A program made the translations under genes and the position numbers. From NCBI RefSeq assembly GCF_014352875.1, contig NZ_CP060695.1, forward strand, positions 1 through 64,000: a stretch of DNA of 64,000 bases, given 5' to 3'. The notes beneath the pieces were generated by a model that was given only the letters and a program-made list of their open reading frames with translations, ran no database searches and was not told the origin of the DNA. This DNA comes from Polaribacter pectinis (lineage in GTDB: Bacteria; Bacteroidota; Bacteroidia; Flavobacteriales; Flavobacteriaceae). Below, in pieces: positions 1 to 64,000 of the stretch (positions are counted from its first letter, which is position 1; the number at the start of each line of letters is the position of its first letter).

Positions 1-309
1 GAAATTATTAAAGTTCAGAAGCAATTTAACAAACCTGTTTTATTTACCGAATTTGGGTATAGAAGTGTAGATTATTCAGGAAGAAAACCTTGGGAATCTA
101 ATAGAGTAGAAGGAAGCGTAAATTTACAAGCACAAACTAATGGCTTGCAGGCAATACATAATCAATTCTGGAAGGAAGATTGGTTTGCAGGAGGTTTTAT
201 ATGGAAATGGTTTCATAGCCATGATAGAGTTGGCGGAAAAGAAAACAATAGATTTACACCACAAAACAAACCTGCAGAAGAATTAATTAGAAAGTTATAT
301 CAACAATAA
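1..309 (+). CDS. Glycoside hydrolase (GH113-like TIM barrel), C-terminal part
   Basis: An open frame runs in from the left edge and ends at TAA 307-309, giving the last 102 residues of a protein. The visible part contains LFTEFGYRSVDYSGRKPWE, in which the Glu of TEFGYRS resembles the nucleophile strand of GH113 and related clan GH-A barrels, and then FIWKWF near the end, typical of the last strand. The likely role is hydrolysis of a beta-linked glycan such as mannan. This is a family-level inference, because the N-terminus and acid/base residue lie outside the window. The 79-base gap to the next gene leaves the operon relation open. Confidence 0.7.
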   Translation, partial: EIIKVQKQFNKPVLFTEFGYRSVDYSGRKPWESNRVEGSVNLQAQTNGLQAIHNQFWKEDWFAGGFIWKWFHSHDRVGGKENNRFTPQNKPAEELIRKLYQQ

Positions 310-358
310 ATTTATTTAAAACATGATAAAAGTCCTAAAATAGATCAGAATTTGAGGT

Positions 359-366
359 TAAATTTG
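359..366 (+). promoter_or_regulatory. Possible -7 box for the universal stress protein gene
   Basis: TAAATTTG matches the Bacteroidota -7 consensus TAnnTTTG and lies 22 bases before the ATG at 389. I see no clear TTTG -33 box at the usual distance, so this is a weak call. Confidence 0.3.
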
Positions 367-388
367 ATAAACATTTAAAACAAAAACC

Positions 389-1222
389 ATGAAAAAAATT
401 ATTGTACCTATAGACTTTTCAAATCATTCAGAATACGCTTTAAAAGCAGCAGTATTATTAGCCAAAAGTAACAATGCAACTATTTATGCATTACACATGT
501 TAGATCTTCAAGAAATTTCTATTTCAGAAAGTGCAAGTTTTCAACAAGAAAAAGCAGTTTTCTTTTTAAAGTTAGCAGAAAAAAAGTTTAAAAATTTTTT
601 ACAAAAAGAGTATTTGAAAGATGTTCATGTTGTTCCTGTAATAAAACATTATAAAGTGTTTAGTGAGATTAATGCCATTGCAGAAGAAATAAAAGCAGAT
701 GTAATTATTATGGGGTCTCATGGCGCTAGTGGTTTAAAAGAATTTTTTGTTGGGTCTAACACAGAAAAAGTAGTTAGATATGCCACTTTACCAGTTTTAA
801 TTATTAAAAATGAGTTGTCAGATTTAAATTTTTCTGATATTGTTATTGCTACAGATTTTTCTGAAGAAAGTATTCCTGCATTTAAAAAAGCATTAAAAAC
901 ACTAGATTTTTTAAGTGCGAGAAAACATCTTTTATTTGTAAACTTACCAAATGAAAACTTTAAATCTACATCAGAAATGGATTCATTAGCTAATAATTTT
1001 TTATTAAAAGCAGAAGGAAATGTAGATAGATTAATTAATGTTAATTTTGTTTGCGACAGATCTATAGAAAAAGGAATATTAAATTTTTCTAATACAATTG
1101 GTGCGGATTTAATTTCTGTAATTACGCATGGTAGAAAAGGAATTTCACATATTTTTGCAGGAAGCGTAGCAGAAGATGTTGCAAACCATTCAACATTACC
1201 AATTATTACTTTTAAAATTTAA
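389..1222 (+). CDS. Tandem-domain universal stress protein (UspA family)
   Basis: Two Usp domains in one chain, about residues 1-139 and 148-277. The first carries the ATP-binding pattern GSHGASG followed by VGSN and the closing strand TLPVLII. The second carries THGRKG followed by AGSVAEDV and TLPIITF. Both therefore look able to bind nucleotide. Proteins of this family are cytoplasmic and accumulate under stress or starvation; the exact client is unknown. The length of 277 aa is normal for tandem Usp proteins. The start MKKIIVPIDFS begins directly with the first beta strand, so the start is secure. It lies 7 bases before the next gene. Confidence 0.9.
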   Translation: MKKIIVPIDFSNHSEYALKAAVLLAKSNNATIYALHMLDLQEISISESASFQQEKAVFFLKLAEKKFKNFLQKEYLKDVHVVPVIKHYKVFSEINAIAEEIKADVIIMGSHGASGLKEFFVGSNTEKVVRYATLPVLIIKNELSDLNFSDIVIATDFSEESIPAFKKALKTLDFLSARKHLLFVNLPNENFKSTSEMDSLANNFLLKAEGNVDRLINVNFVCDRSIEKGILNFSNTIGADLISVITHGRKGISHIFAGSVAEDVANHSTLPIITFKI

Positions 1223-1229
1223 AATAAAG

Positions 1230-2648
1230 ATGAGGTTTAAATATTTATGTTTTTTTGTTAGTTTTATAACACTACTGTTTTTCTCTTGTTCAGAAGATAA
1301 TGATATAACAGTACCTAGAAATTTACAAGAATATTTAGATACAAATCCTAATAGAGAATTAGAAAACCTTAATGCGTTTGCTGCAAGTTTAAATGACAGT
1401 GAAAATGCAACTTATATCTTTTACACACCAACAGAAAGCGCTACAGAAGTTAGATATTATGAAACCGAAAACGTAAGTGTAGATGAAAATGATTTTTCTA
1501 ATTACAGAAGAAAAAATCTAACTACACAAGATATATATGCAGGTAAATTAAGGTTTTTTTCAAGAACAGATACAGAAGATTCTTGGTGTATTGTTACTTA
1601 TTTAACAGAAGGGAAATTATATAAATCAGATCCAATTCAGATAAAAATAAATTCCAAACCAACGCAATGGACAAACAATGTAACAATTGAGTACCCAGAA
1701 ACTATAACTCCTAAATTTACATGGACAGATAACAATACAACCGAAAATGATATTTATTTTCAAGTAATTTCTGATGAAGAAAATAGTGATGGAGAAGAAG
1801 AATTTATTTCAGGAACCTACACTAAAGAAAAAACATTTCAATTTTACGATACTAGCAATGTTGTATTAGATATTAATGAAGGAAACACACCAGAAGATTT
1901 AGTTAAAGACGAAGAGTATATTTTTTCTATGTTTGGAATAAGTGAAGATAATTGGGCAAATTTAGCAATCCAAAAATCTTTTGTGCCAAGAAATTTAGAA
2001 GAATATGTAGCTGCAAATTCTACAAGCGTGCAAGAAGAAATTATTGCTTTTGGGGCTAGTGCAAATGGTAGCACAAGTTTTTCCTACATATATTATTATC
2101 CAATTGAAGGAGCAACAGAAGTTAGGTATTATGAAACTGAAAATGCAACAGTAAATGGAAATGATTTATCTAATTATAGAAGAGTTTTCCTATCTACAGC
2201 AGAAGTTTTTGGAGATAAAATGAGCCGTTTTTCTCGTACTAATTCAGAAGATTCCTGGGCAATAGTTACCTATTTATCTGATGGTAAATTTCATAAATCT
2301 AATCCTATAAGATTAAAAAATCAGTCAAAATCTACAGAATGGTTAAGAGAAGCTACCATAGATTTTACAGAATCTTTAAAACCAAAATTTAGTTGGGCAG
2401 ATGGTCAAATTCTTGAAAACACCAATTATTTTCAAGTAGTTACAAATGCAGAAGATACTTTTCTATCAGGAACTTTTACAGAAGTTAAAGAGTTTCAGTA
2501 TGGTGAAACTACAAATGTAACATCTACAATTAATACAACAACTCCACCAGTTTTAATTTTAAATACAGATTATAATTTTACTCTTATAGGTTTAAGTGAT
2601 GATAATTGGGTAAATTTGGTTATCCAAAAATCATTTACAGTTGAATAA
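1230..2648 (+). CDS. Lipoprotein with a duplicated repeat unit
   Basis: I chose the start MRFKYLCFF because it gives a proper lipoprotein signal ending in LLFFSC (Cys20); an upstream in-frame ATG would overlap the Usp gene and bury the signal. The mature part is two similar units of about 220 residues. Each begins RNLQEYL or RNLEEYV, then AFxAS, ATEVRYYETEN, SNYRR, EDSWxIVTYL, and ends with a DNWxNLxIQKSF motif. This is an internal duplication. The protein should sit on the membrane or cell surface. I recognise no named domain. Its stop shares one base with the start of the following Omp85-like gene, so the two are translationally coupled and probably act together. Confidence 0.8.
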   Translation: MRFKYLCFFVSFITLLFFSCSEDNDITVPRNLQEYLDTNPNRELENLNAFAASLNDSENATYIFYTPTESATEVRYYETENVSVDENDFSNYRRKNLTTQDIYAGKLRFFSRTDTEDSWCIVTYLTEGKLYKSDPIQIKINSKPTQWTNNVTIEYPETITPKFTWTDNNTTENDIYFQVISDEENSDGEEEFISGTYTKEKTFQFYDTSNVVLDINEGNTPEDLVKDEEYIFSMFGISEDNWANLAIQKSFVPRNLEEYVAANSTSVQEEIIAFGASANGSTSFSYIYYYPIEGATEVRYYETENATVNGNDLSNYRRVFLSTAEVFGDKMSRFSRTNSEDSWAIVTYLSDGKFHKSNPIRLKNQSKSTEWLREATIDFTESLKPKFSWADGQILENTNYFQVVTNAEDTFLSGTFTEVKEFQYGETTNVTSTINTTTPPVLILNTDYNFTLIGLSDDNWVNLVIQKSFTVE

Positions 2649-3922
2649 TGTTTCTTAAAAATAGTTTCTTATTTGTCTTTGTATTATTTTTTATGTCAAC
2701 AATTTATTCTCAAAGAATAATTTTAGATGTAAATATTGAAGGTGCAAAAAAGACAAACATTCGTTTTATAAAGAAACTATTATTAACAAAAACTGCAACT
2801 GAATTAGATTCTATTAGTTTAGAAAAGGATTTAATTCTTTTAAAAAGACTTCCAGCCATTAGTAATGTTCTTTATGAAGTAAAACAAATTAAAGAGAATA
2901 ATTATAAAGTTGTATTTCACCTAGAGGAAAACTTCACCATAATTCCTGATGTTAATTTTTGGACAACTACAAACAAACAGTTTGCTTTTAAATTAGGACT
3001 TTACGATTATAATTTTTTAGGAAGAAACATAACTTTTGGAGGGTTTTATCAAAATAATGGATTCAATTCTTATGGAGTTAATTTTAGAGCCCCAAACTTG
3101 TTTTCTAAAAAATGGGGTTTGGCTGTAAATCATCAAAATTGGAAAAGTGAAGAACCATTATTTTTTAATAATTCTTCTGCTAATTATTTATATAATAATG
3201 TTTCTTTTGAAGTTTTAGGTTTACATCAATTTAATTTAAATAATCGTATAGATTTTGGTGTTAATTTTTTCAACGAAGAATACACGTATTTATCAGGAGC
3301 AACTGATGCTGCTGTTCCACAAGAATTAAAGCAAAACAAAGCATTGTTTAAACTTGTTTATACTTACGATTCGTTAAATTATTACTACCAATATGTAAAT
3401 GGATTTAAAAGTGTTTTAAACGCACAATATGTAGTAACAGAAAGCAATTTTCAAAATAAATTTTTAATATTTTGGAACGATTTCTTCTATTTTAGAAGAA
3501 TGTGGAAAAAAGGAAATTGGGCAAATAGATTACGTTTTGGACTTTCTACAAACGAAAATTCGCCATTTGCACCATTTGCTTTAGACAACAATGTAAACAT
3601 TAGAGGCGTTGGTTTTTTGGTAGATAGAGGCACAGGAGTTGCGACTTTAAATTCGGAATATAGACATACCATTTATGATAAAGGTTGGTTGGCAATACAA
3701 ACAAATGTTTTTATGGATGCTGGTTCTTGGAGAGATCCAGGTGGTGATTTAAATGATTTTTTAAAGAGTGAAAAATTAAGAGTCTACAGTGGTTTAGGAC
3801 TTCGTTTTATTAGCAAAAAAATTTATAATGCCACCTTTAGAATTGATTACGGTTTTAAAGTTTATGATGGTAAAAGCAATTCTAAAGGCGGTTTAGTTTT
3901 TGGAATAGGGCAGTATTTTTAA
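2648..3922 (+). CDS. Omp85/BamA-like outer-membrane barrel with one POTRA-like domain
   Basis: A signal peptide of about 21 residues ends at IYSQ. It is followed by one POTRA-like segment (about residues 22-95: VNIEGAKKTNIRFIKKLL, then LLKRLPAISNVLYEV and VVFHLEE). The remaining 320 residues alternate in the manner of a beta barrel and include RGVGFLVDRGTGV, resembling the conserved VRGY region of Omp85 barrels, and a C-terminal strand ending in FGIGQYF. At 424 aa it is far shorter than BamA, with one POTRA instead of five, so it is not the essential assembly factor. A TamA-like or secretion porin role is possible. It overlaps the lipoprotein gene by one base. Confidence 0.75.
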   Translation: MFLKNSFLFVFVLFFMSTIYSQRIILDVNIEGAKKTNIRFIKKLLLTKTATELDSISLEKDLILLKRLPAISNVLYEVKQIKENNYKVVFHLEENFTIIPDVNFWTTTNKQFAFKLGLYDYNFLGRNITFGGFYQNNGFNSYGVNFRAPNLFSKKWGLAVNHQNWKSEEPLFFNNSSANYLYNNVSFEVLGLHQFNLNNRIDFGVNFFNEEYTYLSGATDAAVPQELKQNKALFKLVYTYDSLNYYYQYVNGFKSVLNAQYVVTESNFQNKFLIFWNDFFYFRRMWKKGNWANRLRFGLSTNENSPFAPFALDNNVNIRGVGFLVDRGTGVATLNSEYRHTIYDKGWLAIQTNVFMDAGSWRDPGGDLNDFLKSEKLRVYSGLGLRFISKKIYNATFRIDYGFKVYDGKSNSKGGLVFGIGQYF

Positions 3923-3929
3923 AGTTGAT

Positions 3930-6900
3930 TTATTCAGTAATTAAGATTAAATCTTCAGAATTTACCATAACTCCAGCTTTTAAAACAATTTTATTAATAG
4001 TTGTGTTTTCTGTAGCTGTAATTGTGGTTTCCATTTTCATGGCTTCAATAATAAACAAAGGTTGATTTTTCTTGATTTCCTCTCCTTTTTTTACCAAAAT
4101 TGTTGATAATAAACCTTGTAATGGCGCACCAATTTCTTTAGAATTTGTTTTATCTGCTTTTAAATTTTCTACTTTTTCAACTTTAATAGATTCATCTTTT
4201 ATTTTTACAGACCTACTTTGTCCATTTACTCTAAAATAAACATTTACAAGACCGTCTTCATTTGCTTTAGATACCGATTCTAGAGTAATTAAAAGTGTTT
4301 TTCCTTTGTCTAATTCTACAATAATTTCTTCGTCTCTTTCCATTCCATAAAAGAAATTTTTGGTAGGCAAGTTCATTAAATTATCATATTTCGTGTGCTT
4401 ATTAAAAGCATCTGTAAATACTTTTGGATATAATTTATAGGACAAGAAATCTGTAAAATCGATGGCTCTTCCTAAATCATTTTCAAAAATCTTTCTGAAT
4501 TCTTTGTACTCTTTATCAAAATCTATTGGTTCTAAATGTGCATTTGGTCTGTCTGAATAAGGTTTTTCGTCTTTTAAAATCAATTTTTGAAGATCTTTAG
4601 GGAAACCACCAACAGGTTGTCCTAAATCTCCTCTAAAAAAACTAACCACAGATTGTGGAAAAGAAATGGTATCTCCTCTTTCTAAAACATCTTGCACCGT
4701 TAAATTATTACTTACTAAATATTGTGCCATATCTCCAACAACTTTGGAACTTGGTGTTACTTTTACAATATCTCCAAAAAGTAAATTTACATCTCTGTAC
4801 ATTTTAGTAATTTCATAAAAACGATCTTCCAATCCTAACGCTTGTGCTTGTGGTTTTAAGTTTGAATATTGTCCGCCAGGAATTTCATGTTTAAACACTT
4901 CACCAGAACCAGCTTTTAAACCAGATTCAAACGGATAATAATACTCTCTTACAGTTTCCCAATAGTTAGAATATTCGTTCAGAGAATCTGTATTCATTGG
5001 GTTTTCTCTTTCGTGAAACTTCAACATTTCTACCATAGAATTAAAGTTTGGTTGCGATGTTAAACCAGACAAACCACCCAAAGCAACGTCTAAAACATCT
5101 ACACCAGCTTCAATTGCTTTTAAATAAGTTGCAGATTGAATTGATGAAGTGTCATGCGTATGTAAATGAATAGGAATATTAATTTCTTGTTTTAATGCGC
5201 TAATTAATTCGAAAGCGGCATAAGGTTTTAACAAACCAGCCATGTCTTTTATTGCCAAAATATGAGCACCCGCGTTTTCGATATCTTTAGCTAAAGTTGT
5301 ATAATATTTTAGGTTGTATTTTGTGTTTTTGGGATCTAACAAATCGCCTGTATAGCAAATAGAACCTTCTGCCAAACCCTGGGTTTTTGTTCTTACATGT
5401 TCAATACAAGGAGCCAAAGATTTCATCCAATTTAAAGAATCGAAAATTCTAAAAATATCCACTCCATTTTCCCAAGAAGAAACTACGAATTTTTCAATTA
5501 AATTATCAGGATAAGCTGTGTAACCAACGCCATTAGAACCTCTAATTAACATTTGTAACAATACATTTGGCATTGCTTTTCGCAATAAACGCAAACGTTC
5601 CCAAGGATTTTCTTGTAAAAAGCGCATACAAACATCAAAAGTTGCACCACCCCAAACTTCTATACTAAAAATTTCAGGATTGTTTTTTGTGTAACCTTCT
5701 GCAACCTTTAGCATATCGTAAGTTCGCATTCTTGTTGCCAGTAAACTTTGGTGCGCATCACGCATTGTTGTATCTGTAAAATGTACTTTTTTCTCTGCTT
5801 TTAACCATTCAGAAAATTTGTCTGGACCTAATTTAGTTAGTAAATCTTTTGTGCCTTCAGGATGTTGAGTATTGGTAATTATTTTCGGAACTTTTGGTTT
5901 GATAAACGTTTTAGTAGCATCAATTTTTTTAACATCGCTATTTCCGTTTACAATAATATCTCCCAAATAGGTAACCAATTTTGTAGCTCTATTTCTTGGC
6001 GCTTTAAAAATGAATAAATCAGGATTATTTTTAATGAAATTAACAGTTACTTCTCCTTTTCTAAAAGTTTCATGTTTTAGAATATTGTCTAAAAACAACA
6101 TATTTGTTTTTACACCTCTAATTCTAAACTCTGCTAAAGCTCTTCTAATTTTTCTACAAGCTCCATCTAAAGTTCTACTATTTGCAGTAACTTTCACCAA
6201 CATAGAATCGAAAAACGGAGAAATAGTAACTCCTTGATACACACTACCTGCGTCTAAACGAATTCCAAAACCAGAAGCACTTCTATAGGTTGTAATGGTA
6301 CCATAATCTGGTTTAAAATCGTTTTGTGGATCTTCTGTAGTAACTCTACACTGCAATGCATATCCATTAATTTTTACACTTTCTTGACTCGCAATTTTTA
6401 TTTGCTGATCTTCTAATTTATAACCACCTGCAATAAATAATTGTGTTTTTACTAAATCTATATTTGTAATTACCTCTGTAACTGTATGCTCTACTTGGAT
6501 TCTTGGATTTACTTCAATAAAATAAATACTGTCATCATCATCTACCAAAAATTCTACAGTACCAATATTATTATAATTTACAGCTTTACAAATTTTAATT
6601 GCGTAGTTGTAAAGTGCATTTTTTGTTTCTTGCTTTAATCCAAAAGAAGGTGCAAATTCTATTACTTTTTGATAACGTCTTTGTACAGAACAATCACGTT
6701 CAAATAAATGCACAATATTGCCAAAATTATCTGCAACAATCTGAATTTCTATATGTTTAGGATTTTCTACAAACTTTTCTAAAAAAACAGTATCATCACC
6801 AAAAGCATTTAACGCTTCTCGTTTACTTTCGTTAAAAGCACTCTGTAATTCTTCTGGCCTTCTAATAACTCTCATTCCTCTTCCACCACCACCTGAAGCT

Positions 6901-7382
6901 GCTTTTAGCATAATAGGATAGCCAATTATTTCTGCTTCACTTAATGCTGTTTCAATAGAATCTAAAGCTTTTTTATTACTCTGAATAATAGGAATATTGT
7001 TATCTAAAGCAACTTTTTTGGCAGTAATTTTATCTCCTAAAGATTTTAAAACAGATACTTTTGGCCCCACAAAAATGATGTTATTCTCATCACATTTTCT
7101 GGCAAATTCTGCATTTTCAGAAAGAAAACCATAACCAGGATGAATTGCATCTGCACCACATTCTAAAGCGACTCTTATAATTTCATCACTATCTAAATAA
7201 GGTTTTAAGGGTTCGTTATCTTCTCCAATTTGGTAAGATTCATCTGCTTTATATCTATGCAAAGAATATCGATCTTCAAAGGTATAAATACCTACAGTTT
7301 TTAAACTAATTTCTGTACATGCTCTAAAAATTCTTATGGCAATTTCACCTCTGTTAGCAACAAGTACTTTTTCAATTTTCAT
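3930..7382 (-). CDS. pyc: Pyruvate carboxylase
   Basis: A 1150-residue single-chain pyruvate carboxylase making oxaloacetate from pyruvate, bicarbonate and ATP. The biotin carboxylase part covers about residues 1-450, with GGGGRGM in the ATP grasp and EVNPRIQVEHTVTE. The carboxyltransferase part covers about 530-1000, with DTTMRDAHQSLLATRMRT and HTHDTS. The C-terminal biotinyl domain has EAMKMET, with the biotinyl lysine at about 1116. The length is standard for the single-chain form. It faces the Omp85 gene tail to tail across 7 bases, with no obvious terminator. With pckA in the same window, it shows that the anaplerotic and gluconeogenic oxaloacetate steps are both present. Confidence 0.97.
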   Translation of the reverse strand: MKIEKVLVANRGEIAIRIFRACTEISLKTVGIYTFEDRYSLHRYKADESYQIGEDNEPLKPYLDSDEIIRVALECGADAIHPGYGFLSENAEFARKCDENNIIFVGPKVSVLKSLGDKITAKKVALDNNIPIIQSNKKALDSIETALSEAEIIGYPIMLKAASGGGGRGMRVIRRPEELQSAFNESKREALNAFGDDTVFLEKFVENPKHIEIQIVADNFGNIVHLFERDCSVQRRYQKVIEFAPSFGLKQETKNALYNYAIKICKAVNYNNIGTVEFLVDDDDSIYFIEVNPRIQVEHTVTEVITNIDLVKTQLFIAGGYKLEDQQIKIASQESVKINGYALQCRVTTEDPQNDFKPDYGTITTYRSASGFGIRLDAGSVYQGVTISPFFDSMLVKVTANSRTLDGACRKIRRALAEFRIRGVKTNMLFLDNILKHETFRKGEVTVNFIKNNPDLFIFKAPRNRATKLVTYLGDIIVNGNSDVKKIDATKTFIKPKVPKIITNTQHPEGTKDLLTKLGPDKFSEWLKAEKKVHFTDTTMRDAHQSLLATRMRTYDMLKVAEGYTKNNPEIFSIEVWGGATFDVCMRFLQENPWERLRLLRKAMPNVLLQMLIRGSNGVGYTAYPDNLIEKFVVSSWENGVDIFRIFDSLNWMKSLAPCIEHVRTKTQGLAEGSICYTGDLLDPKNTKYNLKYYTTLAKDIENAGAHILAIKDMAGLLKPYAAFELISALKQEINIPIHLHTHDTSSIQSATYLKAIEAGVDVLDVALGGLSGLTSQPNFNSMVEMLKFHERENPMNTDSLNEYSNYWETVREYYYPFESGLKAGSGEVFKHEIPGGQYSNLKPQAQALGLEDRFYEITKMYRDVNLLFGDIVKVTPSSKVVGDMAQYLVSNNLTVQDVLERGDTISFPQSVVSFFRGDLGQPVGGFPKDLQKLILKDEKPYSDRPNAHLEPIDFDKEYKEFRKIFENDLGRAIDFTDFLSYKLYPKVFTDAFNKHTKYDNLMNLPTKNFFYGMERDEEIIVELDKGKTLLITLESVSKANEDGLVNVYFRVNGQSRSVKIKDESIKVEKVENLKADKTNSKEIGAPLQGLLSTILVKKGEEIKKNQPLFIIEAMKMETTITATENTTINKIVLKAGVMVNSEDLILITE

Positions 7383-7529
7383 CTGTAAAATATTTTGGTT
7401 TGAATTAATTTTCTCTAAAGATAAGTTACGAAATCGATATAGTAAAAAGAAATTTGAAAGAATTTAATAACTTTTGAATTTTATTCGAGAATTATCAATA
7501 AGTTAGATTTTTGATTAAAGAATTTAGAG

Positions 7530-8255
7530 ATGAGAACATTTGCAATAGGAGATATTCATGGAGGTTTAAAAGCCTTGCTTCAAGTTTTAAATAAAATTGA
7601 AGTAACAGAAAAAGACAACTTAATTTTTGTAGGAGATTATGTAGATGGTTGGAGTGAATCTGCACAAGTTATTGAGTTTTTAATTGATTTGTCTAAAAAA
7701 ATTAACTGTTTTTTTATCAAAGGAAATCACGATGTTTGGTGTGAGAATTGGTTAAGAGAAGAAGATGTAAACCCAACTTGGTACATGCATGGAGGAAAAG
7801 AAACCATAGAAAGTTACGAGGGTTTTACTGCTGATGAAAAAAGACAACATTTAGATTTTTTCGAAAATATGGATCTTTGCTTTATAGATGAAAATAACAG
7901 ATTGTTTTTACATGCTGGTTTTACATCTATGCATGGAGTAGAAAAAGAAATTTTTAAAGAAAATTTTTATTTCGATAGAACTTTATGGGAAATGGCTTTA
8001 GCAGTAAATACAGAAATGGATAAAAATTCTATTTTCTATCCAAAAAGAATTCAACATTATAAAGAAATTTATATTGGGCACACACCAACTACTAATTTTG
8101 GGAAATCTGAACCAATGAATGCCTTAAATATTTGGAATATTGATACTGGAGCCGCTTTTAAAGGAAGGGTTTCTGCAATGAATATCGATACAAAAGAATT
8201 TGTACAAAGTGATAATTTGCCAGATTTATATCCTGATGAAAAAGGGAGGAATTAA
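7530..8255 (+). CDS. Metallophosphoesterase, Ser/Thr phosphatase-like
   Basis: A calcineurin-like phosphoesterase of 241 aa with the complete metal-binding motif series: GDIHGG near residue 7, GDYVDGW near 40, GNHDVW near 68, and a late IGHTPTT and NIDTGAA. The order and spacing resemble bacterial PrpA/PP1-like protein phosphatases, or diadenosine tetraphosphatases of the same fold. Substrate cannot be decided from sequence. It is cytoplasmic, stands alone, and is divergent from pyc across a 147-base gap. Unlike the esterase in the arsenosugar run (11296-12123), all metal ligands are intact here. Confidence 0.85.
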   Translation: MRTFAIGDIHGGLKALLQVLNKIEVTEKDNLIFVGDYVDGWSESAQVIEFLIDLSKKINCFFIKGNHDVWCENWLREEDVNPTWYMHGGKETIESYEGFTADEKRQHLDFFENMDLCFIDENNRLFLHAGFTSMHGVEKEIFKENFYFDRTLWEMALAVNTEMDKNSIFYPKRIQHYKEIYIGHTPTTNFGKSEPMNALNIWNIDTGAAFKGRVSAMNIDTKEFVQSDNLPDLYPDEKGRN

Positions 8256-8261
8256 TAACGT

Positions 8262-8388
8262 CATTGTGAGTTTAGAAGCAATTTGTTAATTAAATGTCAT
8301 TTCGACCTTGTGGAGAAATCTTTAATATAGGATGTATAAATTACATTCAAAGATTTTTCGATTTCACTGCGTTTCGCTCGAAATGACA
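8262..8388. repeat. Composite palindromic intergenic repeat
   Basis: The gap holds an element with ends TGTCATTTCGA (8295-8305) and TCGAAATGACA (8378-8388), which are exact inverted copies. Just inside the left end is GGAGAAATCTTT and in the right half AAAGATTTTTCG. The same unit occurs between susC and susD at 15022-15088. A second motif at 8264-8284 (GTCATTGTGAG, then GAAGCAA) resembles another repeat type common between flavobacterial genes. It lies at the end of the minus-strand arsenosugar run. Confidence 0.7.
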
Positions 8389-8391
8389 AGT

Positions 8392-9276
8392 CTATTTCTT
8401 ACTAAAAGGATACAATTCCTGCTTCAAAAAATCTTTTGGAAAATCTTCATCACCAGAAAAACCAATTTCGATGTCTTTTCCAGAATGAGGAATGTAATTC
8501 GTTTTAAATATATAATCCCAAATACTTAAAGTTAGTCCGAAATTTACACCATATTTTCTTTCTTCTGGCAACTCTTTAGAATGATGCCAAATATGCATTT
8601 TGGGGTTGTTCAAAATATATTTTAACCAACCATAATCCCAATTGATATTTGCGTGATTTAGATGCCCAATGGTTATATTAAAAAAGTGGACAAAAGCTAC
8701 ATCTTGTGCAGAAAATCCTCCAATAATTGCCAAAGGAATATATCTTAAAGAATTGTAAACTACAGGTTCCATCCAATGATAACGCAAATGTGCAGCAAAG
8801 CCCATTTCTTTTACAGAGTGATGCACTTTGTGGAAATTCCAAAGAAATTCAGATCTGTGTAATAATCTGTGTGTCCACCATTGTACAAAATCTACCACAA
8901 TAAAAAAGATAAAAATTCTTGCGAAAAAAGGCAATTTATTAATTTCTAACAATTGAAAATCAGAAACAGATAAACCAACAACGCCTAAAATATCATTAAA
9001 AATTACAGCTGCAGAATTAGACAAAGCTACTAACACAATTAAGTTCAATAAAAAGAAATTAAAGAACATGTAAAAAGTATCTAACCAAAAGTCTTTTCTG
9101 AATAAAGATTGGTTTTTACGCCAAGGAAAAAGAGCTTCTAAACCCCAAACAACTAAAGAAATAATAATTAAACCATAAAAATAATTCTCCCAATTCAATT
9201 CCATTAAAACAGAATTTTTAAGATAATTCCAATAATCGGAATAAGAATTTTTTATGAGGTCTATATATTTGTTCAT
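8392..9276 (-). CDS. Sterol desaturase / fatty acid hydroxylase superfamily membrane oxidase
   Basis: A 294-aa integral membrane protein with four or more hydrophobic segments and the His clusters of the di-iron sterol desaturase family: HRLLHR near residue 117, HKVHH near 130, and HMWHH near 230, with HLNH between. The family hydroxylates or desaturates lipid substrates. Its start directly abuts the stop of the purine nucleoside phosphorylase gene, so it is the last gene of that transcript. A link to the arsenosugar pathway is suggested only by position. Lipid substrate unknown. Confidence 0.85.
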   Translation of the reverse strand: MNKYIDLIKNSYSDYWNYLKNSVLMELNWENYFYGLIIISLVVWGLEALFPWRKNQSLFRKDFWLDTFYMFFNFFLLNLIVLVALSNSAAVIFNDILGVVGLSVSDFQLLEINKLPFFARIFIFFIVVDFVQWWTHRLLHRSEFLWNFHKVHHSVKEMGFAAHLRYHWMEPVVYNSLRYIPLAIIGGFSAQDVAFVHFFNITIGHLNHANINWDYGWLKYILNNPKMHIWHHSKELPEERKYGVNFGLTLSIWDYIFKTNYIPHSGKDIEIGFSGDEDFPKDFLKQELYPFSKK

Positions 9277-10092
9277 TTATAATACCTTAATCACTTCTTT
9301 AAAAAGCGTAATCATTTTTGGTTCTGCTTCACCAGCAATTGCAATAATTTCAGAAATATCTACTGGTTGTAAATTTTTAGGATCGCATTCATCCGTTAAA
9401 ACAGAAATTGCAGCACAAGGTAAATTTAATTGTTTGGCAACAATAACTTCTGGCACTGTACTCATACCAACTGCATCAGTTTCTAAAATTTGCAGCATTC
9501 TATATTCTGCTCTTGTTTCTAGTTGCGGCCCTAAAACACTTGTGTAAACTCCTCTATGTAATTGAATTTTATGTTCTTGCGCAATTAAATTTAATTGGAT
9601 GTTAATTTCTTTAGAGTAAGGTTCCAACATATCAGCAAAAATATTTCCAAAATCGTTGGCGCCTTTAAACGCTAAAGGAGAACTTCCTTGTAAATTAATA
9701 TGGTCTTCAATCAACATTAAATCGCCTTTTTTATAATCGAGATTTATGGCACCAGCAGCATTAGAAATTAGTAGGTTTTTAATTCCTAAACCATGCATTG
9801 TTCTAATTCCGTAAGTAACTTCCCAAGCATTGTAGCCTTCATATAAATGAAAACGACCAGCCATTACTAAAACTTTTTTGCCTGATAATTCGCCATAAAT
9901 TAATTTCCCTGAATGAAATTCTACAGTTGCAACAGGAAAATTAGGAATTTCTGAATATGGAATCTCTTTATCAATTGAAATTTCATCAACCAATTTACCC
10001 AAACCTGTTCCTAAAACAATTCCTACTTCAGGATTTGTAATTCCGTTTGATTTTAAAAAATCGATAGTTTCTTGTAATTGCTGTAATTTCAT
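9277..10092 (-). CDS. Purine nucleoside phosphorylase (trimeric type)
   Basis: A 271-aa enzyme of the trimeric purine nucleoside phosphorylase family (PunA type), splitting purine nucleosides with phosphate to base and ribose 1-phosphate. Visible motifs are GIVLGTGLGKL near residue 24, AGRFHLYEGY near 77, NAAGAIN near 112, GPQLETRAEYRML near 185 and GMSTVPEVI near 205. It lies between a DUF2064 transferase and a sterol-desaturase-like gene at the end of the arsenosugar run. If ArsS makes a deoxyadenosyl-arsenical there, this enzyme is a candidate to remove adenine; that is inference. General purine salvage is the alternative. Confidence 0.9.
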   Translation of the reverse strand: MKLQQLQETIDFLKSNGITNPEVGIVLGTGLGKLVDEISIDKEIPYSEIPNFPVATVEFHSGKLIYGELSGKKVLVMAGRFHLYEGYNAWEVTYGIRTMHGLGIKNLLISNAAGAINLDYKKGDLMLIEDHINLQGSSPLAFKGANDFGNIFADMLEPYSKEINIQLNLIAQEHKIQLHRGVYTSVLGPQLETRAEYRMLQILETDAVGMSTVPEVIVAKQLNLPCAAISVLTDECDPKNLQPVDISEIIAIAGEAEPKMITLFKEVIKVL

Positions 10093-10183
10093 AAAGAAGT
10101 TGAGTGTTTTGATTTAGAACTTAAAAATACGAATTATCTCATAATTCGTAGCAGTAAGTTTATTTATTAACTTAAAATAAGGG

Positions 10184-10798
10184 TTATTTTGTTTTGATAA
10201 ATAAGTCCATTATTTCTGGGATATTTTCAATATCCTCATATACATCTATGTCGTTTTTAAACTCCAATAATTTCACTTTTTTATCAATTAAATCTGTTAA
10301 AGTATCTTTTCTAACAGTTTCTGTTCCCCATTCTTTATTTTTGAAGACATTTTCTTCCAAAGTATTCATTCCTAATAAATAATAACCACCATCTTCAGCA
10401 GGACCAATAACCACATCATTAGTATCTAATTCATTGAAAGCTTTTTCTATATTTTTTGATGACAAATCATATAAATCACTTCCAATAATTAGCACTTTTT
10501 TATAACCTGCATCAAATCCGTTTTTGAAAGCATTTTTCATTCGAATGCCTAAATCTTCGCCAAATTGCTGGTGTTTTTGATAAATATCTGGATTCCAAAT
10601 ATCGTTTTCTCGAATTTTCACGGAATAATAAACAGCTTTATCCGCAGTTTTTACTTCCGAAGAAATATCTCTGGTTCTTTCTAATAAAAATTTATAGATT
10701 TCTAGTGCAGTTTCGTCTCCAACACTTTTTGCTAAACGTGTTTTTGCTTTCCCTAATTCCGGGTTTCTTGTGAAGATTAATAATAGGTTTTTATTCAT
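10184..10798 (-). CDS. DUF2064 / CofC-like transferase associated with rSAM ArsS
   Basis: A 204-aa protein of the TIGR04282-type DUF2064 family, a nucleotidyl- or glycosyl-transferase-like fold. It has the N-terminal phosphate-binding motif GKAKTRL (16-22), then IGSDLYDL and the signature GPAEDGGYYLLG. Members recur beside the radical SAM protein now called ArsS. Its start overlaps the end of the rhodanese gene by 8 bases, so the two are translationally coupled. A second, less conserved paralogue lies upstream in the same run at 18358-19035. The substrate has not been established from sequence. Confidence 0.85.
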   Translation of the reverse strand: MNKNLLLIFTRNPELGKAKTRLAKSVGDETALEIYKFLLERTRDISSEVKTADKAVYYSVKIRENDIWNPDIYQKHQQFGEDLGIRMKNAFKNGFDAGYKKVLIIGSDLYDLSSKNIEKAFNELDTNDVVIGPAEDGGYYLLGMNTLEENVFKNKEWGTETVRKDTLTDLIDKKVKLLEFKNDIDVYEDIENIPEIMDLFIKTK

Positions 10799-11285
10799 AA
10801 ACTTTCTCTCCTTTTTTTAGCCATTTACTCCAACCCTTACTAAAAGTATGTACTTTTTCAGTTTTGTTTCCTAAAGTGTCTACTACTTGAAAATCGGCAT
10901 TTTTCCATTCAAAAATACCTCCATATAAATTGTAAACATTTGTGTAACCTTCTTCTATTAATTTATGCGCAACAGTTTCTGAACGAATTCCCAAAGAACA
11001 ATACACAACTATTTTGGCGTTCTTGTCTTCTGGTAATTTTGATAAGGTTTCTTTTAGTTTAAAATGATCATAACCAACACGAATTGCATCTTTTAAATGA
11101 CTGACTTTAAACTCTTTTTCTTCCCTAGCGTCTAATAAAATAGCTTTCGTTTTTGGTAAAGCCAAAGTTTCTACAGACATATAAGGAACATTTCTTTTGT
11201 TCCATTTATTCAATAATTTATCTAATTTCTTTTGAGCAGAAACAGTTGAGGTAACTACTAATAAAAGGATGAGTATTTTTTTCAT
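10791..11285 (-). CDS. Exported rhodanese-domain protein
   Basis: The start MKKILILLLVV gives an export signal ending near VSAQ; an upstream in-frame ATG at 11312 would place nine extra residues before the signal and overlap the previous gene. The rhodanese domain covers about residues 45-145 and has the active-site loop CSLGIRS, with the catalytic Cys present. It is probably periplasmic. Rhodaneses move sulfur or handle thiophilic oxyanions, and also occur in arsenic gene clusters. The 164-aa length fits a single domain with a short C-terminal tail. It overlaps the downstream DUF2064 gene and follows the metallophosphoesterase after 10 bases. Confidence 0.85.
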   Translation of the reverse strand: MKKILILLLVVTSTVSAQKKLDKLLNKWNKRNVPYMSVETLALPKTKAILLDAREEKEFKVSHLKDAIRVGYDHFKLKETLSKLPEDKNAKIVVYCSLGIRSETVAHKLIEEGYTNVYNLYGGIFEWKNADFQVVDTLGNKTEKVHTFSKGWSKWLKKGEKVYE

Positions 11286-11295
11286 TTTATCTATA

Positions 11296-12123
11296 TTAAA
11301 GTTGAATACCAAAACCTTGCAAACCAGTTTCTATTGCTGGTAAAATTTCTGTATTATCCCAAATTCCTGTAACAATTGTTCTTGAATATTCTTCAGGAAG
11401 CAAACCATTTTGCATTAGTTTACTGGTTAATTTGTAATTATAATCTAATGTTTTATGTGTAAAGTTAAAACTATTATCGGAATCGTCTAAAATTGCATAC
11501 CAAACAGTTGGGTTTCCATCATTTGCTGGCATTCCAATAACTCCAGGATTTAACCAAAGTTTCTTTTTTTCTTGATGATGAAAAGGCAAACCACAATGTC
11601 CGCCAATAATAACATCCGCATTTGTGGCTTTAAAATTAGGTTCTTTTATTGCCCAATCTGTAGATTTAAAAATAAATTCTGATACATTAAAATAAGAACC
11701 ATGCACAACAGTTACGTTCTTTTTTGCATATTCAAATGAAATATGATTAGGAATCGTTTTTAAAAATTCCAACGAATTTTCAGACAATTTACTCTGTGCA
11801 TAAGGATACCAAAGTTGAGAAAACCCATCACATCTAGAACCTTCTCTAAAATCGCAACCACAATCTTCTGCATTTTCTCTTAATTGAATTTCTACATTTC
11901 CAGCAATACTATTTACTCCCCATAATTTTAATAATTGGACAGTTTCTTCAGGTTGCGCACAATAACCTACAATATCGCCAGTACAAATGCAATTTTCTGG
12001 TGGAATATTTTCTTTTTCAGCAATTTGTTTTAAAGCTTCTAAAGCTTGTAAATTGCTGTAAACACCTCCGAAAACAAGTGTTTTACCAGATATTTTGCCT
12101 AAATGCTTTATTTCTTGATCCAT
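11296..12123 (-). CDS. Divergent metallophosphoesterase of the arsenosugar locus
   Basis: A calcineurin-like fold of 275 aa starting MDQEIKHLGK; this start is preferred over one 54 bases upstream, which lies deeper in the symporter gene. Second and late motifs are kept: CTGDIVGY (GD 49-50), VVHGSY, and LNPGVIG. The first motif, normally SDIHSN, reads GGVYSN (19-24), losing the metal-binding Asp and His. The GNHD motif reads GNVE (75-78). A Cys group follows at residues 88, 90 and 98. Either the chemistry has changed or the protein binds rather than cleaves. It overlaps the symporter gene by 16 bases, so the genes are coupled. Confidence 0.75.
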   Translation of the reverse strand: MDQEIKHLGKISGKTLVFGGVYSNLQALEALKQIAEKENIPPENCICTGDIVGYCAQPEETVQLLKLWGVNSIAGNVEIQLRENAEDCGCDFREGSRCDGFSQLWYPYAQSKLSENSLEFLKTIPNHISFEYAKKNVTVVHGSYFNVSEFIFKSTDWAIKEPNFKATNADVIIGGHCGLPFHHQEKKKLWLNPGVIGMPANDGNPTVWYAILDDSDNSFNFTHKTLDYNYKLTSKLMQNGLLPEEYSRTIVTGIWDNTEILPAIETGLQGFGIQL

Positions 12124-13496
12124 TTTGGAATAAAATATAAAATGATACAACTTAAAATTCCCCAAAGATTTATCCAAAGTAAATCTGCATATTTTCCTTC
12201 TGTAAAAATAAGTGATTCAGGGAATAATTTAAACACTAACAATAGTCCAAAAACCAAACCACAAATTACACTTAAATAAAAACTGATTCTTGGCACTTTT
12301 ACATTCCAAAATATAAAAACGGGTGTTAATCCAATAACCATTGTTCCAGAAATGGTAGTTGCAGATAAAATTTCTGCGCCAAAAAATACGGGTAACGTTC
12401 CTAAAATAGCAACAATTATCATAGAAATTCTACCGAAAGAAACGGTTTTTCCTAAACCTAAATCCACAGATAATAATTTAGAAAAAGAAGAAAAAGTAGA
12501 ATCTAAAGTGGATGCTGCAGAGGTTATCATAATAAAATTAATAACTAATAAAATTACGACACCTAAAGCTTTACCAACTTCTACAGCTGCTTGTCCTTTC
12601 ATTCCTTGCGATTTTGCATACACACCAATTACACTAAATAAAATAATACAAATGGCACCTAAAATACTTGCCCATAAAAAACTTCTACGCGTTACTTTTG
12701 GCGAACTTACAAAACCTCTGTCTGTTAAAACAGGATCGTGAAAAGGATAACTAAAAGATTGAATAAGAGCCGCAAAAAAGAGATTTAAACCAAGTTCAAA
12801 ACTCCAAGTTCCTGAGGTAATTATTTCTTTCGTCGTAAATTCATCCGCAGAAAAAATAGTTGCTAAAATAATAATTAACAAAACAGAAAATAAAACCATT
12901 TGTATTATATCTGTAAAAATAGAACTACTTAAACCACCTTTTAAAGCGTAGCCTAAAGTTAATATTGTAAACACCAAAATTGACCAATAATAGGAAGCAC
13001 TATCTTGTTCTCCAAAATAACTTCCAATAACCATAGTGTTACTCCAAACCTCATTAAAAAGCCTAAAAGCAATCAAAATAGAGAAAACTGCCATCGCTTT
13101 TTTTCCAAATCTGGATGTTAAAAATTGATGAATACTTGTAAAACCACCTTTAACCCTTAATTGATAAATAACAATACCAGCAACCGCAAATGAAAGATAA
13201 TAACCTGCATATGCAACTCCACCAACAATACCAAAAGACAAACCTAAATTTGCGGCATTTGTAATGCTTTTTGCAAAAATCCAAGAAATGATTAAACTAC
13301 CAGTTAACACCAAAGTATTAGGTGCTTTTTTCTTGTGTACAGCTTTAAAAAACTGATCTGTTGTTTTTGCAAGCGGAGATAAAAATAACATAGCCAAACT
13401 GGATATTATTATTAGAGCCCACTGAACCCAAGAAGCCCACCCTAACCCTCCCAAAGGGAGGGAACTCTCACTCATATAAATAAAGGATGTTAGCAT
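12108..13496 (-). CDS. Sodium:solute symporter (SSS family)
   Basis: A 462-aa transporter with about 12-13 hydrophobic segments, GGLGWASW near the N-terminus, LRVKGGFTSIHQFLTSRFGK after the third helix, ALKGGLSSSIFTDIIQ near residue 195, and FSYPFHDPVLTDRGF near 250, all typical of the SSS family of Na+-driven importers. Two starts are possible, ATG at 13496 or 13475; both lie inside a palindromic repeat (13435-13570), one arm of which encodes about residues 12-21. A-rich DNA before 13496 favours the longer form. It lies between SusD and the metallophosphoesterase and would give inner-membrane uptake to match the SusCD pair. Solute unknown. Confidence 0.85.
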   Translation of the reverse strand: MLTSFIYMSESSLPLGGLGWASWVQWALIIISSLAMLFLSPLAKTTDQFFKAVHKKKAPNTLVLTGSLIISWIFAKSITNAANLGLSFGIVGGVAYAGYYLSFAVAGIVIYQLRVKGGFTSIHQFLTSRFGKKAMAVFSILIAFRLFNEVWSNTMVIGSYFGEQDSASYYWSILVFTILTLGYALKGGLSSSIFTDIIQMVLFSVLLIIILATIFSADEFTTKEIITSGTWSFELGLNLFFAALIQSFSYPFHDPVLTDRGFVSSPKVTRRSFLWASILGAICIILFSVIGVYAKSQGMKGQAAVEVGKALGVVILLVINFIMITSAASTLDSTFSSFSKLLSVDLGLGKTVSFGRISMIIVAILGTLPVFFGAEILSATTISGTMVIGLTPVFIFWNVKVPRISFYLSVICGLVFGLLLVFKLFPESLIFTEGKYADLLWINLWGILSCIILYFIPKWIKK

Positions 13497-13570
13497 TATA
13501 TTTTTAAATTTTTATTTCACAACAATTTCCATAACAGTTTTTCCCTCCTTTGGAGGGATTAAGGGAGGCT
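13435..13570. repeat. Inverted repeat spanning the susD stop and symporter start
   Basis: Two 30-base arms, 13435-13464 and 13541-13570, are imperfect inverted copies, each containing a small palindrome (CCTCCCAAAGGGAGG and CCCTCCTTTGGAGGG). Between them is an AT-rich 76-base spacer. One arm overlaps the susD stop codon (13569-13571) and the other lies within the first codons of the symporter. It looks like a mobile palindromic unit of the REP or MITE kind that now supplies coding sequence. Confidence 0.75.
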
Positions 13571-15008
13571 ATTCGTTCCACCAAACTTTTACATCCAAAC
13601 TATTTCCATTTGTTGCAGCTTCTGCTACTTTGTAATTTTCTGCATTTAATGCACCTGCATCTGCAGGATAAGGCATTCTTACAGGAATTAAATTGTTATT
13701 TAAACTAGCAGCAACATTTTTTAAAGCAGGAAATCCTGTTCTTCTAAACTCAATCCAACTTTCGTAACCGTTAATTGTATTTGCAATCCATTTTTGCGTA
13801 ATAATTTGTTCTAAAGGCGTTTTTCCTGCTGCGTTTAAATTGGCATTTCCAGCTAAATAAGTGGCAGGTAAATTTGTGTTCCAATATTCAAAAGCCAAAG
13901 TAACTCCATTGTTATATAAAGTTTCCACATTTGTGGTAATCAATCCTTTTTGAGCAGCTTCTGCTAATAGAAAACTCGTTTCCCAAGCTGTCATAAAATT
14001 AGCATCTAAAGAAGACGTGTCTTCTCTAAAAATTGTACCAACCAAAGAATAATCATCTGGAGATGGAGTAGTGGTAGAGGCGTTAATTCCGTTAATTAAA
14101 CCATTAAATTCATTTGAAGTTGAATTTGCAAATGGCTGATAAAAATTACCAACTCTATTATCATTTAAATCAGCAAAAATCTCTTCAGCAGTTTCCGACA
14201 TTATAAAGTTTGTAAAATCTCCATTTCTTAATTGTGCAAATCTAAAACTATTCGGAGCCGTATTTGTAAAATCGAAAGTGGCGTTTTCGCTATTATTTTT
14301 GATGTAATTTCCACTCGTAAAAATAGTTTGTAATTGATTCGAAACATCAACTTTATTGGAAATACGAACTAAATATTTAATTTTTAAAGAATTTGCAAAA
14401 CGTACCCAAGCATCTAAATCTCCGTTAAATAAAATATCTCCTTCCAGAGAAATTGCTGCGGAATAAGCATTTATAGCAGCGATTCCTTTGTCTAAATTAT
14501 CTAAAATTCCTTTTTCATTTTGATAAATGTCTTCTTGTAAATCGTATTTCGGAGTTACAGTTCCATCCACACCATTAAAAGCTTCAAAATAAGGAACATC
14601 ACCAAAAATATCTGTCAATGCTGCAGCCATATATGCTTTTAAAATTAATGCAGGCCCTTCATAAACAGCGAAAGCTGGCGTTTCACGAGATTGTTTTAAC
14701 AGAATTTCATTATCACGTAAATTCGTGAAAAATATCGGCCAAGGATTTCCACCCAATTGCGGACTTTTTAAATCGTGTCTGTCAAATAAATTGAAATCTA
14801 AAAGTGCATAATGCTGTGATAATAAGTTTCCAGCAGCAAAACCTTCATAACTCATTTGTTCCCCATAATCGTAAATAACTTGTCTTAAAAGAAGACTTGG
14901 TTGTACAGAAACTGGTGAATTTTGGTTTGTATTAATTTCTTCAAAATCTTTGGTACAACTTGCAAATGTAATTGCAAAAATTGCGATGGTATATATAATT
15001 TTTTTCAT
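13569..15008 (-). CDS. SusD/RagB-family nutrient-binding lipoprotein
   Basis: A 479-aa SusD-like outer-membrane lipoprotein. The signal ends FAITFASC, with the lipid-carrying Cys at 18, followed by TKDFEEINTNQNSPV, typical of the SusD-like_2 group. Helical TPR-like stretches appear in FLLAEAAQKGL and NGVTLAFEYW, and the C-terminal NGYESWIEFRRTGFPALK is a common SusD feature. It follows susC and would form the lid of that TonB-dependent channel. Most such pairs import glycans or peptides, but this group is also used for other ligands. Its place inside the arsenosugar run suggests an organoarsenical or related ligand, which is inference. Confidence 0.9.
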   Translation of the reverse strand: MKKIIYTIAIFAITFASCTKDFEEINTNQNSPVSVQPSLLLRQVIYDYGEQMSYEGFAAGNLLSQHYALLDFNLFDRHDLKSPQLGGNPWPIFFTNLRDNEILLKQSRETPAFAVYEGPALILKAYMAAALTDIFGDVPYFEAFNGVDGTVTPKYDLQEDIYQNEKGILDNLDKGIAAINAYSAAISLEGDILFNGDLDAWVRFANSLKIKYLVRISNKVDVSNQLQTIFTSGNYIKNNSENATFDFTNTAPNSFRFAQLRNGDFTNFIMSETAEEIFADLNDNRVGNFYQPFANSTSNEFNGLINGINASTTTPSPDDYSLVGTIFREDTSSLDANFMTAWETSFLLAEAAQKGLITTNVETLYNNGVTLAFEYWNTNLPATYLAGNANLNAAGKTPLEQIITQKWIANTINGYESWIEFRRTGFPALKNVAASLNNNLIPVRMPYPADAGALNAENYKVAEAATNGNSLDVKVWWNE

Positions 15009-15021
15009 TTTTTATGTTTTC

Positions 15022-15088
15022 TGTCATTTCGACTTTATGGAGAAATCTTAACGTATATAAAAGATTTCTCCATAAAGTCGAAATGATA
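15022..15088. repeat. Strong hairpin repeat between susC and susD
   Basis: Arms 15022-15049 and 15061-15088 are inverted copies over 28 bases with one mismatch and an 11-base loop. The ends TGTCATTTCGA and the GGAGAAATCTT block are shared with the element at 8295-8388, so this is a dispersed family. In the susCD transcript it would form a very stable hairpin, and could lower susD expression or protect upstream mRNA. No T-run follows on the minus strand, so simple termination is not indicated. Confidence 0.8.
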
Positions 15089-15097
15089 AATTTGTTT

Positions 15098-18000
15098 TTA
15101 GAAATTAAACCCTAATTTAAATCCTAAACTTCTACTGGTAGCGTAACTCATATCTTCTACACCACTTACAAAACCATTTCCTTGAACTGCTAATTGTTCT
15201 GGATCGAAATGAGGATTTTCTGTAATTACAAATAAATTATTTCCTATGAAAGAAAGGTTTAAAGTAGAGGTGTCTTTCAATCCTAAAAAGCCTTCTTTTA
15301 AGTCTAATTTATAACCTATTGAAAATTGACGTAATTTTAAAAAAGAAGCATCATACACATTGTTTTCTTCGTGATTTCTGTCGTAAAATTGTCTGTAATA
15401 ACTTTCTGCACCAACTGCAACTGTATTTGGTTGTCCAGAATTTACATTAACACCTTGTGCAACAATTCCTGCATCTGGTCTAAAAGCGGTTTCTGCTAAT
15501 TGGCCACCAACATTTCCTAATGCACTTGTTCTTGAAACAATTTCTCCACCTTGTCTCCAGTCAAATAAGAAACTTGCATTCCAGTTTTTATAGCTGAAAC
15601 TATTGTTCCATCCTAAAGTAAAATCAGGATTATAATTTCCAATTTTCTTCAATGTATTATCTGCAATATAAGTTCCATCATCATTAATTAAAAATTCTCC
15701 ATTTTCGTTTTTTCGATAACCAGTTCCATACATGTCACCAACGCTACCACCTTCTTCAACTTGAAAATATACAGTTTGATTTGCACTGTCGTAAATTCTA
15801 CTATAAGCCAATGTTAAACGTCCATCTTCTTGTGGTAAATCTTTAATGATTGATTTGTTTGTTGCAAAATTGAAAGTAGTATTCCATCTAAAGTTTTCAT
15901 TTCTAATTGGAGTTCCTCCTAAAATAACTTCTATACCTTGCGTATTTACACGACCACCATTTACAACTTGCTGGTTATATCCTGATGAAATTGCAATTGG
16001 CAAAGAAATAATTTGATCTTTTGTTGTTGAATTGTAATACGTGAAATCTACATTCAAACGATCTTTAAAGAAACGTAAATCTGCTCCAAATTCATAAGAA
16101 GTGGTTACTTCTGGTTTTAAATTTGCATTCGGAATAAAATCTTGATTGCTAAAAGTTGGTTGTCCATTAAAGGCAGTTTGTGAAACAAAAGCACCAGAAG
16201 TTTGATACGGATTTGTATCATTACCAACCTGTGCAACACTCGCTCTTAACTTTGCAAATGAAATGCTTTCTGGTAATTTAGTTGCATTTGACAAGATAAA
16301 ACTTGTAGAAACAGAAGGGTAAAAGAAAGAAACACCATCCACAGAAAAAGGAGTTGCCAAAGCACTCGACCAATCATTTCTTCCAGTAATATCTACATAT
16401 AAATAATCTTTGTAACCAAATTTTGCAATTCCGTATAAAGAGTTAATTCGTTTTTTAGAATTAAATTGAAAAAAATCAACAGGCGAAGCAGCATTATTTA
16501 AACTAAAAATTCCAGGTTGCGCTAAATTAGTTGTTTGTGCTTGTTTTGTAGATGCTGTTTGGTCTAATCTATTTCCTCCAAAAGAAGCATCAAAAGAAAA
16601 ATCGCCAAAATTATCTGTATAATTTATTAAGAAATCTGTGTTTATTTCTCTGTAAAAAACATCATGTTCTGCATACGCTCCATTTGCAAAACGGTTTGAG
16701 CTAAAATTACGATTGAATTGCCTTTTTTCTGAAGAATAATCCATTCCAGATCGAAAAGAAACACTTAATTTATCCGTAAATTTATGATTTACAGCAATGT
16801 TTCCAAAAACACGATCTCTATTAAAAGAGTTGGTGTTTTCATTCAAAATGAAAAAAGGATTGTCGAAATACCTATAATTAAAATTGTATTGTTGTACGCC
16901 TTCCAAACCAGGTTGCCAATAATCTCTTAAACTGTCTATATTTAAAGATCTTGGTCCCCAAGCCACTAAAGAATAATTTACATTTTCACTTCCATAACCG
17001 TTTGAAGGTCTGTTATCGCTACTTGAATTTACATAATTTATGGTAGAAGTAATTCGTGTTCTTTCTGTAGGATTAAAATTCGCTTTTAAAGCCACAGTTT
17101 TACGTTCTAAATTTACCCCAGGAATAATAGATTCACTATCTAAATTTGTAAAAGACAATCTGTAAGAACCTCTTTCAAAACTATCATTTATAGAAATATT
17201 ATTAATGGTTGTAATTCCTGTTTGATAAAAATCTTTTAAATTATTTGGATTCGATTTGAATAAAGTTGGTGTAATTGCATTTCCACTATACAAAGAAGTG
17301 TCTCCACCACGAACTACAGTTCCATCAGCTAAAGTTACAGGAGAATCGAATTGAGGAACTAAAATTCCAGCATCTAATCTTGGTCCCCAAGAATACGAAA
17401 TTACATCGTTAATTCCTCCTCCAAGACCATTTCCATATGCGAAATTTCCTCCATTTCCTTGTCCATATTCATTTTGAAATTCTGGTAAACGAAAAGCTGA
17501 ATCTAAAGTTACAGAAGAATTAATGCTAATTCCCAAGCCTTTTTTCTTACTTCCGTCTTTTGTATTAATTACAATAACTCCGTTAGAAGCTCTTGTTCCA
17601 TACAAAGCAGCAGCACTGGGTCCTTTTAAAACAGTTACAGATTCTATATCATCTGGATTTACTTCCATTGCACCATTTCCAAAATCAATTTCTTGAAAAC
17701 CAGTTGCAGATTCATCTGTAAAGTTGAAAACTGTATTGTTGTTAATTGGAGTTCCATCTACAATAAAAAGCGGATTGTTATTCGAGAAAGAAGCTTCTCC
17801 ACGAATGGTTATTTTTGATGAAGAACCAACACCAGTTGCACCTTGTGAAATTGTTACACCTGCTAACTTTCCTGATAAATTATCTAAAAAATTGGCTGTT
17901 TTAACTTCCGCTAATTCTGCTGATTTTAATTCTTGCACAACATAACCTAATTCTTTGGTTTTTCTATTTAAACCCAAAGCTGTTACTACAATTTCATTCA

Positions 18001-18292
18001 AACTTGTTTCATCTTCCTCTAAAGAAATGTTGATGTTAATTCGATTGCCAACCGTAATTTTTTGAGTTTTATAACCTAAATAAGAAAAGGTTAAAATATC
18101 TGAAGTTGAAGCTACATTTATAGAATAATTTCCATTTTCATCTGTAGTTGTTCCATTTCCTTGTTCATTGGAAACACTAACGACTGGTAATTTTTCTCCA
18201 GAATTTTTATCGGTAACTGTTCCTGTAATTTTAGTTTGTGCAAAATTTATGCTAACGAATAGCATAAAAATCCACATAAAAATATGTTTCAT
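15098..18292 (-). CDS. SusC/RagA-family TonB-linked outer-membrane protein
   Basis: A 1064-aa TonB-dependent channel. After an 18-residue signal comes a carboxypeptidase-regulatory-like domain (about 20-95, ITGTVTDKNSGEKLPVVSV), then the plug (about 115-245) with IESVTVLKGPSAAALYGTRA and NGVIVINTK, and a beta barrel ending LGFKLGFNF. All these parts are typical of SusC. With the SusD gene 89 bases downstream it forms an energised importer. It sits between two arsenosugar-associated genes on the same strand. The substrate cannot be read from sequence. Confidence 0.95.
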   Translation of the reverse strand: MKHIFMWIFMLFVSINFAQTKITGTVTDKNSGEKLPVVSVSNEQGNGTTTDENGNYSINVASTSDILTFSYLGYKTQKITVGNRININISLEEDETSLNEIVVTALGLNRKTKELGYVVQELKSAELAEVKTANFLDNLSGKLAGVTISQGATGVGSSSKITIRGEASFSNNNPLFIVDGTPINNNTVFNFTDESATGFQEIDFGNGAMEVNPDDIESVTVLKGPSAAALYGTRASNGVIVINTKDGSKKKGLGISINSSVTLDSAFRLPEFQNEYGQGNGGNFAYGNGLGGGINDVISYSWGPRLDAGILVPQFDSPVTLADGTVVRGGDTSLYSGNAITPTLFKSNPNNLKDFYQTGITTINNISINDSFERGSYRLSFTNLDSESIIPGVNLERKTVALKANFNPTERTRITSTINYVNSSSDNRPSNGYGSENVNYSLVAWGPRSLNIDSLRDYWQPGLEGVQQYNFNYRYFDNPFFILNENTNSFNRDRVFGNIAVNHKFTDKLSVSFRSGMDYSSEKRQFNRNFSSNRFANGAYAEHDVFYREINTDFLINYTDNFGDFSFDASFGGNRLDQTASTKQAQTTNLAQPGIFSLNNAASPVDFFQFNSKKRINSLYGIAKFGYKDYLYVDITGRNDWSSALATPFSVDGVSFFYPSVSTSFILSNATKLPESISFAKLRASVAQVGNDTNPYQTSGAFVSQTAFNGQPTFSNQDFIPNANLKPEVTTSYEFGADLRFFKDRLNVDFTYYNSTTKDQIISLPIAISSGYNQQVVNGGRVNTQGIEVILGGTPIRNENFRWNTTFNFATNKSIIKDLPQEDGRLTLAYSRIYDSANQTVYFQVEEGGSVGDMYGTGYRKNENGEFLINDDGTYIADNTLKKIGNYNPDFTLGWNNSFSYKNWNASFLFDWRQGGEIVSRTSALGNVGGQLAETAFRPDAGIVAQGVNVNSGQPNTVAVGAESYYRQFYDRNHEENNVYDASFLKLRQFSIGYKLDLKEGFLGLKDTSTLNLSFIGNNLFVITENPHFDPEQLAVQGNGFVSGVEDMSYATSRSLGFKLGFNF

Positions 18293-18357
18293 TTTGTAAT
18301 TTTTGTGTAAAATAATTTGTTGATTTTTAGTATTGATACTAACAATACAATAGATAA

Positions 18358-19035
18358 TTACGCAAAAATAATAGGCGAACCTTTATTGAAGTTTGGAGAA
18401 TAAAATACTTTTTTTATGTTGAAAAAAGTAGAAAAAACAAAGGTTTTTTTAGAGATTATATATCTTTTTAAAAGATTTAAAATTGACGTTGAAATCCTTT
18501 TAAAACTATCAAGTATAAACTGAATATCTTCTAATTTATCAATATCATTTAAGATTTCTAAAAAGGAAATTTCTAAATTTTTAGATTTTGAAATTGATGT
18601 AATACATTTTTGTAAACGATTGGTTTGCCAAGGTAATTTTAAGAACGTTTTTTTATTAAAATGTTCTTTTCTAATTCCCATTAAATAAAAACCACCATCT
18701 TTAGATGGTCCTAAAACCAAATCGTTAGAAGATAAATTGGTTTCGGTTTCTAATAAATGACGCACTTTTAAATGTGGTGTATCATTACCAATAGTAATTA
18801 CATTGTCGAAACCTTTGTTAAAAAGTGTTTCTACTGCATTAGAAAAACGCTCTCCAAAATTGTTTCCAACTTGCTCTTTTTCAGAAAAAAGAAAGTGTTT
18901 AATTCCAGATTTTTCTACCGTTTTTAAAGTTTGATTATTTAATGCAGAAAAAATTTCAGTAGAAAGAAATGATTTTCTTTCCGTTTCTTTTTCAGCAGAA
19001 TTTGCAAAAATTAATATGGCAGTTTTGTTTCTCAT
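18358..19035 (-). CDS. Second DUF2064-like transferase, divergent copy
   Basis: A 225-aa protein related to the one at 10184-10798: it has ITIGNDTPHL and GPSKDGGFYLMGI, matching the family signature. However, the N-terminal GxxKTRL motif is absent; the same region reads ANSAEKETERKSF. The last 45 or so residues are Lys- and Phe-rich and extend past the usual family length of about 200, perhaps an added tail or a drifted end. It lies 28 bases after arsS and is probably cotranscribed. It may be a partner or regulatory subunit for the intact copy, or a separate transferase. Function not established. Confidence 0.75.
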   Translation of the reverse strand: MRNKTAILIFANSAEKETERKSFLSTEIFSALNNQTLKTVEKSGIKHFLFSEKEQVGNNFGERFSNAVETLFNKGFDNVITIGNDTPHLKVRHLLETETNLSSNDLVLGPSKDGGFYLMGIRKEHFNKKTFLKLPWQTNRLQKCITSISKSKNLEISFLEILNDIDKLEDIQFILDSFKRISTSILNLLKRYIISKKTFVFSTFFNIKKVFYSPNFNKGSPIIFA

Positions 19036-19041
19036 TTATTT

Positions 19042-19062
19042 ATGCAAGGGGTTTAAACCCTT
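19042..19062. repeat. Small palindrome between arsS and the DUF2064 gene
   Basis: GCAAGGGGTTTAAACCCTTG is nearly a perfect inverted repeat around TTTAAA and fills most of the 28-base gap. A short intercistronic hairpin is likely. Confidence 0.5.
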
Positions 19063-19063
19063 G

Positions 19064-20119
19064 TTATGCTACAACACCTTGACAGCTACTTCCTGCACCA
19101 GCAGTACAACCATAACAATGTTGATTGATAATAATATTTCTGTCTTGTAATAATTCTTCGTTGTAATCTTTAATGTGTTTTACTTTACTTGCTACTTTTA
19201 AATTTAGCATTTGATTAAAATCACAATCAAACAACCAACCATCCCAACTTATAGAAAGTGTATTTGTACACATTACGTTTTCCACAGCTGAAGGATTGTA
19301 TGCGTCTAACAAAGAGTGCATATAATCTTCATAATTATCTGAAGCGATTAAATAATCTAAAAAACGACTAATTGGTAAATTTGTAATTGCAAAAAGACTA
19401 TGGAAATCGATATCAAAATCTTCTTTCAACGCTTTTTTGAAATCATTTTGTAAGGCCATTTGATCTCCAGGTAAAAATGCTCCTGAAGGGTTATACACCA
19501 AATCTAATTTTAAATCAGATCCAGGCATTCCATAACCAACTGCATTTAATTCTTGCAATGCTTTTATAGATAAATCGAAAACGCCTTCTCCACGCTGTTT
19601 ATCTGTTTTTCCACGAGTCCAATGTGGCATTGACGAAACTACGTGCACATTATGTTTTTTGAAGAATTCTGGTAAGTCGTAATATTTTTTATTTGCTCTA
19701 ATAATTGTTAAGTTAGAACGTACAATAAAATCTTTAATTCCTGCTTTTGATGCTTCTTCTACAAACCATCTAAAATTAGGATTCATTTCTGGAGCTCCAC
19801 CAGTTAAATCTAACGTGTGTGCTTCCGTTTTTTGAATGACTTCCAAACACTGTTTCATCGTGTCTACAGTCATAATTTCTTTTCTATCTGGACCAGCATC
19901 TACATGACAATGTTCACAAACTTGGTTACACATATAACCCAAATTTATTTGTAGAATTTCTAATTTTTTAGGACGTAAAGGAAAATGACCAGTTTCTTTA
20001 ATTTTTGCTGCAAATGTTGGTAATTCTCCGTTTGCAAAAATTCCGTTTGAAAGAATTTCCATTTGACGTGAGGTATTTGCAATATCGTTATTTCTTGCTT
20101 TAAGTGATTTTGTAGCCAT
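19064..20119 (-). CDS. arsS: Arsenosugar biosynthesis radical SAM protein ArsS
   Basis: A 351-aa radical SAM enzyme with the cluster motif CNQVCEHC (Cys64, 68, 71), followed by HVDAGPDR, and LTGGAPEMNP near 109 as the glycine-rich SAM motif. The C-terminal half holds the family mark HCYGCTAGAGSSCQG. In this family some members carry selenocysteine in the C-terminal motif; here all codons in that region are ordinary Cys codons. Known work links ArsS to adding the deoxyadenosyl group of SAM to methylated arsenic, leading to arsenosugars. It is flanked by the CMD peroxidase-like gene (167 bases upstream) and a DUF2064 gene (28 bases downstream), which is the usual neighbourhood. Confidence 0.93.
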   Translation of the reverse strand: MATKSLKARNNDIANTSRQMEILSNGIFANGELPTFAAKIKETGHFPLRPKKLEILQINLGYMCNQVCEHCHVDAGPDRKEIMTVDTMKQCLEVIQKTEAHTLDLTGGAPEMNPNFRWFVEEASKAGIKDFIVRSNLTIIRANKKYYDLPEFFKKHNVHVVSSMPHWTRGKTDKQRGEGVFDLSIKALQELNAVGYGMPGSDLKLDLVYNPSGAFLPGDQMALQNDFKKALKEDFDIDFHSLFAITNLPISRFLDYLIASDNYEDYMHSLLDAYNPSAVENVMCTNTLSISWDGWLFDCDFNQMLNLKVASKVKHIKDYNEELLQDRNIIINQHCYGCTAGAGSSCQGVVA

Positions 20120-20220
20120 ATATGCTGAACTTGTTTCAGTATCTTTTTAAAGATGGTTTATAGTATTTACGAAGAAAATTGTGTTTTGGTTTTATTAGGA
20201 ATGAATATAGTTGGCTTTAG

Positions 20221-20275
20221 ATTTCTGCCTTCGCAGAAATAAGCGATTCACACGTTTTTTGCGAAAAGCAAAAAA
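20221..20275. repeat. Two adjacent hairpins upstream of arsS
   Basis: In the 167-base gap, ATTTCTGC/GCAGAAAT (20221-20228 and 20233-20240, 4-base loop) is followed by TTTTTTGC/GCAAAAAA (20255-20262 and 20268-20275, 5-base loop). On the minus strand the second hairpin ends in a run of T, so it could act as a partial terminator between the peroxidase gene and arsS, or the pair may be a dispersed repeat. Confidence 0.5.
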
Positions 20276-20286
20276 TGGTTCTCTGC

Positions 20287-20622
20287 TTACATTTCTAGCT
20301 TATTTACTTTATTCATCATTTGAACTCCATGCACTAAAGTTGCACCACTTTTAATTGCAGCACCCACATGAATTGCTTCCATCATTTCTTCTTTGGTAAC
20401 GCCTCTTTGTAAAGTGTCTTTTGTATACGCATCTATACAATATGGACATTGTTCTGTGTGCGCAACTGCCAAAGCAATTAAAGATTTTTCACGAGCAGTT
20501 AAAGCACCTTCTTCAAAAACTTTTCCATAATAATCGAAGAATTTGTTTCCAAGTTCTTCGTTCCATTCTGTAATTTTTCCGAATTTTCTTAAATCTGCGG
20601 AATCGTAATATGTTTTAGACAT
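20287..20622 (-). CDS. Arsenosugar-associated peroxidase-like protein (CMD family)
   Basis: A 111-aa single-domain carboxymuconolactone decarboxylase/AhpD-like protein. The redox motif is CPYC (Cys59, Cys62) in HTEQCPYCIDAYT, with EAIHVGAAIKSGATLVHG after it. Members of this subgroup are found next to ArsS and are named arsenosugar biosynthesis-associated peroxidase-like proteins. It may reduce arsenic species or supply thiol reducing power, but this is not proven. It lies 39 bases after the DUF547 gene on the same strand. Length matches the family. Confidence 0.9.
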   Translation of the reverse strand: MSKTYYDSADLRKFGKITEWNEELGNKFFDYYGKVFEEGALTAREKSLIALAVAHTEQCPYCIDAYTKDTLQRGVTKEEMMEAIHVGAAIKSGATLVHGVQMMNKVNKLEM

Positions 20623-20661
20623 TTATCTTTTTTTGAAAATTAAAAAACGAAAGATAATAAT

Positions 20662-21372
20662 TTATTTTCCGTTTAAACTCCAATCATATTTTAAATAAGA
20701 AGTTCTTGCGTTTTTCTTAATTTCAGTATCAGAATATTTATTTAAATAGTCGATTACAGAACCATTTTTAGTAAAATCTTCTTTAAACCAATCGAAAATT
20801 GAAGAAATTTGAACTTTCTTATTCGATATTTTATTTCTTGATGAATCGTTTACAAATTCTTTCATTAATTTTTCTAATGAAGCATCTACGTTTTCTTCTG
20901 TAAAAGCCATGTTTAATAATTTAGGACAAGAACCAGATGCGCAATTTACACCAACGTGAATTCTTGGGTCGAACAAGTTTTTACGTAAAATTTCGTGTTC
21001 TATATGGTCTAAAGTATAGGTTTTTCCTCCAACTTTAGCGAAAGGAATTTTCCAAGCGGTTTTTCCTTTTTCTTTGATATCCATAATACTCTTTAAAGGA
21101 AAGTTTTCTAATATTTTTTTGATTGTATATGCGTTGTAAGCATTAATCCAAAAAGCTTTTTGTTTATTTTCTGACCAAGAATTGTCTAGCGAAGTTTTTT
21201 CTAAATAAGAAATGTAACTGTCTAATTTTGCTTTGTCTTCTTTAAATGATTTGTAATCTACAATTCCGTCTTTGGTAACGTGCTTTTGAAGTAAATCGTT
21301 AAAAATAGCTGTTTGAGCATTTGCTTGACTAAATGTAAAAACGGTTATAAGTGCTAAAAGTATTTTTTTCAT
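20662..21372 (-). CDS. Exported DUF547 protein
   Basis: A 236-aa protein with a clear signal peptide (MKKILLALITVFTFSQANAQ) followed by one DUF547 domain: FWINAYNAYTIKKIL near residue 72, TYTLDHIEHEILR near 120, and RIHVGVNCASGSCPKL near 137. The Cys of NCASGSCP and the His of HVGVNC hint at a thiol-based active site, but no activity is established for the family. It is the first gene of the minus-strand arsenosugar run. About 290 bases separate it from rpoD downstream in coordinate terms, and that region should hold its promoter. Probably periplasmic. Confidence 0.85.
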   Translation of the reverse strand: MKKILLALITVFTFSQANAQTAIFNDLLQKHVTKDGIVDYKSFKEDKAKLDSYISYLEKTSLDNSWSENKQKAFWINAYNAYTIKKILENFPLKSIMDIKEKGKTAWKIPFAKVGGKTYTLDHIEHEILRKNLFDPRIHVGVNCASGSCPKLLNMAFTEENVDASLEKLMKEFVNDSSRNKISNKKVQISSIFDWFKEDFTKNGSVIDYLNKYSDTEIKKNARTSYLKYDWSLNGK

Positions 21373-21490
21373 TGTATGTTTTGTTTGTTGTTTTTTTAGA
21401 CGAAGATTTTTTTAATTGATTACAAGTATACCTTCAAAGTTATTAAATAATGTGTTTAGTTTTAGGCTTGCTATTATTTAATTGATTGGT

Positions 21491-21572
21491 TTAGCCCTGA
21501 TTGAACGGTTTGTTTGAGCTCTTTTTTATTCTTTTTTGAATTAAAAAAGCGAGTAGTGAAAGCAGGAAAAAG
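21491..21572. repeat. Dispersed intergenic repeat, copy 1
   Basis: GATTGAACGGTTTGTTTGAG (21499-21518) and AAAAAAGCGAGTAGTGA (21543-21559) recur exactly, in the same order and orientation, at 43946-43965 and 44048-44064. The spacer differs: 24 bases here, 82 there. The element lies between the start of the DUF547 gene and the end of rpoD. Confidence 0.75.
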
Positions 21573-21577
21573 CTTCA

Positions 21578-21612
21578 AATAAAAAACTCCCAAAAATGAA
21601 TTTGAGAGTTTT
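21578..21612 (-). terminator. Terminator of rpoD
   Basis: Arms AAACTCCCAAA (21584-21594) and TTTGAGAGTTT (21601-21611) pair with one mismatch; on the minus strand a run of six T follows. It lies about 50 bases past the rpoD stop. Confidence 0.65.
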
Positions 21613-21660
21613 GTAATATTATTTCGGTATGAATGAAATACCTATAGCAATCTGCGATTA

Positions 21661-22524
21661 CTAGCCTAGGTAAGTCATTAAGATTTTAGATCTAGAAGTA
21701 TGTTTTAATCTTCTAATTGCTTTTTCTTTAATTTGACGAACTCTTTCTCTTGTTAAATCGAAAGTTTCTCCAATTTCTTCTAAAGTCATTGGTTGGTGTT
21801 CTCCTAAACCAAAGTATAATTTTACAACATCTGCTTCACGAGGAGTTAATGTTTCTAAAGCTCTATTAATTTCGATTCTTAAAGATTCGTGTAATAAAAC
21901 TCTGTCTGGATTTGGAGATTCTCCAGAATTTAAAACGTCGTATAAATTAGAATCTTCACCTTCAATTAAAGGAGCATCCATAGATACGTGACGTCCAGAA
22001 TTCTTCATAGATTCTTTTACGTCATTAACAGTCATGTCTAATTTCTTCGCAATTTCTTCAGCACTTGGTGGGCGCTCGTTTTCTTGCTCTAAAAATGCGT
22101 ACATTTTGTTAATTTTATTGATAGAACCAATTTTATTTAACGGTAAACGCACAATTCTAGATTGTTCTGCTAATGCTTGTAAGATAGATTGACGAATCCA
22201 CCAAACTGCATAAGAGATAAATTTAAAACCTCTAGTTTCATCAAAACGTTTTGCCGCTTTAATTAAACCTAAATTTCCTTCATTAATTAAATCTGGTAAT
22301 GTTAATCCTTGATTTTGATATTGTTTTGCAACAGATACCACAAATCTTAAATTGGCTTTTGTTAATTTCTCTAATGCTCTTTGGTCACCAGCTTTAATAA
22401 GCTGTGCTAATTCTACTTCTTCATCAGCAGTAATTAAATCTACTTTACCAATTTCTTGTAAATATTTGTCTAATGATGCAGTTTCTCTATTGGTTACCTG
22501 CTTGGTAATTTTAAGTTGTCTCAT
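21661..22524 (-). CDS. rpoD: Primary RNA polymerase sigma factor RpoD
   Basis: A 287-aa short form of the primary sigma factor, as usual in Bacteroidota, lacking region 1.1. It starts [27 protein letters not shown] (region 1.2). Region 2 has [35 protein letters not shown] and [16 protein letters not shown]. Region 3 follows, and region 4 ends with [28 protein letters not shown]. It directs transcription from promoters of the TTTG/TAnnTTTG type. It is alone on its strand, with a terminator after it. The 225-base gap to the divergent ECF sigma gene holds both promoters. Confidence 0.97.
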
Positions 22525-22749
22525 GTATTCTAAACCGTAAGCTTTTTTAAGATTATTGAGAGGCTTACAACTACTTATACGTAAGAAAGAATGTAAATGT
22601 TACAAAACATCTAAACTTTTTTTATTTTCTTTTTGCATTTTGATAAAAAGAACAATTTATACCATTCGTCGACTAATGAATACAACTGAACTTTTTAAAA
22701 TAAATAAATGTGACCTATTCTATTTCTTTGTGTCAAAAATATAACCGAA

Positions 22750-23319
22750 TTGAAAACTATCAGTGTTCAAAACTTAACGGACGAAGAATTAGTCTTTAAA
22801 ATAGCAGCAACTAACAATTCTGAATTGTTTGCTATTTTATATGACAGATTCTCTAAAGTTGTTTACAATAAATGTTACGGTTTCTCTAAAAGTAAGGAGG
22901 AAGCTGAAGATTTAACACACGATGTTTTTATTAGGCTGTTTGTAAAGCTGAAAACTTTTAAAGGTAACTCTAAGTTTTCTACTTGGTTATATTCTTTTAC
23001 GTATAACTTCTGCGTTAATTATGTGCAAAGAAATGCATATAAGAAGAAAGAGAAAGTTACAGTTGTTACAGACCAAATTAAAGAAGAAGAAACTTTAGAC
23101 GAAATTGATGATGCAACTCTTTTGGAGTTAAAATCTGAAAAATTAGTAAGAGTTTTAGCATTAATTGAACCTGAAGAAAAAATGATTTTAATAATGAAAT
23201 ATCAAAACGATATGAGCATTAAAGAAATTAAAGAGGTTTTAAATATCGGTGAAAGTGCCGTTAAAATGCGCGTTAAAAGAGCAAAAGAGAAAGTGGTTAA
23301 AATGTATCAAGAACTGTAA
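22750..23319 (+). CDS. ECF-type RNA polymerase sigma factor
   Basis: A 189-aa sigma-70 family factor. Region 2 covers about 15-85 (LYDRFSKVVYNKCYGF, AEDLTHDVFIRLF, FSTWLYSFTYNFCVNYVQR) and region 4 covers about 130-185 (ALIEPEEKMILIMKY, SIKEIKEVLNIGESAVKMRVKRAKEKV). There is no ATG in the right place; the best start is TTG at 22750, giving MKTISVQNLTDEEL. The linker between regions is long and acidic. Just 10 bases downstream lies a 64-aa gene and then an MscS-like channel, likely one operon. No recognisable anti-sigma factor is present, so the control mechanism is open. Confidence 0.88.
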   Translation: MKTISVQNLTDEELVFKIAATNNSELFAILYDRFSKVVYNKCYGFSKSKEEAEDLTHDVFIRLFVKLKTFKGNSKFSTWLYSFTYNFCVNYVQRNAYKKKEKVTVVTDQIKEEETLDEIDDATLLELKSEKLVRVLALIEPEEKMILIMKYQNDMSIKEIKEVLNIGESAVKMRVKRAKEKVVKMYQEL

Positions 23320-23329
23320 TTTTTTATTT

Positions 23330-23524
23330 ATGAGTAATCCTTTTAAGAAAATACTACATCATTACGAAGTGCCTAAAGTTTTAAAACAAAAGGTGTTGAA
23401 TGATGTTAACATGATAAAATTAACTTTAGACATTGCTGATTTGTTTATGGTGAAATATCCAAATACTGTTAGTGACTTTTTTACTGCAAATAAAAGGAAT
23501 ACTAAAGACAACAACCAAAACTAA
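23330..23524 (+). CDS. Small protein after the sigma factor, unknown function
   Basis: A 64-aa protein starting MSNPFKKILHHYEVPKVLKQKV. It is 10 bases after the sigma factor stop and 5 bases before the channel gene, which supports it as a real middle gene of the operon; a longer frame upstream overlaps the sigma gene and is less likely. It is hydrophilic and helical, with LKQKVLNDVNMIKLTLDIADLF, and ends in a polar tail. No transmembrane helix or zinc motif is visible. It could be a cytoplasmic partner of the sigma factor, but nothing in the sequence proves this. Confidence 0.7.
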   Translation: MSNPFKKILHHYEVPKVLKQKVLNDVNMIKLTLDIADLFMVKYPNTVSDFFTANKRNTKDNNQN

Positions 23525-23529
23525 ACCAC

Positions 23530-24357
23530 ATGAAATTGCTAACTCTAAAATTAGAATCAGATTTTAATTTTCTACAAAACCTGTGGGGTGATTTTGTAGA
23601 TTTTCTGCCACAATTACTTAAAGGAATTGCTTTTTTAATTATTGGTTGGTTACTTATTAAATTTATTTTATTCATCATAAAAAAAGCATTAGGCTTTACT
23701 AACATAGATAGTTTACCAGAAAAATTAAATGTTGATGAGATTTTTGGAAATTCTTCTTTAAAAATTCAACCTACAAAAATTATAGTTACAGTTATAAAAT
23801 GGATTCTTATTTTAGTTTTTATAATTGTTGGGTCAGAATTATTAGGTTTAAGAATGATTTCTGAACAATTAAGTAATTTAATTTCATATTTACCAAAACT
23901 AATAAGTGCCTTAATAATTTTTGCAATTGGTATTTATGTAGCTAATTTAGTAAAGAACGCATTAACTTCTTTGTTTAAATCTTTAGAACTAACTGGTGGT
24001 AATTTAGTAGGTAATATTGCTTTTTATATTATTGCTATTGTTGTTTCTGTAACAGCATTAAATCAAGCAGGCATTAATACAGATTTAATTACCAATAATT
24101 TGTCTATTATATTGGGTGCTATTTTAGCCTCTTTTACAATAGCATTTGGTTTAGGATCTAGAGATGTAATAAAAAGATTGTTATTTGGATATTATTCTCG
24201 TAAGAATATACAAGTAGGTCAGACTATAAAGGTAGAAGGTTTAGAAGGAGTAGTAGAATCTATAGATAATATTTGTTTGATTTTATTAACTAAAAACGGT
24301 AAGTTAGTTTTACCAATAAAAGACATAGTAGATAATAAGATTGAAATTATAAATTAA
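23530..24357 (+). CDS. MscS-family mechanosensitive channel-like protein
   Basis: A 275-aa membrane protein. One hydrophobic segment near 30-50 (LLKGIAFLIIGWLLIKFILFII), then two more in the conserved TM-helix repeat near 88-110 and 120-145, then the pore-like helix near 200-215 (SFTIAFGLGSRDVIKRLLFGYY). A short beta domain follows, VGQTIKVEGLEGVVESID. It lacks the large C-terminal cage of E. coli MscS. Such proteins release solutes on hypo-osmotic shock. It follows the small protein by 5 bases, and the ECF sigma factor likely controls the group. A bidirectional terminator follows. Confidence 0.8.
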   Translation: MKLLTLKLESDFNFLQNLWGDFVDFLPQLLKGIAFLIIGWLLIKFILFIIKKALGFTNIDSLPEKLNVDEIFGNSSLKIQPTKIIVTVIKWILILVFIIVGSELLGLRMISEQLSNLISYLPKLISALIIFAIGIYVANLVKNALTSLFKSLELTGGNLVGNIAFYIIAIVVSVTALNQAGINTDLITNNLSIILGAILASFTIAFGLGSRDVIKRLLFGYYSRKNIQVGQTIKVEGLEGVVESIDNICLILLTKNGKLVLPIKDIVDNKIEIIN

Positions 24358-24415
24358 TAATATTTAAAATTTGATAGAGTGTTGGGGGACAATTTATCAT
24401 CGTGATTTATTTCAC

Positions 24416-24450
24416 AAAAAAAGAGACCGTGAAAACGGTCTCTTTAATTT
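24416..24450. terminator. Bidirectional terminator
   Basis: AAGAGACCGT (24421-24430) pairs perfectly with ACGGTCTCTT (24435-24444) around a GAAA loop, with A-rich DNA before and T-rich DNA after. It serves the MscS-like gene and the convergent deoxynucleoside kinase gene. Confidence 0.9.
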
Positions 24451-24467
24451 TATATAAAAATAATAGT

Positions 24468-25082
24468 CTAAAATAAACCGTTTATTTGTGCGTCTATTCT
24501 ATCTATAATGTATCCTAAATCTTCTTGATTTTCTACAAAATCTAAATTATCTACATCAATAATTAATAATTTTCCTTTTGTGTAAGTAGAAATAAAAGCT
24601 TCATAACGCTCATTTAATCTGCTTAAATAATCGATACTTATTGAGTTTTCATAATCTCTTCCACGTTTGTGAATTTGCCCAACCAAAGTAGAAATGTCTG
24701 CACGTAAATAAATTAATAAATCTGGCGGAGTTACCAAGTTTTCCATTAATTCAAATAGAGAGCTGTAATTGCTGAAATCTCTATTGGTCATTAAACCCAT
24801 TGCATGCAAGTTTGGTGCAAAAATATGCGCATCTTCATAAATGGTTCTGTCTTGTATAATGTTTTTACCCGTTTCTCGTAATTCTAAGATTTGACGAAAA
24901 CGACTGTTTAAAAAGTAAACCTGTAAATTAAAAGACCAACGTTCCATTTCTCCATAAAAATCGTCTAAATACGGATTCTCATCAACAGACTCAAAATGAG
25001 GTTTCCATTTATAATGTTTGGCTAATAGTTTGGTTAGTGTGGTTTTACCAGCACCAATATTTCCTGCGATTGCAACGTGCAT
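24468..25082 (-). CDS. Deoxynucleoside kinase
   Basis: A 204-aa kinase phosphorylating deoxynucleosides for salvage. The P-loop is GNIGAGKTT (7-15); other motifs are FESVDENPYL near 34, FLNSRFRQI near 58, IQDRTIYEDAHIFA near 76 and the ERYE region near 170, which match bacterial dAK/dGK enzymes. The start MHVAIAGNIGAGKT is usual for this family. It ends 20 bases from the shared terminator. The exact base preference cannot be told from sequence; deoxyadenosine or deoxyguanosine is most likely by family. Confidence 0.92.
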   Translation of the reverse strand: MHVAIAGNIGAGKTTLTKLLAKHYKWKPHFESVDENPYLDDFYGEMERWSFNLQVYFLNSRFRQILELRETGKNIIQDRTIYEDAHIFAPNLHAMGLMTNRDFSNYSSLFELMENLVTPPDLLIYLRADISTLVGQIHKRGRDYENSISIDYLSRLNERYEAFISTYTKGKLLIIDVDNLDFVENQEDLGYIIDRIDAQINGLF

Positions 25083-25147
25083 ATTTAATATTGAATAAAA
25101 TTAAAAAGGGATGCTAAAGGTACTAAAATTTTGCAACTACAAAAGCA

Positions 25148-25825
25148 TTAACATAGCAATTTATAACCGAAACCTCTTACATTCATAATTTGAATAGTAT
25201 CGTCATTTCTTAATTTTTTACGAAGTTTACTTATAAACACATCCATGCTTCTGGCGTTAAAGAAATCGTCATTTCCCCAAAGTTTATTTAAAATAAAAGT
25301 TCTGTCTAAAACTTCGTTTTTCTTTTCAACCAAATAAAATAATAATTCGGCTTCTCTATGTGTAAGTTGAACAATTTCTGAAGAATGTATTAGTGTTTGC
25401 TTGGTGAAATTAAAAGTATAATTTCCTATTTTAATGTTTTCTATATTAGGCTTTAATTCAATTCTATTTAACAAAGACTTAATTCTAACAATTAATTCTT
25501 CCATTGAAAAAGGTTTTTTTAAATAATCATTTCCACCATTATTAAAACCTTCTAAAACATCTGATGTTTGCGATTTTGCTGTTAGAAAAATTATAGGAAT
25601 ATGTTTGTTTTCTAATCTGATTTCTTTTGCTAAAGTAAATCCGTCTTTTAAAGGCATCATTACATCTAAAACTAAAATGTCTGGTTTTTCTGTTTGATAT
25701 ACTTCGTAAGCTTTTTCACCATTTTCTGCATGAAACACAACAAAATCTCTAGATTCTAAACTCTCTTTTACAATCATTCCTAAACTTGCTTCATCTTCTG
25801 CTAAAAGGACTTTTACTTTATTCAT
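25148..25825 (-). CDS. OmpR/PhoB-family response regulator
   Basis: A 225-aa regulator. The receiver domain (1-120) has the acidic pair DE at 11-12, the phosphorylation Asp54 in LVLDVMMP, and conserved FLTAKS and KKPF. The winged-helix DNA-binding domain (about 130-225) has LTHREAELLFYLV and FISKLRKKL, ending MNVRGFGYKLLC. Its start overlaps the histidine kinase stop by 8 bases, so the two are coupled. OmpR-type regulators usually bind short direct repeats one helical turn apart; such repeats lie at 27461-27490, upstream of the divergent GLPGLI genes. Confidence 0.95.
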   Translation of the reverse strand: MNKVKVLLAEDEASLGMIVKESLESRDFVVFHAENGEKAYEVYQTEKPDILVLDVMMPLKDGFTLAKEIRLENKHIPIIFLTAKSQTSDVLEGFNNGGNDYLKKPFSMEELIVRIKSLLNRIELKPNIENIKIGNYTFNFTKQTLIHSSEIVQLTHREAELLFYLVEKKNEVLDRTFILNKLWGNDDFFNARSMDVFISKLRKKLRNDDTIQIMNVRGFGYKLLC

Positions 25826-27422
25826 TTGGCAAGTTTATTTTAAAAATGGTATTATTTTTTGTGGATGATAAACTGATGTTTCCAAGATGTTTTTCGATGA
25901 TTTTTTTACAATAATACAAACCAATTCCAAAGCCTTTTACATCATGTGTGTTTCCTTTAGGAACTCTATAAAATTTATCAAAAATCTTTTCTTGTTGGCT
26001 TTTTTCAATACCATTTCCATCATCTGCAACAGTAATTTCTGTTGTATTTAAAATAGAATTTATATTTATTTCAATTGTATTTCCACCATATTTTATGGCA
26101 TTGTCAACTAGGTTAGAAATTACATTTTCGAAATGAAAAACATCAATATTTAAATAAATGGGTTCCACATTTGTAGAAAAAAATAAATCTTTATTATTGG
26201 CTAACATTTTATGTTTGCCAACTAATTTTTCTATAATTTCAACAATATTTATTTTTTCTTTTTTAAGTATTAATTGCTCGCTATCTAAAGTTGCAGTTTC
26301 TAACAATTTTTCCACCATTTGGTGTAATTTTTTTAACTGAAGAGAAGACATAGAAAGGTATTTTTTGGTCTTTTCTTTATCGTCTAAAACATTAAAGTTT
26401 TCTATAGCTTCAATTGCTGTAGAAACAGTAGCAATTGGTGTTTTAAACTCGTGTGTAATGTTACTGATTAAATCGTTTTTAATAGCCGCCAAATTTTTTT
26501 GTTGATTTATTATTTTCAACAAATAAAACAAACAAGAAATAATTAAAAGAGATAATAATAAGGATAATAAAATGCCTAATGAGCTTCTTTTTAAAGCTTC
26601 ATAATTAGGGTTGTTATATAAAAGTTTAAAAGCTTCGTCTTTTTTAACGTAAGTAGATTTAGAGCTTACAGAAAATATTTCAGAATTTAAAATAGTATCA
26701 TTTGTTTGGTGGAATAACGTATCATTTTTTAAATGATGAAAACTTGTTTTTATATCAAGACCTTTTTGTTTCAATTGCTTTTCAATAAGCGAGTCTATTT
26801 TTTCATATGCAACAGATTGATCTAGAAACGAAATAAAAATAGGTTTTAGATTGGTAAAAAACTTTAAACTGTCTGCCGCTTTTTTTCCTTTAAAATATTT
26901 TATGGCTGTTTTTGTTCCATTTTCATGGAGTGTGTAACCATTTTTGTCATCTGTAAATTGCGATATTATTTTTACTGAATTCTTTTTATTTTTTTCAAGA
27001 GAATCTCCTTTTTCATTAAATTTGGCAACAAAATTTTTTGTAGAATTTAGCATCGAATCTATCTGATCTTTGGATAGATTTTCATCCGATGAAATTTTAA
27101 TATTATTAATAGTTATTTTAGCTTCTTCATTTTTAGAAGTGTTCTTTTTTAACTTCTTAATAATAGAGTCTAACGTATGTTTTTCATGTGAGTTTTCTTC
27201 ACTATCAAGATTATTTGAATCAATAATAGTGAGAAAATCATTTTTAGCAAGTGTAGAATAATACTCTTCTACTGCGTTGTCTAAACTTAATTGAATTTCA
27301 TTAGTAACTCTTTGTTTATTTTCCTCGTAGTTTTTATAGTTCCAATAGAATTGTACAGCAATTGTTGTTACAATTGTTGCTGTAATAAAATAAAAAATCC
27401 ATTGATATTTTTTGGTATTCAT
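25818..27422 (-). CDS. Sensor histidine kinase
   Basis: A 534-aa membrane sensor. A first transmembrane helix covers about 10-28, a large extracytoplasmic region runs to about 280 and is rich in Lys, Asp and Asn, and a second helix covers about 283-303 (SLGILLSLLLSLLIISCLFYLL). The HisKA box has NITHEFKTPIATV around residue 325. The ATPase domain has NLVDNAIKYGG (N box), DDGNGI (G1) and GFGIGLYYCK (G2). The sensor part matches no domain I know. It is coupled to the response regulator and divergent from two GLPGLI genes, whose envelope products may be its target. Confidence 0.93.
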   Translation of the reverse strand: MNTKKYQWIFYFITATIVTTIAVQFYWNYKNYEENKQRVTNEIQLSLDNAVEEYYSTLAKNDFLTIIDSNNLDSEENSHEKHTLDSIIKKLKKNTSKNEEAKITINNIKISSDENLSKDQIDSMLNSTKNFVAKFNEKGDSLEKNKKNSVKIISQFTDDKNGYTLHENGTKTAIKYFKGKKAADSLKFFTNLKPIFISFLDQSVAYEKIDSLIEKQLKQKGLDIKTSFHHLKNDTLFHQTNDTILNSEIFSVSSKSTYVKKDEAFKLLYNNPNYEALKRSSLGILLSLLLSLLIISCLFYLLKIINQQKNLAAIKNDLISNITHEFKTPIATVSTAIEAIENFNVLDDKEKTKKYLSMSSLQLKKLHQMVEKLLETATLDSEQLILKKEKINIVEIIEKLVGKHKMLANNKDLFFSTNVEPIYLNIDVFHFENVISNLVDNAIKYGGNTIEININSILNTTEITVADDGNGIEKSQQEKIFDKFYRVPKGNTHDVKGFGIGLYYCKKIIEKHLGNISLSSTKNNTIFKINLPNE

Positions 27423-27460
27423 ATTTCAAAGATAGTTAGTATTTTTAATAAAAACAGCGG

Positions 27461-27490
27461 GTTAACACTCGTTAACACTTGTTAACTAAA
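27461..27490. promoter_or_regulatory. Three 10-bp direct repeats, candidate response regulator site
   Basis: GTTAACACTC, GTTAACACTT and GTTAACTAAA follow one another without gaps, so GTTAAC recurs every 10 bp on one face of the helix. They lie in the divergent gap between the histidine kinase gene and the GLPGLI gene, just before a probable promoter. This is the expected form for an OmpR-type regulator site. Confidence 0.65.
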
Positions 27491-27499
27491 GAAACAGAT

Positions 27500-27529
27500 T
27501 TTGTGTAACATCTTTGTAAAGTATAAATG
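27500..27529 (+). promoter_or_regulatory. Probable promoter of the GLPGLI genes
   Basis: TTTG at 27500-27503 and TATAAATG at 27522-27529, with 18 bases between, approximate the Bacteroidota -33 and -7 boxes (the -7 box differs from TAnnTTTG at one base). The ATG follows at 27551. Confidence 0.45.
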
Positions 27530-27550
27530 TAAAACCAAAATATATAAATT

Positions 27551-28387
27551 ATGAAATCTATAATAACCGTATTTGCTGTATTAATCACTTTTGCTTTCAA
27601 TGCGCAAAATTTTCAAGGAAAAGCAATTTACAAAACAAGCAGTAAAAGCAATTTTAAAATAGGAGATGAGAAAGGTGTTAGTGACAAAATGCAAGAAGAA
27701 TTGCGCAAGCGTATTCAAAAAATGAGTCAAAAAACATTTGTATTAGAGTTTGATAAACATTCATCAACTTATAAAGAAGAAGTTCAGTTAGAAGCACCAA
27801 AACCACAATTAGGAACTGGCGTTAAAGTTTTTTCTTTTGGTGGTTCTGGAGCTAGTGATGTTTATTTTAAAAACGTAAAAGAAAACAGGTTTGCGAATCA
27901 AACAGAAATTCAAGGAAAACGTTTTTTAGTGAAAGATACATTACCAAGCTATTCTTGGGAATTGTCTTCAGAAACTAAAAATATTGGCAACTATACATGT
28001 TATAAAGCTACTTTTTCTAAAGAAGAAGAAAAGATAAATCATATTATAAAAGATGGAGAAAGTGTTGAAGAAAAAAAGAAAGAGACAGTTGTTACAACAG
28101 CTTGGTATACAACACAAATACCGGTAAATAATGGGCCAAAAAACTACCAAGGTTTACCAGGTTTTGTTTTAGAAATTAATGATGGAAAAACCACTATAGT
28201 TTGTACAGAAATTATTTTAAATCCATCAGAAAAAAATAGCATTGATGAGCCATTAAAAGGAAAAGTGGTTTCACTAAAAGAGTATCATAAAATTAAAGAA
28301 GAAAAAACAAAAGAAATGATGGAGAAATTTAAAAGTAGAAATGGTTTTGATATAGGAAACGGAATCAATATTAAAATGGGAGGCTAA
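27551..28387 (+). CDS. GLPGLI family protein, copy 1
   Basis: A 278-aa exported protein. The signal peptide (MKSIITVFAVLITFAFNAQ) is followed by FQGKAIYKT, and the family mark appears as YQGLPGFVLEINDGKTT near residue 200. Other shared parts are SWELSSETKNIGNYTCYKAT and TTAWYTTQIPVNNGP. Proteins of this family are found in Bacteroidota beside TonB-dependent barrels; the molecular function is unknown. The neighbouring two-component system and the downstream barrel suggest an envelope or nutrient-response unit. The tail is basic and Gly-rich. The next gene is a paralogue 78 bases downstream. Confidence 0.9.
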   Translation: MKSIITVFAVLITFAFNAQNFQGKAIYKTSSKSNFKIGDEKGVSDKMQEELRKRIQKMSQKTFVLEFDKHSSTYKEEVQLEAPKPQLGTGVKVFSFGGSGASDVYFKNVKENRFANQTEIQGKRFLVKDTLPSYSWELSSETKNIGNYTCYKATFSKEEEKINHIIKDGESVEEKKKETVVTTAWYTTQIPVNNGPKNYQGLPGFVLEINDGKTTIVCTEIILNPSEKNSIDEPLKGKVVSLKEYHKIKEEKTKEMMEKFKSRNGFDIGNGINIKMGG

Positions 28388-28465
28388 TAAATTGTTTATT
28401 TTTTTAATGTGGTTAAACCTTTAAGTTTTTTTTAAGTCATATCTGTGATTATTAAAACAAAATTT

Positions 28466-29347
28466 ATGAAATCTATTTTTATATTTCTTTTAGCCTTTGT
28501 TACTGTAACAACATTTGCTCAAAAAGACTTTCAGGGTAAAGCAACTTACATGTCTAAAACTACTATGGACATGAGTAATTTTGGTAGAGGAGGAAGACAA
28601 ATGTCCGAAGCTCAAAAAAAACAAATTGCAGAAAGAATGAAATCGATGTTGGAGAAAACTTTTATTTTAAGTTTCAATAAAACAGCATCTATATATAAAG
28701 AAGATGCAAAATTAGCAGCTCCAACTGCAGATGGTGGAAGAGGGTTTAGATTTGGCGGTTTTGCTGGTGGTGGTACAAAGTACAAAAACACTAAAGAAAA
28801 TGTTGCTTTAGAGTCTACCGAACTTTTTGGTAAGAAGTTTTTAATCTCTGATAAAATGGAACAACCAAAATGGGAGCTTGGTAGTGAGACAAAACAAATT
28901 GGGAACTATACTTGTTTTAAAGCAACTTTAATTAAAGATGTAGATCCTTTAGATTTTTCTAACATGAGAAGAAGAGGAAATAGAAATAATGATAAAGATG
29001 AAACTAAAAAAGATTCTACAAAGGTTACCAAACTTTCAGAAGAAATAGAAATTCCAAAACAGGTAGAAGTTACTGCTTGGTACACACCACAAATACCTGT
29101 AAGTAATGGCCCTGCAGAGTATTGGGGTTTACCGGGTCTAATTTTAGAGATTAATTCTGGTAGAACAACCGTTTTATGTACAGAAATAATTATTAATCCT
29201 GCTGAAAAAGAAGATATAGAAAAGCCAACTAAAGGCAAAAAAATTACCAGAGAAGAATACAACACCACTGTTAAAGAAAAAATGGAAGAAATGAGAGAGA
29301 GATTTAGTGGCGGTAGAAATGGTGGTAGAAGAGGAGGAAGATTTTAA
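28466..29347 (+). CDS. GLPGLI family protein, copy 2
   Basis: A 293-aa paralogue of the preceding protein. The start MKSIFIFLLAFVTVTTFAQ gives the signal peptide; a GTG 21 bases upstream is less likely. It has DFQGKATYMSKT, KWELGSETKQIGNYTCFKATL, TAWYTPQIPVSNGP and YWGLPGLILEINSGRTT. It differs in Gly/Arg/Phe-rich stretches (RGFRFGGFAGGGT) and an Arg/Gly tail ending NGGRRGGRF, which might bind anionic surfaces or metal-oxyanions; that is speculative. It is 14 or 26 bases before the barrel gene, so the three genes likely form one operon. Confidence 0.9.
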   Translation: MKSIFIFLLAFVTVTTFAQKDFQGKATYMSKTTMDMSNFGRGGRQMSEAQKKQIAERMKSMLEKTFILSFNKTASIYKEDAKLAAPTADGGRGFRFGGFAGGGTKYKNTKENVALESTELFGKKFLISDKMEQPKWELGSETKQIGNYTCFKATLIKDVDPLDFSNMRRRGNRNNDKDETKKDSTKVTKLSEEIEIPKQVEVTAWYTPQIPVSNGPAEYWGLPGLILEINSGRTTVLCTEIIINPAEKEDIEKPTKGKKITREEYNTTVKEKMEEMRERFSGGRNGGRRGGRF

Positions 29348-29373
29348 TTGTAAAATAAAATATGTTTACACAA

Positions 29374-32088
29374 ATGAAAAAATTACTATTAGTAACCATT
29401 TTTATGGTTACACTGGTTTCTACTGCACAAGTTAAATTAACAGGTATTGTTAAAGATAGTATAGGGGAACCATTAGAAATGGCAAATGTTTTAGCAATTA
29501 ATAATAAAACCAAAAAAATGACTTCTTATGGTTTTACAGATGCTAAAGGAAGATATAAGTTAGATTTAGATAAGAACGCTACTTTCGATGTTAAAATAAG
29601 TTATGTAGGTATGAAATCTTCAGATTTTGAAGTAGAAACGAAAGAGATAGATATTGTTAAAAATGTTACTTTGTATGAAGATAATATGTTAGATGGTATT
29701 AATATTGTTTCTAAGATGCCAGTAACTATTAGTGGAGATACTATTATTTACAATGCAGATTCTTTTAAAAACGGGTCCGAAAGAAAGCTAGAAGATGTAT
29801 TAAAAAAGATTCCAGGAATGGAAGTGAATGATGAAGGAGAAATAGAAGTTGAAGGAAAGAAAGTTGGTAAATTAATGGTAGATGGTAAAGATTTCTTTGA
29901 TGGAGACACTAAATTAGCTACTAAAAATATACCTGCAAATGCTGTTGATAAAGTTCAAGTTCTAAAAAATTATGGAGAAGTTGGTCAATTAAGTGGAGTG
30001 CAAAATAATGAAGATAATATTGCAATTAACATTAAATTAAAAGAGGGTAAAAAGAATTTTTGGTTTGGAGATGTTACTGCTGGTGGTGGAGATTCAGATA
30101 GAGAATCTTTATATCTTTTTCAACCAAAATTATTTTACTATAGTCCTAAATATAGCATCAATTTTATTGGAGATTTAAACAATATTGGCGAAGTTGCTTT
30201 TAGTGGAAGAGATGCTAGGAATTTTGGAGGTGGTTTTAGAGCACCAAGTAATAATAGCGGAACAAGCATTAATTTAGGAGGAAATAACAGTATTGGTCTA
30301 TTAACTTTACAAAATAATAGAGCTAATTCTATAGAATCTAAACTTGCGGCATCTAATTTTAGTTATTCACCAAAATCAACTTTAGATATTAGTGGTTTTG
30401 CAATTTTTAGCAATAGTACTGTAGAGACCTTACAAAATACTTCGGTTTTGTATACAGACCCTAGTTTAGGAATACCAGATGAAAATACAGAAAGTAAATC
30501 TATACAAGATACCAATTCTGGACTTTTAAAATTTAGTGTTAATTACAAACCAAATGTAAATAATCAATTAGATTATGATATTTACGGAAGGATGTCTAAA
30601 GAAACTCAAAATCAAGATTTTTTCTCATCTAACTTGGGTAATATAGATCAGATAGAAAAAGGAACACCTTTTAGTATAAATCAGAATTTTAATTATTATT
30701 ATACTTTAAATGAGAAAAATATATTTGCAATATCTGCACAATCTTTAATTCAAGATGAAGACCCAATATATAATGCAATTTTACAAGATAAGGCTTCATA
30801 TTCAGATACTGGAGATGCTTTAGGATTAGATGATATGCAGAGTGGTTATGACATCAATCAGAATAAAAGAGTAAAAACAAATCAAATAGATGCAAAATTA
30901 GATTATTGGAATGTTTTAAATGACAAAAGTAATATTAACCTAACTTTAGGTACAATTTACAGTAAGCAAAATTTTGATTCAGATATTTTTCAAAGATTAG
31001 ATGATGGAACTGAATTTGATGGAACACCAACTATAAATAATGGTTTAGATACAAATAATATAGACTACAGGTTTACAGATGTTTATTTAGGAACTCACTA
31101 TCAATTTAAAACAGGTAAATTTACCATTACACCAGGTTTTACAGCACATTTGTATAATGTAGAAAATAATCAATTTAATATAGATTATGTAGATAATTTT
31201 TTTAGAGTGTTGCCAGATTTTAATATGAGAATTCAATTAAAACAAAGTGAAAACATTTCTTTAAACTACCAAATGCAAACGCAATTTACAGACGTAAATC
31301 AGTTTGCTAAAGGGTTGGTTTTAAATAGTTATAATTCAATTTTTTCTGGAAACCCAATTTTAGAAAATGCTTTAGCACACAATGCAAGTTTAAGATATTT
31401 TAGTTTTAACATGTTTAATTACACAAATGTTTTTGCAGCATTAAATTATAATAAAAGAATAGACCAAGTAACCACAAATGCAGAGTTTATTCCCGGAAGT
31501 GTTGTAAGTGTTAGAAGTCCAGATAATTCAGAATTTGCAAATGAATCATTAACATTTAGTGGTCGTTTTCAAAAAACATTTAGAAAATATAGAGCTTCAG
31601 TAAATGCAAATTTATCTTACAGTAAATTTGTGCAAGAAGTTAATAGTAACATTTCTAATAATGAAAACTATACACAAAACTATAGAGCAAGTTTTGGTAC
31701 AAACTTTAGAAAAGCACCCAATGTTACTTTAAATTATTCGTTTACATTACAAGATTTAGATCAGGGACAAAGAAGAACAAAACGTTATACAAACGCACCT
31801 TCTGTAGAGTTTGATGCTTACATCTGGGAAAAATTAACCTTTAGAACCAAATACAGTTATACAGGTTTAACAGACGGAACATCAACTTTAAATAGTTTTG
31901 ATTTTTGGGATGCTTCTTTAATTTACAGAACAAATAAAGATAGTAAATGGGAGTATCAAGTAAAAGCTACTAACTTATTAGACACAAGATCTCAAAGTAG
32001 TGCAAATGCAGGTAGTTTTTCTGTAAACACAGTAGATTACTTTATACAACCTAGATTTTTAACTTTTAGATTAATTTATCAATTATAA
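29374..32088 (+). CDS. Outer-membrane TonB-type receptor with carboxypeptidase-like domain
   Basis: A 904-aa protein from MKKLLLVTIFMVTLVSTAQ; an ATG four codons earlier (29362) is possible. After the signal comes a carboxypeptidase-regulatory-like domain (VKLTGIVKDSIGEPLEMANV, about 20-95), then a plug-like region with LEDVLKKIPGMEVNDEGEIEVEGKKVGKLMVDGKDFF and NIPANAVDKVQVL, and a long barrel of the outer-membrane protein beta-barrel type, ending LTFRLIYQL. The layout is that of the receptors usually found beside GLPGLI proteins. It completes the three-gene unit facing the two-component system. Ligand unknown. Confidence 0.9.
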   Translation: MKKLLLVTIFMVTLVSTAQVKLTGIVKDSIGEPLEMANVLAINNKTKKMTSYGFTDAKGRYKLDLDKNATFDVKISYVGMKSSDFEVETKEIDIVKNVTLYEDNMLDGINIVSKMPVTISGDTIIYNADSFKNGSERKLEDVLKKIPGMEVNDEGEIEVEGKKVGKLMVDGKDFFDGDTKLATKNIPANAVDKVQVLKNYGEVGQLSGVQNNEDNIAINIKLKEGKKNFWFGDVTAGGGDSDRESLYLFQPKLFYYSPKYSINFIGDLNNIGEVAFSGRDARNFGGGFRAPSNNSGTSINLGGNNSIGLLTLQNNRANSIESKLAASNFSYSPKSTLDISGFAIFSNSTVETLQNTSVLYTDPSLGIPDENTESKSIQDTNSGLLKFSVNYKPNVNNQLDYDIYGRMSKETQNQDFFSSNLGNIDQIEKGTPFSINQNFNYYYTLNEKNIFAISAQSLIQDEDPIYNAILQDKASYSDTGDALGLDDMQSGYDINQNKRVKTNQIDAKLDYWNVLNDKSNINLTLGTIYSKQNFDSDIFQRLDDGTEFDGTPTINNGLDTNNIDYRFTDVYLGTHYQFKTGKFTITPGFTAHLYNVENNQFNIDYVDNFFRVLPDFNMRIQLKQSENISLNYQMQTQFTDVNQFAKGLVLNSYNSIFSGNPILENALAHNASLRYFSFNMFNYTNVFAALNYNKRIDQVTTNAEFIPGSVVSVRSPDNSEFANESLTFSGRFQKTFRKYRASVNANLSYSKFVQEVNSNISNNENYTQNYRASFGTNFRKAPNVTLNYSFTLQDLDQGQRRTKRYTNAPSVEFDAYIWEKLTFRTKYSYTGLTDGTSTLNSFDFWDASLIYRTNKDSKWEYQVKATNLLDTRSQSSANAGSFSVNTVDYFIQPRFLTFRLIYQL

Positions 32089-32126
32089 AATATTTTTTTT
32101 TTTGATTTTTAAAATGACTCAATTTT

Positions 32127-32161
32127 TTTGATTCATTTTTTATTTACTTTATATATTTTTG
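32127..32161 (+). promoter_or_regulatory. Promoter with -7 box 5 bases before the ATG
   Basis: TTTG at 32127-32130 and TATTTTTG at 32154-32161, separated by 23 bases. The ATG at 32167 is so close that the transcript would begin near the start codon, implying a leaderless or nearly leaderless mRNA. Confidence 0.5.
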
Positions 32162-32166
32162 TAGAT

Positions 32167-32940
32167 ATGAGTCTACTAGCTTCTAAATCTCCAATTTATG
32201 CAACTGTTAAAAGTTTAGGAGCATTATTTGCATTTATAATTACAGGCCTTTTTATTGATAGCTCTTACATGGCAGAGCAAACAAAAAACGCACAATTTTA
32301 TGCCAATATTATTATTGTAGTAGGTTTTGGTTTAGTGTTTCTACAAGTTAATAAAAGAGTTAAAGAACAAATGATAGCTGCTGTTATTATTGCAGTTCTT
32401 GGCGAATATCTTTTTTCAATTGCTTTAGGTATGTATACTTATAGATTAGAAAACGTACCACATTATATACCAATAGGTCATGCATTAGTTTACGTTGCAG
32501 TTCTTTATTTTTCTAAAGCAGCATCCATCAAAAAAAATAAAATAAAGATTGAAAGGTTTTTAACTATTTTCATACTTATTTATGCAACTGTTTTTTTAAT
32601 TTTTAAGAATGATGTTTTTGGTTTTGTAATGACAATTGCAACACTTTTAATCTTAAGAAAGAAACCAAGAGAGCGCCTTTTTTATTTAACCATGTATATT
32701 ACTGTAGCCTATTTAGAGATTATAGGAACTACTTATCAATGTTGGTGGTGGCCATCAACTGCATGGAATACGATTCCTTTTTTACCAAGTCATAACCCAC
32801 CAAGCGGAATAAGTCTGTTTTACTTTTTATTAGATTTAGGTACTTTATGGCTTTACAAGCAACGTCATAGAATAACTTGGTCTAGAATGAAGAACATTAG
32901 AAAATTAAGAGAACAAGACATTTTTTTGAAAGAACTGTAA
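32167..32940 (+). CDS. Multi-spanning membrane protein, unknown function
   Basis: A 257-aa integral membrane protein from MSLLASKSPIYATVKSLGAL; an in-frame ATG 39 bases upstream lies within the putative promoter, so I prefer the later start. About seven hydrophobic segments are visible, at about residues 18-35, 45-60, 70-90, 105-120, 135-150, 155-170 and 215-235. A loop with TTYQCWWWPSTAWNTIPFLPSHNPPSG stands out for its Trp and Pro content. The C-terminus is basic and cytoplasmic. I recognise no family. Neighbours (a TonB receptor and a secreted protease) give no firm clue, and it appears to have its own promoter. Confidence 0.7.
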   Translation: MSLLASKSPIYATVKSLGALFAFIITGLFIDSSYMAEQTKNAQFYANIIIVVGFGLVFLQVNKRVKEQMIAAVIIAVLGEYLFSIALGMYTYRLENVPHYIPIGHALVYVAVLYFSKAASIKKNKIKIERFLTIFILIYATVFLIFKNDVFGFVMTIATLLILRKKPRERLFYLTMYITVAYLEIIGTTYQCWWWPSTAWNTIPFLPSHNPPSGISLFYFLLDLGTLWLYKQRHRITWSRMKNIRKLREQDIFLKEL

Positions 32941-33057
32941 TATATAGTAGTGTTTTCTTTTTATTTTATTCATATTGATAAATAATTCGCTCTTAATTAG
33001 TAAAATACACAATAATAATTTTACTTTTGTTTAAATAAACCATTTTATAATTATATA

Positions 33058-35295
33058 ATGAAAAAAACTACCCTTTTATTATTAGTAAGTTTTACAGTTT
33101 TTTCTGCTTTTAGTCAGAACAAATTTTGGACATCCAACTTGGCTGATAAAACTGATTTTTCAGAAAAAGAACTGTATGTTAGAAAATCTGAACCAACTGA
33201 ATTTAAAATGTATAATTTAAAGTTAGATCAAATTCAGATAATGTTAAGTAATGTATCTTCTAAATCTACTCAAGTTATAGATTTACCTACAATTAATGGT
33301 AAAATAGAAAAATTTACTGTTAAAGAAGCTAGTGTAATTGCGCCTGAATTGGCTGCAAAATATCCAATGATAAAATCTTATGTTGGGCAAGGTATTTCAG
33401 ACCCAAGCATGATTGCTAGATTTAGTATTGGAACAGATGGTTTGCATGCTGTTATTTATTCTGGAGATAAAGAAACTTATTATGTGGATCCTTATACAAG
33501 AAGTAATACAAATTACATTGCATACAAAAGAAGTAGTTTAGAAAATAACGATTTAGACTATCAATGTTTAGTAGATGATTCTCAAGTTTCTACTTTAACA
33601 AATAATACAAACGTAATAGAAAATGCAGACGATGGTAATTTAAGAACATATCGTTTGGCATTAGTTTCTAGTGCAGAATATTCAGAATTTCATTTAGAAA
33701 ACCAAGGTGTAGAAAATTCTTTAGCAAATTTTCCTGCAATGAAGGCAGCTGTTTTATCAGCTATGAATACATCTATGACTAGAATTAATGGTGTTTATGA
33801 AAGAGATTTAGGAGTAAGAATGGTTATTGTACCAGATAATGATAAAATTATCTTTTTTCAAGCGAGTTCAGATGGTATTTCAGATGTAAATCAACCAAAT
33901 ATCGCAAGTACAATTATAGGTGAAGTACAAACTATTGCTGATAGAGAAATAGGAGATGCTAATTATGATATAGGACATATATTTACTATAAATGGGTCTG
34001 GTTTGGCAGGACTTGGAGTAGTTTGTGTTTCTGGTTCTAAAGCAAGAGGAGTTACTGGTAGAGCAGCACCAATAGGAGATCCTTATGATATCGATTATGT
34101 AGCACATGAAATGGGGCATCAGTTTGGGGCAACTCATACTCAAAATAATGATTGTAATAGAACAGATGCAACAGCTGTAGAGCCAGGAAGTGCCTCTACA
34201 ATTATGGGATATGCAGGTATTTGTGCACCAAACGTACAAAGTAATAGTGATGATCATTTTCATGCTGTAAGCATAACACAGATGTGGAATAACATTCAAA
34301 CTTCTGCAAACTGTGGAGCTTTAACTGCAACTAATAATGCAGCACCAACTGCAAATGCAGGAGCAGATTATTCTATACCAAGATTAACACCTTTTGTCTT
34401 AAAAGGTCAAGGTACAGATGTTAATGAAGGTAATGTATTAACGTACAATTGGGAGCAATTAGATACAGAAATAGCTACAATGCCACCTTCAGAAACAAGT
34501 AATGCAGGTCCTACTTTTAGATCTATTCCTTCATCTACATCTCCAGATAGATATATGCCAGCTTTAGCAACTGTTGTTGGAGGTAGCACATCATCTACAT
34601 GGGAAGTATTATCAGCTATGAACAGAGATTATAATTTTGCATTGGTAGTAAGAGATAACAATCCTGGAGGAGGAAGTAGCGCAAGAGACGATGTGAAAAT
34701 TTCTTCGGTTTTTGGAAACATATTTTCAGTTACTTCACAAAATACAACAACAACTTGGGACAAAGAAACTACACAAACAGTTACATGGGAAGTTGCAGGT
34801 TCTAACCAAGCACCAGTAAATTGCTTAAAAGTAAATATTAGATTGTCTATAGACGGAGGTGTAACATTTCCTATATTATTAGCATCTAATACAGATAACG
34901 ATGGTACAGAAGATATTACTGTGCCAGATAATGGTACTACCAAAGCAAGAATTATGGTAGAAGCTGCAGATAATATTTTTTATAATGTAAATGCTGTAGA
35001 ATTTACTATTAATGGAGCAGTTGCTTCTACAAAAGATTTTGCTTTTGATGGATTTAACTTGTATCCAAATCCTTCTAAAGGAACTTTTAACTTGAATTTT
35101 GATGTTGTTAACACAGATAAAGTTTCTGTTCAATTGTTTGATCTTAGAGGAAGATTAATCAATCAAAAAGATTTCTTTAACACAAAAGCAAATTTTTCTG
35201 AACAAATTACTTTTAACAAAACAACTTCTGGTTTGTATTTAGTGAAAATTACAAATGGAAATAAGCAAACAACTAGAAAATTAGTTATTGAATAA
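33058..35295 (+). CDS. Secreted reprolysin-like metalloprotease with T9SS sorting domain
   Basis: A 745-aa protein with signal peptide MKKTTLLLLVSFTVFSAFSQ, a propeptide region to about 190, and a metzincin domain of about 200-420. The zinc motif is HEMGHQFGATHTQNN near residue 350, and the Met-turn is in ASTIMGYAGIC. A PKD-like or immunoglobulin-like part follows (NAGADYSIPRLTPFVLKG), then another beta domain. The C-terminal 75 residues form a type A type IX secretion sorting domain (LYPNPSKGTFNLNF to KQTTRKLVIE). It should be exported across the outer membrane and digest external protein. A terminator follows. Confidence 0.93.
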   Translation: MKKTTLLLLVSFTVFSAFSQNKFWTSNLADKTDFSEKELYVRKSEPTEFKMYNLKLDQIQIMLSNVSSKSTQVIDLPTINGKIEKFTVKEASVIAPELAAKYPMIKSYVGQGISDPSMIARFSIGTDGLHAVIYSGDKETYYVDPYTRSNTNYIAYKRSSLENNDLDYQCLVDDSQVSTLTNNTNVIENADDGNLRTYRLALVSSAEYSEFHLENQGVENSLANFPAMKAAVLSAMNTSMTRINGVYERDLGVRMVIVPDNDKIIFFQASSDGISDVNQPNIASTIIGEVQTIADREIGDANYDIGHIFTINGSGLAGLGVVCVSGSKARGVTGRAAPIGDPYDIDYVAHEMGHQFGATHTQNNDCNRTDATAVEPGSASTIMGYAGICAPNVQSNSDDHFHAVSITQMWNNIQTSANCGALTATNNAAPTANAGADYSIPRLTPFVLKGQGTDVNEGNVLTYNWEQLDTEIATMPPSETSNAGPTFRSIPSSTSPDRYMPALATVVGGSTSSTWEVLSAMNRDYNFALVVRDNNPGGGSSARDDVKISSVFGNIFSVTSQNTTTTWDKETTQTVTWEVAGSNQAPVNCLKVNIRLSIDGGVTFPILLASNTDNDGTEDITVPDNGTTKARIMVEAADNIFYNVNAVEFTINGAVASTKDFAFDGFNLYPNPSKGTFNLNFDVVNTDKVSVQLFDLRGRLINQKDFFNTKANFSEQITFNKTTSGLYLVKITNGNKQTTRKLVIE

Positions 35296-35317
35296 TTTTT
35301 TTTCAGTATAATTTAAG

Positions 35318-35346
35318 CCGATTGTAGCAATACAATCGGTTTTTTT
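35318..35346 (+). terminator. Terminator of the metalloprotease gene
   Basis: CCGATTGTA (35318-35326) pairs with TACAATCGG (35331-35339) around GCAA, followed by seven T. Confidence 0.9.
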
Positions 35347-35366
35347 ATGAACTAAATTTAAAAGAG

Positions 35367-35398
35367 TTTCGTTATCATTATAATTCAAACTATTTTTG
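35367..35398 (+). promoter_or_regulatory. gldA promoter with very short leader
   Basis: A -33-like TTTCG at 35367-35371 is followed after 19 bases by TATTTTTG at 35391-35398, a perfect -7 box. The ATG at 35403 is 4 bases further, so the transcript should start at or next to the initiation codon. Confidence 0.5.
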
Positions 35399-35402
35399 TA
35401 AA

Positions 35403-36299
35403 ATGTCAATTAAAGTTACATCAGTTTCAAAAGTTTATAAAACTCAAAAAGCGTTAAATAATATTTCTTTTTCTGCTGAAAAAGGTCAGATTATTGGTTT
35501 TTTAGGGCCAAATGGCGCAGGGAAATCTACAATGATGAAAATCTTAACAGGTTTTATAAAACCCAATAATGGGCAAGTTTTTGTTGATGAAATAGATGTA
35601 TTACAAAACCCTCTTGAAGCACAAAAAACAATTGGATATTTACCAGAACACAATCCTTTATATTCAGATATGTATGTGCGTGAATATTTGCAATTTCAAG
35701 CAAGTATTTTTAAAGTTGATAAAAGCCAAATAGAAGCCTGTATAGAAAAAGTAGGTTTAACTGTAGAAGCTCACAAAAAAATTAATCAACTTTCTAAAGG
35801 ATACCAGCAAAGAGTTGGTTTGGCTGCTGCAATTTTACACAATCCTAATGTTTTAATTTTAGATGAGCCAACTACTGGTTTAGATCCAAATCAATTAGTA
35901 GAAATTAGAGAACTAATTAAAGAATTAGGGAAAGACAAAACTGTTTTATTTTCCACACACATTATGCAAGAGGTAGAAGCAGTTTGTGATCGCGTAATTA
36001 TCATTAAAAAAGGAGAAATTTTAGTCGATAAACCTCTTCAGGAGCTTAAAAAGGACAATCTACAAAACATAGAAGTTACTTTTGATTATAAGTTAGAAGA
36101 ACAATTTATTCAAAAATTACCAAACATTGTTTCTTATAAAAATAATTACGACAATACTTGGTATATAACTTTTGAAAGCGAAGAAGATATGCGCCCAAAA
36201 ATATTCGATTTCGCTCAAGAAAACGGATTAAAAATCCTTGGATTAAATGCACATAATAAAAATTTAGAAACGCTTTTTAGAGAAGTAACTTCTAATTAA
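35403..36299 (+). CDS. gldA: Gliding motility ABC transporter ATP-binding protein GldA
   Basis: A 298-aa ABC ATPase with Walker A GPNGAGKST (35-43), signature LSKGYQQRVG near 138, Walker B VLILDEPTTGLDP near 157 and the switch His in FSTHIM. The whole sequence, including the opening MSIKVTSVSKVY and the C-terminal region LKILGLNAHNKNLETLFREVT, fits GldA of Flavobacterium-type gliding bacteria. GldA works with GldF and GldG, which are not in this window; gldA is commonly apart from gldFG. It ends 8 bases inside the convergent HAD gene. Confidence 0.9.
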   Translation: MSIKVTSVSKVYKTQKALNNISFSAEKGQIIGFLGPNGAGKSTMMKILTGFIKPNNGQVFVDEIDVLQNPLEAQKTIGYLPEHNPLYSDMYVREYLQFQASIFKVDKSQIEACIEKVGLTVEAHKKINQLSKGYQQRVGLAAAILHNPNVLILDEPTTGLDPNQLVEIRELIKELGKDKTVLFSTHIMQEVEAVCDRVIIIKKGEILVDKPLQELKKDNLQNIEVTFDYKLEEQFIQKLPNIVSYKNNYDNTWYITFESEEDMRPKIFDFAQENGLKILGLNAHNKNLETLFREVTSN

Positions 36300-36945
36300 G
36301 TGTAATCAAATATTTATAAGCTTCTAACAAAGTAGGAAAAACCATTTGACTTCCAGCTTCTTTCAATTCCTCTTCAGAAAACTGCGTTAAAATACCAATA
36401 GGAATCATACCTGCTAATTTTGCAGCTGTTGTTCCTGCCAAACTATCTTCAAAAACCCAAATATTTTTAAAATCATCATCTGTAAAATCCAATGCTTTTG
36501 CTAACGTAATATATGCTTCTGGAGCAGGTTTAGGTTTTTCGTAATCTTGAACTCCAAAAACAGTACAAAAATTCAAGTTTAATTTCTCTACACTATTTTT
36601 TAAAAACTGTTTGGTGGCGTTACTTGCAATTCCGTAATTGATGTTTTTTTCAGTTAAGAAATCTGTGCATTCATGAACACCAGGTAATAATTTCGGAGTT
36701 TTAAAATAAATATCTAAATGTTTGTCCTTTAGTAAGAATAAATCTTCAGTTTGCGATTCTTTGCCAATAACACTACAAAAATAATTAGCAATAATCATTG
36801 GCGATTTTCCTGCATAACTTGGAGGAAAAGGCGCAATTTGTTCATTAAACAACTCTCTAAATGCAGATTCCCAAGCAGAATTATGACTTTCCTTACTATC
36901 TACAACAACACCATCAAAATCAAACAAAACTCCTTTTGGTAACAT
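36292..36945 (-). CDS. HAD-family phosphatase, beta-phosphoglucomutase-like
   Basis: A 217-aa HAD subfamily IA enzyme: nucleophile motif FDFDGVVVDS (Asp9 and Asp11 by this count), ASNATKQFL as motif II with its Ser/Asn, KPKPAPEAY as motif III lysine region, and FEDSLAGTTAAKLAGM as motif IV. The helical cap (about 18-80) resembles beta-phosphoglucomutase and phosphoglycolate-type phosphatases; the substrate cannot be fixed. It lies 6 bases downstream of the lactone oxidase-like gene and is probably cotranscribed with it. Its end overlaps that of gldA by 8 bases. Confidence 0.88.
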   Translation of the reverse strand: MLPKGVLFDFDGVVVDSKESHNSAWESAFRELFNEQIAPFPPSYAGKSPMIIANYFCSVIGKESQTEDLFLLKDKHLDIYFKTPKLLPGVHECTDFLTEKNINYGIASNATKQFLKNSVEKLNLNFCTVFGVQDYEKPKPAPEAYITLAKALDFTDDDFKNIWVFEDSLAGTTAAKLAGMIPIGILTQFSEEELKEAGSQMVFPTLLEAYKYLITLN

Positions 36946-36951
36946 AAAAAA

Positions 36952-38259
36952 TTATTTTTTCTCGTTGAACAATTCTGTTAAATATGGATTCAAAAACTTA
37001 TTGGTTGGATCCATTTTTCGCCTTAAAACTTTAAAATCTTCCCATTTCTCGTAGATTTTAGAAAATTCGGCATCTTTAGCCGTAAAACGTTTTCCCCAAT
37101 GTGGTTTCCCACCATGTTTTAAGAAAATGGTTTCAATCGTTTTAAAAGCTTCATACGTATCTGCAGTTGCAGCGTTTCTGGAAACACAACCCATGGTTAC
37201 AGTATCTTCATCATACGCATAACTCAACCAAGATTTATCTTTGTATACAAAACGAACATCCATTGGAATATGAATAAACGATTTGTTGCTCCACTTATTA
37301 ATTTCAGTTTTTAGCTCTTCAAAAACTTCCGTAAATTTATCCAAACCAATTGTCCATTCTGCCAATTCTAAAGTAGAACCTCTCGATTTTGTAACAGTTG
37401 CTTGGTATAAAGAACCTTTGTATTCTTTTTTAGAACTAAAAAAACCTTTGTACAAAAGTTTGTTTGCAATAGACGTAATCCAAGGAAAAATATGCGTGTA
37501 TTTGTATAATATTTTGGAAGCTTTTCTTCGGTGTTTTAAATAATCAGGACCTAAATCTTCTCTAATTTCCGTTTCTGAATCAATTTTATCCCCTGTAATT
37601 ACATACCCTTTATCAGTATGAGGCAACCATAGAATTCTTAAAAAATCGTGTTTTTTTAATCTTTCTTTAATTTTTGGCAACCATTCATTATCATTTTCTG
37701 GGCCTTCTTTTACGTGTAACGTATAAATAGGTTCACATTTAAAAGTGATGGTAGACATAACACCCAAAGCACCCAAAGAAACACGAACAGCGTTTATTAA
37801 TTCGTCTCCATCTTCAATTTTCTTCAAAGAACCATCAGCTAAAACCAATGTGCAAGAAGTCATGTATTCGCACAATAATTTTCCACTTGTACCATGAGTT
37901 CCTGTTGCCAAAGCTCCACCAATTGTAATTGTATTAATATCTGGCAAACAAGGAATACACCAACCTTTTGCTTCTACAGCATCAATTAAATCTCCTAAAA
38001 TCAATCCTGATTGCACTGTAATTGTGTGTTCAGTATCATTATATGATAAGATTTTATTGTAGGAAGTAATATCAATTAAGTTCTCTAAACCAGCAGCAAT
38101 ATCTGCAGAAGATTGCTTGCTTCCAAAAAACCGGACTTTCTCGCTTTTCGCAATAATTTCTTGTAATTCTTGCTCTGTAGTAACTTTATAAAGAGATTTG
38201 TATTTGTAAGTTAGATTTTCATTCCAACTTGTCCAAACACCATTTTTTTCTTGTTTCAT
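36952..38259 (-). CDS. FAD-binding D-arabinono-1,4-lactone oxidase-like protein
   Basis: A 435-aa flavoprotein of the VAO/ALO type. The FAD domain (about 20-190) has VRFFGSKQSSADIA, ITVQSGLILGDLIDAVEAKG and TIGGALATGTHGTSG; the C-terminal ALO domain has HWGKRF near 375. The usual FAD-linking His of the GHxHS motif is replaced (GSKQSS), so the flavin is probably not covalently bound through it. The family oxidises sugar lactones or alditols. The gene leads a two-gene unit with the HAD phosphatase. The substrate is unknown. Confidence 0.87.
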   Translation of the reverse strand: MKQEKNGVWTSWNENLTYKYKSLYKVTTEQELQEIIAKSEKVRFFGSKQSSADIAAGLENLIDITSYNKILSYNDTEHTITVQSGLILGDLIDAVEAKGWCIPCLPDINTITIGGALATGTHGTSGKLLCEYMTSCTLVLADGSLKKIEDGDELINAVRVSLGALGVMSTITFKCEPIYTLHVKEGPENDNEWLPKIKERLKKHDFLRILWLPHTDKGYVITGDKIDSETEIREDLGPDYLKHRRKASKILYKYTHIFPWITSIANKLLYKGFFSSKKEYKGSLYQATVTKSRGSTLELAEWTIGLDKFTEVFEELKTEINKWSNKSFIHIPMDVRFVYKDKSWLSYAYDEDTVTMGCVSRNAATADTYEAFKTIETIFLKHGGKPHWGKRFTAKDAEFSKIYEKWEDFKVLRRKMDPTNKFLNPYLTELFNEKK

Positions 38260-38398
38260 TATTTTAAATAAGCTGCAAAAATAAGGCTTAATTGATATTT
38301 AGAAAACAAACTTTTTATTTATCGACTATTAAGAATGAATATAGTTTGAGATTATTTTAAAATCAAATAAAAAATTTTACAATCAAAGTAAATTTCAA

Positions 38399-38755
38399 TT
38401 AGCTCTTATATTTTTCTCTAAACCACACTTTTTTCCATACTCTTTTTAGTATTAAAAAAGTTACATATTCAGAATGACTATCAACATCTATCGACTTATT
38501 TATTCTTAAGGCTTCTTCAGAAACATCAACTCTATATAAAAGTGCGTTATATGTATTAGAATCATTTATCAATAAATCTTTTACAGCTTTGTTAAGAGTT
38601 GTTTTTAAATCTATAGGATTACTATCTTCAGAAAGATGAAAATTAAAATTTGCCAAATTGAAATCTTTATTCAACTGTTTTATGAGTTTGATATATAGCT
38701 TGTGTTTATTAGAATACTCTAATAAATCTAAACTATTTTCATAATTAGTTAGCAT
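38399..38755 (-). CDS. Small protein cotranscribed with dnaE, unknown function
   Basis: A 118-aa protein of no family I recognise. It begins one base after the dnaE stop, so it is translationally linked to dnaE. It is mostly helical and polar (NSLDLLEYSNKHKLYIKLIKQLNKDF), with a basic, Trp-containing end (VTFLILKRVWKKVWFREKY). No transmembrane helix or metal motif is visible. The position could suggest a replication link, but this is only a guess. The 139 bases beyond it, up to the lactone oxidase start, hold no clear feature. Confidence 0.65.
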   Translation of the reverse strand: MLTNYENSLDLLEYSNKHKLYIKLIKQLNKDFNLANFNFHLSEDSNPIDLKTTLNKAVKDLLINDSNTYNALLYRVDVSEEALRINKSIDVDSHSEYVTFLILKRVWKKVWFREKYKS

Positions 38756-38756
38756 T

Positions 38757-41700
38757 TTAATTCAACTTAAATTGAATCTGCTGACTCTCCAAAGTCGCCA
38801 ACAACTCGTTCGTAATATGAATTTTTGTATTTCTACTTGGCAAACTCACTTCTAATTTCTCTTTTTCGTCCCAAACTGTAAAATTCAAACCTTGTTTTCC
38901 AGGCGAATTTTTTAAAATAGATTCTAAATTTAAAATGGTGTCTTCTTTAATTTCGTTTAGTGGAATCTGAATGGTTACTTTTTTACAAAGCTCGTCCATA
39001 ATATCGTGCAACAATTTCATTTCTGTAAATTTCAATCTTGGTTCTCCAGCAACTCCAGTTTCCTTGTTCGTCCAACCTGGTTGAATTGTACAACGTACAA
39101 AAAGGAAAGAATTTGGAACTAAAAAGTGTTTCATTCTTAAATAATCTTCGCCGAAAATTCGAAACTCATGGCTATCTCCATAATCTTCCATCGTAAACAT
39201 TGCCCAGCCTTTACCAGCTTTAGAAACTCTGTGTTGCACATCTGTAATAATCGCAGCAAAAGCCAAATTCATATTTACAAATTTTGCTAAATCTGCCTTG
39301 AAATATTTTAATGAAGCGTTGCAAAATTTTAATTCATTTTTAAAATCATCTAAAGGATGTGCAGAAATATAAATTCCAATCACTTCTTTTTCTTGTGATA
39401 AAAGTTCCATAGTTCCCCAAGTTTCACATTCAGGAATATCTGGTTCAGGAAATTGCACAGTAGAAGCTTCGCCAAACATAGAAACTTGTGCAGAATTTTC
39501 GTTTTCTTGAAACTTACTTCCGAATTTCATAGAACGCTCTAAAAAGGTAACTCCTTTTTCGTCAGTCGCAAAATATTGTGCTCTGTGTGTATCTGTAAAA
39601 GAATCAAAAGCACCAGCTTTTATTAAACTATCAAACGATTTTTTATTTGCAGCACGTAAATCTACACGTTTTGCCAAATCGAAAATGGAGGTATAATTTC
39701 CGTTTTCTTCTCGTTCTTTAATAATTGCTCTAACTGCAGCAGCACCAACACCTTTTACAGCCGCCATTCCAAAACGAACAGCACCTTCTTTATTTACAGA
39801 GAATTTTAGAAAAGATTCATTTAAATCTGGACCTAAAACTTCCAATCCCATTCGTTTACATTCTTCCATAAAAAATGAAACGGCTTTAATATCTTTCATG
39901 TTATTCGAAAGTACAGAAGCCATATATTCAGCAGGATAATGTGCTTTTAAATACGCGGTTTGGTAAGCAATCCAAGCATAACAAGTAGAATGCGATTTGT
40001 TAAATGCGTAACTTGCGAATGCTTCCCAATCTTTCCAAATTTTTTCTAATTTTTCTGCATCATGTCCATTTGCAGCAGCTTGTTCTACAAATTTTGGTTT
40101 CATTTTATCTAAAACCGCAATTTGTTTTTTACCCATTGCTTTACGTAAAACATCGGCTTCACCTTTGGTAAAATCTGCCAACTTTTGCGAGAGTAACATT
40201 ACTTGCTCTTGGTAGACTGTAATTCCGTAAGTTTCTGCCAAATATTCTTCCATGGCAGGTAAATCGTACTCAATATCTTCTGTTCCGTGTTTTCTATTAA
40301 TAAAAGACGGAATATATTCCATTGGCCCAGGTCTGTACAAGGCATTCATTGCAATTAAATCTGCAAAAACTGTTGGTTTTAAAGAACGCATGTGTTTTTG
40401 CATTCCTGGAGATTCATATTGGAAAATACCTACAGTTTCTCCTCTTTGGAACAACTCATAAGTTGGTTCATCATCTAAAGGAAACGTTTCTGGATCTAAT
40501 ATTACGCCATGTTTTGCCTTTACAATTTTAACGGTGTCTTTAATTAAAGTCAACGTTTTTAAACCTAAAAAGTCCATTTTTAACAAACCTGCGTCTTCCA
40601 CAACAGAGTTGTCAAATTGAGTAACATACATGTCTGAATCCTTTGCCAAAGCCACAGGAACATAATCTGTAATATCTCCAGGCGTAATAATTACACCACA
40701 AGCATGAATTCCTGTATTTCTAACAGAACCTTCTAAAATGGTTGCTTTATTAATGGTTTCAGAAACTAAATCGTTTCCAAAAGACATATGTTTTAATTCT
40801 TCTACTAATTGCTTTTCTTCTGCACGTAAAGCAGCAACTTTTCCTTTACTTTTGGCATCTTCACCAAAAATATTTTTTAGTTTAATTCCAGGAATTAATT
40901 TTGCAATTCTATCGGCTTCAAAAAGTGGTAAATCTAAAACTCTAGCAGTATCTCTAATAGAAGATTTAGCAGCCATGGTTCCATAGGTAATAATTTGCGC
41001 CACTTGATTTGCGCCATATTTATCAATTACATAATCCATAACTCTTCCTCGACCTTCATCATCGAAATCAATATCGATATCTGGCATTGAAACACGTTCA
41101 GGATTTAAGAAACGCTCAAAAAGTAAATCGTATTTTATTGGGTCGATGTTTGTAATCCATAAACAAAATGCTACTACAGAACCTGCTGCAGAACCACGTC
41201 CAGGGCCAACAGCAACATCCATATTTCTGGCTTCTCGAATAAAATCTTCCACAATTAAGAAATAACCAGGATATCCTGTTTTTTCAATTACGGAAAGCTC
41301 AAAATCTAAACGTTCTCTGATGGATTCTGTGATTTCTCCATATCTTTTTTCTGCACCAACATACGTTAAATGACGTAAGAATTTATTTTCTCCACGTTTT
41401 CCACCATCGAGTTTATCTTCTTCGAATAAAAATTCTTCAGGAATATCGAAAGCAGGTAATAAAACGTCTCTTGCTAACGTAAAAATTTCAATTTTATCTA
41501 CAATTTCTTGAATGTTGATAATCGCTTCTGGTAAATCTGCAAATAAGGTTTTCATTTCATCCGAAGATTTAAAATAATATTCCTCATTTGGCAAACCATA
41601 TCTATAACCACGACCTTTTCCTTTTGGTGTCGCTTGCTTTTCACCATCTTTTACACACAGTAAAATATCGTGTGCATTTGCATCTTTTTTCTCTAAATAA

Positions 41701-43097
41701 AAGGTGTTATTTGTCGCAACAATTTTAACATCGTGTGCTTTAGAAAATTTTAATAAAGTTTCATTTACAATGGTTTCATCTTGTTGATTGTGGCGCATCA
41801 ACTCAATGTATAAATCGTCTTTAAATTCCTCTTTCCACCAAAGCAAAGCTTCTTCAGCTTGTTTTTCTCCGAGATTTAAAATTTTACTTGGAACTTCACC
41901 ATATAAGTTTCCAGTTAAAACAATAATATCTTCTTTATATTTTTTGATGATTTCTCGATCGATTCTTGGAACGTAGTAAAAGCCATCCACAAAAGCGATG
42001 GAAGACATTTTCGCTAAATTGTGATATCCTTTTTTGTTTTTAGCTAACAAAACAACCTGATAACCATTGTCTTTTACGGACTTATTTTTATGATCTCCAC
42101 ATACATTAAATTCACAACCAACAATCGGTTTTATTGGGTTGTCTGTGTTTTTATTATGATTTAAAATCGCACTTACAAAATGAAAAGACGCCATCATATT
42201 TGCAGTATCTGTCATTGCAATGGCTGGCATGTTATCTTTGGCAGCAGCTTTTACAATATTACCAATTTGCATGGTAGATTGTAACACAGAAAATTGCGTG
42301 TGATTGTGTAAATGTGCAAATTTTACATCTTTTAATTCCGCCAAACCAGCAGAAGTCGATTTTGTATCTGCAGTGTCTTTTAACTTCTCAAGACGTTGGC
42401 GAATTTGTTCGCTTTCTTTTTTAAGATTAATATGTTTTAAACCAATTACCTGAATAGGTTTTGGGTTTTCTTCCGAGAAATTTTTGAAGTAATCTTCATC
42501 TACATCTAATTGTTCTTTGGTAAATTCTCGTAAACGAATTAACTCTAAAAAACAACGTGTTGTTGCTTCAACATCGGCAGTTGCATTGTGTGCTTCACCA
42601 AAACCAACACCAAATAAATGATTGTGTAATTCTGTTAAAGTTGGTAATTTAAATTTTCCTCCACGACCTCCAGGAATCTGACACATTAATGCCGTTTTTT
42701 CGGTACAAGTATCTAAAACTGGGAGGGAAGTTAAGTTGTTTTCGACTCCTAATCTATGGAATTCACAACCCATAATATTAATATCGAATTGTAAATTTTG
42801 CCCAACAATAAATTTTGTTTTCCCTAAAGCTTCATTAAATAATTGCAAACCTTCGTCTAAATCGATTCCTTTTTCTTCTGCTAATTCTGTAGAAATTCCG
42901 TGAATTCTTTCAGCATCATAAGGAATATTATAACCTTCTGGTTTTACAAGAAAATCGTTGTGTTCTAATACATTTCCCATTTCGTCATGCAATTGCCAAG
43001 CAATTTGCACACACCTTGGCCAGTTGTCTGTATCCGTTATTGGAGCATTCCAACTTTTAGGTAAACCTGTGGTTTCTGTATCGAAAATTAAGTACAT
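38757..43097 (-). CDS. dnaE: DNA polymerase III alpha subunit with N-terminal proofreading domain
   Basis: A 1446-aa replicative polymerase. The first 200 residues are a DnaQ-like exonuclease: DTETTGL at 6-12 (Exo I), a middle FIVGQNLQFDINIMG (Exo II) and HNATADVEAT near 175 (Exo III, DEDDh type). The PHP domain follows with HLHNHTQFSVL. The polymerase core has GRGSAAGSVVAFCL and the catalytic MPDIDIDFDD; then come the tandem HhH part and an OB-fold. E. coli DnaE is about 1160 aa and has no exonuclease, so proofreading is built in here, as seen in related Bacteroidota. It is followed by a 118-aa gene after one base. Confidence 0.97.
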   Translation of the reverse strand: MYLIFDTETTGLPKSWNAPITDTDNWPRCVQIAWQLHDEMGNVLEHNDFLVKPEGYNIPYDAERIHGISTELAEEKGIDLDEGLQLFNEALGKTKFIVGQNLQFDINIMGCEFHRLGVENNLTSLPVLDTCTEKTALMCQIPGGRGGKFKLPTLTELHNHLFGVGFGEAHNATADVEATTRCFLELIRLREFTKEQLDVDEDYFKNFSEENPKPIQVIGLKHINLKKESEQIRQRLEKLKDTADTKSTSAGLAELKDVKFAHLHNHTQFSVLQSTMQIGNIVKAAAKDNMPAIAMTDTANMMASFHFVSAILNHNKNTDNPIKPIVGCEFNVCGDHKNKSVKDNGYQVVLLAKNKKGYHNLAKMSSIAFVDGFYYVPRIDREIIKKYKEDIIVLTGNLYGEVPSKILNLGEKQAEEALLWWKEEFKDDLYIELMRHNQQDETIVNETLLKFSKAHDVKIVATNNTFYLEKKDANAHDILLCVKDGEKQATPKGKGRGYRYGLPNEEYYFKSSDEMKTLFADLPEAIINIQEIVDKIEIFTLARDVLLPAFDIPEEFLFEEDKLDGGKRGENKFLRHLTYVGAEKRYGEITESIRERLDFELSVIEKTGYPGYFLIVEDFIREARNMDVAVGPGRGSAAGSVVAFCLWITNIDPIKYDLLFERFLNPERVSMPDIDIDFDDEGRGRVMDYVIDKYGANQVAQIITYGTMAAKSSIRDTARVLDLPLFEADRIAKLIPGIKLKNIFGEDAKSKGKVAALRAEEKQLVEELKHMSFGNDLVSETINKATILEGSVRNTGIHACGVIITPGDITDYVPVALAKDSDMYVTQFDNSVVEDAGLLKMDFLGLKTLTLIKDTVKIVKAKHGVILDPETFPLDDEPTYELFQRGETVGIFQYESPGMQKHMRSLKPTVFADLIAMNALYRPGPMEYIPSFINRKHGTEDIEYDLPAMEEYLAETYGITVYQEQVMLLSQKLADFTKGEADVLRKAMGKKQIAVLDKMKPKFVEQAAANGHDAEKLEKIWKDWEAFASYAFNKSHSTCYAWIAYQTAYLKAHYPAEYMASVLSNNMKDIKAVSFFMEECKRMGLEVLGPDLNESFLKFSVNKEGAVRFGMAAVKGVGAAAVRAIIKEREENGNYTSIFDLAKRVDLRAANKKSFDSLIKAGAFDSFTDTHRAQYFATDEKGVTFLERSMKFGSKFQENENSAQVSMFGEASTVQFPEPDIPECETWGTMELLSQEKEVIGIYISAHPLDDFKNELKFCNASLKYFKADLAKFVNMNLAFAAIITDVQHRVSKAGKGWAMFTMEDYGDSHEFRIFGEDYLRMKHFLVPNSFLFVRCTIQPGWTNKETGVAGEPRLKFTEMKLLHDIMDELCKKVTIQIPLNEIKEDTILNLESILKNSPGKQGLNFTVWDEKEKLEVSLPSRNTKIHITNELLATLESQQIQFKLN

Positions 43098-43236
43098 ATT
43101 ATCTTCTAATTACGTAATTGTTGAAATCTTTAATTGTACACTAAAATAATTATTTAGTACTGTTTTTTGGGAGGTTAAAAATACAAAAACATAAGAGATT
43201 TATGCCTGTTAATTTATGTGTACTTATCAACAAAAA

Positions 43237-43264
43237 AAAGTCAATCCAATTAAGGATTGACTTT
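43237..43264 (-). terminator. Terminator of the PA2169-family gene
   Basis: AAAGTCAATCC (43237-43247) pairs with GGATTGACTTT (43254-43264) around AATTAA. On the minus strand a run of T follows. It lies 50 bases past the stop at 43314. Confidence 0.85.
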
Positions 43265-43313
43265 CTTAAAGTAAAATAGTTCTAACTAATTTTTACTGAA
43301 ATAATTTTTTAAA

Positions 43314-43763
43314 TTATGATGCTAAATGCTCTTCTAACTTTAATGAGTTAATAGCAGCTTGAATTTTTAATTTTTGCTCATCTAACATTTTTCTTGTTGA
43401 AGGTGCAAAAGATTCTTCTTTTAAGATTTCTTCATACTCTTCGAAACTTGCTTTTTCTCCTCTTAAGGCTTCCTCTAAAATCGCTTCTTCGTCGTTAGAA
43501 CTAAATAAAGATTTTAAAGTCATCCAATTTCTGTGCATTGTTCCTTTAAAAGAACCATCGTCTTCTGGAATTTGCCCATAAGACAAGATTTCTGTTCTTA
43601 AATCTTTCGCAAACATACTTCTTTCAGAAGCTCTGTTTTTAAAGAAAATTTTAAGTTTTGCACTTTCTACATTTTCAGCAGAATTTAAGTATCCTTTTTC
43701 TGCATCGTAGTTCTTTTCTAATAATTCGTTTAATTTGTTCGAAATTTTTTCTGTGTACTTCAT
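43314..43763 (-). CDS. PA2169/DUF2383 four-helix-bundle protein, copy 1
   Basis: A 149-aa ferritin-like four-helix protein: KISNKLNELLEKNYDAEKGYLNSAENVESAKLK, ERSMFAKDLRTEIL, HRNWMTLKSLFSSNDEEAILEEALRGEKASFEEYEE. The Glu residues at helix positions fit DUF2383, a group with possible di-metal sites but no proven function, and often tied to stress. A close paralogue lies at 56180-56629. Its promoter has the same two-box plus -7 design found before the stress genes at 53-57 kb, so it is likely a member of the same regulon. It is a single-gene unit with its own terminator. Confidence 0.85.
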   Translation of the reverse strand: MKYTEKISNKLNELLEKNYDAEKGYLNSAENVESAKLKIFFKNRASERSMFAKDLRTEILSYGQIPEDDGSFKGTMHRNWMTLKSLFSSNDEEAILEEALRGEKASFEEYEEILKEESFAPSTRKMLDEQKLKIQAAINSLKLEEHLAS

Positions 43764-43833
43764 AATATCATTTTCATTTTAAATTCCAATAAATTGTTTT
43801 GAGATGCGTATTGTCTCACATCTTATGATACTA

Positions 43834-43892
43834 CAAATTTAGAGAAGATACAGAGTTTACATTAGTGCAAAAGATTTGATTCTTGACTCATT
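43834..43892 (-). promoter_or_regulatory. Two-box promoter of the PA2169 gene (shared regulon design)
   Basis: Read on the minus strand: AATGAGTCAA (43892-43883), then 21 bp on TTTGCACTAA (43871-43862), then after exactly 20 bases TAAATTTG (43841-43834), a perfect -7 box. The same spacing occurs at three promoters near 53-57 kb. Box 2 is the weakest of the set (6 of 10 matches to TTTGAGTCAA). Confidence 0.6.
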
Positions 43893-43936
43893 TGAATTTT
43901 AGTATTTTTTTAAGAGTTTTATCAAGTTGAGTGAGC

Positions 43937-44080
43937 GCGTTAGGGATTGAACGGTTTGTTTGAGTTCTTTTCTGCTAAAATTATTCTATATTTTCTCAAA
44001 AATTGATTGTTCTTTGAATTAGCAGATACTTAAGTAAATACAGAATAAAAAAAGCGAGTAGTGATAGCCCGTTAAAACGC
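43937..44080. repeat. Dispersed intergenic repeat, copy 2
   Basis: This fills much of the 440-base gap between the PA2169 gene and rpsP. It shares GATTGAACGGTTTGTTTGAG (43946-43965) and AAAAAAGCGAGTAGTGA (44048-44064) with the copy at 21491-21572. Its longer middle contains a further inverted pair, TCTGCTAA (43971-43978) and TTAGCAGA. Outer ends read GCGTTAGGG and GCCCGTTAAAACGC, partly complementary. The rest of the gap holds the two promoters. Confidence 0.75.
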
Positions 44081-44106
44081 CCAAAAAAATGTTGAAAATT
44101 AGGGTT

Positions 44107-44134
44107 TTTGTTTCAAAAGGTTTTTGTATTTTTG
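44107..44134 (+). promoter_or_regulatory. Promoter of rpsP-rimM
   Basis: TTTG at 44107-44110 and TATTTTTG at 44127-44134 match the Bacteroidota -33 and -7 boxes, with a 16-base spacer. The ATG of rpsP follows 70 bases on, after an untranslated leader with short inverted pieces (CTTACTACGAGATAGTAAG, 44141-44159). Confidence 0.6.
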
Positions 44135-44203
44135 CGCCCACTTACTACGAGATAGTAAGATTTTTAATAATCGAGGTCGAGAACCTCAAAAAATTAACAA
44201 ATT

Positions 44204-44749
44204 ATGTCTGTAAAAATCAGATTACAAAGACACGGTAAAAAAGGTAAACCATTCTATTGGATCGTTGCCGCTGATGCTCGTGCAAAAAGAGATGGTAAAT
44301 ACCTTGAGAAAATTGGTACTTACAATCCAAACGTTAACCCTGCAATTATCGATTTAGATATTGATAAAGCTGTAGAATGGTTACAAAACGGTGCTCAACC
44401 AACTGATACTGCAAAAAACATTTTATCTTACAAAGGTGCAATGTTAAAGAATCATTTAGTTGGTGGTATTAGAAAAGGTGCTTTAACTCAAGAACAAGCA
44501 GATGCAAAGTTTGCAGCTTGGGTAGAGGAAAAAGCAGCTAAAATTGCTGATAAAGAAGCAGGTTTATCTAAAGCTGAATCTGAAGCTAAAGCGAAAGCAT
44601 TAGCAGCAGAAAAAGCTGTAAACGAAGCTAGAATTGAAGCTGCAAAACCAGTTGTTGAAGAGGTTGCTGAACCAGCAGCAGAAACTGAAGTTGCTGAAGA
44701 AGCGGCTCCAGAAACAATTGATGAAGCGCAAGAAAAAGCAGCAGAATAA
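44204..44749 (+). CDS. rpsP: 30S ribosomal protein S16
   Basis: A 181-aa S16 protein of the small ribosomal subunit. Residues 1-85 are the conserved core (KIRLQRHGKKGKPFYWIVAADARAKRDGKYLEKIGTYNP). The rest is a long Ala-, Glu- and Lys-rich tail (about 95 residues), common in Bacteroidota S16 but absent from E. coli S16, which is 82 aa. The tail is likely a flexible or helical extension. rimM follows 19 bases downstream, the usual pairing. The start is secure. Confidence 0.98.
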   Translation: MSVKIRLQRHGKKGKPFYWIVAADARAKRDGKYLEKIGTYNPNVNPAIIDLDIDKAVEWLQNGAQPTDTAKNILSYKGAMLKNHLVGGIRKGALTQEQADAKFAAWVEEKAAKIADKEAGLSKAESEAKAKALAAEKAVNEARIEAAKPVVEEVAEPAAETEVAEEAAPETIDEAQEKAAE

Positions 44750-44768
44750 TTATAAATTAGTTACGATT

Positions 44769-45293
44769 ATGCGTAAAGAAGATTGTTTTTATTTAGGCAG
44801 AATTGTTACAAAATATAGTTTTAAAGGTGAAGTTGTTATCAAATTAGATACAGACGAACCTGAGTTGTACACAGAAATGGAATCAGTTTACGTCGAATTT
44901 GGCGCAAATTTGGTTCCATTTTTTATTGAAAAAAGTTCGCTTCATAAAGGAAATCAGTTACGTGTTCAGTTTGAAGATGTGTACTCTGAAGAAGAAGCAG
45001 ATGCTATTTTAAAAAGTAGTGTTTATTTACCTTCTACAATGTTGCCAGAACTTACTGGAGATAAATTTTATTTCCATGAAGTTATCGGTTTTACTGTAGT
45101 TGACGCTAATTTTGGCGAAGTCGGGCAAATTGTTCATATAAACGATAAAGCTGCACAACCACTTTTTGAAATCGATAGAGAAGGAAGTGAAATTTTTATT
45201 CCTATGGTAGATGATTTTATTAAAAAAGTAGACAGAGAAAACAAAAGAATAGAGGTTGAAACTCCAGATGGATTAATAGAACTTTATTTATAG
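44769..45293 (+). CDS. rimM: Ribosome maturation factor RimM
   Basis: A 174-aa 16S processing factor that binds S19 and helps 30S head assembly. It begins MRKEDCFYLGRIVTKYSFKGEVVIKLDT, the conserved RimM start; the longer open frame upstream is a shadow of rpsP. The C-terminal PRC-barrel domain covers about 95-174 (YFHEVIGFTVVDANFGEVGQI, EIFIPMVDDFIKKVDRENKRI, with the end ETPDGLIELYL). Its stop codon TAG (45291-45293) shares its last two bases with the 5' end of tRNA-Ser, so the mRNA and tRNA are processed from one transcript or overlap closely. Confidence 0.97.
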   Translation: MRKEDCFYLGRIVTKYSFKGEVVIKLDTDEPELYTEMESVYVEFGANLVPFFIEKSSLHKGNQLRVQFEDVYSEEEADAILKSSVYLPSTMLPELTGDKFYFHEVIGFTVVDANFGEVGQIVHINDKAAQPLFEIDREGSEIFIPMVDDFIKKVDRENKRIEVETPDGLIELYL

Positions 45294-45376
45294 AAAGGTG
45301 GCCGAGCGGCTTAAGGCGCACGCTTGGAAAGCGTGTATACGGCAACGTATCGAGGGTTCGAATCCCTTCCTTTCTG
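45292..45376 (+). tRNA. tRNA-Ser (GGA)
   Basis: The 85-base sequence folds with acceptor arms AGAAAGG and CCTTTCT, a D arm, an anticodon arm CACGC-TTGGAAA-GCGTG with anticodon GGA, a long variable arm (GTATACGGCAACGTATC) typical of tRNA-Ser, and the T arm GAGGG-TTCGAAT-CCCTT. The 3' end is followed by GCA, so CCA is not encoded. It reads serine UCC and UCU codons. The first two bases overlap the rimM stop codon. Confidence 0.97.
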
Positions 45377-45391
45377 CAAAGAAAACTAAAC

Positions 45392-45424
45392 AAAATTCTG
45401 CGAGATATAACGCAGAATTTTTCA
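45392..45424 (+). terminator. Terminator after tRNA-Ser
   Basis: AAAATTCTGCG (45392-45402) pairs with CGCAGAATTTT (45411-45421) around AGATATAA, ending in a T-rich stretch. It closes the rpsP-rimM-tRNA unit. Confidence 0.85.
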
Positions 45425-45443
45425 TTTAAAATAATATTTAATT

Positions 45444-46166
45444 TTGAGTTCAATTTTCAAGTTTAAAGAATTTACTATCAATCAAGATAAAACTGCTATG
45501 AAAATTGGTACAGATGGCGTTTTATTAGGTGCTTGGTGTGCTGTAGATAAGTATCCTGATACAATTTTAGATATTGGTTCTGGAACAGGAGTAATTTCTT
45601 TAATGATTGCACAACGTTCGGATGCTATGACAATTGATGCTGTTGAGGTTGATGAAAATGCGTATGAACAATCTGTAGAGAATTTTGAGCAATCGGATTG
45701 GGGAGATCGTTTGTATTGTTACAATGCAACTTTTCAAGAATTTGCTGAAGAAATTTCGGTGGAAGAAGAAACCTACGATTTAATTATAACGAATCCGCCT
45801 TTTTATAATGACGATTTTGAAACAGAAAACGAATCAAGAAACAAAGCACGTTTTACTTCGTCTTTATCTTTTGAAGAATTAATTATTGGAGTTGCTAAAA
45901 TTTTATCAGAAAACGGAACTTTTGCAACCATTATTCCTTTTAAAGAAGAAGTTAGTTTTATCAATTTAGCCAAAGAAAATAACTTATTTTTAAATAGAGT
46001 TTGTCGAGTTCAAGGAAATGAAACATCAGAAATTAAAAGAAGTTTGTTAGAGTTTTCATTTGAGCAAAAAGAAATAAAAAAAGAAAATTTAATTATAGAA
46101 ACTGGTCGTCATCAATACACAGAACAATATATTAATTTGGTAAAAGATTTTTATTTGAAAATGTAA
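45444..46166 (+). CDS. trmN6: tRNA1(Val) adenine(37)-N6 methyltransferase TrmN6
   Basis: A 240-aa SAM-dependent methyltransferase. It has the opening FKFKEFTINQDKTAMKIGTDGVLLGAW, the SAM motif DIGSGTGVISLMIAQR near 45 and the catalytic NPPFYNDDF near 117 typical of N6-adenine methylation. The start is TTG (45444); there is no ATG near the conserved N-terminus. It modifies A37 of tRNA-Val by family knowledge. It follows the tRNA-Ser terminator and may have its own promoter in the AT-rich 20 bases before, or rely on readthrough. Confidence 0.9.
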   Translation: MSSIFKFKEFTINQDKTAMKIGTDGVLLGAWCAVDKYPDTILDIGSGTGVISLMIAQRSDAMTIDAVEVDENAYEQSVENFEQSDWGDRLYCYNATFQEFAEEISVEEETYDLIITNPPFYNDDFETENESRNKARFTSSLSFEELIIGVAKILSENGTFATIIPFKEEVSFINLAKENNLFLNRVCRVQGNETSEIKRSLLEFSFEQKEIKKENLIIETGRHQYTEQYINLVKDFYLKM

Positions 46167-47534
46167 TTACCCAATTACGTTATTAGGATTGTATCCTAAA
46201 TAAGTGGTTTCTTTTTCAATAAATTTAATTCCATATTTTTCTAATTCTTTTAAAATTGGTTCATACACTTCTTTAGAAATAGGAATTTGAACTCCAGGTG
46301 TTTTTATTTCTCCTTTTAATATTTTTAAAGTAGCAATTGCAACAGGTAAACCAACAGTTTTAGCCATTGCTGTATACGTTTGATTTTCTCCAAGAACAAC
46401 TAAACTACTCTCAATTTGATGCTTTTCGCCATCAATTTCATAACCAAACAAATGTTGCATTACAATCATATCTTTATCATGTTCTTGTAACGTCCAAGAA
46501 TCTTCTAAAATACGTTGTAACATTTTTGCGGGCGTTGCATTTTTAATGCCTATTTTTTTCTTAGGATTAAAAATATCAAGTTCAATTAATTTTTCCCACA
46601 TAATATCATCTTGATCTATTTTTAGATAAGAACGTAGTTTTAATTCCACAGAATCAGAGGGAGAATAGGCCAAAAATAAATTAACAAAATCTCTGTAACT
46701 CATGTTTTCAGAATCTTCAATTATGTAAGAATCATCTGTCATGCCTAACTGAACAAAAATATTCCAAGCTCTCGAAAAACCCACTTTTCTAATAGTTCCT
46801 CTGTACATTGTAGGAATTTTTTCTAAACCATAAACACTTCTATATTTTAAAGAATCTCTATTTGCATAGGCTTCAAACTTGGTGTTGTTTATTTTTAAAA
46901 ATTCTGTTCTTCGAAACAATTTATGATAAGGAATGTATTTATAAGTTCCCTCTTGAATAAACATTGCAGCTCCTCCTTGACCTGCTAAAACGACGTTTCT
47001 TGGGTTCCAAGTAAATTTATAATTCCAAAGATTGTTATCGCTTTCTGGTGCAACCAAACCACCTGTAAAAGATTCAAACAATAACATTTTTGCATTTTTT
47101 TCTCTAATGCTGTCAATAATTTGCATGGCACTCATATGATCTAAACCTGGATCTACACCAATTTCATTCATAAAAACGAGCCCTTTTTCTTTTACTTGCG
47201 TATCTAAAGCTTTCATTTCATTGGAAACATAAGATGCAGTAACCATGTTTTTACTGTATTTTACACAGTCTTTAGCAACCTCAATATGAAATCTTGCAGG
47301 CAACATAGAAACCACAATATCAGATTTTTGAATCTCTTTTACACGCTGGTTTTCATCAAAAACATCAAAAATAATGGCAGTCGCATTTTTATGATTATTG
47401 ATTAATTTAGTTGCGTTATCAATTGAAATATCTCCAATAGTTAAAAACAGATTTTCTACTTCAGATTTATCTAAAAGGTATTTTATAAGAGAAGAACTCG
47501 ATTTACCTGCACCAATAATTAATATGTTTTTCAT
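46167..47534 (-). CDS. Saccharopine dehydrogenase family protein
   Basis: A 455-aa protein with an N-terminal Rossmann fold (MKNILIIGAGKSSSSLIKYLLDK), VVSMLPARFHIEVAKDCVKY and VTASYVSNEM near 110, and MNEIGVDPGLDHMSAMQII near 135. The C-terminal domain (about 150-440) is of the LYS9 type. It may act in lysine catabolism, splitting saccharopine to aminoadipate semialdehyde and glutamate, or in another carbon-nitrogen dehydrogenation. The partner lysine-ketoglutarate reductase is not in the window. Its stop lies next to that of trmN6, with no terminator visible. Confidence 0.88.
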   Translation of the reverse strand: MKNILIIGAGKSSSSLIKYLLDKSEVENLFLTIGDISIDNATKLINNHKNATAIIFDVFDENQRVKEIQKSDIVVSMLPARFHIEVAKDCVKYSKNMVTASYVSNEMKALDTQVKEKGLVFMNEIGVDPGLDHMSAMQIIDSIREKNAKMLLFESFTGGLVAPESDNNLWNYKFTWNPRNVVLAGQGGAAMFIQEGTYKYIPYHKLFRRTEFLKINNTKFEAYANRDSLKYRSVYGLEKIPTMYRGTIRKVGFSRAWNIFVQLGMTDDSYIIEDSENMSYRDFVNLFLAYSPSDSVELKLRSYLKIDQDDIMWEKLIELDIFNPKKKIGIKNATPAKMLQRILEDSWTLQEHDKDMIVMQHLFGYEIDGEKHQIESSLVVLGENQTYTAMAKTVGLPVAIATLKILKGEIKTPGVQIPISKEVYEPILKELEKYGIKFIEKETTYLGYNPNNVIG

Positions 47535-47607
47535 AAATGAAAAGATGTATTTTTGTGTTCTTACGAAGATACATTAATTGTTTAAAATTTAACAAAAACC
47601 ATTAAAA

Positions 47608-47988
47608 ATGTTTAAAAATATTATTTTCACTTGTTTTTTAGGAATGTTGGCAATTATTTTGGGGGCTTTTGGGGCACATGCTTTAAAAGAAACATTAACT
47701 GCAGATCAATTATTGAGTTTCGAAACAGCAGTTCGTTATCAAATGTATCATGTAATTGTGTTATTAATTGTAAATATGTACGAAGGGTTTTCATCAAAAC
47801 AAAAAAACACAATTAGCTATTTATTTTTTATTGGAATCTTACTTTTCTCTGGTTCTATTTATCTAATTCAATTAACAAGTGTTTCAGCAAAATCGATTTG
47901 GTTTGTAACGCCTTTAGGTGGTCTTTTTCTAATCATAGGTTGGGTTTCCATGATTGCGATATTCATAAAAAAAAGTAGAAAATTATAA
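47608..47988 (+). CDS. DUF423 membrane protein
   Basis: A 126-aa protein with four hydrophobic helices. It begins FKNIIFTCFLGMLAIILGAFGAHALKETL, which is the DUF423 signature (GAFGAHAL), followed by FETAVRYQMYHVIVLL, IGILLFSGSIYLI and PLGGLFLIIGWVSMI. Function is unknown across bacteria; it is an inner-membrane protein. It is divergent from the saccharopine dehydrogenase-like gene and about 85 bases before pckA, which appears to have its own promoter. Confidence 0.92.
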   Translation: MFKNIIFTCFLGMLAIILGAFGAHALKETLTADQLLSFETAVRYQMYHVIVLLIVNMYEGFSSKQKNTISYLFFIGILLFSGSIYLIQLTSVSAKSIWFVTPLGGLFLIIGWVSMIAIFIKKSRKL

Positions 47989-48036
47989 AATTTTGATATT
48001 TTTTAATTAAAAAGAAGTCTGTTTTAAAATAATGCT

Positions 48037-48044
48037 TAATTTTG
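48037..48044 (+). promoter_or_regulatory. Probable -7 box of pckA
   Basis: TAATTTTG matches TAnnTTTG, 29 bases before the ATG at 48074. No clear -33 TTTG is visible, so activation or a weak -33 is possible. Confidence 0.45.
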
Positions 48045-48073
48045 CAAGACACTAAAAACAAAAAAATATTGAT

Positions 48074-49684
48074 ATGGTAGATACAAATACGAAATCGATT
48101 TCGTTAAATAGTCTAGGAATCAAAAATGCAACAATTCGTTATCAACTTTCTTCAGACGAATTACACAACGAAACTTTAGAAAAAAAACAAGGAGTAGCAT
48201 CTTCTTTAGGAGCAATTGCCGTAAACACAGGTGAGTTTACAGGGCGATCTCCAAAAGATCGTTTTATTGTAAAAGACGACGTTTCAAAAGATGAAGTTTG
48301 GTGGAGTAACATCAACCTTCCTTTCGATTCAGATAAATTTGATGCGCTTTATAATAAAGTGACAGATTATTTATCAGGAAAAGAAATCTTTGTAAGAGAT
48401 TCGTATGCTTGTGCAGATAAAAATTATAAATTAAATATTAGGGTTGTAAACGAATATCCTTGGAGCAATATGTTTGCTTACAATATGTTTTTGCGACCAA
48501 CTGCAGAAGAATTAAAAGATTTTTCTCCAGAATGGACAGTTGTAAACGCACCAGGTTTTATGGCAGATCCTGAAGTAGATGGAACTCGCCAACATAACTT
48601 TGCAATTTTAAATTTTACAAAAAAAATAGCTTTAATTGGTGGAACTGGTTATACTGGTGAAATCAAAAAAGGAATTTTTTCTGCGTTGAATTTTATACTT
48701 CCAGTATTCAAAAATACATTACCAATGCATTGTTCTGCAAACGTTGGTAAAGATGGAGATACTGCTATCTTTTTCGGACTTTCTGGAACTGGAAAAACTA
48801 CATTATCTACAGATCCAAACAGAAGTTTAATTGGTGATGATGAACATGGTTGGACTGCAGAAAACACTGTTTTTAATTTTGAAGGTGGTTGTTATGCAAA
48901 AGTGATTAATTTATCGGAAGAACAAGAACCAGAAATTTTTGGAGCCATTAAAAAAGGAGCAATTCTCGAAAATGTTGTGATGGATGATAAAGGAGTTATC
49001 GATTTTGCAGATACTTCAATTACACAAAATACAAGAGTTAGTTACCCAATTTATCATATAGATAATATTAAAGAACCATCAATTGGTAAAAATCCAAAGA
49101 ATATTTTCTTTTTAACTGCAGATGCTTTTGGAGTTTTGCCTCCAATTTCGAAGTTAACGCCAAACCAAGCAGCATACCATTTTATTTCTGGTTATACAGC
49201 AAAAGTTGCAGGAACAGAAGCAGGAGTTACAGAACCAACACCAAGTTTTTCTGCGTGTTTTGGAGCACCTTTTATGCCTTTACATCCTACAAGATATGCA
49301 GAAATGTTAAGCAAAAAGATGAAAGATGCTGGAGTAAATGTTTGGTTGATTAATACAGGTTGGTCTGGAGGCCAATATGGAGTTGGTAGAAGAATGCCTT
49401 TAAAATATACAAGAGCAATGATTACTGCTGTTTTAAATGGAGATTTAGGAAGCTATAGATACGAAGATTATCATATTCATTCTGTTTTCGGAGTTGCACA
49501 ACCAAGAACATGTCCAGGAGTTCCAACAGAATTATTAAGTCCAAGAGCCACTTGGAATGATGATGAAGCATATTATAAAACAGCATTTAAATTATCGAAT
49601 GCTTTTAGACATAATTTTACACAATTTGAAGAAATAGCAAGCGAAGATATTCGTAGAGGAGGTCCTCAACGTTATGCTTTTTAA
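48074..49684 (+). CDS. pckA: Phosphoenolpyruvate carboxykinase (ATP)
   Basis: A 536-aa ATP-dependent enzyme that turns oxaloacetate into phosphoenolpyruvate and CO2 for gluconeogenesis. Motifs are NTGEFTGRSPKDRFIV near 55, MHCSANVG near 214, the kinase loop GLSGTGKTTLSTDPNR near 237 and GDDEHGW near 256, and INTGWSGGQYGVGRRM near 426. Length is standard. Its strong terminator follows directly. With pyruvate carboxylase in the same window, it sets carbon flow around oxaloacetate. Confidence 0.98.
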   Translation: MVDTNTKSISLNSLGIKNATIRYQLSSDELHNETLEKKQGVASSLGAIAVNTGEFTGRSPKDRFIVKDDVSKDEVWWSNINLPFDSDKFDALYNKVTDYLSGKEIFVRDSYACADKNYKLNIRVVNEYPWSNMFAYNMFLRPTAEELKDFSPEWTVVNAPGFMADPEVDGTRQHNFAILNFTKKIALIGGTGYTGEIKKGIFSALNFILPVFKNTLPMHCSANVGKDGDTAIFFGLSGTGKTTLSTDPNRSLIGDDEHGWTAENTVFNFEGGCYAKVINLSEEQEPEIFGAIKKGAILENVVMDDKGVIDFADTSITQNTRVSYPIYHIDNIKEPSIGKNPKNIFFLTADAFGVLPPISKLTPNQAAYHFISGYTAKVAGTEAGVTEPTPSFSACFGAPFMPLHPTRYAEMLSKKMKDAGVNVWLINTGWSGGQYGVGRRMPLKYTRAMITAVLNGDLGSYRYEDYHIHSVFGVAQPRTCPGVPTELLSPRATWNDDEAYYKTAFKLSNAFRHNFTQFEEIASEDIRRGGPQRYAF

Positions 49685-49711
49685 TAGAAAATCTTTATTT
49701 TCCCTCATTAA

Positions 49712-49739
49712 AACACCTCATTTTGAGGTGTTTTTTTAT
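49712..49739 (+). terminator. Terminator of pckA
   Basis: AACACCTCA (49712-49720) pairs with TGAGGTGTT (49724-49732) around TTT, followed by more T. Confidence 0.92.
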
Positions 49740-49771
49740 TTTTAGAGTATATTTAATCAACTTTATAATTT

Positions 49772-50998
49772 ATGATAAAAAATTGGTTTAAAAACATTGG
49801 TCCAGGAACTTTAGTGGCAGCCGCTTTTATTGGCCCAGGAACTGTTACAATTTGTACTTTGGCTGGTGTAAATTTCGGATTCAATTTATTGTGGGCAATG
49901 TTGTTGTCTATTATTGCAACCATTTTTTTACAAGAAATGGCAGCAAGATTGGGTATTATTTCTCAAAAAGGATTGTCTGAAGTTATTAGGGAAGAAATTA
50001 AAATTCCTTTTTTAAAACACTTTGTAACGCTGTTAATTTTAGCTGCAATTGTGGTTGGAAATGCATCTTATGAAGCAGGAAATATCAGTGGAGGAATTTT
50101 AGGATTGGAAACTATTTTTGGAAAATCGATTTTAAATTTTGGCGATATTTCTATCAATTTAATGAGTTCTGTAATTGGTGTAATTGCATTTGTGCTTTTA
50201 TATATTGGAAATTATAAGTTTCTTGAAAAAGCATTGGTAACACTTGTTTTAGTGATGAGTGTTTCCTTTTTAATAACTGCAATAGTTACAAAACCAGACA
50301 TTTTAGAAATCTTAAAAGGACTCTTTATTCCGAGATTTCCAGAGAAAAGTTTACTAACAGTTATTGGTTTAATTGGTACAACTGTTGTGCCTTATAATTT
50401 GTTTTTACACGCTTCTTTAGTAAAAGAAAGGTGGAATAAAACCGAAGATTTAAAATTGGCAAGAAAAGATACCATCATTTCTATTATTTTAGGAGGCTTG
50501 GTTTCTATGGCAATTATTGTTTCTGCAGCTGCAATTCCATTTGGCGAGATAACAAACGCAGCAGATTTGGCAAAAGGTTTGGCGCCTTTGTATGGCGAAT
50601 TTGCAAAGTATTTTTTGGCTTTGGGTTTATTTGCAGCAGGAATAACATCTGCAATTACAGCACCTTTAGCTGCTGCTTATGTTGCCAAAGGTTGTTTAGG
50701 TTGGAGTGGAGGTTTAAAATCCAGGAAATTTAGAAGCGTTTGGATTATCATTTTAGTTTTAGGAGTTTTCTTTTCTTCAATCGGAATAAAACCAATAGAT
50801 ATTATAAAGTTTGCGCAAGTTGCAAACGGAATGTTGTTACCAGTAATTGCAGGAATTTTATTGTGGATTATGAATAAAAAATCTGTTTTAGGCAATTATA
50901 TAAATTCTAAAACGCAGAATATTATCGGTTTTGTAATTTTAGCAATTACCATATTTTTAGGAGCAAAAGGTATCTTAAAAGTCTTTAATCTTATTTAA
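49772..50998 (+). CDS. Nramp-like transporter of the 5-oxoprolinase operon
   Basis: A 408-aa membrane protein with about 11 helices and clear Nramp-family similarity. Yet the first-helix metal motif DPGN reads GPGT (in AAFIGPGTVTI), and the sixth-helix MPHN reads VPYN (TVVPYNLFLHASLVKER). The Asp and Asn that hold Mn2+ or Fe2+ in true Nramp proteins are therefore missing. It is one base upstream of pxpA in a pxpABC operon, an arrangement also known from the B. subtilis ycsF-ycsG region. A role in taking up 5-oxoproline or a related amino acid fits better than metal import; this is inference. Confidence 0.85.
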   Translation: MIKNWFKNIGPGTLVAAAFIGPGTVTICTLAGVNFGFNLLWAMLLSIIATIFLQEMAARLGIISQKGLSEVIREEIKIPFLKHFVTLLILAAIVVGNASYEAGNISGGILGLETIFGKSILNFGDISINLMSSVIGVIAFVLLYIGNYKFLEKALVTLVLVMSVSFLITAIVTKPDILEILKGLFIPRFPEKSLLTVIGLIGTTVVPYNLFLHASLVKERWNKTEDLKLARKDTIISIILGGLVSMAIIVSAAAIPFGEITNAADLAKGLAPLYGEFAKYFLALGLFAAGITSAITAPLAAAYVAKGCLGWSGGLKSRKFRSVWIIILVLGVFFSSIGIKPIDIIKFAQVANGMLLPVIAGILLWIMNKKSVLGNYINSKTQNIIGFVILAITIFLGAKGILKVFNLI

Positions 50999-50999
50999 A

Positions 51000-51728
51000 A
51001 TGAAAATCGATATAAATTGTGATGTTGGAGAAGGAATTGAAAATGAGCATTTATTAATGCCACATATTTCGTCTTGCAATATTGCTTGTGGAGGTCATTT
51101 TGGAAATGCAGAAACAATCGATAAAACCATACAATTAGCAATCGAAAATAAGGTATTAATTGGAGCACATCCATCTTTTCCTGACACAAAAAACTTCGGA
51201 AGAAAAGTAATGAACATTTCCCATGAAGCGCTTCAAAAAAGTATCGAAAATCAATTAAAATTATTTATAAATAGGTTGGCTTTGGTTGATGAAAAACTAC
51301 ATCACATAAAACCTCATGGAGCTTTGTATAATTTAATTGCTGTTGATGAAAAAGTTGCTAAAGTTTTTTTGAAATCTATTCAAAAATATAGTAAAGATGT
51401 TTTTTTATATGTCCCTTATAATTCAGTTATTGAAAAGTTAGCGATTGAAAAAAGCATAAAAATAAAGTATGAAGTTTTTTCGGATAGAAATTACAATAAC
51501 GATTTAACTTTGGTTTCAAGAAACAAAGAAAATGCTTTAATTACTGATAAAGAAGACGTTTTTAAGCATGTTTTGTCAATGTATAAAGGAAAGGTAAAAA
51601 CCATTTCAGGAGAACTTAAAACTATAAAAGCAGATACTTTTTGTATTCATGGAGATAATAAAAATGCAGTTTCAATATTAGAATACTTATTCGAAAAACT
51701 AAAAAAAGAAGGAATTAAAATTGCATAA
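51000..51728 (+). CDS. pxpA: 5-oxoprolinase subunit PxpA (LamB/YcsF family)
   Basis: A 242-aa subunit of the PxpABC enzyme that opens 5-oxoproline to glutamate using ATP. It starts MKIDINCDVGEGIENEHLLMPHISSCNIACGGHFGN, the family signature, with IGAHPSFPD near 58, HIKPHGALYN near 98 and FCIHGDNKNA near 218. It begins one base after the transporter stop, and its own stop lies within the pxpB start region, with an 8-base overlap. Tight coupling is expected for subunits made in fixed ratio. Confidence 0.96.
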   Translation: MKIDINCDVGEGIENEHLLMPHISSCNIACGGHFGNAETIDKTIQLAIENKVLIGAHPSFPDTKNFGRKVMNISHEALQKSIENQLKLFINRLALVDEKLHHIKPHGALYNLIAVDEKVAKVFLKSIQKYSKDVFLYVPYNSVIEKLAIEKSIKIKYEVFSDRNYNNDLTLVSRNKENALITDKEDVFKHVLSMYKGKVKTISGELKTIKADTFCIHGDNKNAVSILEYLFEKLKKEGIKIA

Positions 51729-52452
51729 AAAACCAACATACAAACCTTTTGGAAATGCATCGATTTTAATTGAATGGCAAGCAATTATAGATGAAGAAAT
51801 TCTGAATGATATTATCCTATTTAAAGAGAAAATTCAAAAAGAAAAATCAATAGTAGTTGCAGATTTTATAATAGGTTACAATTCTTTAACTTTAAAATAT
51901 ACAAATGAAATATCTAATTATTCTGATGAAGTTGAAAGTTTAAAATCAATTTATAAACAAGATTTTAAACTTCAAAAAACAGAAAAATTTCTCTGGGAAG
52001 TTCCTGTTTGTTACGATTTAGAATTCGGGATTGATTTAAAAGAAATATCCGAAAAATCAAACCTTACCATTGAAGAAATAATTAAATTACATTCAGAAAA
52101 AATATACACAGTTTTCTTTATAGGTTTTTTACCAGGTTTTCTTTATTTAGGAGGGTTAGATTCACAATTACATTTCGATAGAAAACCCAATCCAAGATTA
52201 AAAGTAGCAAAAGGAGCCCTTGCAATTGGTGGAAAACAAACAGGTGTTTATCCAGAAGTATCTGCTGGAGGTTGGAATATTATTGGAAGAACTCCTATTC
52301 ATTTTTTCAACATAAAAAACGATAATCCGTGTTTTGCAAAAGCTGGCGATAAAATAAAATTCAAACCAATTTCTTTAGAAGAGTTTTATCAAACTGAAAA
52401 AGAAATTGCAGAAAACAACTATATAATCTTTAAAACTTTGCTAAATGATTAG
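51721..52452 (+). CDS. pxpB: 5-oxoprolinase subunit PxpB (KipI family)
   Basis: A 243-aa carboxyltransferase-like subunit C/D domain of the KipI type. It starts at TTG 51721 (MHKKPTYKPFGNASILIEW), just where the family alignment begins, 8 bases inside pxpA. Marks are VFFIGFLPGFLYLGGLD near 137, NPRLKVAKGALAIGGKQTGVYP near 160 and GGWNIIGRTP near 180. It pairs with PxpC to form the ATP-using part of the enzyme. Its end overlaps pxpC by 8 bases. Confidence 0.95.
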   Translation: MHKKPTYKPFGNASILIEWQAIIDEEILNDIILFKEKIQKEKSIVVADFIIGYNSLTLKYTNEISNYSDEVESLKSIYKQDFKLQKTEKFLWEVPVCYDLEFGIDLKEISEKSNLTIEEIIKLHSEKIYTVFFIGFLPGFLYLGGLDSQLHFDRKPNPRLKVAKGALAIGGKQTGVYPEVSAGGWNIIGRTPIHFFNIKNDNPCFAKAGDKIKFKPISLEEFYQTEKEIAENNYIIFKTLLND

Positions 52453-53296
52453 AGTTTTAAAAGCAGGTTTTTATACCTCAATACAAGATAGAGGTAGAGT
52501 TGGTTTTGCGCAAAATGGCGTTCCTGTTTCTGGGGTTATGGATAGTTATGCTGCAGACGTAGCAAATAGTATTTTAAATAATTCTTTAGAAGACGCACTT
52601 TTAGAAATTACTTTTGGTGGTTGTAAATTAGAATTTTTAGTAGAAACTATTATTTGTGTTTCTGGTGGCGATTTTTCAGCAACAATAAATAACAAGCCAA
52701 TTCAACTAAATTCAAGAATAAAAATCAATACAAAAGACGTTTTAAGTTTTGGAAAAATAAATTTTGGAGCAAGATGTTACTTGGCAGTAAAAGATGGTTT
52801 TTTAACGAAAAAAGTTTTAGGAAGTAGAAGTTTTTATCAAAATATAACAAACCAAATCATTATAAAGAAAGGAGATATTTTACCAATTACGACTTTTAAA
52901 AGCGGTTTAGAAACATCAAATTCAGCAATAAAAATAAAAGAAACACATTTTAATTCAGAAGATATATATTGTTACGAAGGACCAGAATTTGAGTTGTTAA
53001 AAGATCATCAAAAAGAACAATTATTAGAAAATATTTTTACAATTTCTAACGATAATAATAGAATGGGAATTCGTTTAAATGAGTTAATTGAGAACAACAT
53101 TCCTTCAATTTTAACATCAGCAGTTTTGCCAGGTACAGTTCAATTAACACCTTCTGGGAAATTAATTGTTTTAATGCGAGATTGCCAAGTTACTGGTGGT
53201 TACCCAAGAGTTCTACAACTCACAGGATATGCTATTAATAAATTAGCTCAAAAAACAACACATCAGAAACTAAAATTTATAATAAAAAGTATTTGA
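52445..53296 (+). CDS. pxpC: 5-oxoprolinase subunit PxpC (KipA family)
   Basis: A 283-aa biotin-dependent carboxyltransferase-like protein of the KipA type. It begins MIRVLKAGFYTSIQDRGRVGFAQNGVPVSGVMDSYA and has LEITFGGCKLEF near 55, CYLAVKDGF near 108, NRMGIRL near 200, and SAVLPGTVQLTPSGKLIVLMRDCQVTGGYPRV near 218. All are usual for PxpC. It is the last gene of the four-gene operon. Its stop codon TGA (53294-53296) lies inside the first of two regulatory boxes for the next, separately controlled, operon. Confidence 0.95.
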   Translation: MIRVLKAGFYTSIQDRGRVGFAQNGVPVSGVMDSYAADVANSILNNSLEDALLEITFGGCKLEFLVETIICVSGGDFSATINNKPIQLNSRIKINTKDVLSFGKINFGARCYLAVKDGFLTKKVLGSRSFYQNITNQIIIKKGDILPITTFKSGLETSNSAIKIKETHFNSEDIYCYEGPEFELLKDHQKEQLLENIFTISNDNNRMGIRLNELIENNIPSILTSAVLPGTVQLTPSGKLIVLMRDCQVTGGYPRVLQLTGYAINKLAQKTTHQKLKFIIKSI

Positions 53297-53349
53297 GTCA
53301 AGATTTGTTTTTTTTGAGTCAAGTACTATTTCATAATAAGCTTATATTT
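53291..53349 (+). promoter_or_regulatory. Two-box promoter of the YtxH operon (best copy of shared design)
   Basis: TTTGAGTCAA occurs twice, exactly, at 53291-53300 and 53312-53321, starting 21 bp apart. After 20 bases comes TATATTTG (53342-53349), a perfect -7 box. No TTTG -33 box lies at the usual distance, which suits activator-dependent transcription. Box 1 overlaps the pxpC stop. GTAC-rich DNA (53349-53372) lies near the transcription start. Confidence 0.75.
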
Positions 53350-53405
53350 GTACTGTACTTAATTTAGTACTTTAGAATTTAAGTTTAATCACTAAAAATA
53401 AAGAG

Positions 53406-53738
53406 ATGAGTAATAGCAGTAACACAGTAGTAGGATTATTAGCAGGAACAGTAATAGGAGCAACTTTAGGAATTTTATTTGCACCTGATAAAGGTATAAA
53501 CACAAGACAAAGAATTTCTGATGAAGCTTTAGCAGCAAAAGATAAAATTGCAGAAAGAGCAGTAGAATTAAAAGATCAAGTTTCTTCTACAATGGTAGAT
53601 AAAAAAGAAAGTTTAGACACACAATTAGAGAGTGTAGTTTCTAATGTAAGCCATAAGGCAGAAGATGTAATTACTACTTTAGAGAAAAAATTGAAAGAAT
53701 TAAAAGATAAAAATAAAAAATTACAAAAAACAGTCTAA
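53406..53738 (+). CDS. YtxH domain protein
   Basis: A 110-aa protein. One hydrophobic, Gly-rich membrane helix at about 9-29 (VGLLAGTVIGATLGILFAPDKG) is the YtxH signature. A long charged helical part follows, with AKDKIAERAVELKDQVSS, ending in a coiled coil rich in Lys (TTLEKKLKELKDKNKKLQK). Family members are linked to general stress. It leads a three-gene operon with a holin-like membrane protein (3 bases on) and a 66-aa protein, under the two-box promoter. Confidence 0.9.
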   Translation: MSNSSNTVVGLLAGTVIGATLGILFAPDKGINTRQRISDEALAAKDKIAERAVELKDQVSSTMVDKKESLDTQLESVVSNVSHKAEDVITTLEKKLKELKDKNKKLQKTV

Positions 53739-53741
53739 TAC

Positions 53742-54089
53742 ATGAGCATATTCGAAAATTTTAGTAATTCTGCAGACAAAGGTACAGATGCAAGTAAAGA
53801 ATTTGTTTCTAAATCTTATGAATATACAAAGTTAAAGGCGTTTCAACTAACAACTTTATCTATTGCTATGTTCGCTAAACTATTAGTAATAGGTGGTTTG
53901 GTGTCTTTGGGATTTATTTTCGTAGCTTTTTCTGGAGCAATAGCTTTGGGTGAATATTTAGACAATATGGCTTTAGGGTATTTGTGCGTAGGGTTATGTA
54001 TAATAATTTTTTCTTTGTTGCTTTTGGCTTTTAGGAAGTCTTTCGATAGAAAAGTTGTTTCTAAAATGTCCAAGAAATTTTTTAATTAA
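53742..54089 (+). CDS. Phage-holin-superfamily-like membrane protein (stress-linked)
   Basis: A 115-aa protein with two long hydrophobic segments, about 45-70 (SIAMFAKLLVIGGLVSLGFIFVAF) and 77-103 (MALGYLCVGLCIIIFSLLLLAF), and charged ends. The layout fits the phage_holin_3_6 group of small chromosomal proteins, often next to YtxH. No phage genes are nearby, so it is an envelope protein, not a lysis holin. Its start follows the YtxH stop by 3 bases and the next gene is 23 bases on. Confidence 0.75.
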   Translation: MSIFENFSNSADKGTDASKEFVSKSYEYTKLKAFQLTTLSIAMFAKLLVIGGLVSLGFIFVAFSGAIALGEYLDNMALGYLCVGLCIIIFSLLLLAFRKSFDRKVVSKMSKKFFN

Positions 54090-54112
54090 TCAGTTTTAAG
54101 GAAATTAAAAAG

Positions 54113-54313
54113 ATGAAAAATTATCAAAACTTTGAAGAAATAGATAGAGACTTAAAAAAACTATCATTAGAAAGAAAAATAGCTTTAGAAGAACTTAAAA
54201 TTGTAAAAAGCGATTTTGAAGAAAGCTTAAGGCCATTGAGTATGTTGCAAAGCGTTTTTAAATTTGCAAGTAAATACGGAGTTTTGCTATTGGTAAAAAA
54301 AATATTTAAATAA
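54113..54313 (+). CDS. Small stress-operon protein, unknown function
   Basis: A 66-aa protein starting MKNYQNFEEIDRDLKKLSLERKIALEELKIVK. The first 45 residues are a charged helix of coiled-coil type, and the end is a short amphipathic or hydrophobic stretch (KYGVLLLVKKIFK). It lies in the YtxH operon and is closed by a terminator, so it is a real gene. It could attach to the membrane by its tail. No family recognised. Confidence 0.75.
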   Translation: MKNYQNFEEIDRDLKKLSLERKIALEELKIVKSDFEESLRPLSMLQSVFKFASKYGVLLLVKKIFK

Positions 54314-54363
54314 AATTGTAGCGCTGTTTTTAGAAACAGTGTTATAATGGTTGGTTGATTAAT

Positions 54364-54398
54364 AGCCTTGGTATTTTATAATATCAAGGCTTTTTTTT
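54364..54398. terminator. Terminator between the YtxH operon and the AraC gene
   Basis: GCCTTGGTAT (54364-54373) pairs with ATATCAAGGC (54381-54390) with one G-T pair, followed by eight T. It lies 50 bases past the 66-aa gene and 6 bases before the end of the convergent AraC gene. Confidence 0.85.
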
Positions 54399-54403
54399 GT
54401 TTT

Positions 54404-55429
54404 TTAAGAAACTACCAACGCTTTCTTTTTAAATTCATTTGGACTTATGTCGTACTTTTCTTTGAATATTTTAGAAAAATAACTTCTGCTGCTAAAACCA
54501 ATACTATATACAATTTGAGAAACATTTAAATCTGTATTTTTTAACAAATCTCTTGCTGACTCTAAACGAATATGTCTTATATATTCAGTAACAGTTCTGT
54601 TATATAAAAACCTAAAACCATCTTGTAATTTAGCTTGTGTTAATCCAGATTCTGTAGAAAGTTTTTCTAATGTGTATTCTTTAGCAGGATTTTTCACGAT
54701 ACTATTTCCAAATTTACGAACCGTTTTTAACTCACTTTTAATTAAAGAAGTTGGTAACGGAACACCCTCTAAAAGCCTATTGTGTTGTTGTATGTGTACA
54801 GATAATATTTCGTAAACTTTTGCCTCAACTTTAAGAATACGCAACATGCCTTTACCCTTAACTTTTTTTAGTCTTTTAATAAGATCTGCCATTTTTAGAT
54901 TCATTGTTCCGTAATTGGCAAATCTGTAATCATGATCAGTATCAACAAAAACTTCGTGTAATTTTTTGTTTAAAGTAGACACATTTGTAGTCCTTTTCTT
55001 TAAAAATTTCTTTCTTACAATTTCAATAAGGTTTATTTCTAAAGGTTCATTTTTAGGAAAATGCAAATAGTTATATCCACTAGTTTTATTTGTGAATATT
55101 AAAGATTGAAATTGCTCTACTTTATGTTCTGTTTTTTCAACACCAAATCTATGTTTTATGTTACCTACTGAAGGATACAAGAAACGTAAAGGATTGTATT
55201 CTGGTACAGCTTGTATTTTAAAAATAAATTCTTTGTGGAGTGTAATATCAAAATCTAATAAATTTACTCCCCAATCAAAAGGAATAAACCTCATTTTTCC
55301 TGTAGCATATTCATTGTTAATTTCAAGAATGCATTCACTCCAATTACTGGTTATTGTTCCTCCAATATTCTCTCTAATTTGTTCTAATAAATCTTTATCA
55401 CTATCAGCAACTATTTCAATTTCTATCAT
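54404..55429 (-). CDS. AraC-family transcriptional regulator (candidate regulator of the stress island)
   Basis: A 341-aa regulator. The C-terminal AraC DNA-binding domain (about 240-338) has two helix-turn-helix parts: YTLEKLSTESGLTQAKLQDGFRFL, with YIRHIRLESARDLLK between, and NVSQIVYSIGFSSRSYFSKIFKEKYDISPNEFKKK. The N-terminal 220 residues look like a beta-rich sensing domain followed by helices. I do not know its ligand. It sits between the YtxH operon and the hemerythrin operon, both with the two-box promoter. AraC proteins bind two direct half-sites about two turns apart, which matches the 21-bp spacing. Control by it is inference. Confidence 0.9.
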   Translation of the reverse strand: MIEIEIVADSDKDLLEQIRENIGGTITSNWSECILEINNEYATGKMRFIPFDWGVNLLDFDITLHKEFIFKIQAVPEYNPLRFLYPSVGNIKHRFGVEKTEHKVEQFQSLIFTNKTSGYNYLHFPKNEPLEINLIEIVRKKFLKKRTTNVSTLNKKLHEVFVDTDHDYRFANYGTMNLKMADLIKRLKKVKGKGMLRILKVEAKVYEILSVHIQQHNRLLEGVPLPTSLIKSELKTVRKFGNSIVKNPAKEYTLEKLSTESGLTQAKLQDGFRFLYNRTVTEYIRHIRLESARDLLKNTDLNVSQIVYSIGFSSRSYFSKIFKEKYDISPNEFKKKALVVS

Positions 55430-55500
55430 GGAGGAAAATTATATTAATAAACAAAAAATAAGCTATTAAACTAAAAGTAAATATAGTTTAAAAATTATTA

Positions 55501-55559
55501 TATAAGTTAAGAATTCTACCTATTGAGCAAAATAAGATGTTCATCTATTAGTAATTTTG
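55501..55559 (+). promoter_or_regulatory. Two-box promoter of the hemerythrin operon (shared design)
   Basis: TATAAGTTAA (55501-55510) and ATTGAGCAAA (55522-55531), 21 bp apart, each match TTTGAGTCAA at 7 of 10 positions. After exactly 20 bases comes TAATTTTG (55552-55559), a perfect -7 box. The ATG follows at 55584. The register is identical to that of the YtxH and DUF1328 promoters. Confidence 0.6.
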
Positions 55560-55583
55560 AGTGTAAATATTAAATATAAAGAA

Positions 55584-56018
55584 ATGAACATTTTTGAAGA
55601 AATAAGAAAAGATCATGATAAACAAAGAAGTTTATTAAGCAAACTTGTAGAAACTTCTGGTGATACAGAAAAAAGAAATACACTCTTTAAAGAATTAAAA
55701 AACGAGTTAGAAGTTCATGCAAATGCAGAAGAAAGACACTTTTACAAACCTTTGATTAGTAATGACATGATGCAAGAAAAAGCGAGGCATGGTATTGCAG
55801 AGCATCATGAAATAGATGAATTAATAGAAAAATTAGAAGAAACAGGTTATGACTCTTCTGCTTGGTTAAAAATAGCAAAGCAATTGCAAGAGAAAGTAGA
55901 ACATCATTTAGAAGATGAAGAGCATAAGTTTTTTCAGTTAGCAGGAAAAGTATTTAATGAAAGCCAGAAAGAAACTTTGGCAAAAAGTTATACAAAACAC
56001 ATGAATGATAATTTATAA
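55584..56018 (+). CDS. Hemerythrin-like (HHE domain) protein
   Basis: A 144-aa helical protein from MNIFEEIRKDHDKQRSLLSKLV; an upstream GTG frame lies in the promoter region and is rejected. Likely di-iron ligands appear in RKDHDKQ, HANAEERHFYKPL, AEHHEIDELIEKL and VEHHLEDEEHKFF, the usual hemerythrin spacing. Such proteins bind oxygen, NO or iron, and act in stress sensing or protection. It is followed after 161 bases by a PA2169-family gene, perhaps in the same transcript, and its promoter matches the stress set. Confidence 0.9.
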   Translation: MNIFEEIRKDHDKQRSLLSKLVETSGDTEKRNTLFKELKNELEVHANAEERHFYKPLISNDMMQEKARHGIAEHHEIDELIEKLEETGYDSSAWLKIAKQLQEKVEHHLEDEEHKFFQLAGKVFNESQKETLAKSYTKHMNDNL

Positions 56019-56179
56019 TAATAATGCAAATCAAAGAAGTAAAACTACTAGTCTTATGAATTAAAGAAAAGGGTTTACTGTTAACAGTATTTAAATTTTA
56101 AACAAGTTACTTAAAATTAAAGATGTAAATCGTTTGACATCTATAAAACAAATAAACGTTCACTTAAAATAGTAATAAA

Positions 56180-56629
56180 ATGAGTACTTACACAGAAGAA
56201 GTAGGAGAGAAACTAAACGAACTTTTAGAAAAAACCTATGATGCAGAAAAAGGATTTAAAAAAGCTGCTGATAACATAGAGAATCAAGCGTTAAAAAATT
56301 ATTTTAAGTCCAAAGCTCAAGAAAGATATTCTTTTGGTCATGAACTAAAAGAAGAAATTAGAACTTATAATCAAGAAATAGATAAAGGAGGAAGCGTTGC
56401 AGGTTCTGCACACAGAGCTTGGATGGATATAAAAGCATTGTTCTCTTTAGATGATGAAGAGTCTATGTTAGAAGAAGCAATTAGAGGAGAAAAAACAGCC
56501 GTAAAAGAATATGAAGAAGTAATTAGTGAAACTAGTTTACCTTCTAGTACAAAATCTTTACTAGAGTCTCAAAAAAATAAAATTGAGAACGGCTTATATA
56601 ATATTAAATCTTTAGAGGATATTCACTAG
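56180..56629 (+). CDS. PA2169/DUF2383 four-helix-bundle protein, copy 2
   Basis: A 149-aa paralogue of 43314-43763, same length, with EEVGEKLNELLEKTYDAEKGFKKAADNIENQALKNYF, ERYSFGHELKEEI, HRAWMDIKALFSLDDEESMLEEAIRGEKTAVKEYEEV. The conserved Glu and His residues suggest a metal-binding ferritin-like bundle; no activity is known. No clear two-box promoter lies directly before it, so it may be read from the hemerythrin promoter. A terminator follows. Confidence 0.87.
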   Translation: MSTYTEEVGEKLNELLEKTYDAEKGFKKAADNIENQALKNYFKSKAQERYSFGHELKEEIRTYNQEIDKGGSVAGSAHRAWMDIKALFSLDDEESMLEEAIRGEKTAVKEYEEVISETSLPSSTKSLLESQKNKIENGLYNIKSLEDIH

Positions 56630-56654
56630 AGATTTTTTGGTTGGTTGATTAATG

Positions 56655-56684
56655 AAAAGCTGTCTTTTAAGGCAGCTTTTTTAT
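56655..56684 (+). terminator. Terminator of the second PA2169 gene
   Basis: AAAAGCTGTC (56655-56664) pairs with GGCAGCTTTT (56671-56680), with one G-T pair, then T. Confidence 0.85.
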
Positions 56685-56697
56685 GTAAATCACTTTA

Positions 56698-56756
56698 TTT
56701 GAGTCAAAAAGTAATGTATACGAGTTAAATAGATTTCTATAAAGTCTTTAAATTTG
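56698..56756 (+). promoter_or_regulatory. Two-box promoter of the DUF1328 gene (shared design)
   Basis: TTTGAGTCAA (56698-56707) is an exact copy of the YtxH box; 21 bp on is TACGAGTTAA (56719-56728), 7 of 10 matches; exactly 20 bases later is TAAATTTG (56749-56756), a perfect -7 box. The ATG is at 56814. Confidence 0.7.
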
Positions 56757-56813
56757 TAGTGTAAGAAATAGTTAATTAAACTATTTAATTATTAACCATT
56801 AAAAACTTAAACT

Positions 56814-56975
56814 ATGTTACGTTGGACAATTACATTTATAATAATCGCATTAATAGCAGGGGTTTTAGGATTTGGAGGAATTGCAGGAGCTGCAGCCGGA
56901 ATTGCTAAAATTATCTTTGTTGTATTTATTATTCTTTTCTTATTATCACTTATCAGTGGAAGAAAAAAAATATAG
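56814..56975 (+). CDS. DUF1328 small membrane protein (YtjA-like)
   Basis: A 53-aa protein, [20 protein letters not shown], then [15 protein letters not shown] and a second hydrophobic stretch ending ISGRKKI. The [14 protein letters not shown] core is the DUF1328 mark. It has two transmembrane segments and a short basic tail. Members are general stress or envelope proteins, with no known activity. It has its own two-box promoter and a terminator, so it forms a single-gene unit of the stress island. Confidence 0.92.
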
Positions 56976-56997
56976 ATTACTAGAAGAATAAAATATA

Positions 56998-57035
56998 TAA
57001 ACTACTTGAAAACTATTTTTAAGTAGTTTTTTTTA
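56998..57035. terminator. Terminator between DUF1328 and phosphatase genes
   Basis: AAACTACTT (56999-57007) pairs with AAGTAGTTT (57021-57029), followed by a run of T that overlaps the end of the convergent phosphatase gene. Confidence 0.75.
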
Positions 57036-58040
57036 TGCTCTTATAAATCCGTTTTCTTTTGCATGTTTAATAGCCTCTTTACTAGAATCTACCAATAAAA
57101 AAGAAGTTTCAGTGTAATTTTTAATCAGATTCTTAATTCTATTCATCCTTTTAGAGCTTTTTACACTTCTTAAATAAATTGCTTTAATTCTATTAGGGTA
57201 ATTAGAAACAACTTCCATATAAATATCTGCATCTTTTTCTCCAGCATCACCAATTAAAATAAAATTTAAATGAGGATATGTTTTTAAAATATTCACAATC
57301 TCTTTTTGTTTTTGAGGTTTCTCTGCCGAAGACTTCTTTTTGAATATGTTACTAGCAGTTCTTAAAAGAATTGCACCTTTAGGAAAGTTGTTTTTCTTTA
57401 AAAAAACCTCTAAATATTTATATAGATTCCAAGGGCTATGACTCACATAAAATATAGGATTAGCATTTTTACCAGATTTTCCTAAATGCAATAAACTATA
57501 AAATTCTGAAGTACCCTCTAATGCTTTTCTTTTTTCTGGTGATTTAAAAAAGGTATTAATAAGAAGTCTCCATTTTAATTTTGATACAACTCCTGTGTGT
57601 AAAATAGTATCATCTATATCGCTAATAACACCAAATTCTACTTTGTTAGAAGGAATTAACAACTCTCCAGGAAATCTGTTTTTGTTATTTATTGCTCTAC
57701 CTACATTTGTATTTGTATATGAAACTGTAAAGTGAAGCCAATCTTCATTGTTTGTTAAATTAGTAAGGTTTTCTATTTTCTCATCAACAATAAAATAGCC
57801 TTTATTGTCAGTTTTAGTATTTATTTTATAATTGTTAGAAAATGTAATTGTTAGAGCTGTATTTTTTATTTCATCAGTTTCAAAACGTTTCCAAGAATTT
57901 AGAATTAGTTTAAAAAAATTACTGCTTTTTAAATTTATTTTTTCATCCTCTAAAGCTCTTCCCCTTGAGTAAAAATGGTTATTTGTGCCATAACTTTGAA
58001 ACACAATAACTTGTAGAGAATCTTTACTAAATAAACCCAT
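57033..58040 (-). CDS. App1-family phosphatase domain protein (DUF2183)
   Basis: A 335-aa protein. The C-terminal 200 residues are a HAD-type App1 phosphatidate phosphatase-like catalytic domain: GVISDIDDTILHTGVVSKLK near 138 (nucleophile DIDDT), FYVSHSPWNLYKYLEVFL near 198, and LNFILIGDAGEKDADIYME near 258. The N-terminal part (about 1-130) is beta-rich with no named domain. The substrate may be phosphatidic acid by family. It ends at the stress island but is on the opposite strand, and has no sign of the two-box promoter. Confidence 0.85.
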   Translation of the reverse strand: MGLFSKDSLQVIVFQSYGTNNHFYSRGRALEDEKINLKSSNFFKLILNSWKRFETDEIKNTALTITFSNNYKINTKTDNKGYFIVDEKIENLTNLTNNEDWLHFTVSYTNTNVGRAINNKNRFPGELLIPSNKVEFGVISDIDDTILHTGVVSKLKWRLLINTFFKSPEKRKALEGTSEFYSLLHLGKSGKNANPIFYVSHSPWNLYKYLEVFLKKNNFPKGAILLRTASNIFKKKSSAEKPQKQKEIVNILKTYPHLNFILIGDAGEKDADIYMEVVSNYPNRIKAIYLRSVKSSKRMNRIKNLIKNYTETSFLLVDSSKEAIKHAKENGFIRA

Positions 58041-58073
58041 TTTTTTTATTTACAAGATACTAAAAGCATAAAA

Positions 58074-58099
58074 AAAAGCCACAATAAATTGTGGCTTTT
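58074..58099 (-). terminator. Terminator of hppA
   Basis: AAAAGCCACAAT (58074-58085) pairs perfectly with ATTGTGGCTTTT (58088-58099); T-run on the minus strand. It lies 23 bases past the stop. Confidence 0.88.
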
Positions 58100-58121
58100 T
58101 AAAATATATTATCTAGAATTA

Positions 58122-60563
58122 TTACTGAATCTCTTCAGCTTTCTTTTCAACTTCTTTTAAAGTTCCTTCAATTTTTTTTGTTACAACAACTTCTTTACCA
58201 TCAATCATTTTGGTAATTACTACAGTTGCTTGAGCAAGACTTTCATTATCAGGATTTACTTCAATAGTAACATCTCTTTTAATTTCGAAGTTTTTACTTT
58301 TTAATTCAACTTTAGCAACTTCTTTAGTGGGCGCAGTTGTATTATTTTTTATCAATTCTACTTCTATGGTTTCAGTGCGCTTTTCTTCAATAGCATGTCC
58401 ACCTAAAATAGGTGCAATTACCAAACCAATTAAACATGTAAGTTTAATTAAAATGTTCATTGATGGTCCAGAAGTATCTTTAAAAGGATCTCCAACAGTA
58501 TCTCCAGTTACGGCAGCTTTGTGAGCTTCAGAACCTTTGTATGTCATTTCTCCATCAATTTCTACACCAGCTTCAAAAGATTTTTTTGCATTATCCCAAG
58601 CTCCACCTGCATTGTTTTGGAAAATTGCCCAAAGAACACCAGAAACTGTAACACCAGCCATATAACCACCTAACATTTCAGCGATAGCTAATTTATCCAT
58701 TCCAAATGCTAAAGGAGCAAAAGCAATAATTAATGGGAAACCTATAGTTAATAAACCAGGTAACATCATTTCTCTTAAAGAAGCTTCAGTAGAAATTGCT
58801 ACACATTTATCATATTCTGGTTTTCCAGTTCCTTCCATAATTCCAGGAATATCTCTAAACTGACGTCTAACTTCTTGTACCATTTCCATAGCAGCTTTTC
58901 CAACAGCATTCATTGCCAAAGCAGAAAATACAACTGGTACCATTCCACCAACAAATAACATTGCTAAAACTGGTGCTTTAAAGATATTAATACCATCAAT
59001 TCCTGTAAAAGTAACGTAAGCTGCAAATAAAGCTAAAGATGTTAATGCAGCAGAAGCGATTGCAAAACCTTTTCCTGTTGCAGCAGTTGTATTACCAACT
59101 GAATCTAAAATATCTGTTCTTTCTCTAACAATTGGTTCTTGTTCGCTCATTTCTGCGATACCACCAGCGTTGTCTGATATTGGTCCAAAAGCATCAATTG
59201 CTAATTGCATAGCTGTTGTTGCCATCATTGCAGAAGCAGCTAATGAAACTCCGTAAAAACCTGCAAAAGCATAAGAAGCCCAAATTGCACCAGCAAATAG
59301 TAATACTGATGGAAAAGTAGAAATCATACCAGTAGCTAAACCAGCAATAATGTTTGTTCCTGCTCCAGTTGACGATTGTTGAACGATTTTTAAGATTGGT
59401 TTTTTACCTAAACCTGTATAATATTCCGTTACTGAAGAAATTACAGCTCCAACAATTAATCCAACAATTGTTGCGCCGAAAACTCTTAATGATGAAATTT
59501 CTTGTAATCCTTCACCAAAAAATTCCATTGTCATAGTTTCTGGTAACATCCAAGTTACTAACCCATAACAAGAAAGTGCAACTAATACGATAGAAGTCCA
59601 GTTTCCTTTATTTAAAGCTCCCATTACTTGAGATTCTTTTGCGCTATTATCTTTAATTTTAACTAATAAAGTTCCAATAATAGAAATAATAATTCCAGCA
59701 CCAGCAATTGCCATTGGTAAAAGTATTGGTCCAATTCCGCCAAATGCGTCAGAAATACTTCCTCCCATATCTTTAATTACATAATTACCTAAAACCATTG
59801 CAGCTAAAACAGTTGCAACGTAAGAACCAAATAAATCTGCTCCCATACCAGCAACATCACCAACATTGTCTCCAACATTATCTGCAATTGTAGCAGGGTT
59901 TCTTGGATCATCTTCAGGAATACCTGCTTCTACTTTACCAACTAAATCTGCACCAACATCTGCTGCTTTTGTATAGATTCCTCCACCAACTCTTGCAAAA
60001 AGAGCAATAGATTCAGCACCTAAAGAAAAACCTGCTAAAGTTTCAAGAACTATTGTCATATCCATTGTAGAAGTCCATTCACTTCCCATAAAATACCAGA
60101 AGAAAAAGATAAAAAACGATGTTAAGCCTAATACGGCTAAACCAGCAACTCCAAGTCCCATAACTGTTCCTCCACCAAAAGATACTTTTAAAGCATTTGG
60201 TAAACTTGTTTTTGCAGCTTGAGTAGTTCTTACATTTGTTTTAGTAGCTATTTTCATTCCTATATTTCCTGCAAAAGCAGAAAAAACAGCTCCAAAAATA
60301 AAAGCAACAACAATTAGAATGTGTGTTGTTGGTACAATAAAAGACACTGCAGCAAGTGCAACACTTACAATAACTACAAAAATTGCAAGCAATTTATATT
60401 CTGCACTTAAGAAAGCCAAGGCTCCTTCATAGATGTAATCAGAAATTTCTTTCATTTTACCATCACCTGCATCTTGTTTCATTACCCAAGATTGTTTAAT
60501 CCACATGTAGATTAAACCTAAAATAGCCATTGCAATTGGCATCCAAATCATTAATGATTCCAT
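58122..60563 (-). CDS. hppA: Membrane-bound cation-pumping pyrophosphatase
   Basis: An 813-aa, about 16-helix pump that uses pyrophosphate to export Na+ or H+. Motifs are [20 protein letters not shown] and [22 protein letters not shown] near 190-235, [17 protein letters not shown] near 465, and [16 protein letters not shown] sequence [12 protein letters not shown], whose Ala and Gly indicate the K+-dependent class, and [21 protein letters not shown] near 690. After the last helix (about 720) comes a 90-residue charged extension ([16 protein letters not shown] to VEKKAEEIQ) not found in typical members. It lies downstream of ppa. Confidence 0.96.
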
Positions 60564-60625
60564 ATATTTATTTAATTTGATTAGTTTAAAACGGCGGTAA
60601 AAGTAAGAAAATCAAAGTGAAATAA

Positions 60626-60660
60626 AAAACCTCTTAAAATGTTTAATTTTAAGAGGTTGA
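60626..60660 (-). terminator. Terminator of ppa
   Basis: AACCTCTTAAAAT (60628-60640) pairs perfectly with ATTTTAAGAGGTT (60646-60658), followed on the minus strand by six T. It separates ppa from hppA. Confidence 0.85.
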
Positions 60661-60683
60661 TAATATTTTAAGACTTTTACTGT

Positions 60684-61211
60684 CTAAATAGTAAAATTAC
60701 CGTTCTTTTTATGCTCACTATTCTCATATCTTTGAACACAATCTTTAAAAATTTTACATGCTTCATCTGCATTACCCCATCCACCAACATCTACTTTTTT
60801 CTTTTCTAAATCTTTATATACTTTAAAAAAGTGCTCAATTTCTTTTAACCTATGAGGGTTTAAATCTGATAAATCATTTTTCTTATTCCAAATAGGATCA
60901 GAAACAGGAACGCAAATAACTTTTTCATCTGGTCCTTTTTCATCAGTCATATGAAAAACACCAATTGGTTTTACTTCAATAACACACATTGGAAAAGTTG
61001 GTTCATGCCCTAAAACTAAAACATCTAAAGGATCTCCGTCTAAAGCTAAAGTTTCTGGTACAAAACCATAATCTGCTGGATACATCATTGAAGAAAATAG
61101 CATTCTGTCGAAACGAATTTTATTTAATTCAAAATCATATTCATATTTATTTCTGCTTCCTTTAGGGATTTCTATTAATACATCAAAAGTCTTTGTTTTG
61201 TGCTCGCTCAT
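60684..61211 (-). CDS. ppa: Soluble inorganic pyrophosphatase (family I)
   Basis: A 175-aa enzyme hydrolysing pyrophosphate to phosphate. It has IEIPKGSRNKYEYD near 12, MMYPADYGFVPETLALDGDPLDVLVLG with the metal-binding DGDPLD near 56, and HFFKVYKDLEKKKVDVGGW near 130. Length is normal. It is just upstream of hppA, though a terminator separates them. Having both a soluble and an energy-conserving pyrophosphatase side by side raises the question of how pyrophosphate is divided between them. Confidence 0.96.
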   Translation of the reverse strand: MSEHKTKTFDVLIEIPKGSRNKYEYDFELNKIRFDRMLFSSMMYPADYGFVPETLALDGDPLDVLVLGHEPTFPMCVIEVKPIGVFHMTDEKGPDEKVICVPVSDPIWNKKNDLSDLNPHRLKEIEHFFKVYKDLEKKKVDVGGWGNADEACKIFKDCVQRYENSEHKKNGNFTI

Positions 61212-61330
61212 GGTTATCTTTTTTCATGTTTAAATTCGGGGTCAAAAATAGTGAAACTATACTATTCTATGATAGTCTTATATTGATTAATTTACGCAAT
61301 TGATTTCGAAACGTCTATTATTTATCTTCA

Positions 61331-61366
61331 AAAAAAAAATCCTAACCAAAAATGGATAGGATTCTT
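61331..61366 (-). terminator. Terminator of pdhB
   Basis: AATCCTAACC (61338-61347) pairs with GGATAGGATT (61354-61363) with one mismatch; T-run on the minus strand. Confidence 0.75.
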
Positions 61367-61388
61367 TTAAAAAAAAAAAATTTGAAAG

Positions 61389-62369
61389 CTATTTCTTATA
61401 CATTACTTCTTTAACAGCTTTTATAACATCGTTTGCATTAGGAATCCATTTTTCAAATAAAACAGGAGAATAAGGTGCAGGTGTATCTGCAGTAGTAATT
61501 CTCTTAATTGGTGCATCTAAATAATCGAATGCTTGATCTTGAATTCTATATGTAATTTCTGAAGATACACTAGCAAATGGCCATGCTTCTTCTAAAATAA
61601 CCAATCTATTTGTTTTCTTTACAGAAGTTAAAATAGCATCATGATCCATTGGGCGAACCGTTCTTAAATCTATAATCTCTACAGAAATATTTTCTTTAGC
61701 TAATTCATCAGCTGCTTTGTAAGCTTCTTTAATAATTTTACCAAAAGAAACAATAGTTACATCTGTACCTTCTCTTTTAATATCTGCAACTCCAATAGGA
61801 ATGATATATTCTCCTTCAGGAATTTCCATCTTATCTCCATACATTTGTTCAGATTCCATAAAAATAACTGGATCGTCATCACGAATGGCTGCTTTTAATA
61901 ATCCTTTTGCATCATATGGGTTAGATGGTACAATAACTTTTAAACCAGGAGTATTTGCAAACCAGTTTTCGAAAGCTTGTGAGTGTGTTGCTCCTAATTG
62001 ACCAGCAGAAGCTGTTGGGCCTCTAAAAACGATTGGACAATTAAACTGTCCACCAGACATTTGTCTAATTTTAGCTGCATTATTTATAATTTGATCAATT
62101 CCTACCAACGAGAAGTTAAACGTCATATATTCTACAATAGGTCTGTTTCCGTTCATGGCAGAACCAATTGCTATACCAGCAAAACCTAATTCAGCAATTG
62201 GAGTATCTATAACTCTTTTTTCGCCAAATTCATCCAACATTCCTTTACTAGCTTTGTAAGCACCATTATATTCGGCAACTTCTTCTCCCATTAAGTAAAT
62301 GCTTTCATCTCTGCGCATTTCTTCGCTCATTGCTTCGCAAATTGCTTCTCTGAATTGAACTGTCTTCAT
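61389..62369 (-). CDS. pdhB: Pyruvate dehydrogenase E1 component, beta subunit
   Basis: A 326-aa beta subunit of the heterotetrameric pyruvate dehydrogenase E1. It has MKTVQFREAICEAMSEEMRRDESIYLMGEEVAEYNGAYKASKGM, TPIAELGFAGIAIGSAMNG near 57, GPTASAGQLGATHSQAFENWFANTPGL near 115, and EEAWPFASVSSEI near 260. It works with an E1 alpha subunit that is not in this window, using thiamine diphosphate to feed acetyl-CoA synthesis. It is a single-gene unit, divergent from etfBA across 220 bases. Confidence 0.95.
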   Translation of the reverse strand: MKTVQFREAICEAMSEEMRRDESIYLMGEEVAEYNGAYKASKGMLDEFGEKRVIDTPIAELGFAGIAIGSAMNGNRPIVEYMTFNFSLVGIDQIINNAAKIRQMSGGQFNCPIVFRGPTASAGQLGATHSQAFENWFANTPGLKVIVPSNPYDAKGLLKAAIRDDDPVIFMESEQMYGDKMEIPEGEYIIPIGVADIKREGTDVTIVSFGKIIKEAYKAADELAKENISVEIIDLRTVRPMDHDAILTSVKKTNRLVILEEAWPFASVSSEITYRIQDQAFDYLDAPIKRITTADTPAPYSPVLFEKWIPNANDVIKAVKEVMYKK

Positions 62370-62509
62370 CTATGATAAATTGTAATTGTTATTTTTCACT
62401 TGCAAAAGTAAGGAATTAATTGTCATTTTTTTAAACACAATTGTACAAAGTGTTAGAAATATTCGCTATTTATTTCGCAATCGTTTTCGAAAAGTGTTAA
62501 TTTTTTAAA

Positions 62510-62537
62510 AAATTTACTATGCATGCATAGTAAATTT
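62510..62537. promoter_or_regulatory. Perfect 28-bp palindrome, candidate operator of etfBA
   Basis: The sequence is its own reverse complement over 28 bases, centred on ATGCATGCAT (62519-62528) and flanked by AAATTTACT and AGTAAATTT. It lies just upstream of the -7 box of etfB, over the place of the -33 box. A symmetrical site of this length with no T-run is typical for a dimeric repressor of the MarR or TetR kind. Confidence 0.7.
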
Positions 62538-62549
62538 AAAAAAAAGCCG

Positions 62550-62557
62550 TAATTTCG
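62550..62557 (+). promoter_or_regulatory. Probable -7 box of etfBA
   Basis: TAATTTCG matches TAnnTTTG at all but one fixed position, 33 bases before the etfB ATG at 62590 and 13 bases after the palindrome. Repressor binding there would block the promoter. Confidence 0.5.
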
Positions 62558-62589
62558 CTGACAATAAAACGAACTAAAAAATAGAATTT

Positions 62590-63336
62590 ATGAAAATATT
62601 GGTATGTATTAGTCATGTGCCTGATACCACTTCAAAAATTAATTTTACAGATAATGATACAAAGTTTGATACAAATGGAGTACAGTTTGTAATTAATCCT
62701 TATGACGAATTTAGTCTAACAAGAGCAATGTGGTTTAAAGAAAAACAAGGCGCAACTGTAACTGTTGTAAATGTAGGTAATGCAACTGCAGAACCAACAT
62801 TACGTAAAGCTTTGGCAATTGGTGCAGATGATGCAATTCGTGTAAATACAGAACCAACAGATGGTTTTTTAGTAGCAAAAGAATTGGCTGCAGTTGTAAA
62901 AAACGGAGGTTACGATTTAGTTTTAGCAGGAAGAGAATCTATCGATTATAATGGAGGAATGGTTCCTGGAATGTTAGCGTCTTTAACAGATTTCAACTTT
63001 GTAAATGGTTGTGTAGGTTTAGAAGTAGATGGAGAAAACGTTTCTGCAACAAGAGAAATAGATGGAGGAAGTGAAACTTTAAGTTCTTCATTACCAATTG
63101 TAATTGCAGGTCAAAAAGGAATTGTAGAAGAGTCTGATTTAAGAATTCCTAATATGAGAGGAATTATGATGGCTCGTAAAAAACCATTACAAGTTGTAGA
63201 AGCAACTAGTACAGATGCAAATACAACGATTCAATCTTTTGAAAAACCAGCGCCAAAAGGAGCTGTAAAATTAGTAGATGCAGACAATATAGATGAGTTA
63301 ATTAACTTATTACATAACGAAGCAAAAGTGATTTAA
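62590..63336 (+). CDS. etfB: Electron transfer flavoprotein beta subunit
   Basis: A 248-aa ETF beta (FixA-type) subunit. It has MKILVCISHVPDTTSKINF, NPYDEFSLTRAMWFKEKQGATVTVVNVG near 37, ALAIGADDAIRVNTEP near 75, VLAGRESIDYNGGMVPGMLA near 115 and PNMRGIMMARKKPLQV near 195. With ETF alpha it carries electrons, usually from acyl-CoA dehydrogenases to the quinone pool. The perfect palindrome before it suggests control by a metabolite-sensing repressor. etfA follows. Confidence 0.95.
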   Translation: MKILVCISHVPDTTSKINFTDNDTKFDTNGVQFVINPYDEFSLTRAMWFKEKQGATVTVVNVGNATAEPTLRKALAIGADDAIRVNTEPTDGFLVAKELAAVVKNGGYDLVLAGRESIDYNGGMVPGMLASLTDFNFVNGCVGLEVDGENVSATREIDGGSETLSSSLPIVIAGQKGIVEESDLRIPNMRGIMMARKKPLQVVEATSTDANTTIQSFEKPAPKGAVKLVDADNIDELINLLHNEAKVI

Positions 63337-63337
63337 A

Positions 63338-63422
63338 AATGTGTAACTGTTTAAGCATTTATTAATTTAAACGTTTGCAGTTTAACAATTACACAGATTA
63401 ACAATTCAACAATTACACATTT
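63338..63422. repeat. Inverted pair in the etfB-etfA gap
   Basis: AATGTGTAACTGTT (63338-63351) and AACAATTACACATT (63408-63421) are complementary at 13 of 14 positions, enclosing most of the 99-base gap; AATTACACA recurs inside. It could fold into a long-range hairpin between the genes. Confidence 0.4.
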
Positions 63423-63435
63423 AAAATAAAAATAT

Positions 63436-64000
63436 ATGTCAGTTTTAGTTTTTGCCGATTCAACAGACGGAAAATTTAAAAAAACTGCTTTAGAAGTAGT
63501 TTCTTACGGAAAAAAAGTAGCAGAACAATTAGGAAGCAATGTAGTTGCATTAACTATAAATGCAGCAGATGTTTCTGAATTATATAAATACGGTGCAGAA
63601 AAAGTAATTACAGTATCTAATGATTCTCTAAAAACTTTTAATGCAAAATCGTACGCATCAGTAGTAAGTGAAGCAGCCAAAGCAGAAAATGCAACAGTTG
63701 TTGTTGTAGATTCTAGTATAGATGGTTTGTATTTAGCACCAATAGTTGCAGTAAGTTTAGATGCAGGTTACGCATCTAATGTTGTAGCAGCACCATCAAG
63801 CACAGCACCTTTTACTGTTAAAAGAAAAGCATTTTCTAACAAAGCATTTTCAAATACAGTAATTTCTACAGATGTAAAAATTATTGGAGTTGCTAAAAAT
63901 TCATTCGGCGTTCATGAGAATGAAGTTTCAGGAACATCAGAAGAATTTAGCCCTACAATAGCAGCATCTGGTGTAAAATCAGAAAAAGTAGAAAAAGTTA
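63436..64000 (+). CDS. etfA: Electron transfer flavoprotein alpha subunit, 5' part
   Basis: An open frame from ATG 63436 runs off the right edge and gives the first 188 residues. It begins MSVLVFADSTDGKFKKTALE and shows the N-terminal ETF alpha domain: VSYGKKVAEQLGSNVVAL, ADVSELYKYGAEKVI, VVVDSSIDGLYLAPIVAVSLDAGYASNVVA, and VKRKAFSNKAFSNTVI. The FAD-binding C-terminal domain lies outside the window. It is the partner of etfB and lies 99 bases downstream, so the two are cotranscribed. Confidence 0.93.
   Translation, partial: MSVLVFADSTDGKFKKTALEVVSYGKKVAEQLGSNVVALTINAADVSELYKYGAEKVITVSNDSLKTFNAKSYASVVSEAAKAENATVVVVDSSIDGLYLAPIVAVSLDAGYASNVVAAPSSTAPFTVKRKAFSNKAFSNTVISTDVKIIGVAKNSFGVHENEVSGTSEEFSPTIAASGVKSEKVEKV

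Follow-up and report, generated by a model that had tools for sequence, protein, structure and literature searches.

A fixed two-box promoter layout marks a general-stress-type regulon in Flavobacteriaceae, probably run by an AraC-family activator

The window (the whole 64,000-nucleotide stretch of the Polaribacter pectinis genome analysed here) encodes an AraC-family regulator, which lies among a YtxH operon, a hemerythrin-DUF2383 operon and a DUF1328 gene, with a second DUF2383 gene on the minus strand (Table 1). The three genes of the YtxH operon recur in 19 of 25 neighbourhoods of the AraC clade to which the window protein belongs (hereafter the window clade), and the hemerythrin operon is divergent from the AraC gene, its promoter site lying 71 bp from the AraC gene start. 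The regulator belongs to the AraC/XylS family (PF12833, E 4.5e-19; PF00165, E 2.1e-9), with two HTH motifs in its C-terminal domain, and its profile matches chains of SoxS, XylR, AraC and MarA; the N-terminal domain has no Pfam family. Of the 97 genomes sampled from the genus, some of which are incomplete, 32 carry an orthologue (E<1e-100).

Table 1. Genes and promoter sites of the locus, with window coordinates
Feature	Coordinates	Strand	Details
AraC-family regulator, 341 aa	54404..55429	-	HTH_18 at residues 257-335; N-terminal domain cupin-like in the model
YtxH operon	53406..54313	+	YtxH 53406-53738 (PF12732); membrane protein 53742-54089 (no family above cut-off); 66-aa protein 54113-54313 (near DUF6327, under cut-off)
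Hemerythrin-DUF2383 operon	55584..56629	+	hemerythrin-domain protein 55584-56018 (PF01814); DUF2383 protein 56180-56629 (PF09537)
DUF1328 membrane protein, 53 aa	56814..56975	+	PF07043, E 1.1e-14
Second DUF2383 (PA2169-type) protein, 149 aa	43314..43763	-	E 5.7e-40
Site 1, YtxH operon promoter	53292..53350	+	box 1 53292-53301 TTTGAGTCAA; box 2 53313-53322 TTTGAGTCAA; -7 box 53343-53350 TATATTTG; profile E 1.2e-6, training site
Site 2, hemerythrin-DUF2383 operon promoter	55501..55559	+	box 1 55501-55510 TATAAGTTAA; box 2 55522-55531 ATTGAGCAAA; -7 box 55552-55559 TAATTTTG; profile E 1.2e-4, training site
Site 3, DUF1328 gene promoter	56698..56756	+	box 1 56698-56707 TTTGAGTCAA; box 2 56719-56728 TACGAGTTAA; -7 box 56749-56756 TAAATTTG; profile E 4.1e-5, training site
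Site 4, second DUF2383 gene promoter	43834..43892	-	box 1 43892-43883 AATGAGTCAA; box 2 43871-43862 TTTGCACTAA; -7 box 43841-43834 TAAATTTG; profile E 4.1e-6, outside training set

All four promoters have the same geometry, box-N11-box-N20-TAnnTTTG. This layout of two 10-base boxes starting 21 bp apart, then 20 bases and TAnnTTTG, had been described in an initial annotation of this DNA and can be read from the window in all four cases; at the YtxH operon the layout stands, with its start one base further on, at 53292 rather than 53291. The boxes of the hemerythrin site and of the minus-strand site are degenerate. The half-site consensus is WWWG(A/C)GT(T/C)AA, in a 21-bp repeat, N20 from TAnnTTTG. 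The boxes show a mirror symmetry (TTGAGTCAA), which could be read as one dimer per box; this reading was rejected, as the consensus across the family is not symmetric. The same annotation had seen no -33 box, and this agrees with 57 distinct sites of the genus, where TTG is absent (0/57) at each offset from 17 to 24 bases before TAnnTTTG and occurs in ∼4% at 16. In Flavobacterium psychrophilum, the accessible part of one study gives a mapped -7 box at -12 to -5 and a sigmaA consensus of TAnnTTTG (PMC9723704). The -7 box of the sites is of this sigmaA type, and not that of an alternative-sigma-factor promoter. With the start position carried over from F. psychrophilum, the 20 bases between the end of box 2 and TAnnTTTG make the proximal half-site adjoin the -33/-35 region.

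Taken alone, the box is not over-represented in the window (6 matches with at most one mismatch, 13.7 expected), as would suit a chance arrangement or a by-product of AT-rich DNA. However, the pattern TTGAGTnAA-N12-TTGAGTnAA-N20-TAnnTTTG, allowing three mismatches, has three matches in the window against 0.01 expected from 100 shuffles, a count to which the minus-strand site (43834..43892), with four mismatches, does not contribute. Since the single box is not enriched, while the pair with the -7 box at fixed spacing is rare, the improbable element is the combination. Over the whole genome, TNNGAGTNAA-N11-TNNGAGTNAA-N20-TANNTTTG (at most three mismatches) has eight matches, and a reversed control one. 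A profile, R1, trained on sites that include three of the four in the window, ranks the window sites 1st, 3rd, 5th and 6th in the genome; site 1 is the best, and the minus-strand site, left out of training, is 3rd.

Spacing controls in relatives gave the same result. With a matrix built from eight sites of this genome, 31 loci of AraC relatives (628 kb) hold 88 matches scoring at least 16 at the 21/20 spacing (box starts 21 bp apart, gap of 20), against 30 at 21/19, 18 at 21/22, 17 at 21/25 and 0–14 at each of the remaining 140 spacings. A refined 38-site matrix finds 68 matches at 21/20 in 33 loci of 20 kb (660 kb) free of training sequence, against 0–8 at 99 other spacings; in another 27 loci from the genus (108 kb) it finds 56 at 21/20, 25 at 21/19, 17 at 21/21, 14 at 21/23 and fewer elsewhere, with a site in 26 of the 27. 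These counts leave out L225, L383 and L385, which among the 63 test loci are identical to training loci; with such loci kept in, they are 73 matches in 34 loci and 59 in 29. Chance is ruled out by these controls, and I regard it as next to impossible. Among the observations that the initial annotation had named as telling against its proposal were a box pair frequent at random positions, which the spacing controls contradict, and a lack of conservation before orthologous genes, whereas the layout is kept in the loci of relatives. The layout is that of a real regulon, and its two direct half-sites, 21 bp apart and conserved before orthologous targets, have the arrangement of a class II operator.

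A profile scan of the 3.47-Mb genome gave ten clear sites. Beyond the genes in the window, sites lie before Dps-MscS, another MscS, DUF5670, an alcohol dehydrogenase and exported proteins, and in relatives the exact spacing recurs before CsbD, YtxH, DUF1328, DUF892, DJ-1 and similar genes. In one genome the candidate targets number about ten to fifteen. The initial annotation was right in calling the genes of small envelope or general-stress type, and the Pfam families of the targets allow the set to be widened: judged by these families, it is general-stress-like and includes typical stress-protection genes. In a class-wide scan with R1 (E<=1e-3), three of 247 sampled genomes matched, all of them from the same family as the window. 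A literature search found no description of such a regulon.

Both operons in the window end in a TGGTTGGTT terminator element (54348, 56638), and in the long loci nine of 15 copies of TGGTTGGTT[A/G] plus terminator follow a site by 3–70 bases (for two of them the site score is only ∼11). The idea that this element is a small RNA of the regulon was dropped: its covariance model matches 144 of 149 genomes of the family at E<=0.05, and in most inspected loci the element is in genomes without the AraC gene or behind unrelated genes. A search against Rfam identified two tRNAs only, and nothing up to E 1 in the stretch concerned; three matches were under the gathering scores.

The sites go with the AraC gene in several respects. 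In the window clade, all 32 AraC rows have a site scoring at least 16 within about 10 kb; 23 of these rows are training sequence, and the nine others all have one. By genome, sites are present in 9/10 for the window clade, 9/10 for a Cellulophaga-type clade and 0/6 for two clades without nearby sites, which differ in the first recognition helix. The divergent site-bearing gene beside AraC varies (hemerythrin, DUF2383, DUF1328, a lipoprotein, an outer-membrane-like protein), and the site stays. Inspection by eye of 25 window-clade neighbourhoods showed no other recognisable transcription factor among their 45 most common ORF families. Against the link, few sites lie before AraC genes themselves (7/86 within 500 bases on the same strand, 2/86 within 60).

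Across genomes, R1 reaches E<1e-3 in 21 of the 37 that have this AraC subfamily (E<1e-40) and in three of the 111 that do not (p 1e-12), and in 7/21 against 3/111 (p 9e-5) once the 16 genomes that supplied training sites are removed. A pattern drawn from this genome only, its counts retaining the TATGCGTAAATATGATTC false sites, gives 16/37 against 12/111 (p 5e-5), and the reversed control 5/37 against 13/111 (p 0.48). By eye, the TATGCGTAAATATGATTC... matches (G008, G071, G072, G110) seem to belong to a single conserved coding stretch, which also scores in L009, in a reading frame resembling membrane pyrophosphatase. A strong site is absent from 16 of the 37 genomes with the regulator, and G131, a genome of the genus without it, has no R1 match at E<=0.01. 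Upstream of DUF2383 genes, the rank test between genomes with and without AraC is not significant (p 0.083); 16/55 against 0/33 pass a threshold of 8, chosen after the gap was visible and with one of the 16 (L125) being training sequence, and 12/55 against 0/33 pass 12. Upstream of YtxH genes the counts are 3/16 and 0/14 (rank p 0.56). As a probe YtxH often fails to return the regulon copy as the best match of a genome.

The initial annotation had offered the AraC link as its own inference. Clade adjacency, co-occurrence over 148 genomes, published 21-bp repeats and the lack of another recognisable regulator now support it as an inference. Two genomes, G044 and G132, speak against it: both carry good sites (E 1.6e-4 and 2.1e-4) before homologues of regulon targets and lack this AraC subfamily, their AraC matches covering the HTH region only (best E 2e-17). 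In G087, also without it, a box pair 21 bp apart stands before DUF2383, with the -7 box 38 bases away. These three genomes would fit a regulator common to all of them and unlinked to the sites, with AraC adjacency a mere clustering of stress genes. I consider this improbable, given the co-occurrence, the clade dependence and a neighbourhood of AraC and site that persists while the target genes change.

LytTR proteins bind 9-bp direct repeats with a spacer of 12–13 bp, hence a period of 21–22 bp, and their consensus resembles columns 3–11 of the box. A LytTR-type (AgrA-like) response regulator could therefore bind the boxes, and at least one LytTR-like gene (L315) is present in this genome. Measured against the LytTR consensus, the period fits and the sequence fits in part, box position 4 being mostly G instead of A or C. 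Two homologue queries over 82 long loci (1.69 Mb) found only two LytTR response regulators (L302 and L240, both PF04397), in unrelated places and none conserved beside the sites, and the site distribution tracks the AraC clades; this reading is unlikely, if a little less so than the unlinked regulator. An equally improbable candidate as the latter is a small AraC-type HTH protein (about 180–190 aa), acting with a single-domain receiver and a CHASE3/PAS histidine kinase, to which the 341-residue protein would be a neighbour or partner. The 17 long loci that represent the Cellulophaga-type clade together with its neighbours L178 and L187 include 15 with the receiver, 14 with the kinase and 13 with the HTH protein. 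However, receiver and small HTH protein are absent from all 32 window-clade AraC neighbourhoods, and these do have sites; in G097, of that clade, they lie next to L121, a DUF2383 gene lacking a site (score -5.4); and by eye the recognition helices of the small protein are unlike those of the 341-residue one.

I favour, with a probability of about 0.72, the reading that places all four promoters in a general-stress-type regulon of Flavobacteriaceae, run by the AraC-family protein at 54404-55429 as a class II activator. The protein would bind as two subunits to the two direct half-sites, which, if the -7 box lies at -12 to -5 as in F. psychrophilum, would span roughly -63 to -54 and -42 to -33. 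The subunit on the proximal half-site would then occupy the position of the -33 element and recruit RNA polymerase; that it stands in place of this element would account both for the lack of a -33 box and for a gap kept at 20 bases. A small ligand may be sensed by the cupin-like domain at the N-terminus, and stress may be the signal.

To my knowledge, it is an open question by what means Bacteroidota, without sigmaB or RpoS, coordinate a general stress response. One tentative answer, to which I give somewhat less than even odds, is that no alternative sigma factor takes part in Flavobacteriaceae with this AraC clade, where the role of sigmaB/RpoS would fall to an AraC-family activator whose cupin-like domain senses a lipid or metabolite; in the Cellulophaga-type lineage this activator might be wired to the adjoining kinase, single-domain receiver and small AraC-type protein, and the system would be accessory. 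With a candidate regulator, an exact operator and candidate targets in one genome, the regulon is directly testable, and the patchy presence of the regulator within one genus provides a natural control.

The arrangement can be compared with several known systems. At AraC I1-I2, direct half-sites are 21 bp apart and the proximal one is next to the -35/-33 region. For AraC-family regulators (RhaR) of Bacteroides, Bacillales and Enterococcus, the accessible part of PMC3870299 gives direct repeats with a 21-bp period. The double-HTH DNA-binding domain and the direct half-sites 21 bp apart are shared with both, whereas the regulon here is a scattered set of stress genes and not one catabolic pathway, the box sequence differs, and the N-terminal domain is without a Pfam family. 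The best Foldseek matches of the model are full-length ToxT, Rns and CsvR, which share the predicted architecture, with a cupin-like domain at the N-terminus and a double HTH at the C-terminus, but at 13–15% identity, with low TM-scores (0.25–0.30 on the query) and with unrelated targets. Titles of some matched entries state fatty acid binding by ToxT and Rns. LytTR (AgrA-type) operators have direct repeats with a period of ∼21 bp and a similar half-site, whereas in the 82 long loci the present sites have no conserved LytTR gene alongside. Finally, the target kinds (CsbD, YtxH, DUF1328, Dps, MscS, DUF5670, DUF892, DJ-1/PfpI) are like those of the sigmaB regulon of Bacillus and the RpoS regulon of E. 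coli, to which such genes belong. Unlike these regulons, the one described here involves no alternative sigma factor, and combines a -7 box of the sigmaA type, TAnnTTTG (as given in the accessible part of PMC9723704), with proposed control from an upstream operator.

The initial annotation had described four promoters of the window as sharing one arrangement, box-N11-box-N20-TAnnTTTG (hereafter 21/20, for box starts 21 bp apart and a 20-base gap before the -7 box TAnnTTTG), and this layout proved exact in all four. Taken alone, the box is no commoner in the window than chance would give (6 matches with at most one mismatch, 13.7 expected). With up to three mismatches, the composite pattern matches 3 times in the window against 0.01 expected, and 8 times in the whole genome, five of them outside the window, against 1 for the reversed pattern; the minus-strand window site, with four mismatches, is absent from both counts.

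In 57 distinct sites of the genus, a set including two loci that overlap training loci, mean information per column is 1.21 bits for box 1, 0.96 for box 2 and 1.27 for the -7 box, with 0.44 for N11 and 0.14 for N20. None of these 57 sites has TTG at 17–24 bases before TAnnTTTG. A study of F. psychrophilum places TAnnTTTG at -12 to -5 (PMC9723704); with this numbering carried over, box 2 would occupy -42 to -33 and box 1 -63 to -54.

A first weight matrix was built from eight sites of the P. pectinis genome, and used to scan 628 kb in 31 loci that surround AraC relatives; of the 34 loci available, three from Firmicutes (L039–L041), whose match is confined to the HTH region, were left out. At a score of at least 16 it gave 88 matches at 21/20, 30 at 21/19, 18 at 21/22, 17 at 21/25 and 0–14 at the remaining 140 spacings; raised counts in the 21-bp row are expected, because two good boxes without a -7 box almost reach the threshold. 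At threshold 15, there were 103 matches, in 29 of the 31 loci. I tested a refined matrix of 38 sites on 20-kb loci and on 4-kb loci from other genomes of the genus, removing those identical to training loci (1 of 34 and 2 of 29, respectively). The 33 remaining 20-kb loci (660 kb) hold 68 matches at 21/20 against 0–8 at 99 other spacings. The 27 genus loci (108 kb), 26 of which carry the site, hold 56 at 21/20, 25 at 21/19, 17 at 21/21, 14 at 21/23, 9 at 21/26 and 0–5 at the other 31 spacings; as all loci were picked for AraC or target genes, these counts show conservation of the geometry, not specificity.

The AraC-family protein encoded among the window promoters is a candidate for direct activator of the regulon, a role I consider likely (probability roughly 70%). 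The initial annotation had proposed it as a possible regulator, and clade adjacency and co-occurrence favor this, while sites in two genomes lacking the AraC subfamily speak against it. When 84 AraC-subfamily proteins were placed in a quick maximum-likelihood tree, the window protein fell in a clade of 32 rows, all with a site scoring at least 16 within about 10 kb (74 of 84 across the whole tree); 23 of the 32 stem from training sequence, and the other nine all have the site. Strong genome-wide sites (best E<1e-3 with profile R1, built from 62 sites, six from P. pectinis) occur in 9/10 genomes each of the window clade and the Cellulophaga-type clade, many of which supplied training sites, and in 0/6 genomes of two clades selected for absence of a nearby site; among non-training genomes the figures are 2/3 and 3/3 for the first two clades.

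In 148 other genomes of the family, strong R1 sites are present in 21/37 with the AraC subfamily (AraC+; best E<1e-40 among at most 14 scored candidates per genome) and 3/111 without (AraC-, including G022 at 9e-32 and G041 at 4e-28), or 7/21 and 3/111 after removal of 16 training genomes. The P. pectinis pattern is found in 16/37 against 12/111, and a reversed control pattern in 5/37 against 13/111; all these counts ignore phylogeny. DUF2383 upstream regions score at least 8, a cut chosen post hoc, for 16/55 genes in AraC+ genomes (one of the 16 being training sequence, and weak DUF2383 matches left out) against 0/33, with a rank test p of 0.083; for YtxH, 3/16 against 0/14 score at least 12 (rank p 0.56). 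Inspection by eye of the 45 most frequent ORF families in 25 neighbourhoods of the window clade showed no other transcription factor.

The misfits are G044 and G132, where sites precede homologues of regulon targets while the AraC subfamily is absent, every candidate having been scored. Two of their three sites stand before an outer-membrane-like protein family that adjoins AraC in loci L393–L400. G019 is a third AraC- genome with a strong site, and has a partial match. In G087, also AraC-, a 21-bp box pair precedes DUF2383, and the -7 box follows at 38 bases, not 20. Other regulators were weighed. A LytTR regulator as binder would agree with the period of the boxes and partly with their sequence; however, two LytTR queries found only two such response regulators in 82 long loci. 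A conserved cassette of single-domain receiver, CHASE3/PAS kinase and small AraC-type HTH protein may be the regulator in the Cellulophaga-type clade, or its signal input; it adjoins the regulon in 17 long loci (that clade plus L178 and L187; receiver in 15, kinase in 14, HTH protein in 13). Yet receiver and HTH protein are found in 0/32 window-clade AraC neighbourhoods, and in the window-clade genome G097 (locus L121) they lie elsewhere, next to a DUF2383 gene that lacks the site.

Regarding the favored AraC protein itself, its AlphaFold2 model (mean pLDDT 85.5) best matches CsvR, ToxT and Rns in the PDB, with low TM-scores. Of 15 sites near the 53–55% genus AraC subclade, 67% have C at position 7 of box 1 and 73% at position 7 of box 2; near the 68–84% subclade the shares are 7% and 10% of 42 sites, a pointer that is only suggestive because the recognition helices of both scarcely differ. 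A second AraC paralogue in P. pectinis shares 37% identity with the protein of the window. Two to four tandem paralogues adjoin regulon genes in L169, L176, L012, L172 and L222, some with different recognition helices.

An element that joins TGGTTGGTT[A/G] to an intrinsic terminator downstream closes both window operons, and directly follows a regulon site in nine loci (L173, L230, L226, L175, L178, L016, L026–L028). It is common across the family, AraC- genomes included, and in the scans run it matches no Rfam family above gathering score. In Aequorivita-type loci, sites immediately 3' of the AraC gene aim into its 3' end, with a short stretch and terminator-like hairpin next, a possible small antisense RNA.

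Features in the window, the P. pectinis genome and other loci
Location	Position	Strand	Feature
Window	54348-54398		TGGTTGGTT[A/G]-terminator element
Window	56638-56682		TGGTTGGTT[A/G]-terminator element
Genome	1304411		composite site; Dps/ferritin-like, then MscS
Genome	1306118		composite site; secreted protein
Genome	1278478		composite site; DUF5670
Genome	3077588		composite site; lipoprotein-like protein
Genome	384202	-	composite site; another MscS
Genome	906727		R1, E<0.004; zinc-type alcohol dehydrogenase
Genome	778746		R1, E 0.006; NAD(P)-binding protein
Genome	1662387		R1, E 0.012; DUF1206
Genome	2854837		R1, E 0.017; 67-aa membrane protein
Genome	293803-293947		weaker; 108-aa family, homologous genes with sites in L230, L231
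Genome	901240		weaker; BrkB/YihY-like by sequence, homologous gene with site in L227
Genome	2742326-2743276	+	second AraC paralogue
G044 (L297)	C6:252633		good site, AraC- genome
G132 (L295)	C2:401040		good site, AraC- genome
G132 (L296)	C5:21889		good site, AraC- genome
G087 (L202)	about 893-970 of strand	-	box pair before DUF2383
L035, L036, L042	near 11107-11121	-	site 3' of AraC
L069	1363	+	site 3' of AraC
L031 (relatives too)	5809-9426		cassette, 860-aa CHASE3/PAS histidine kinase
L228 (relatives too)	9265-12871		cassette, 860-aa CHASE3/PAS histidine kinase

This is a genuine regulon, and one that is undescribed within the reach of the search: the literature covered, with most subscription journals outside its scope, yielded no published account. 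In a sample of 247 genomes of the class, R1 has matches at E<=1e-3 in 3, each a member of the family of P. pectinis; an AraC orthologue (E<1e-100) occurs in 32 of 97 genomes of the genus, P. pectinis counted, and the nearest named relatives of the AraC protein among the matches listed are from Polaribacter (70–72%). In P. pectinis, R1 finds ten places at E<0.004; the list runs to 95 matches at E<=10, and past E 0.017 one must reckon with chance hits. Genes behind sites in relatives encode CsbD, DUF892, a pyridoxamine-oxidase-like protein, DJ-1/PfpI, Ysc84, nitroreductase, DUF326, BrkB, a PRC-barrel protein and a weak ArsC match. Together with the P. pectinis targets, this set resembles the sigmaB and RpoS gene sets.
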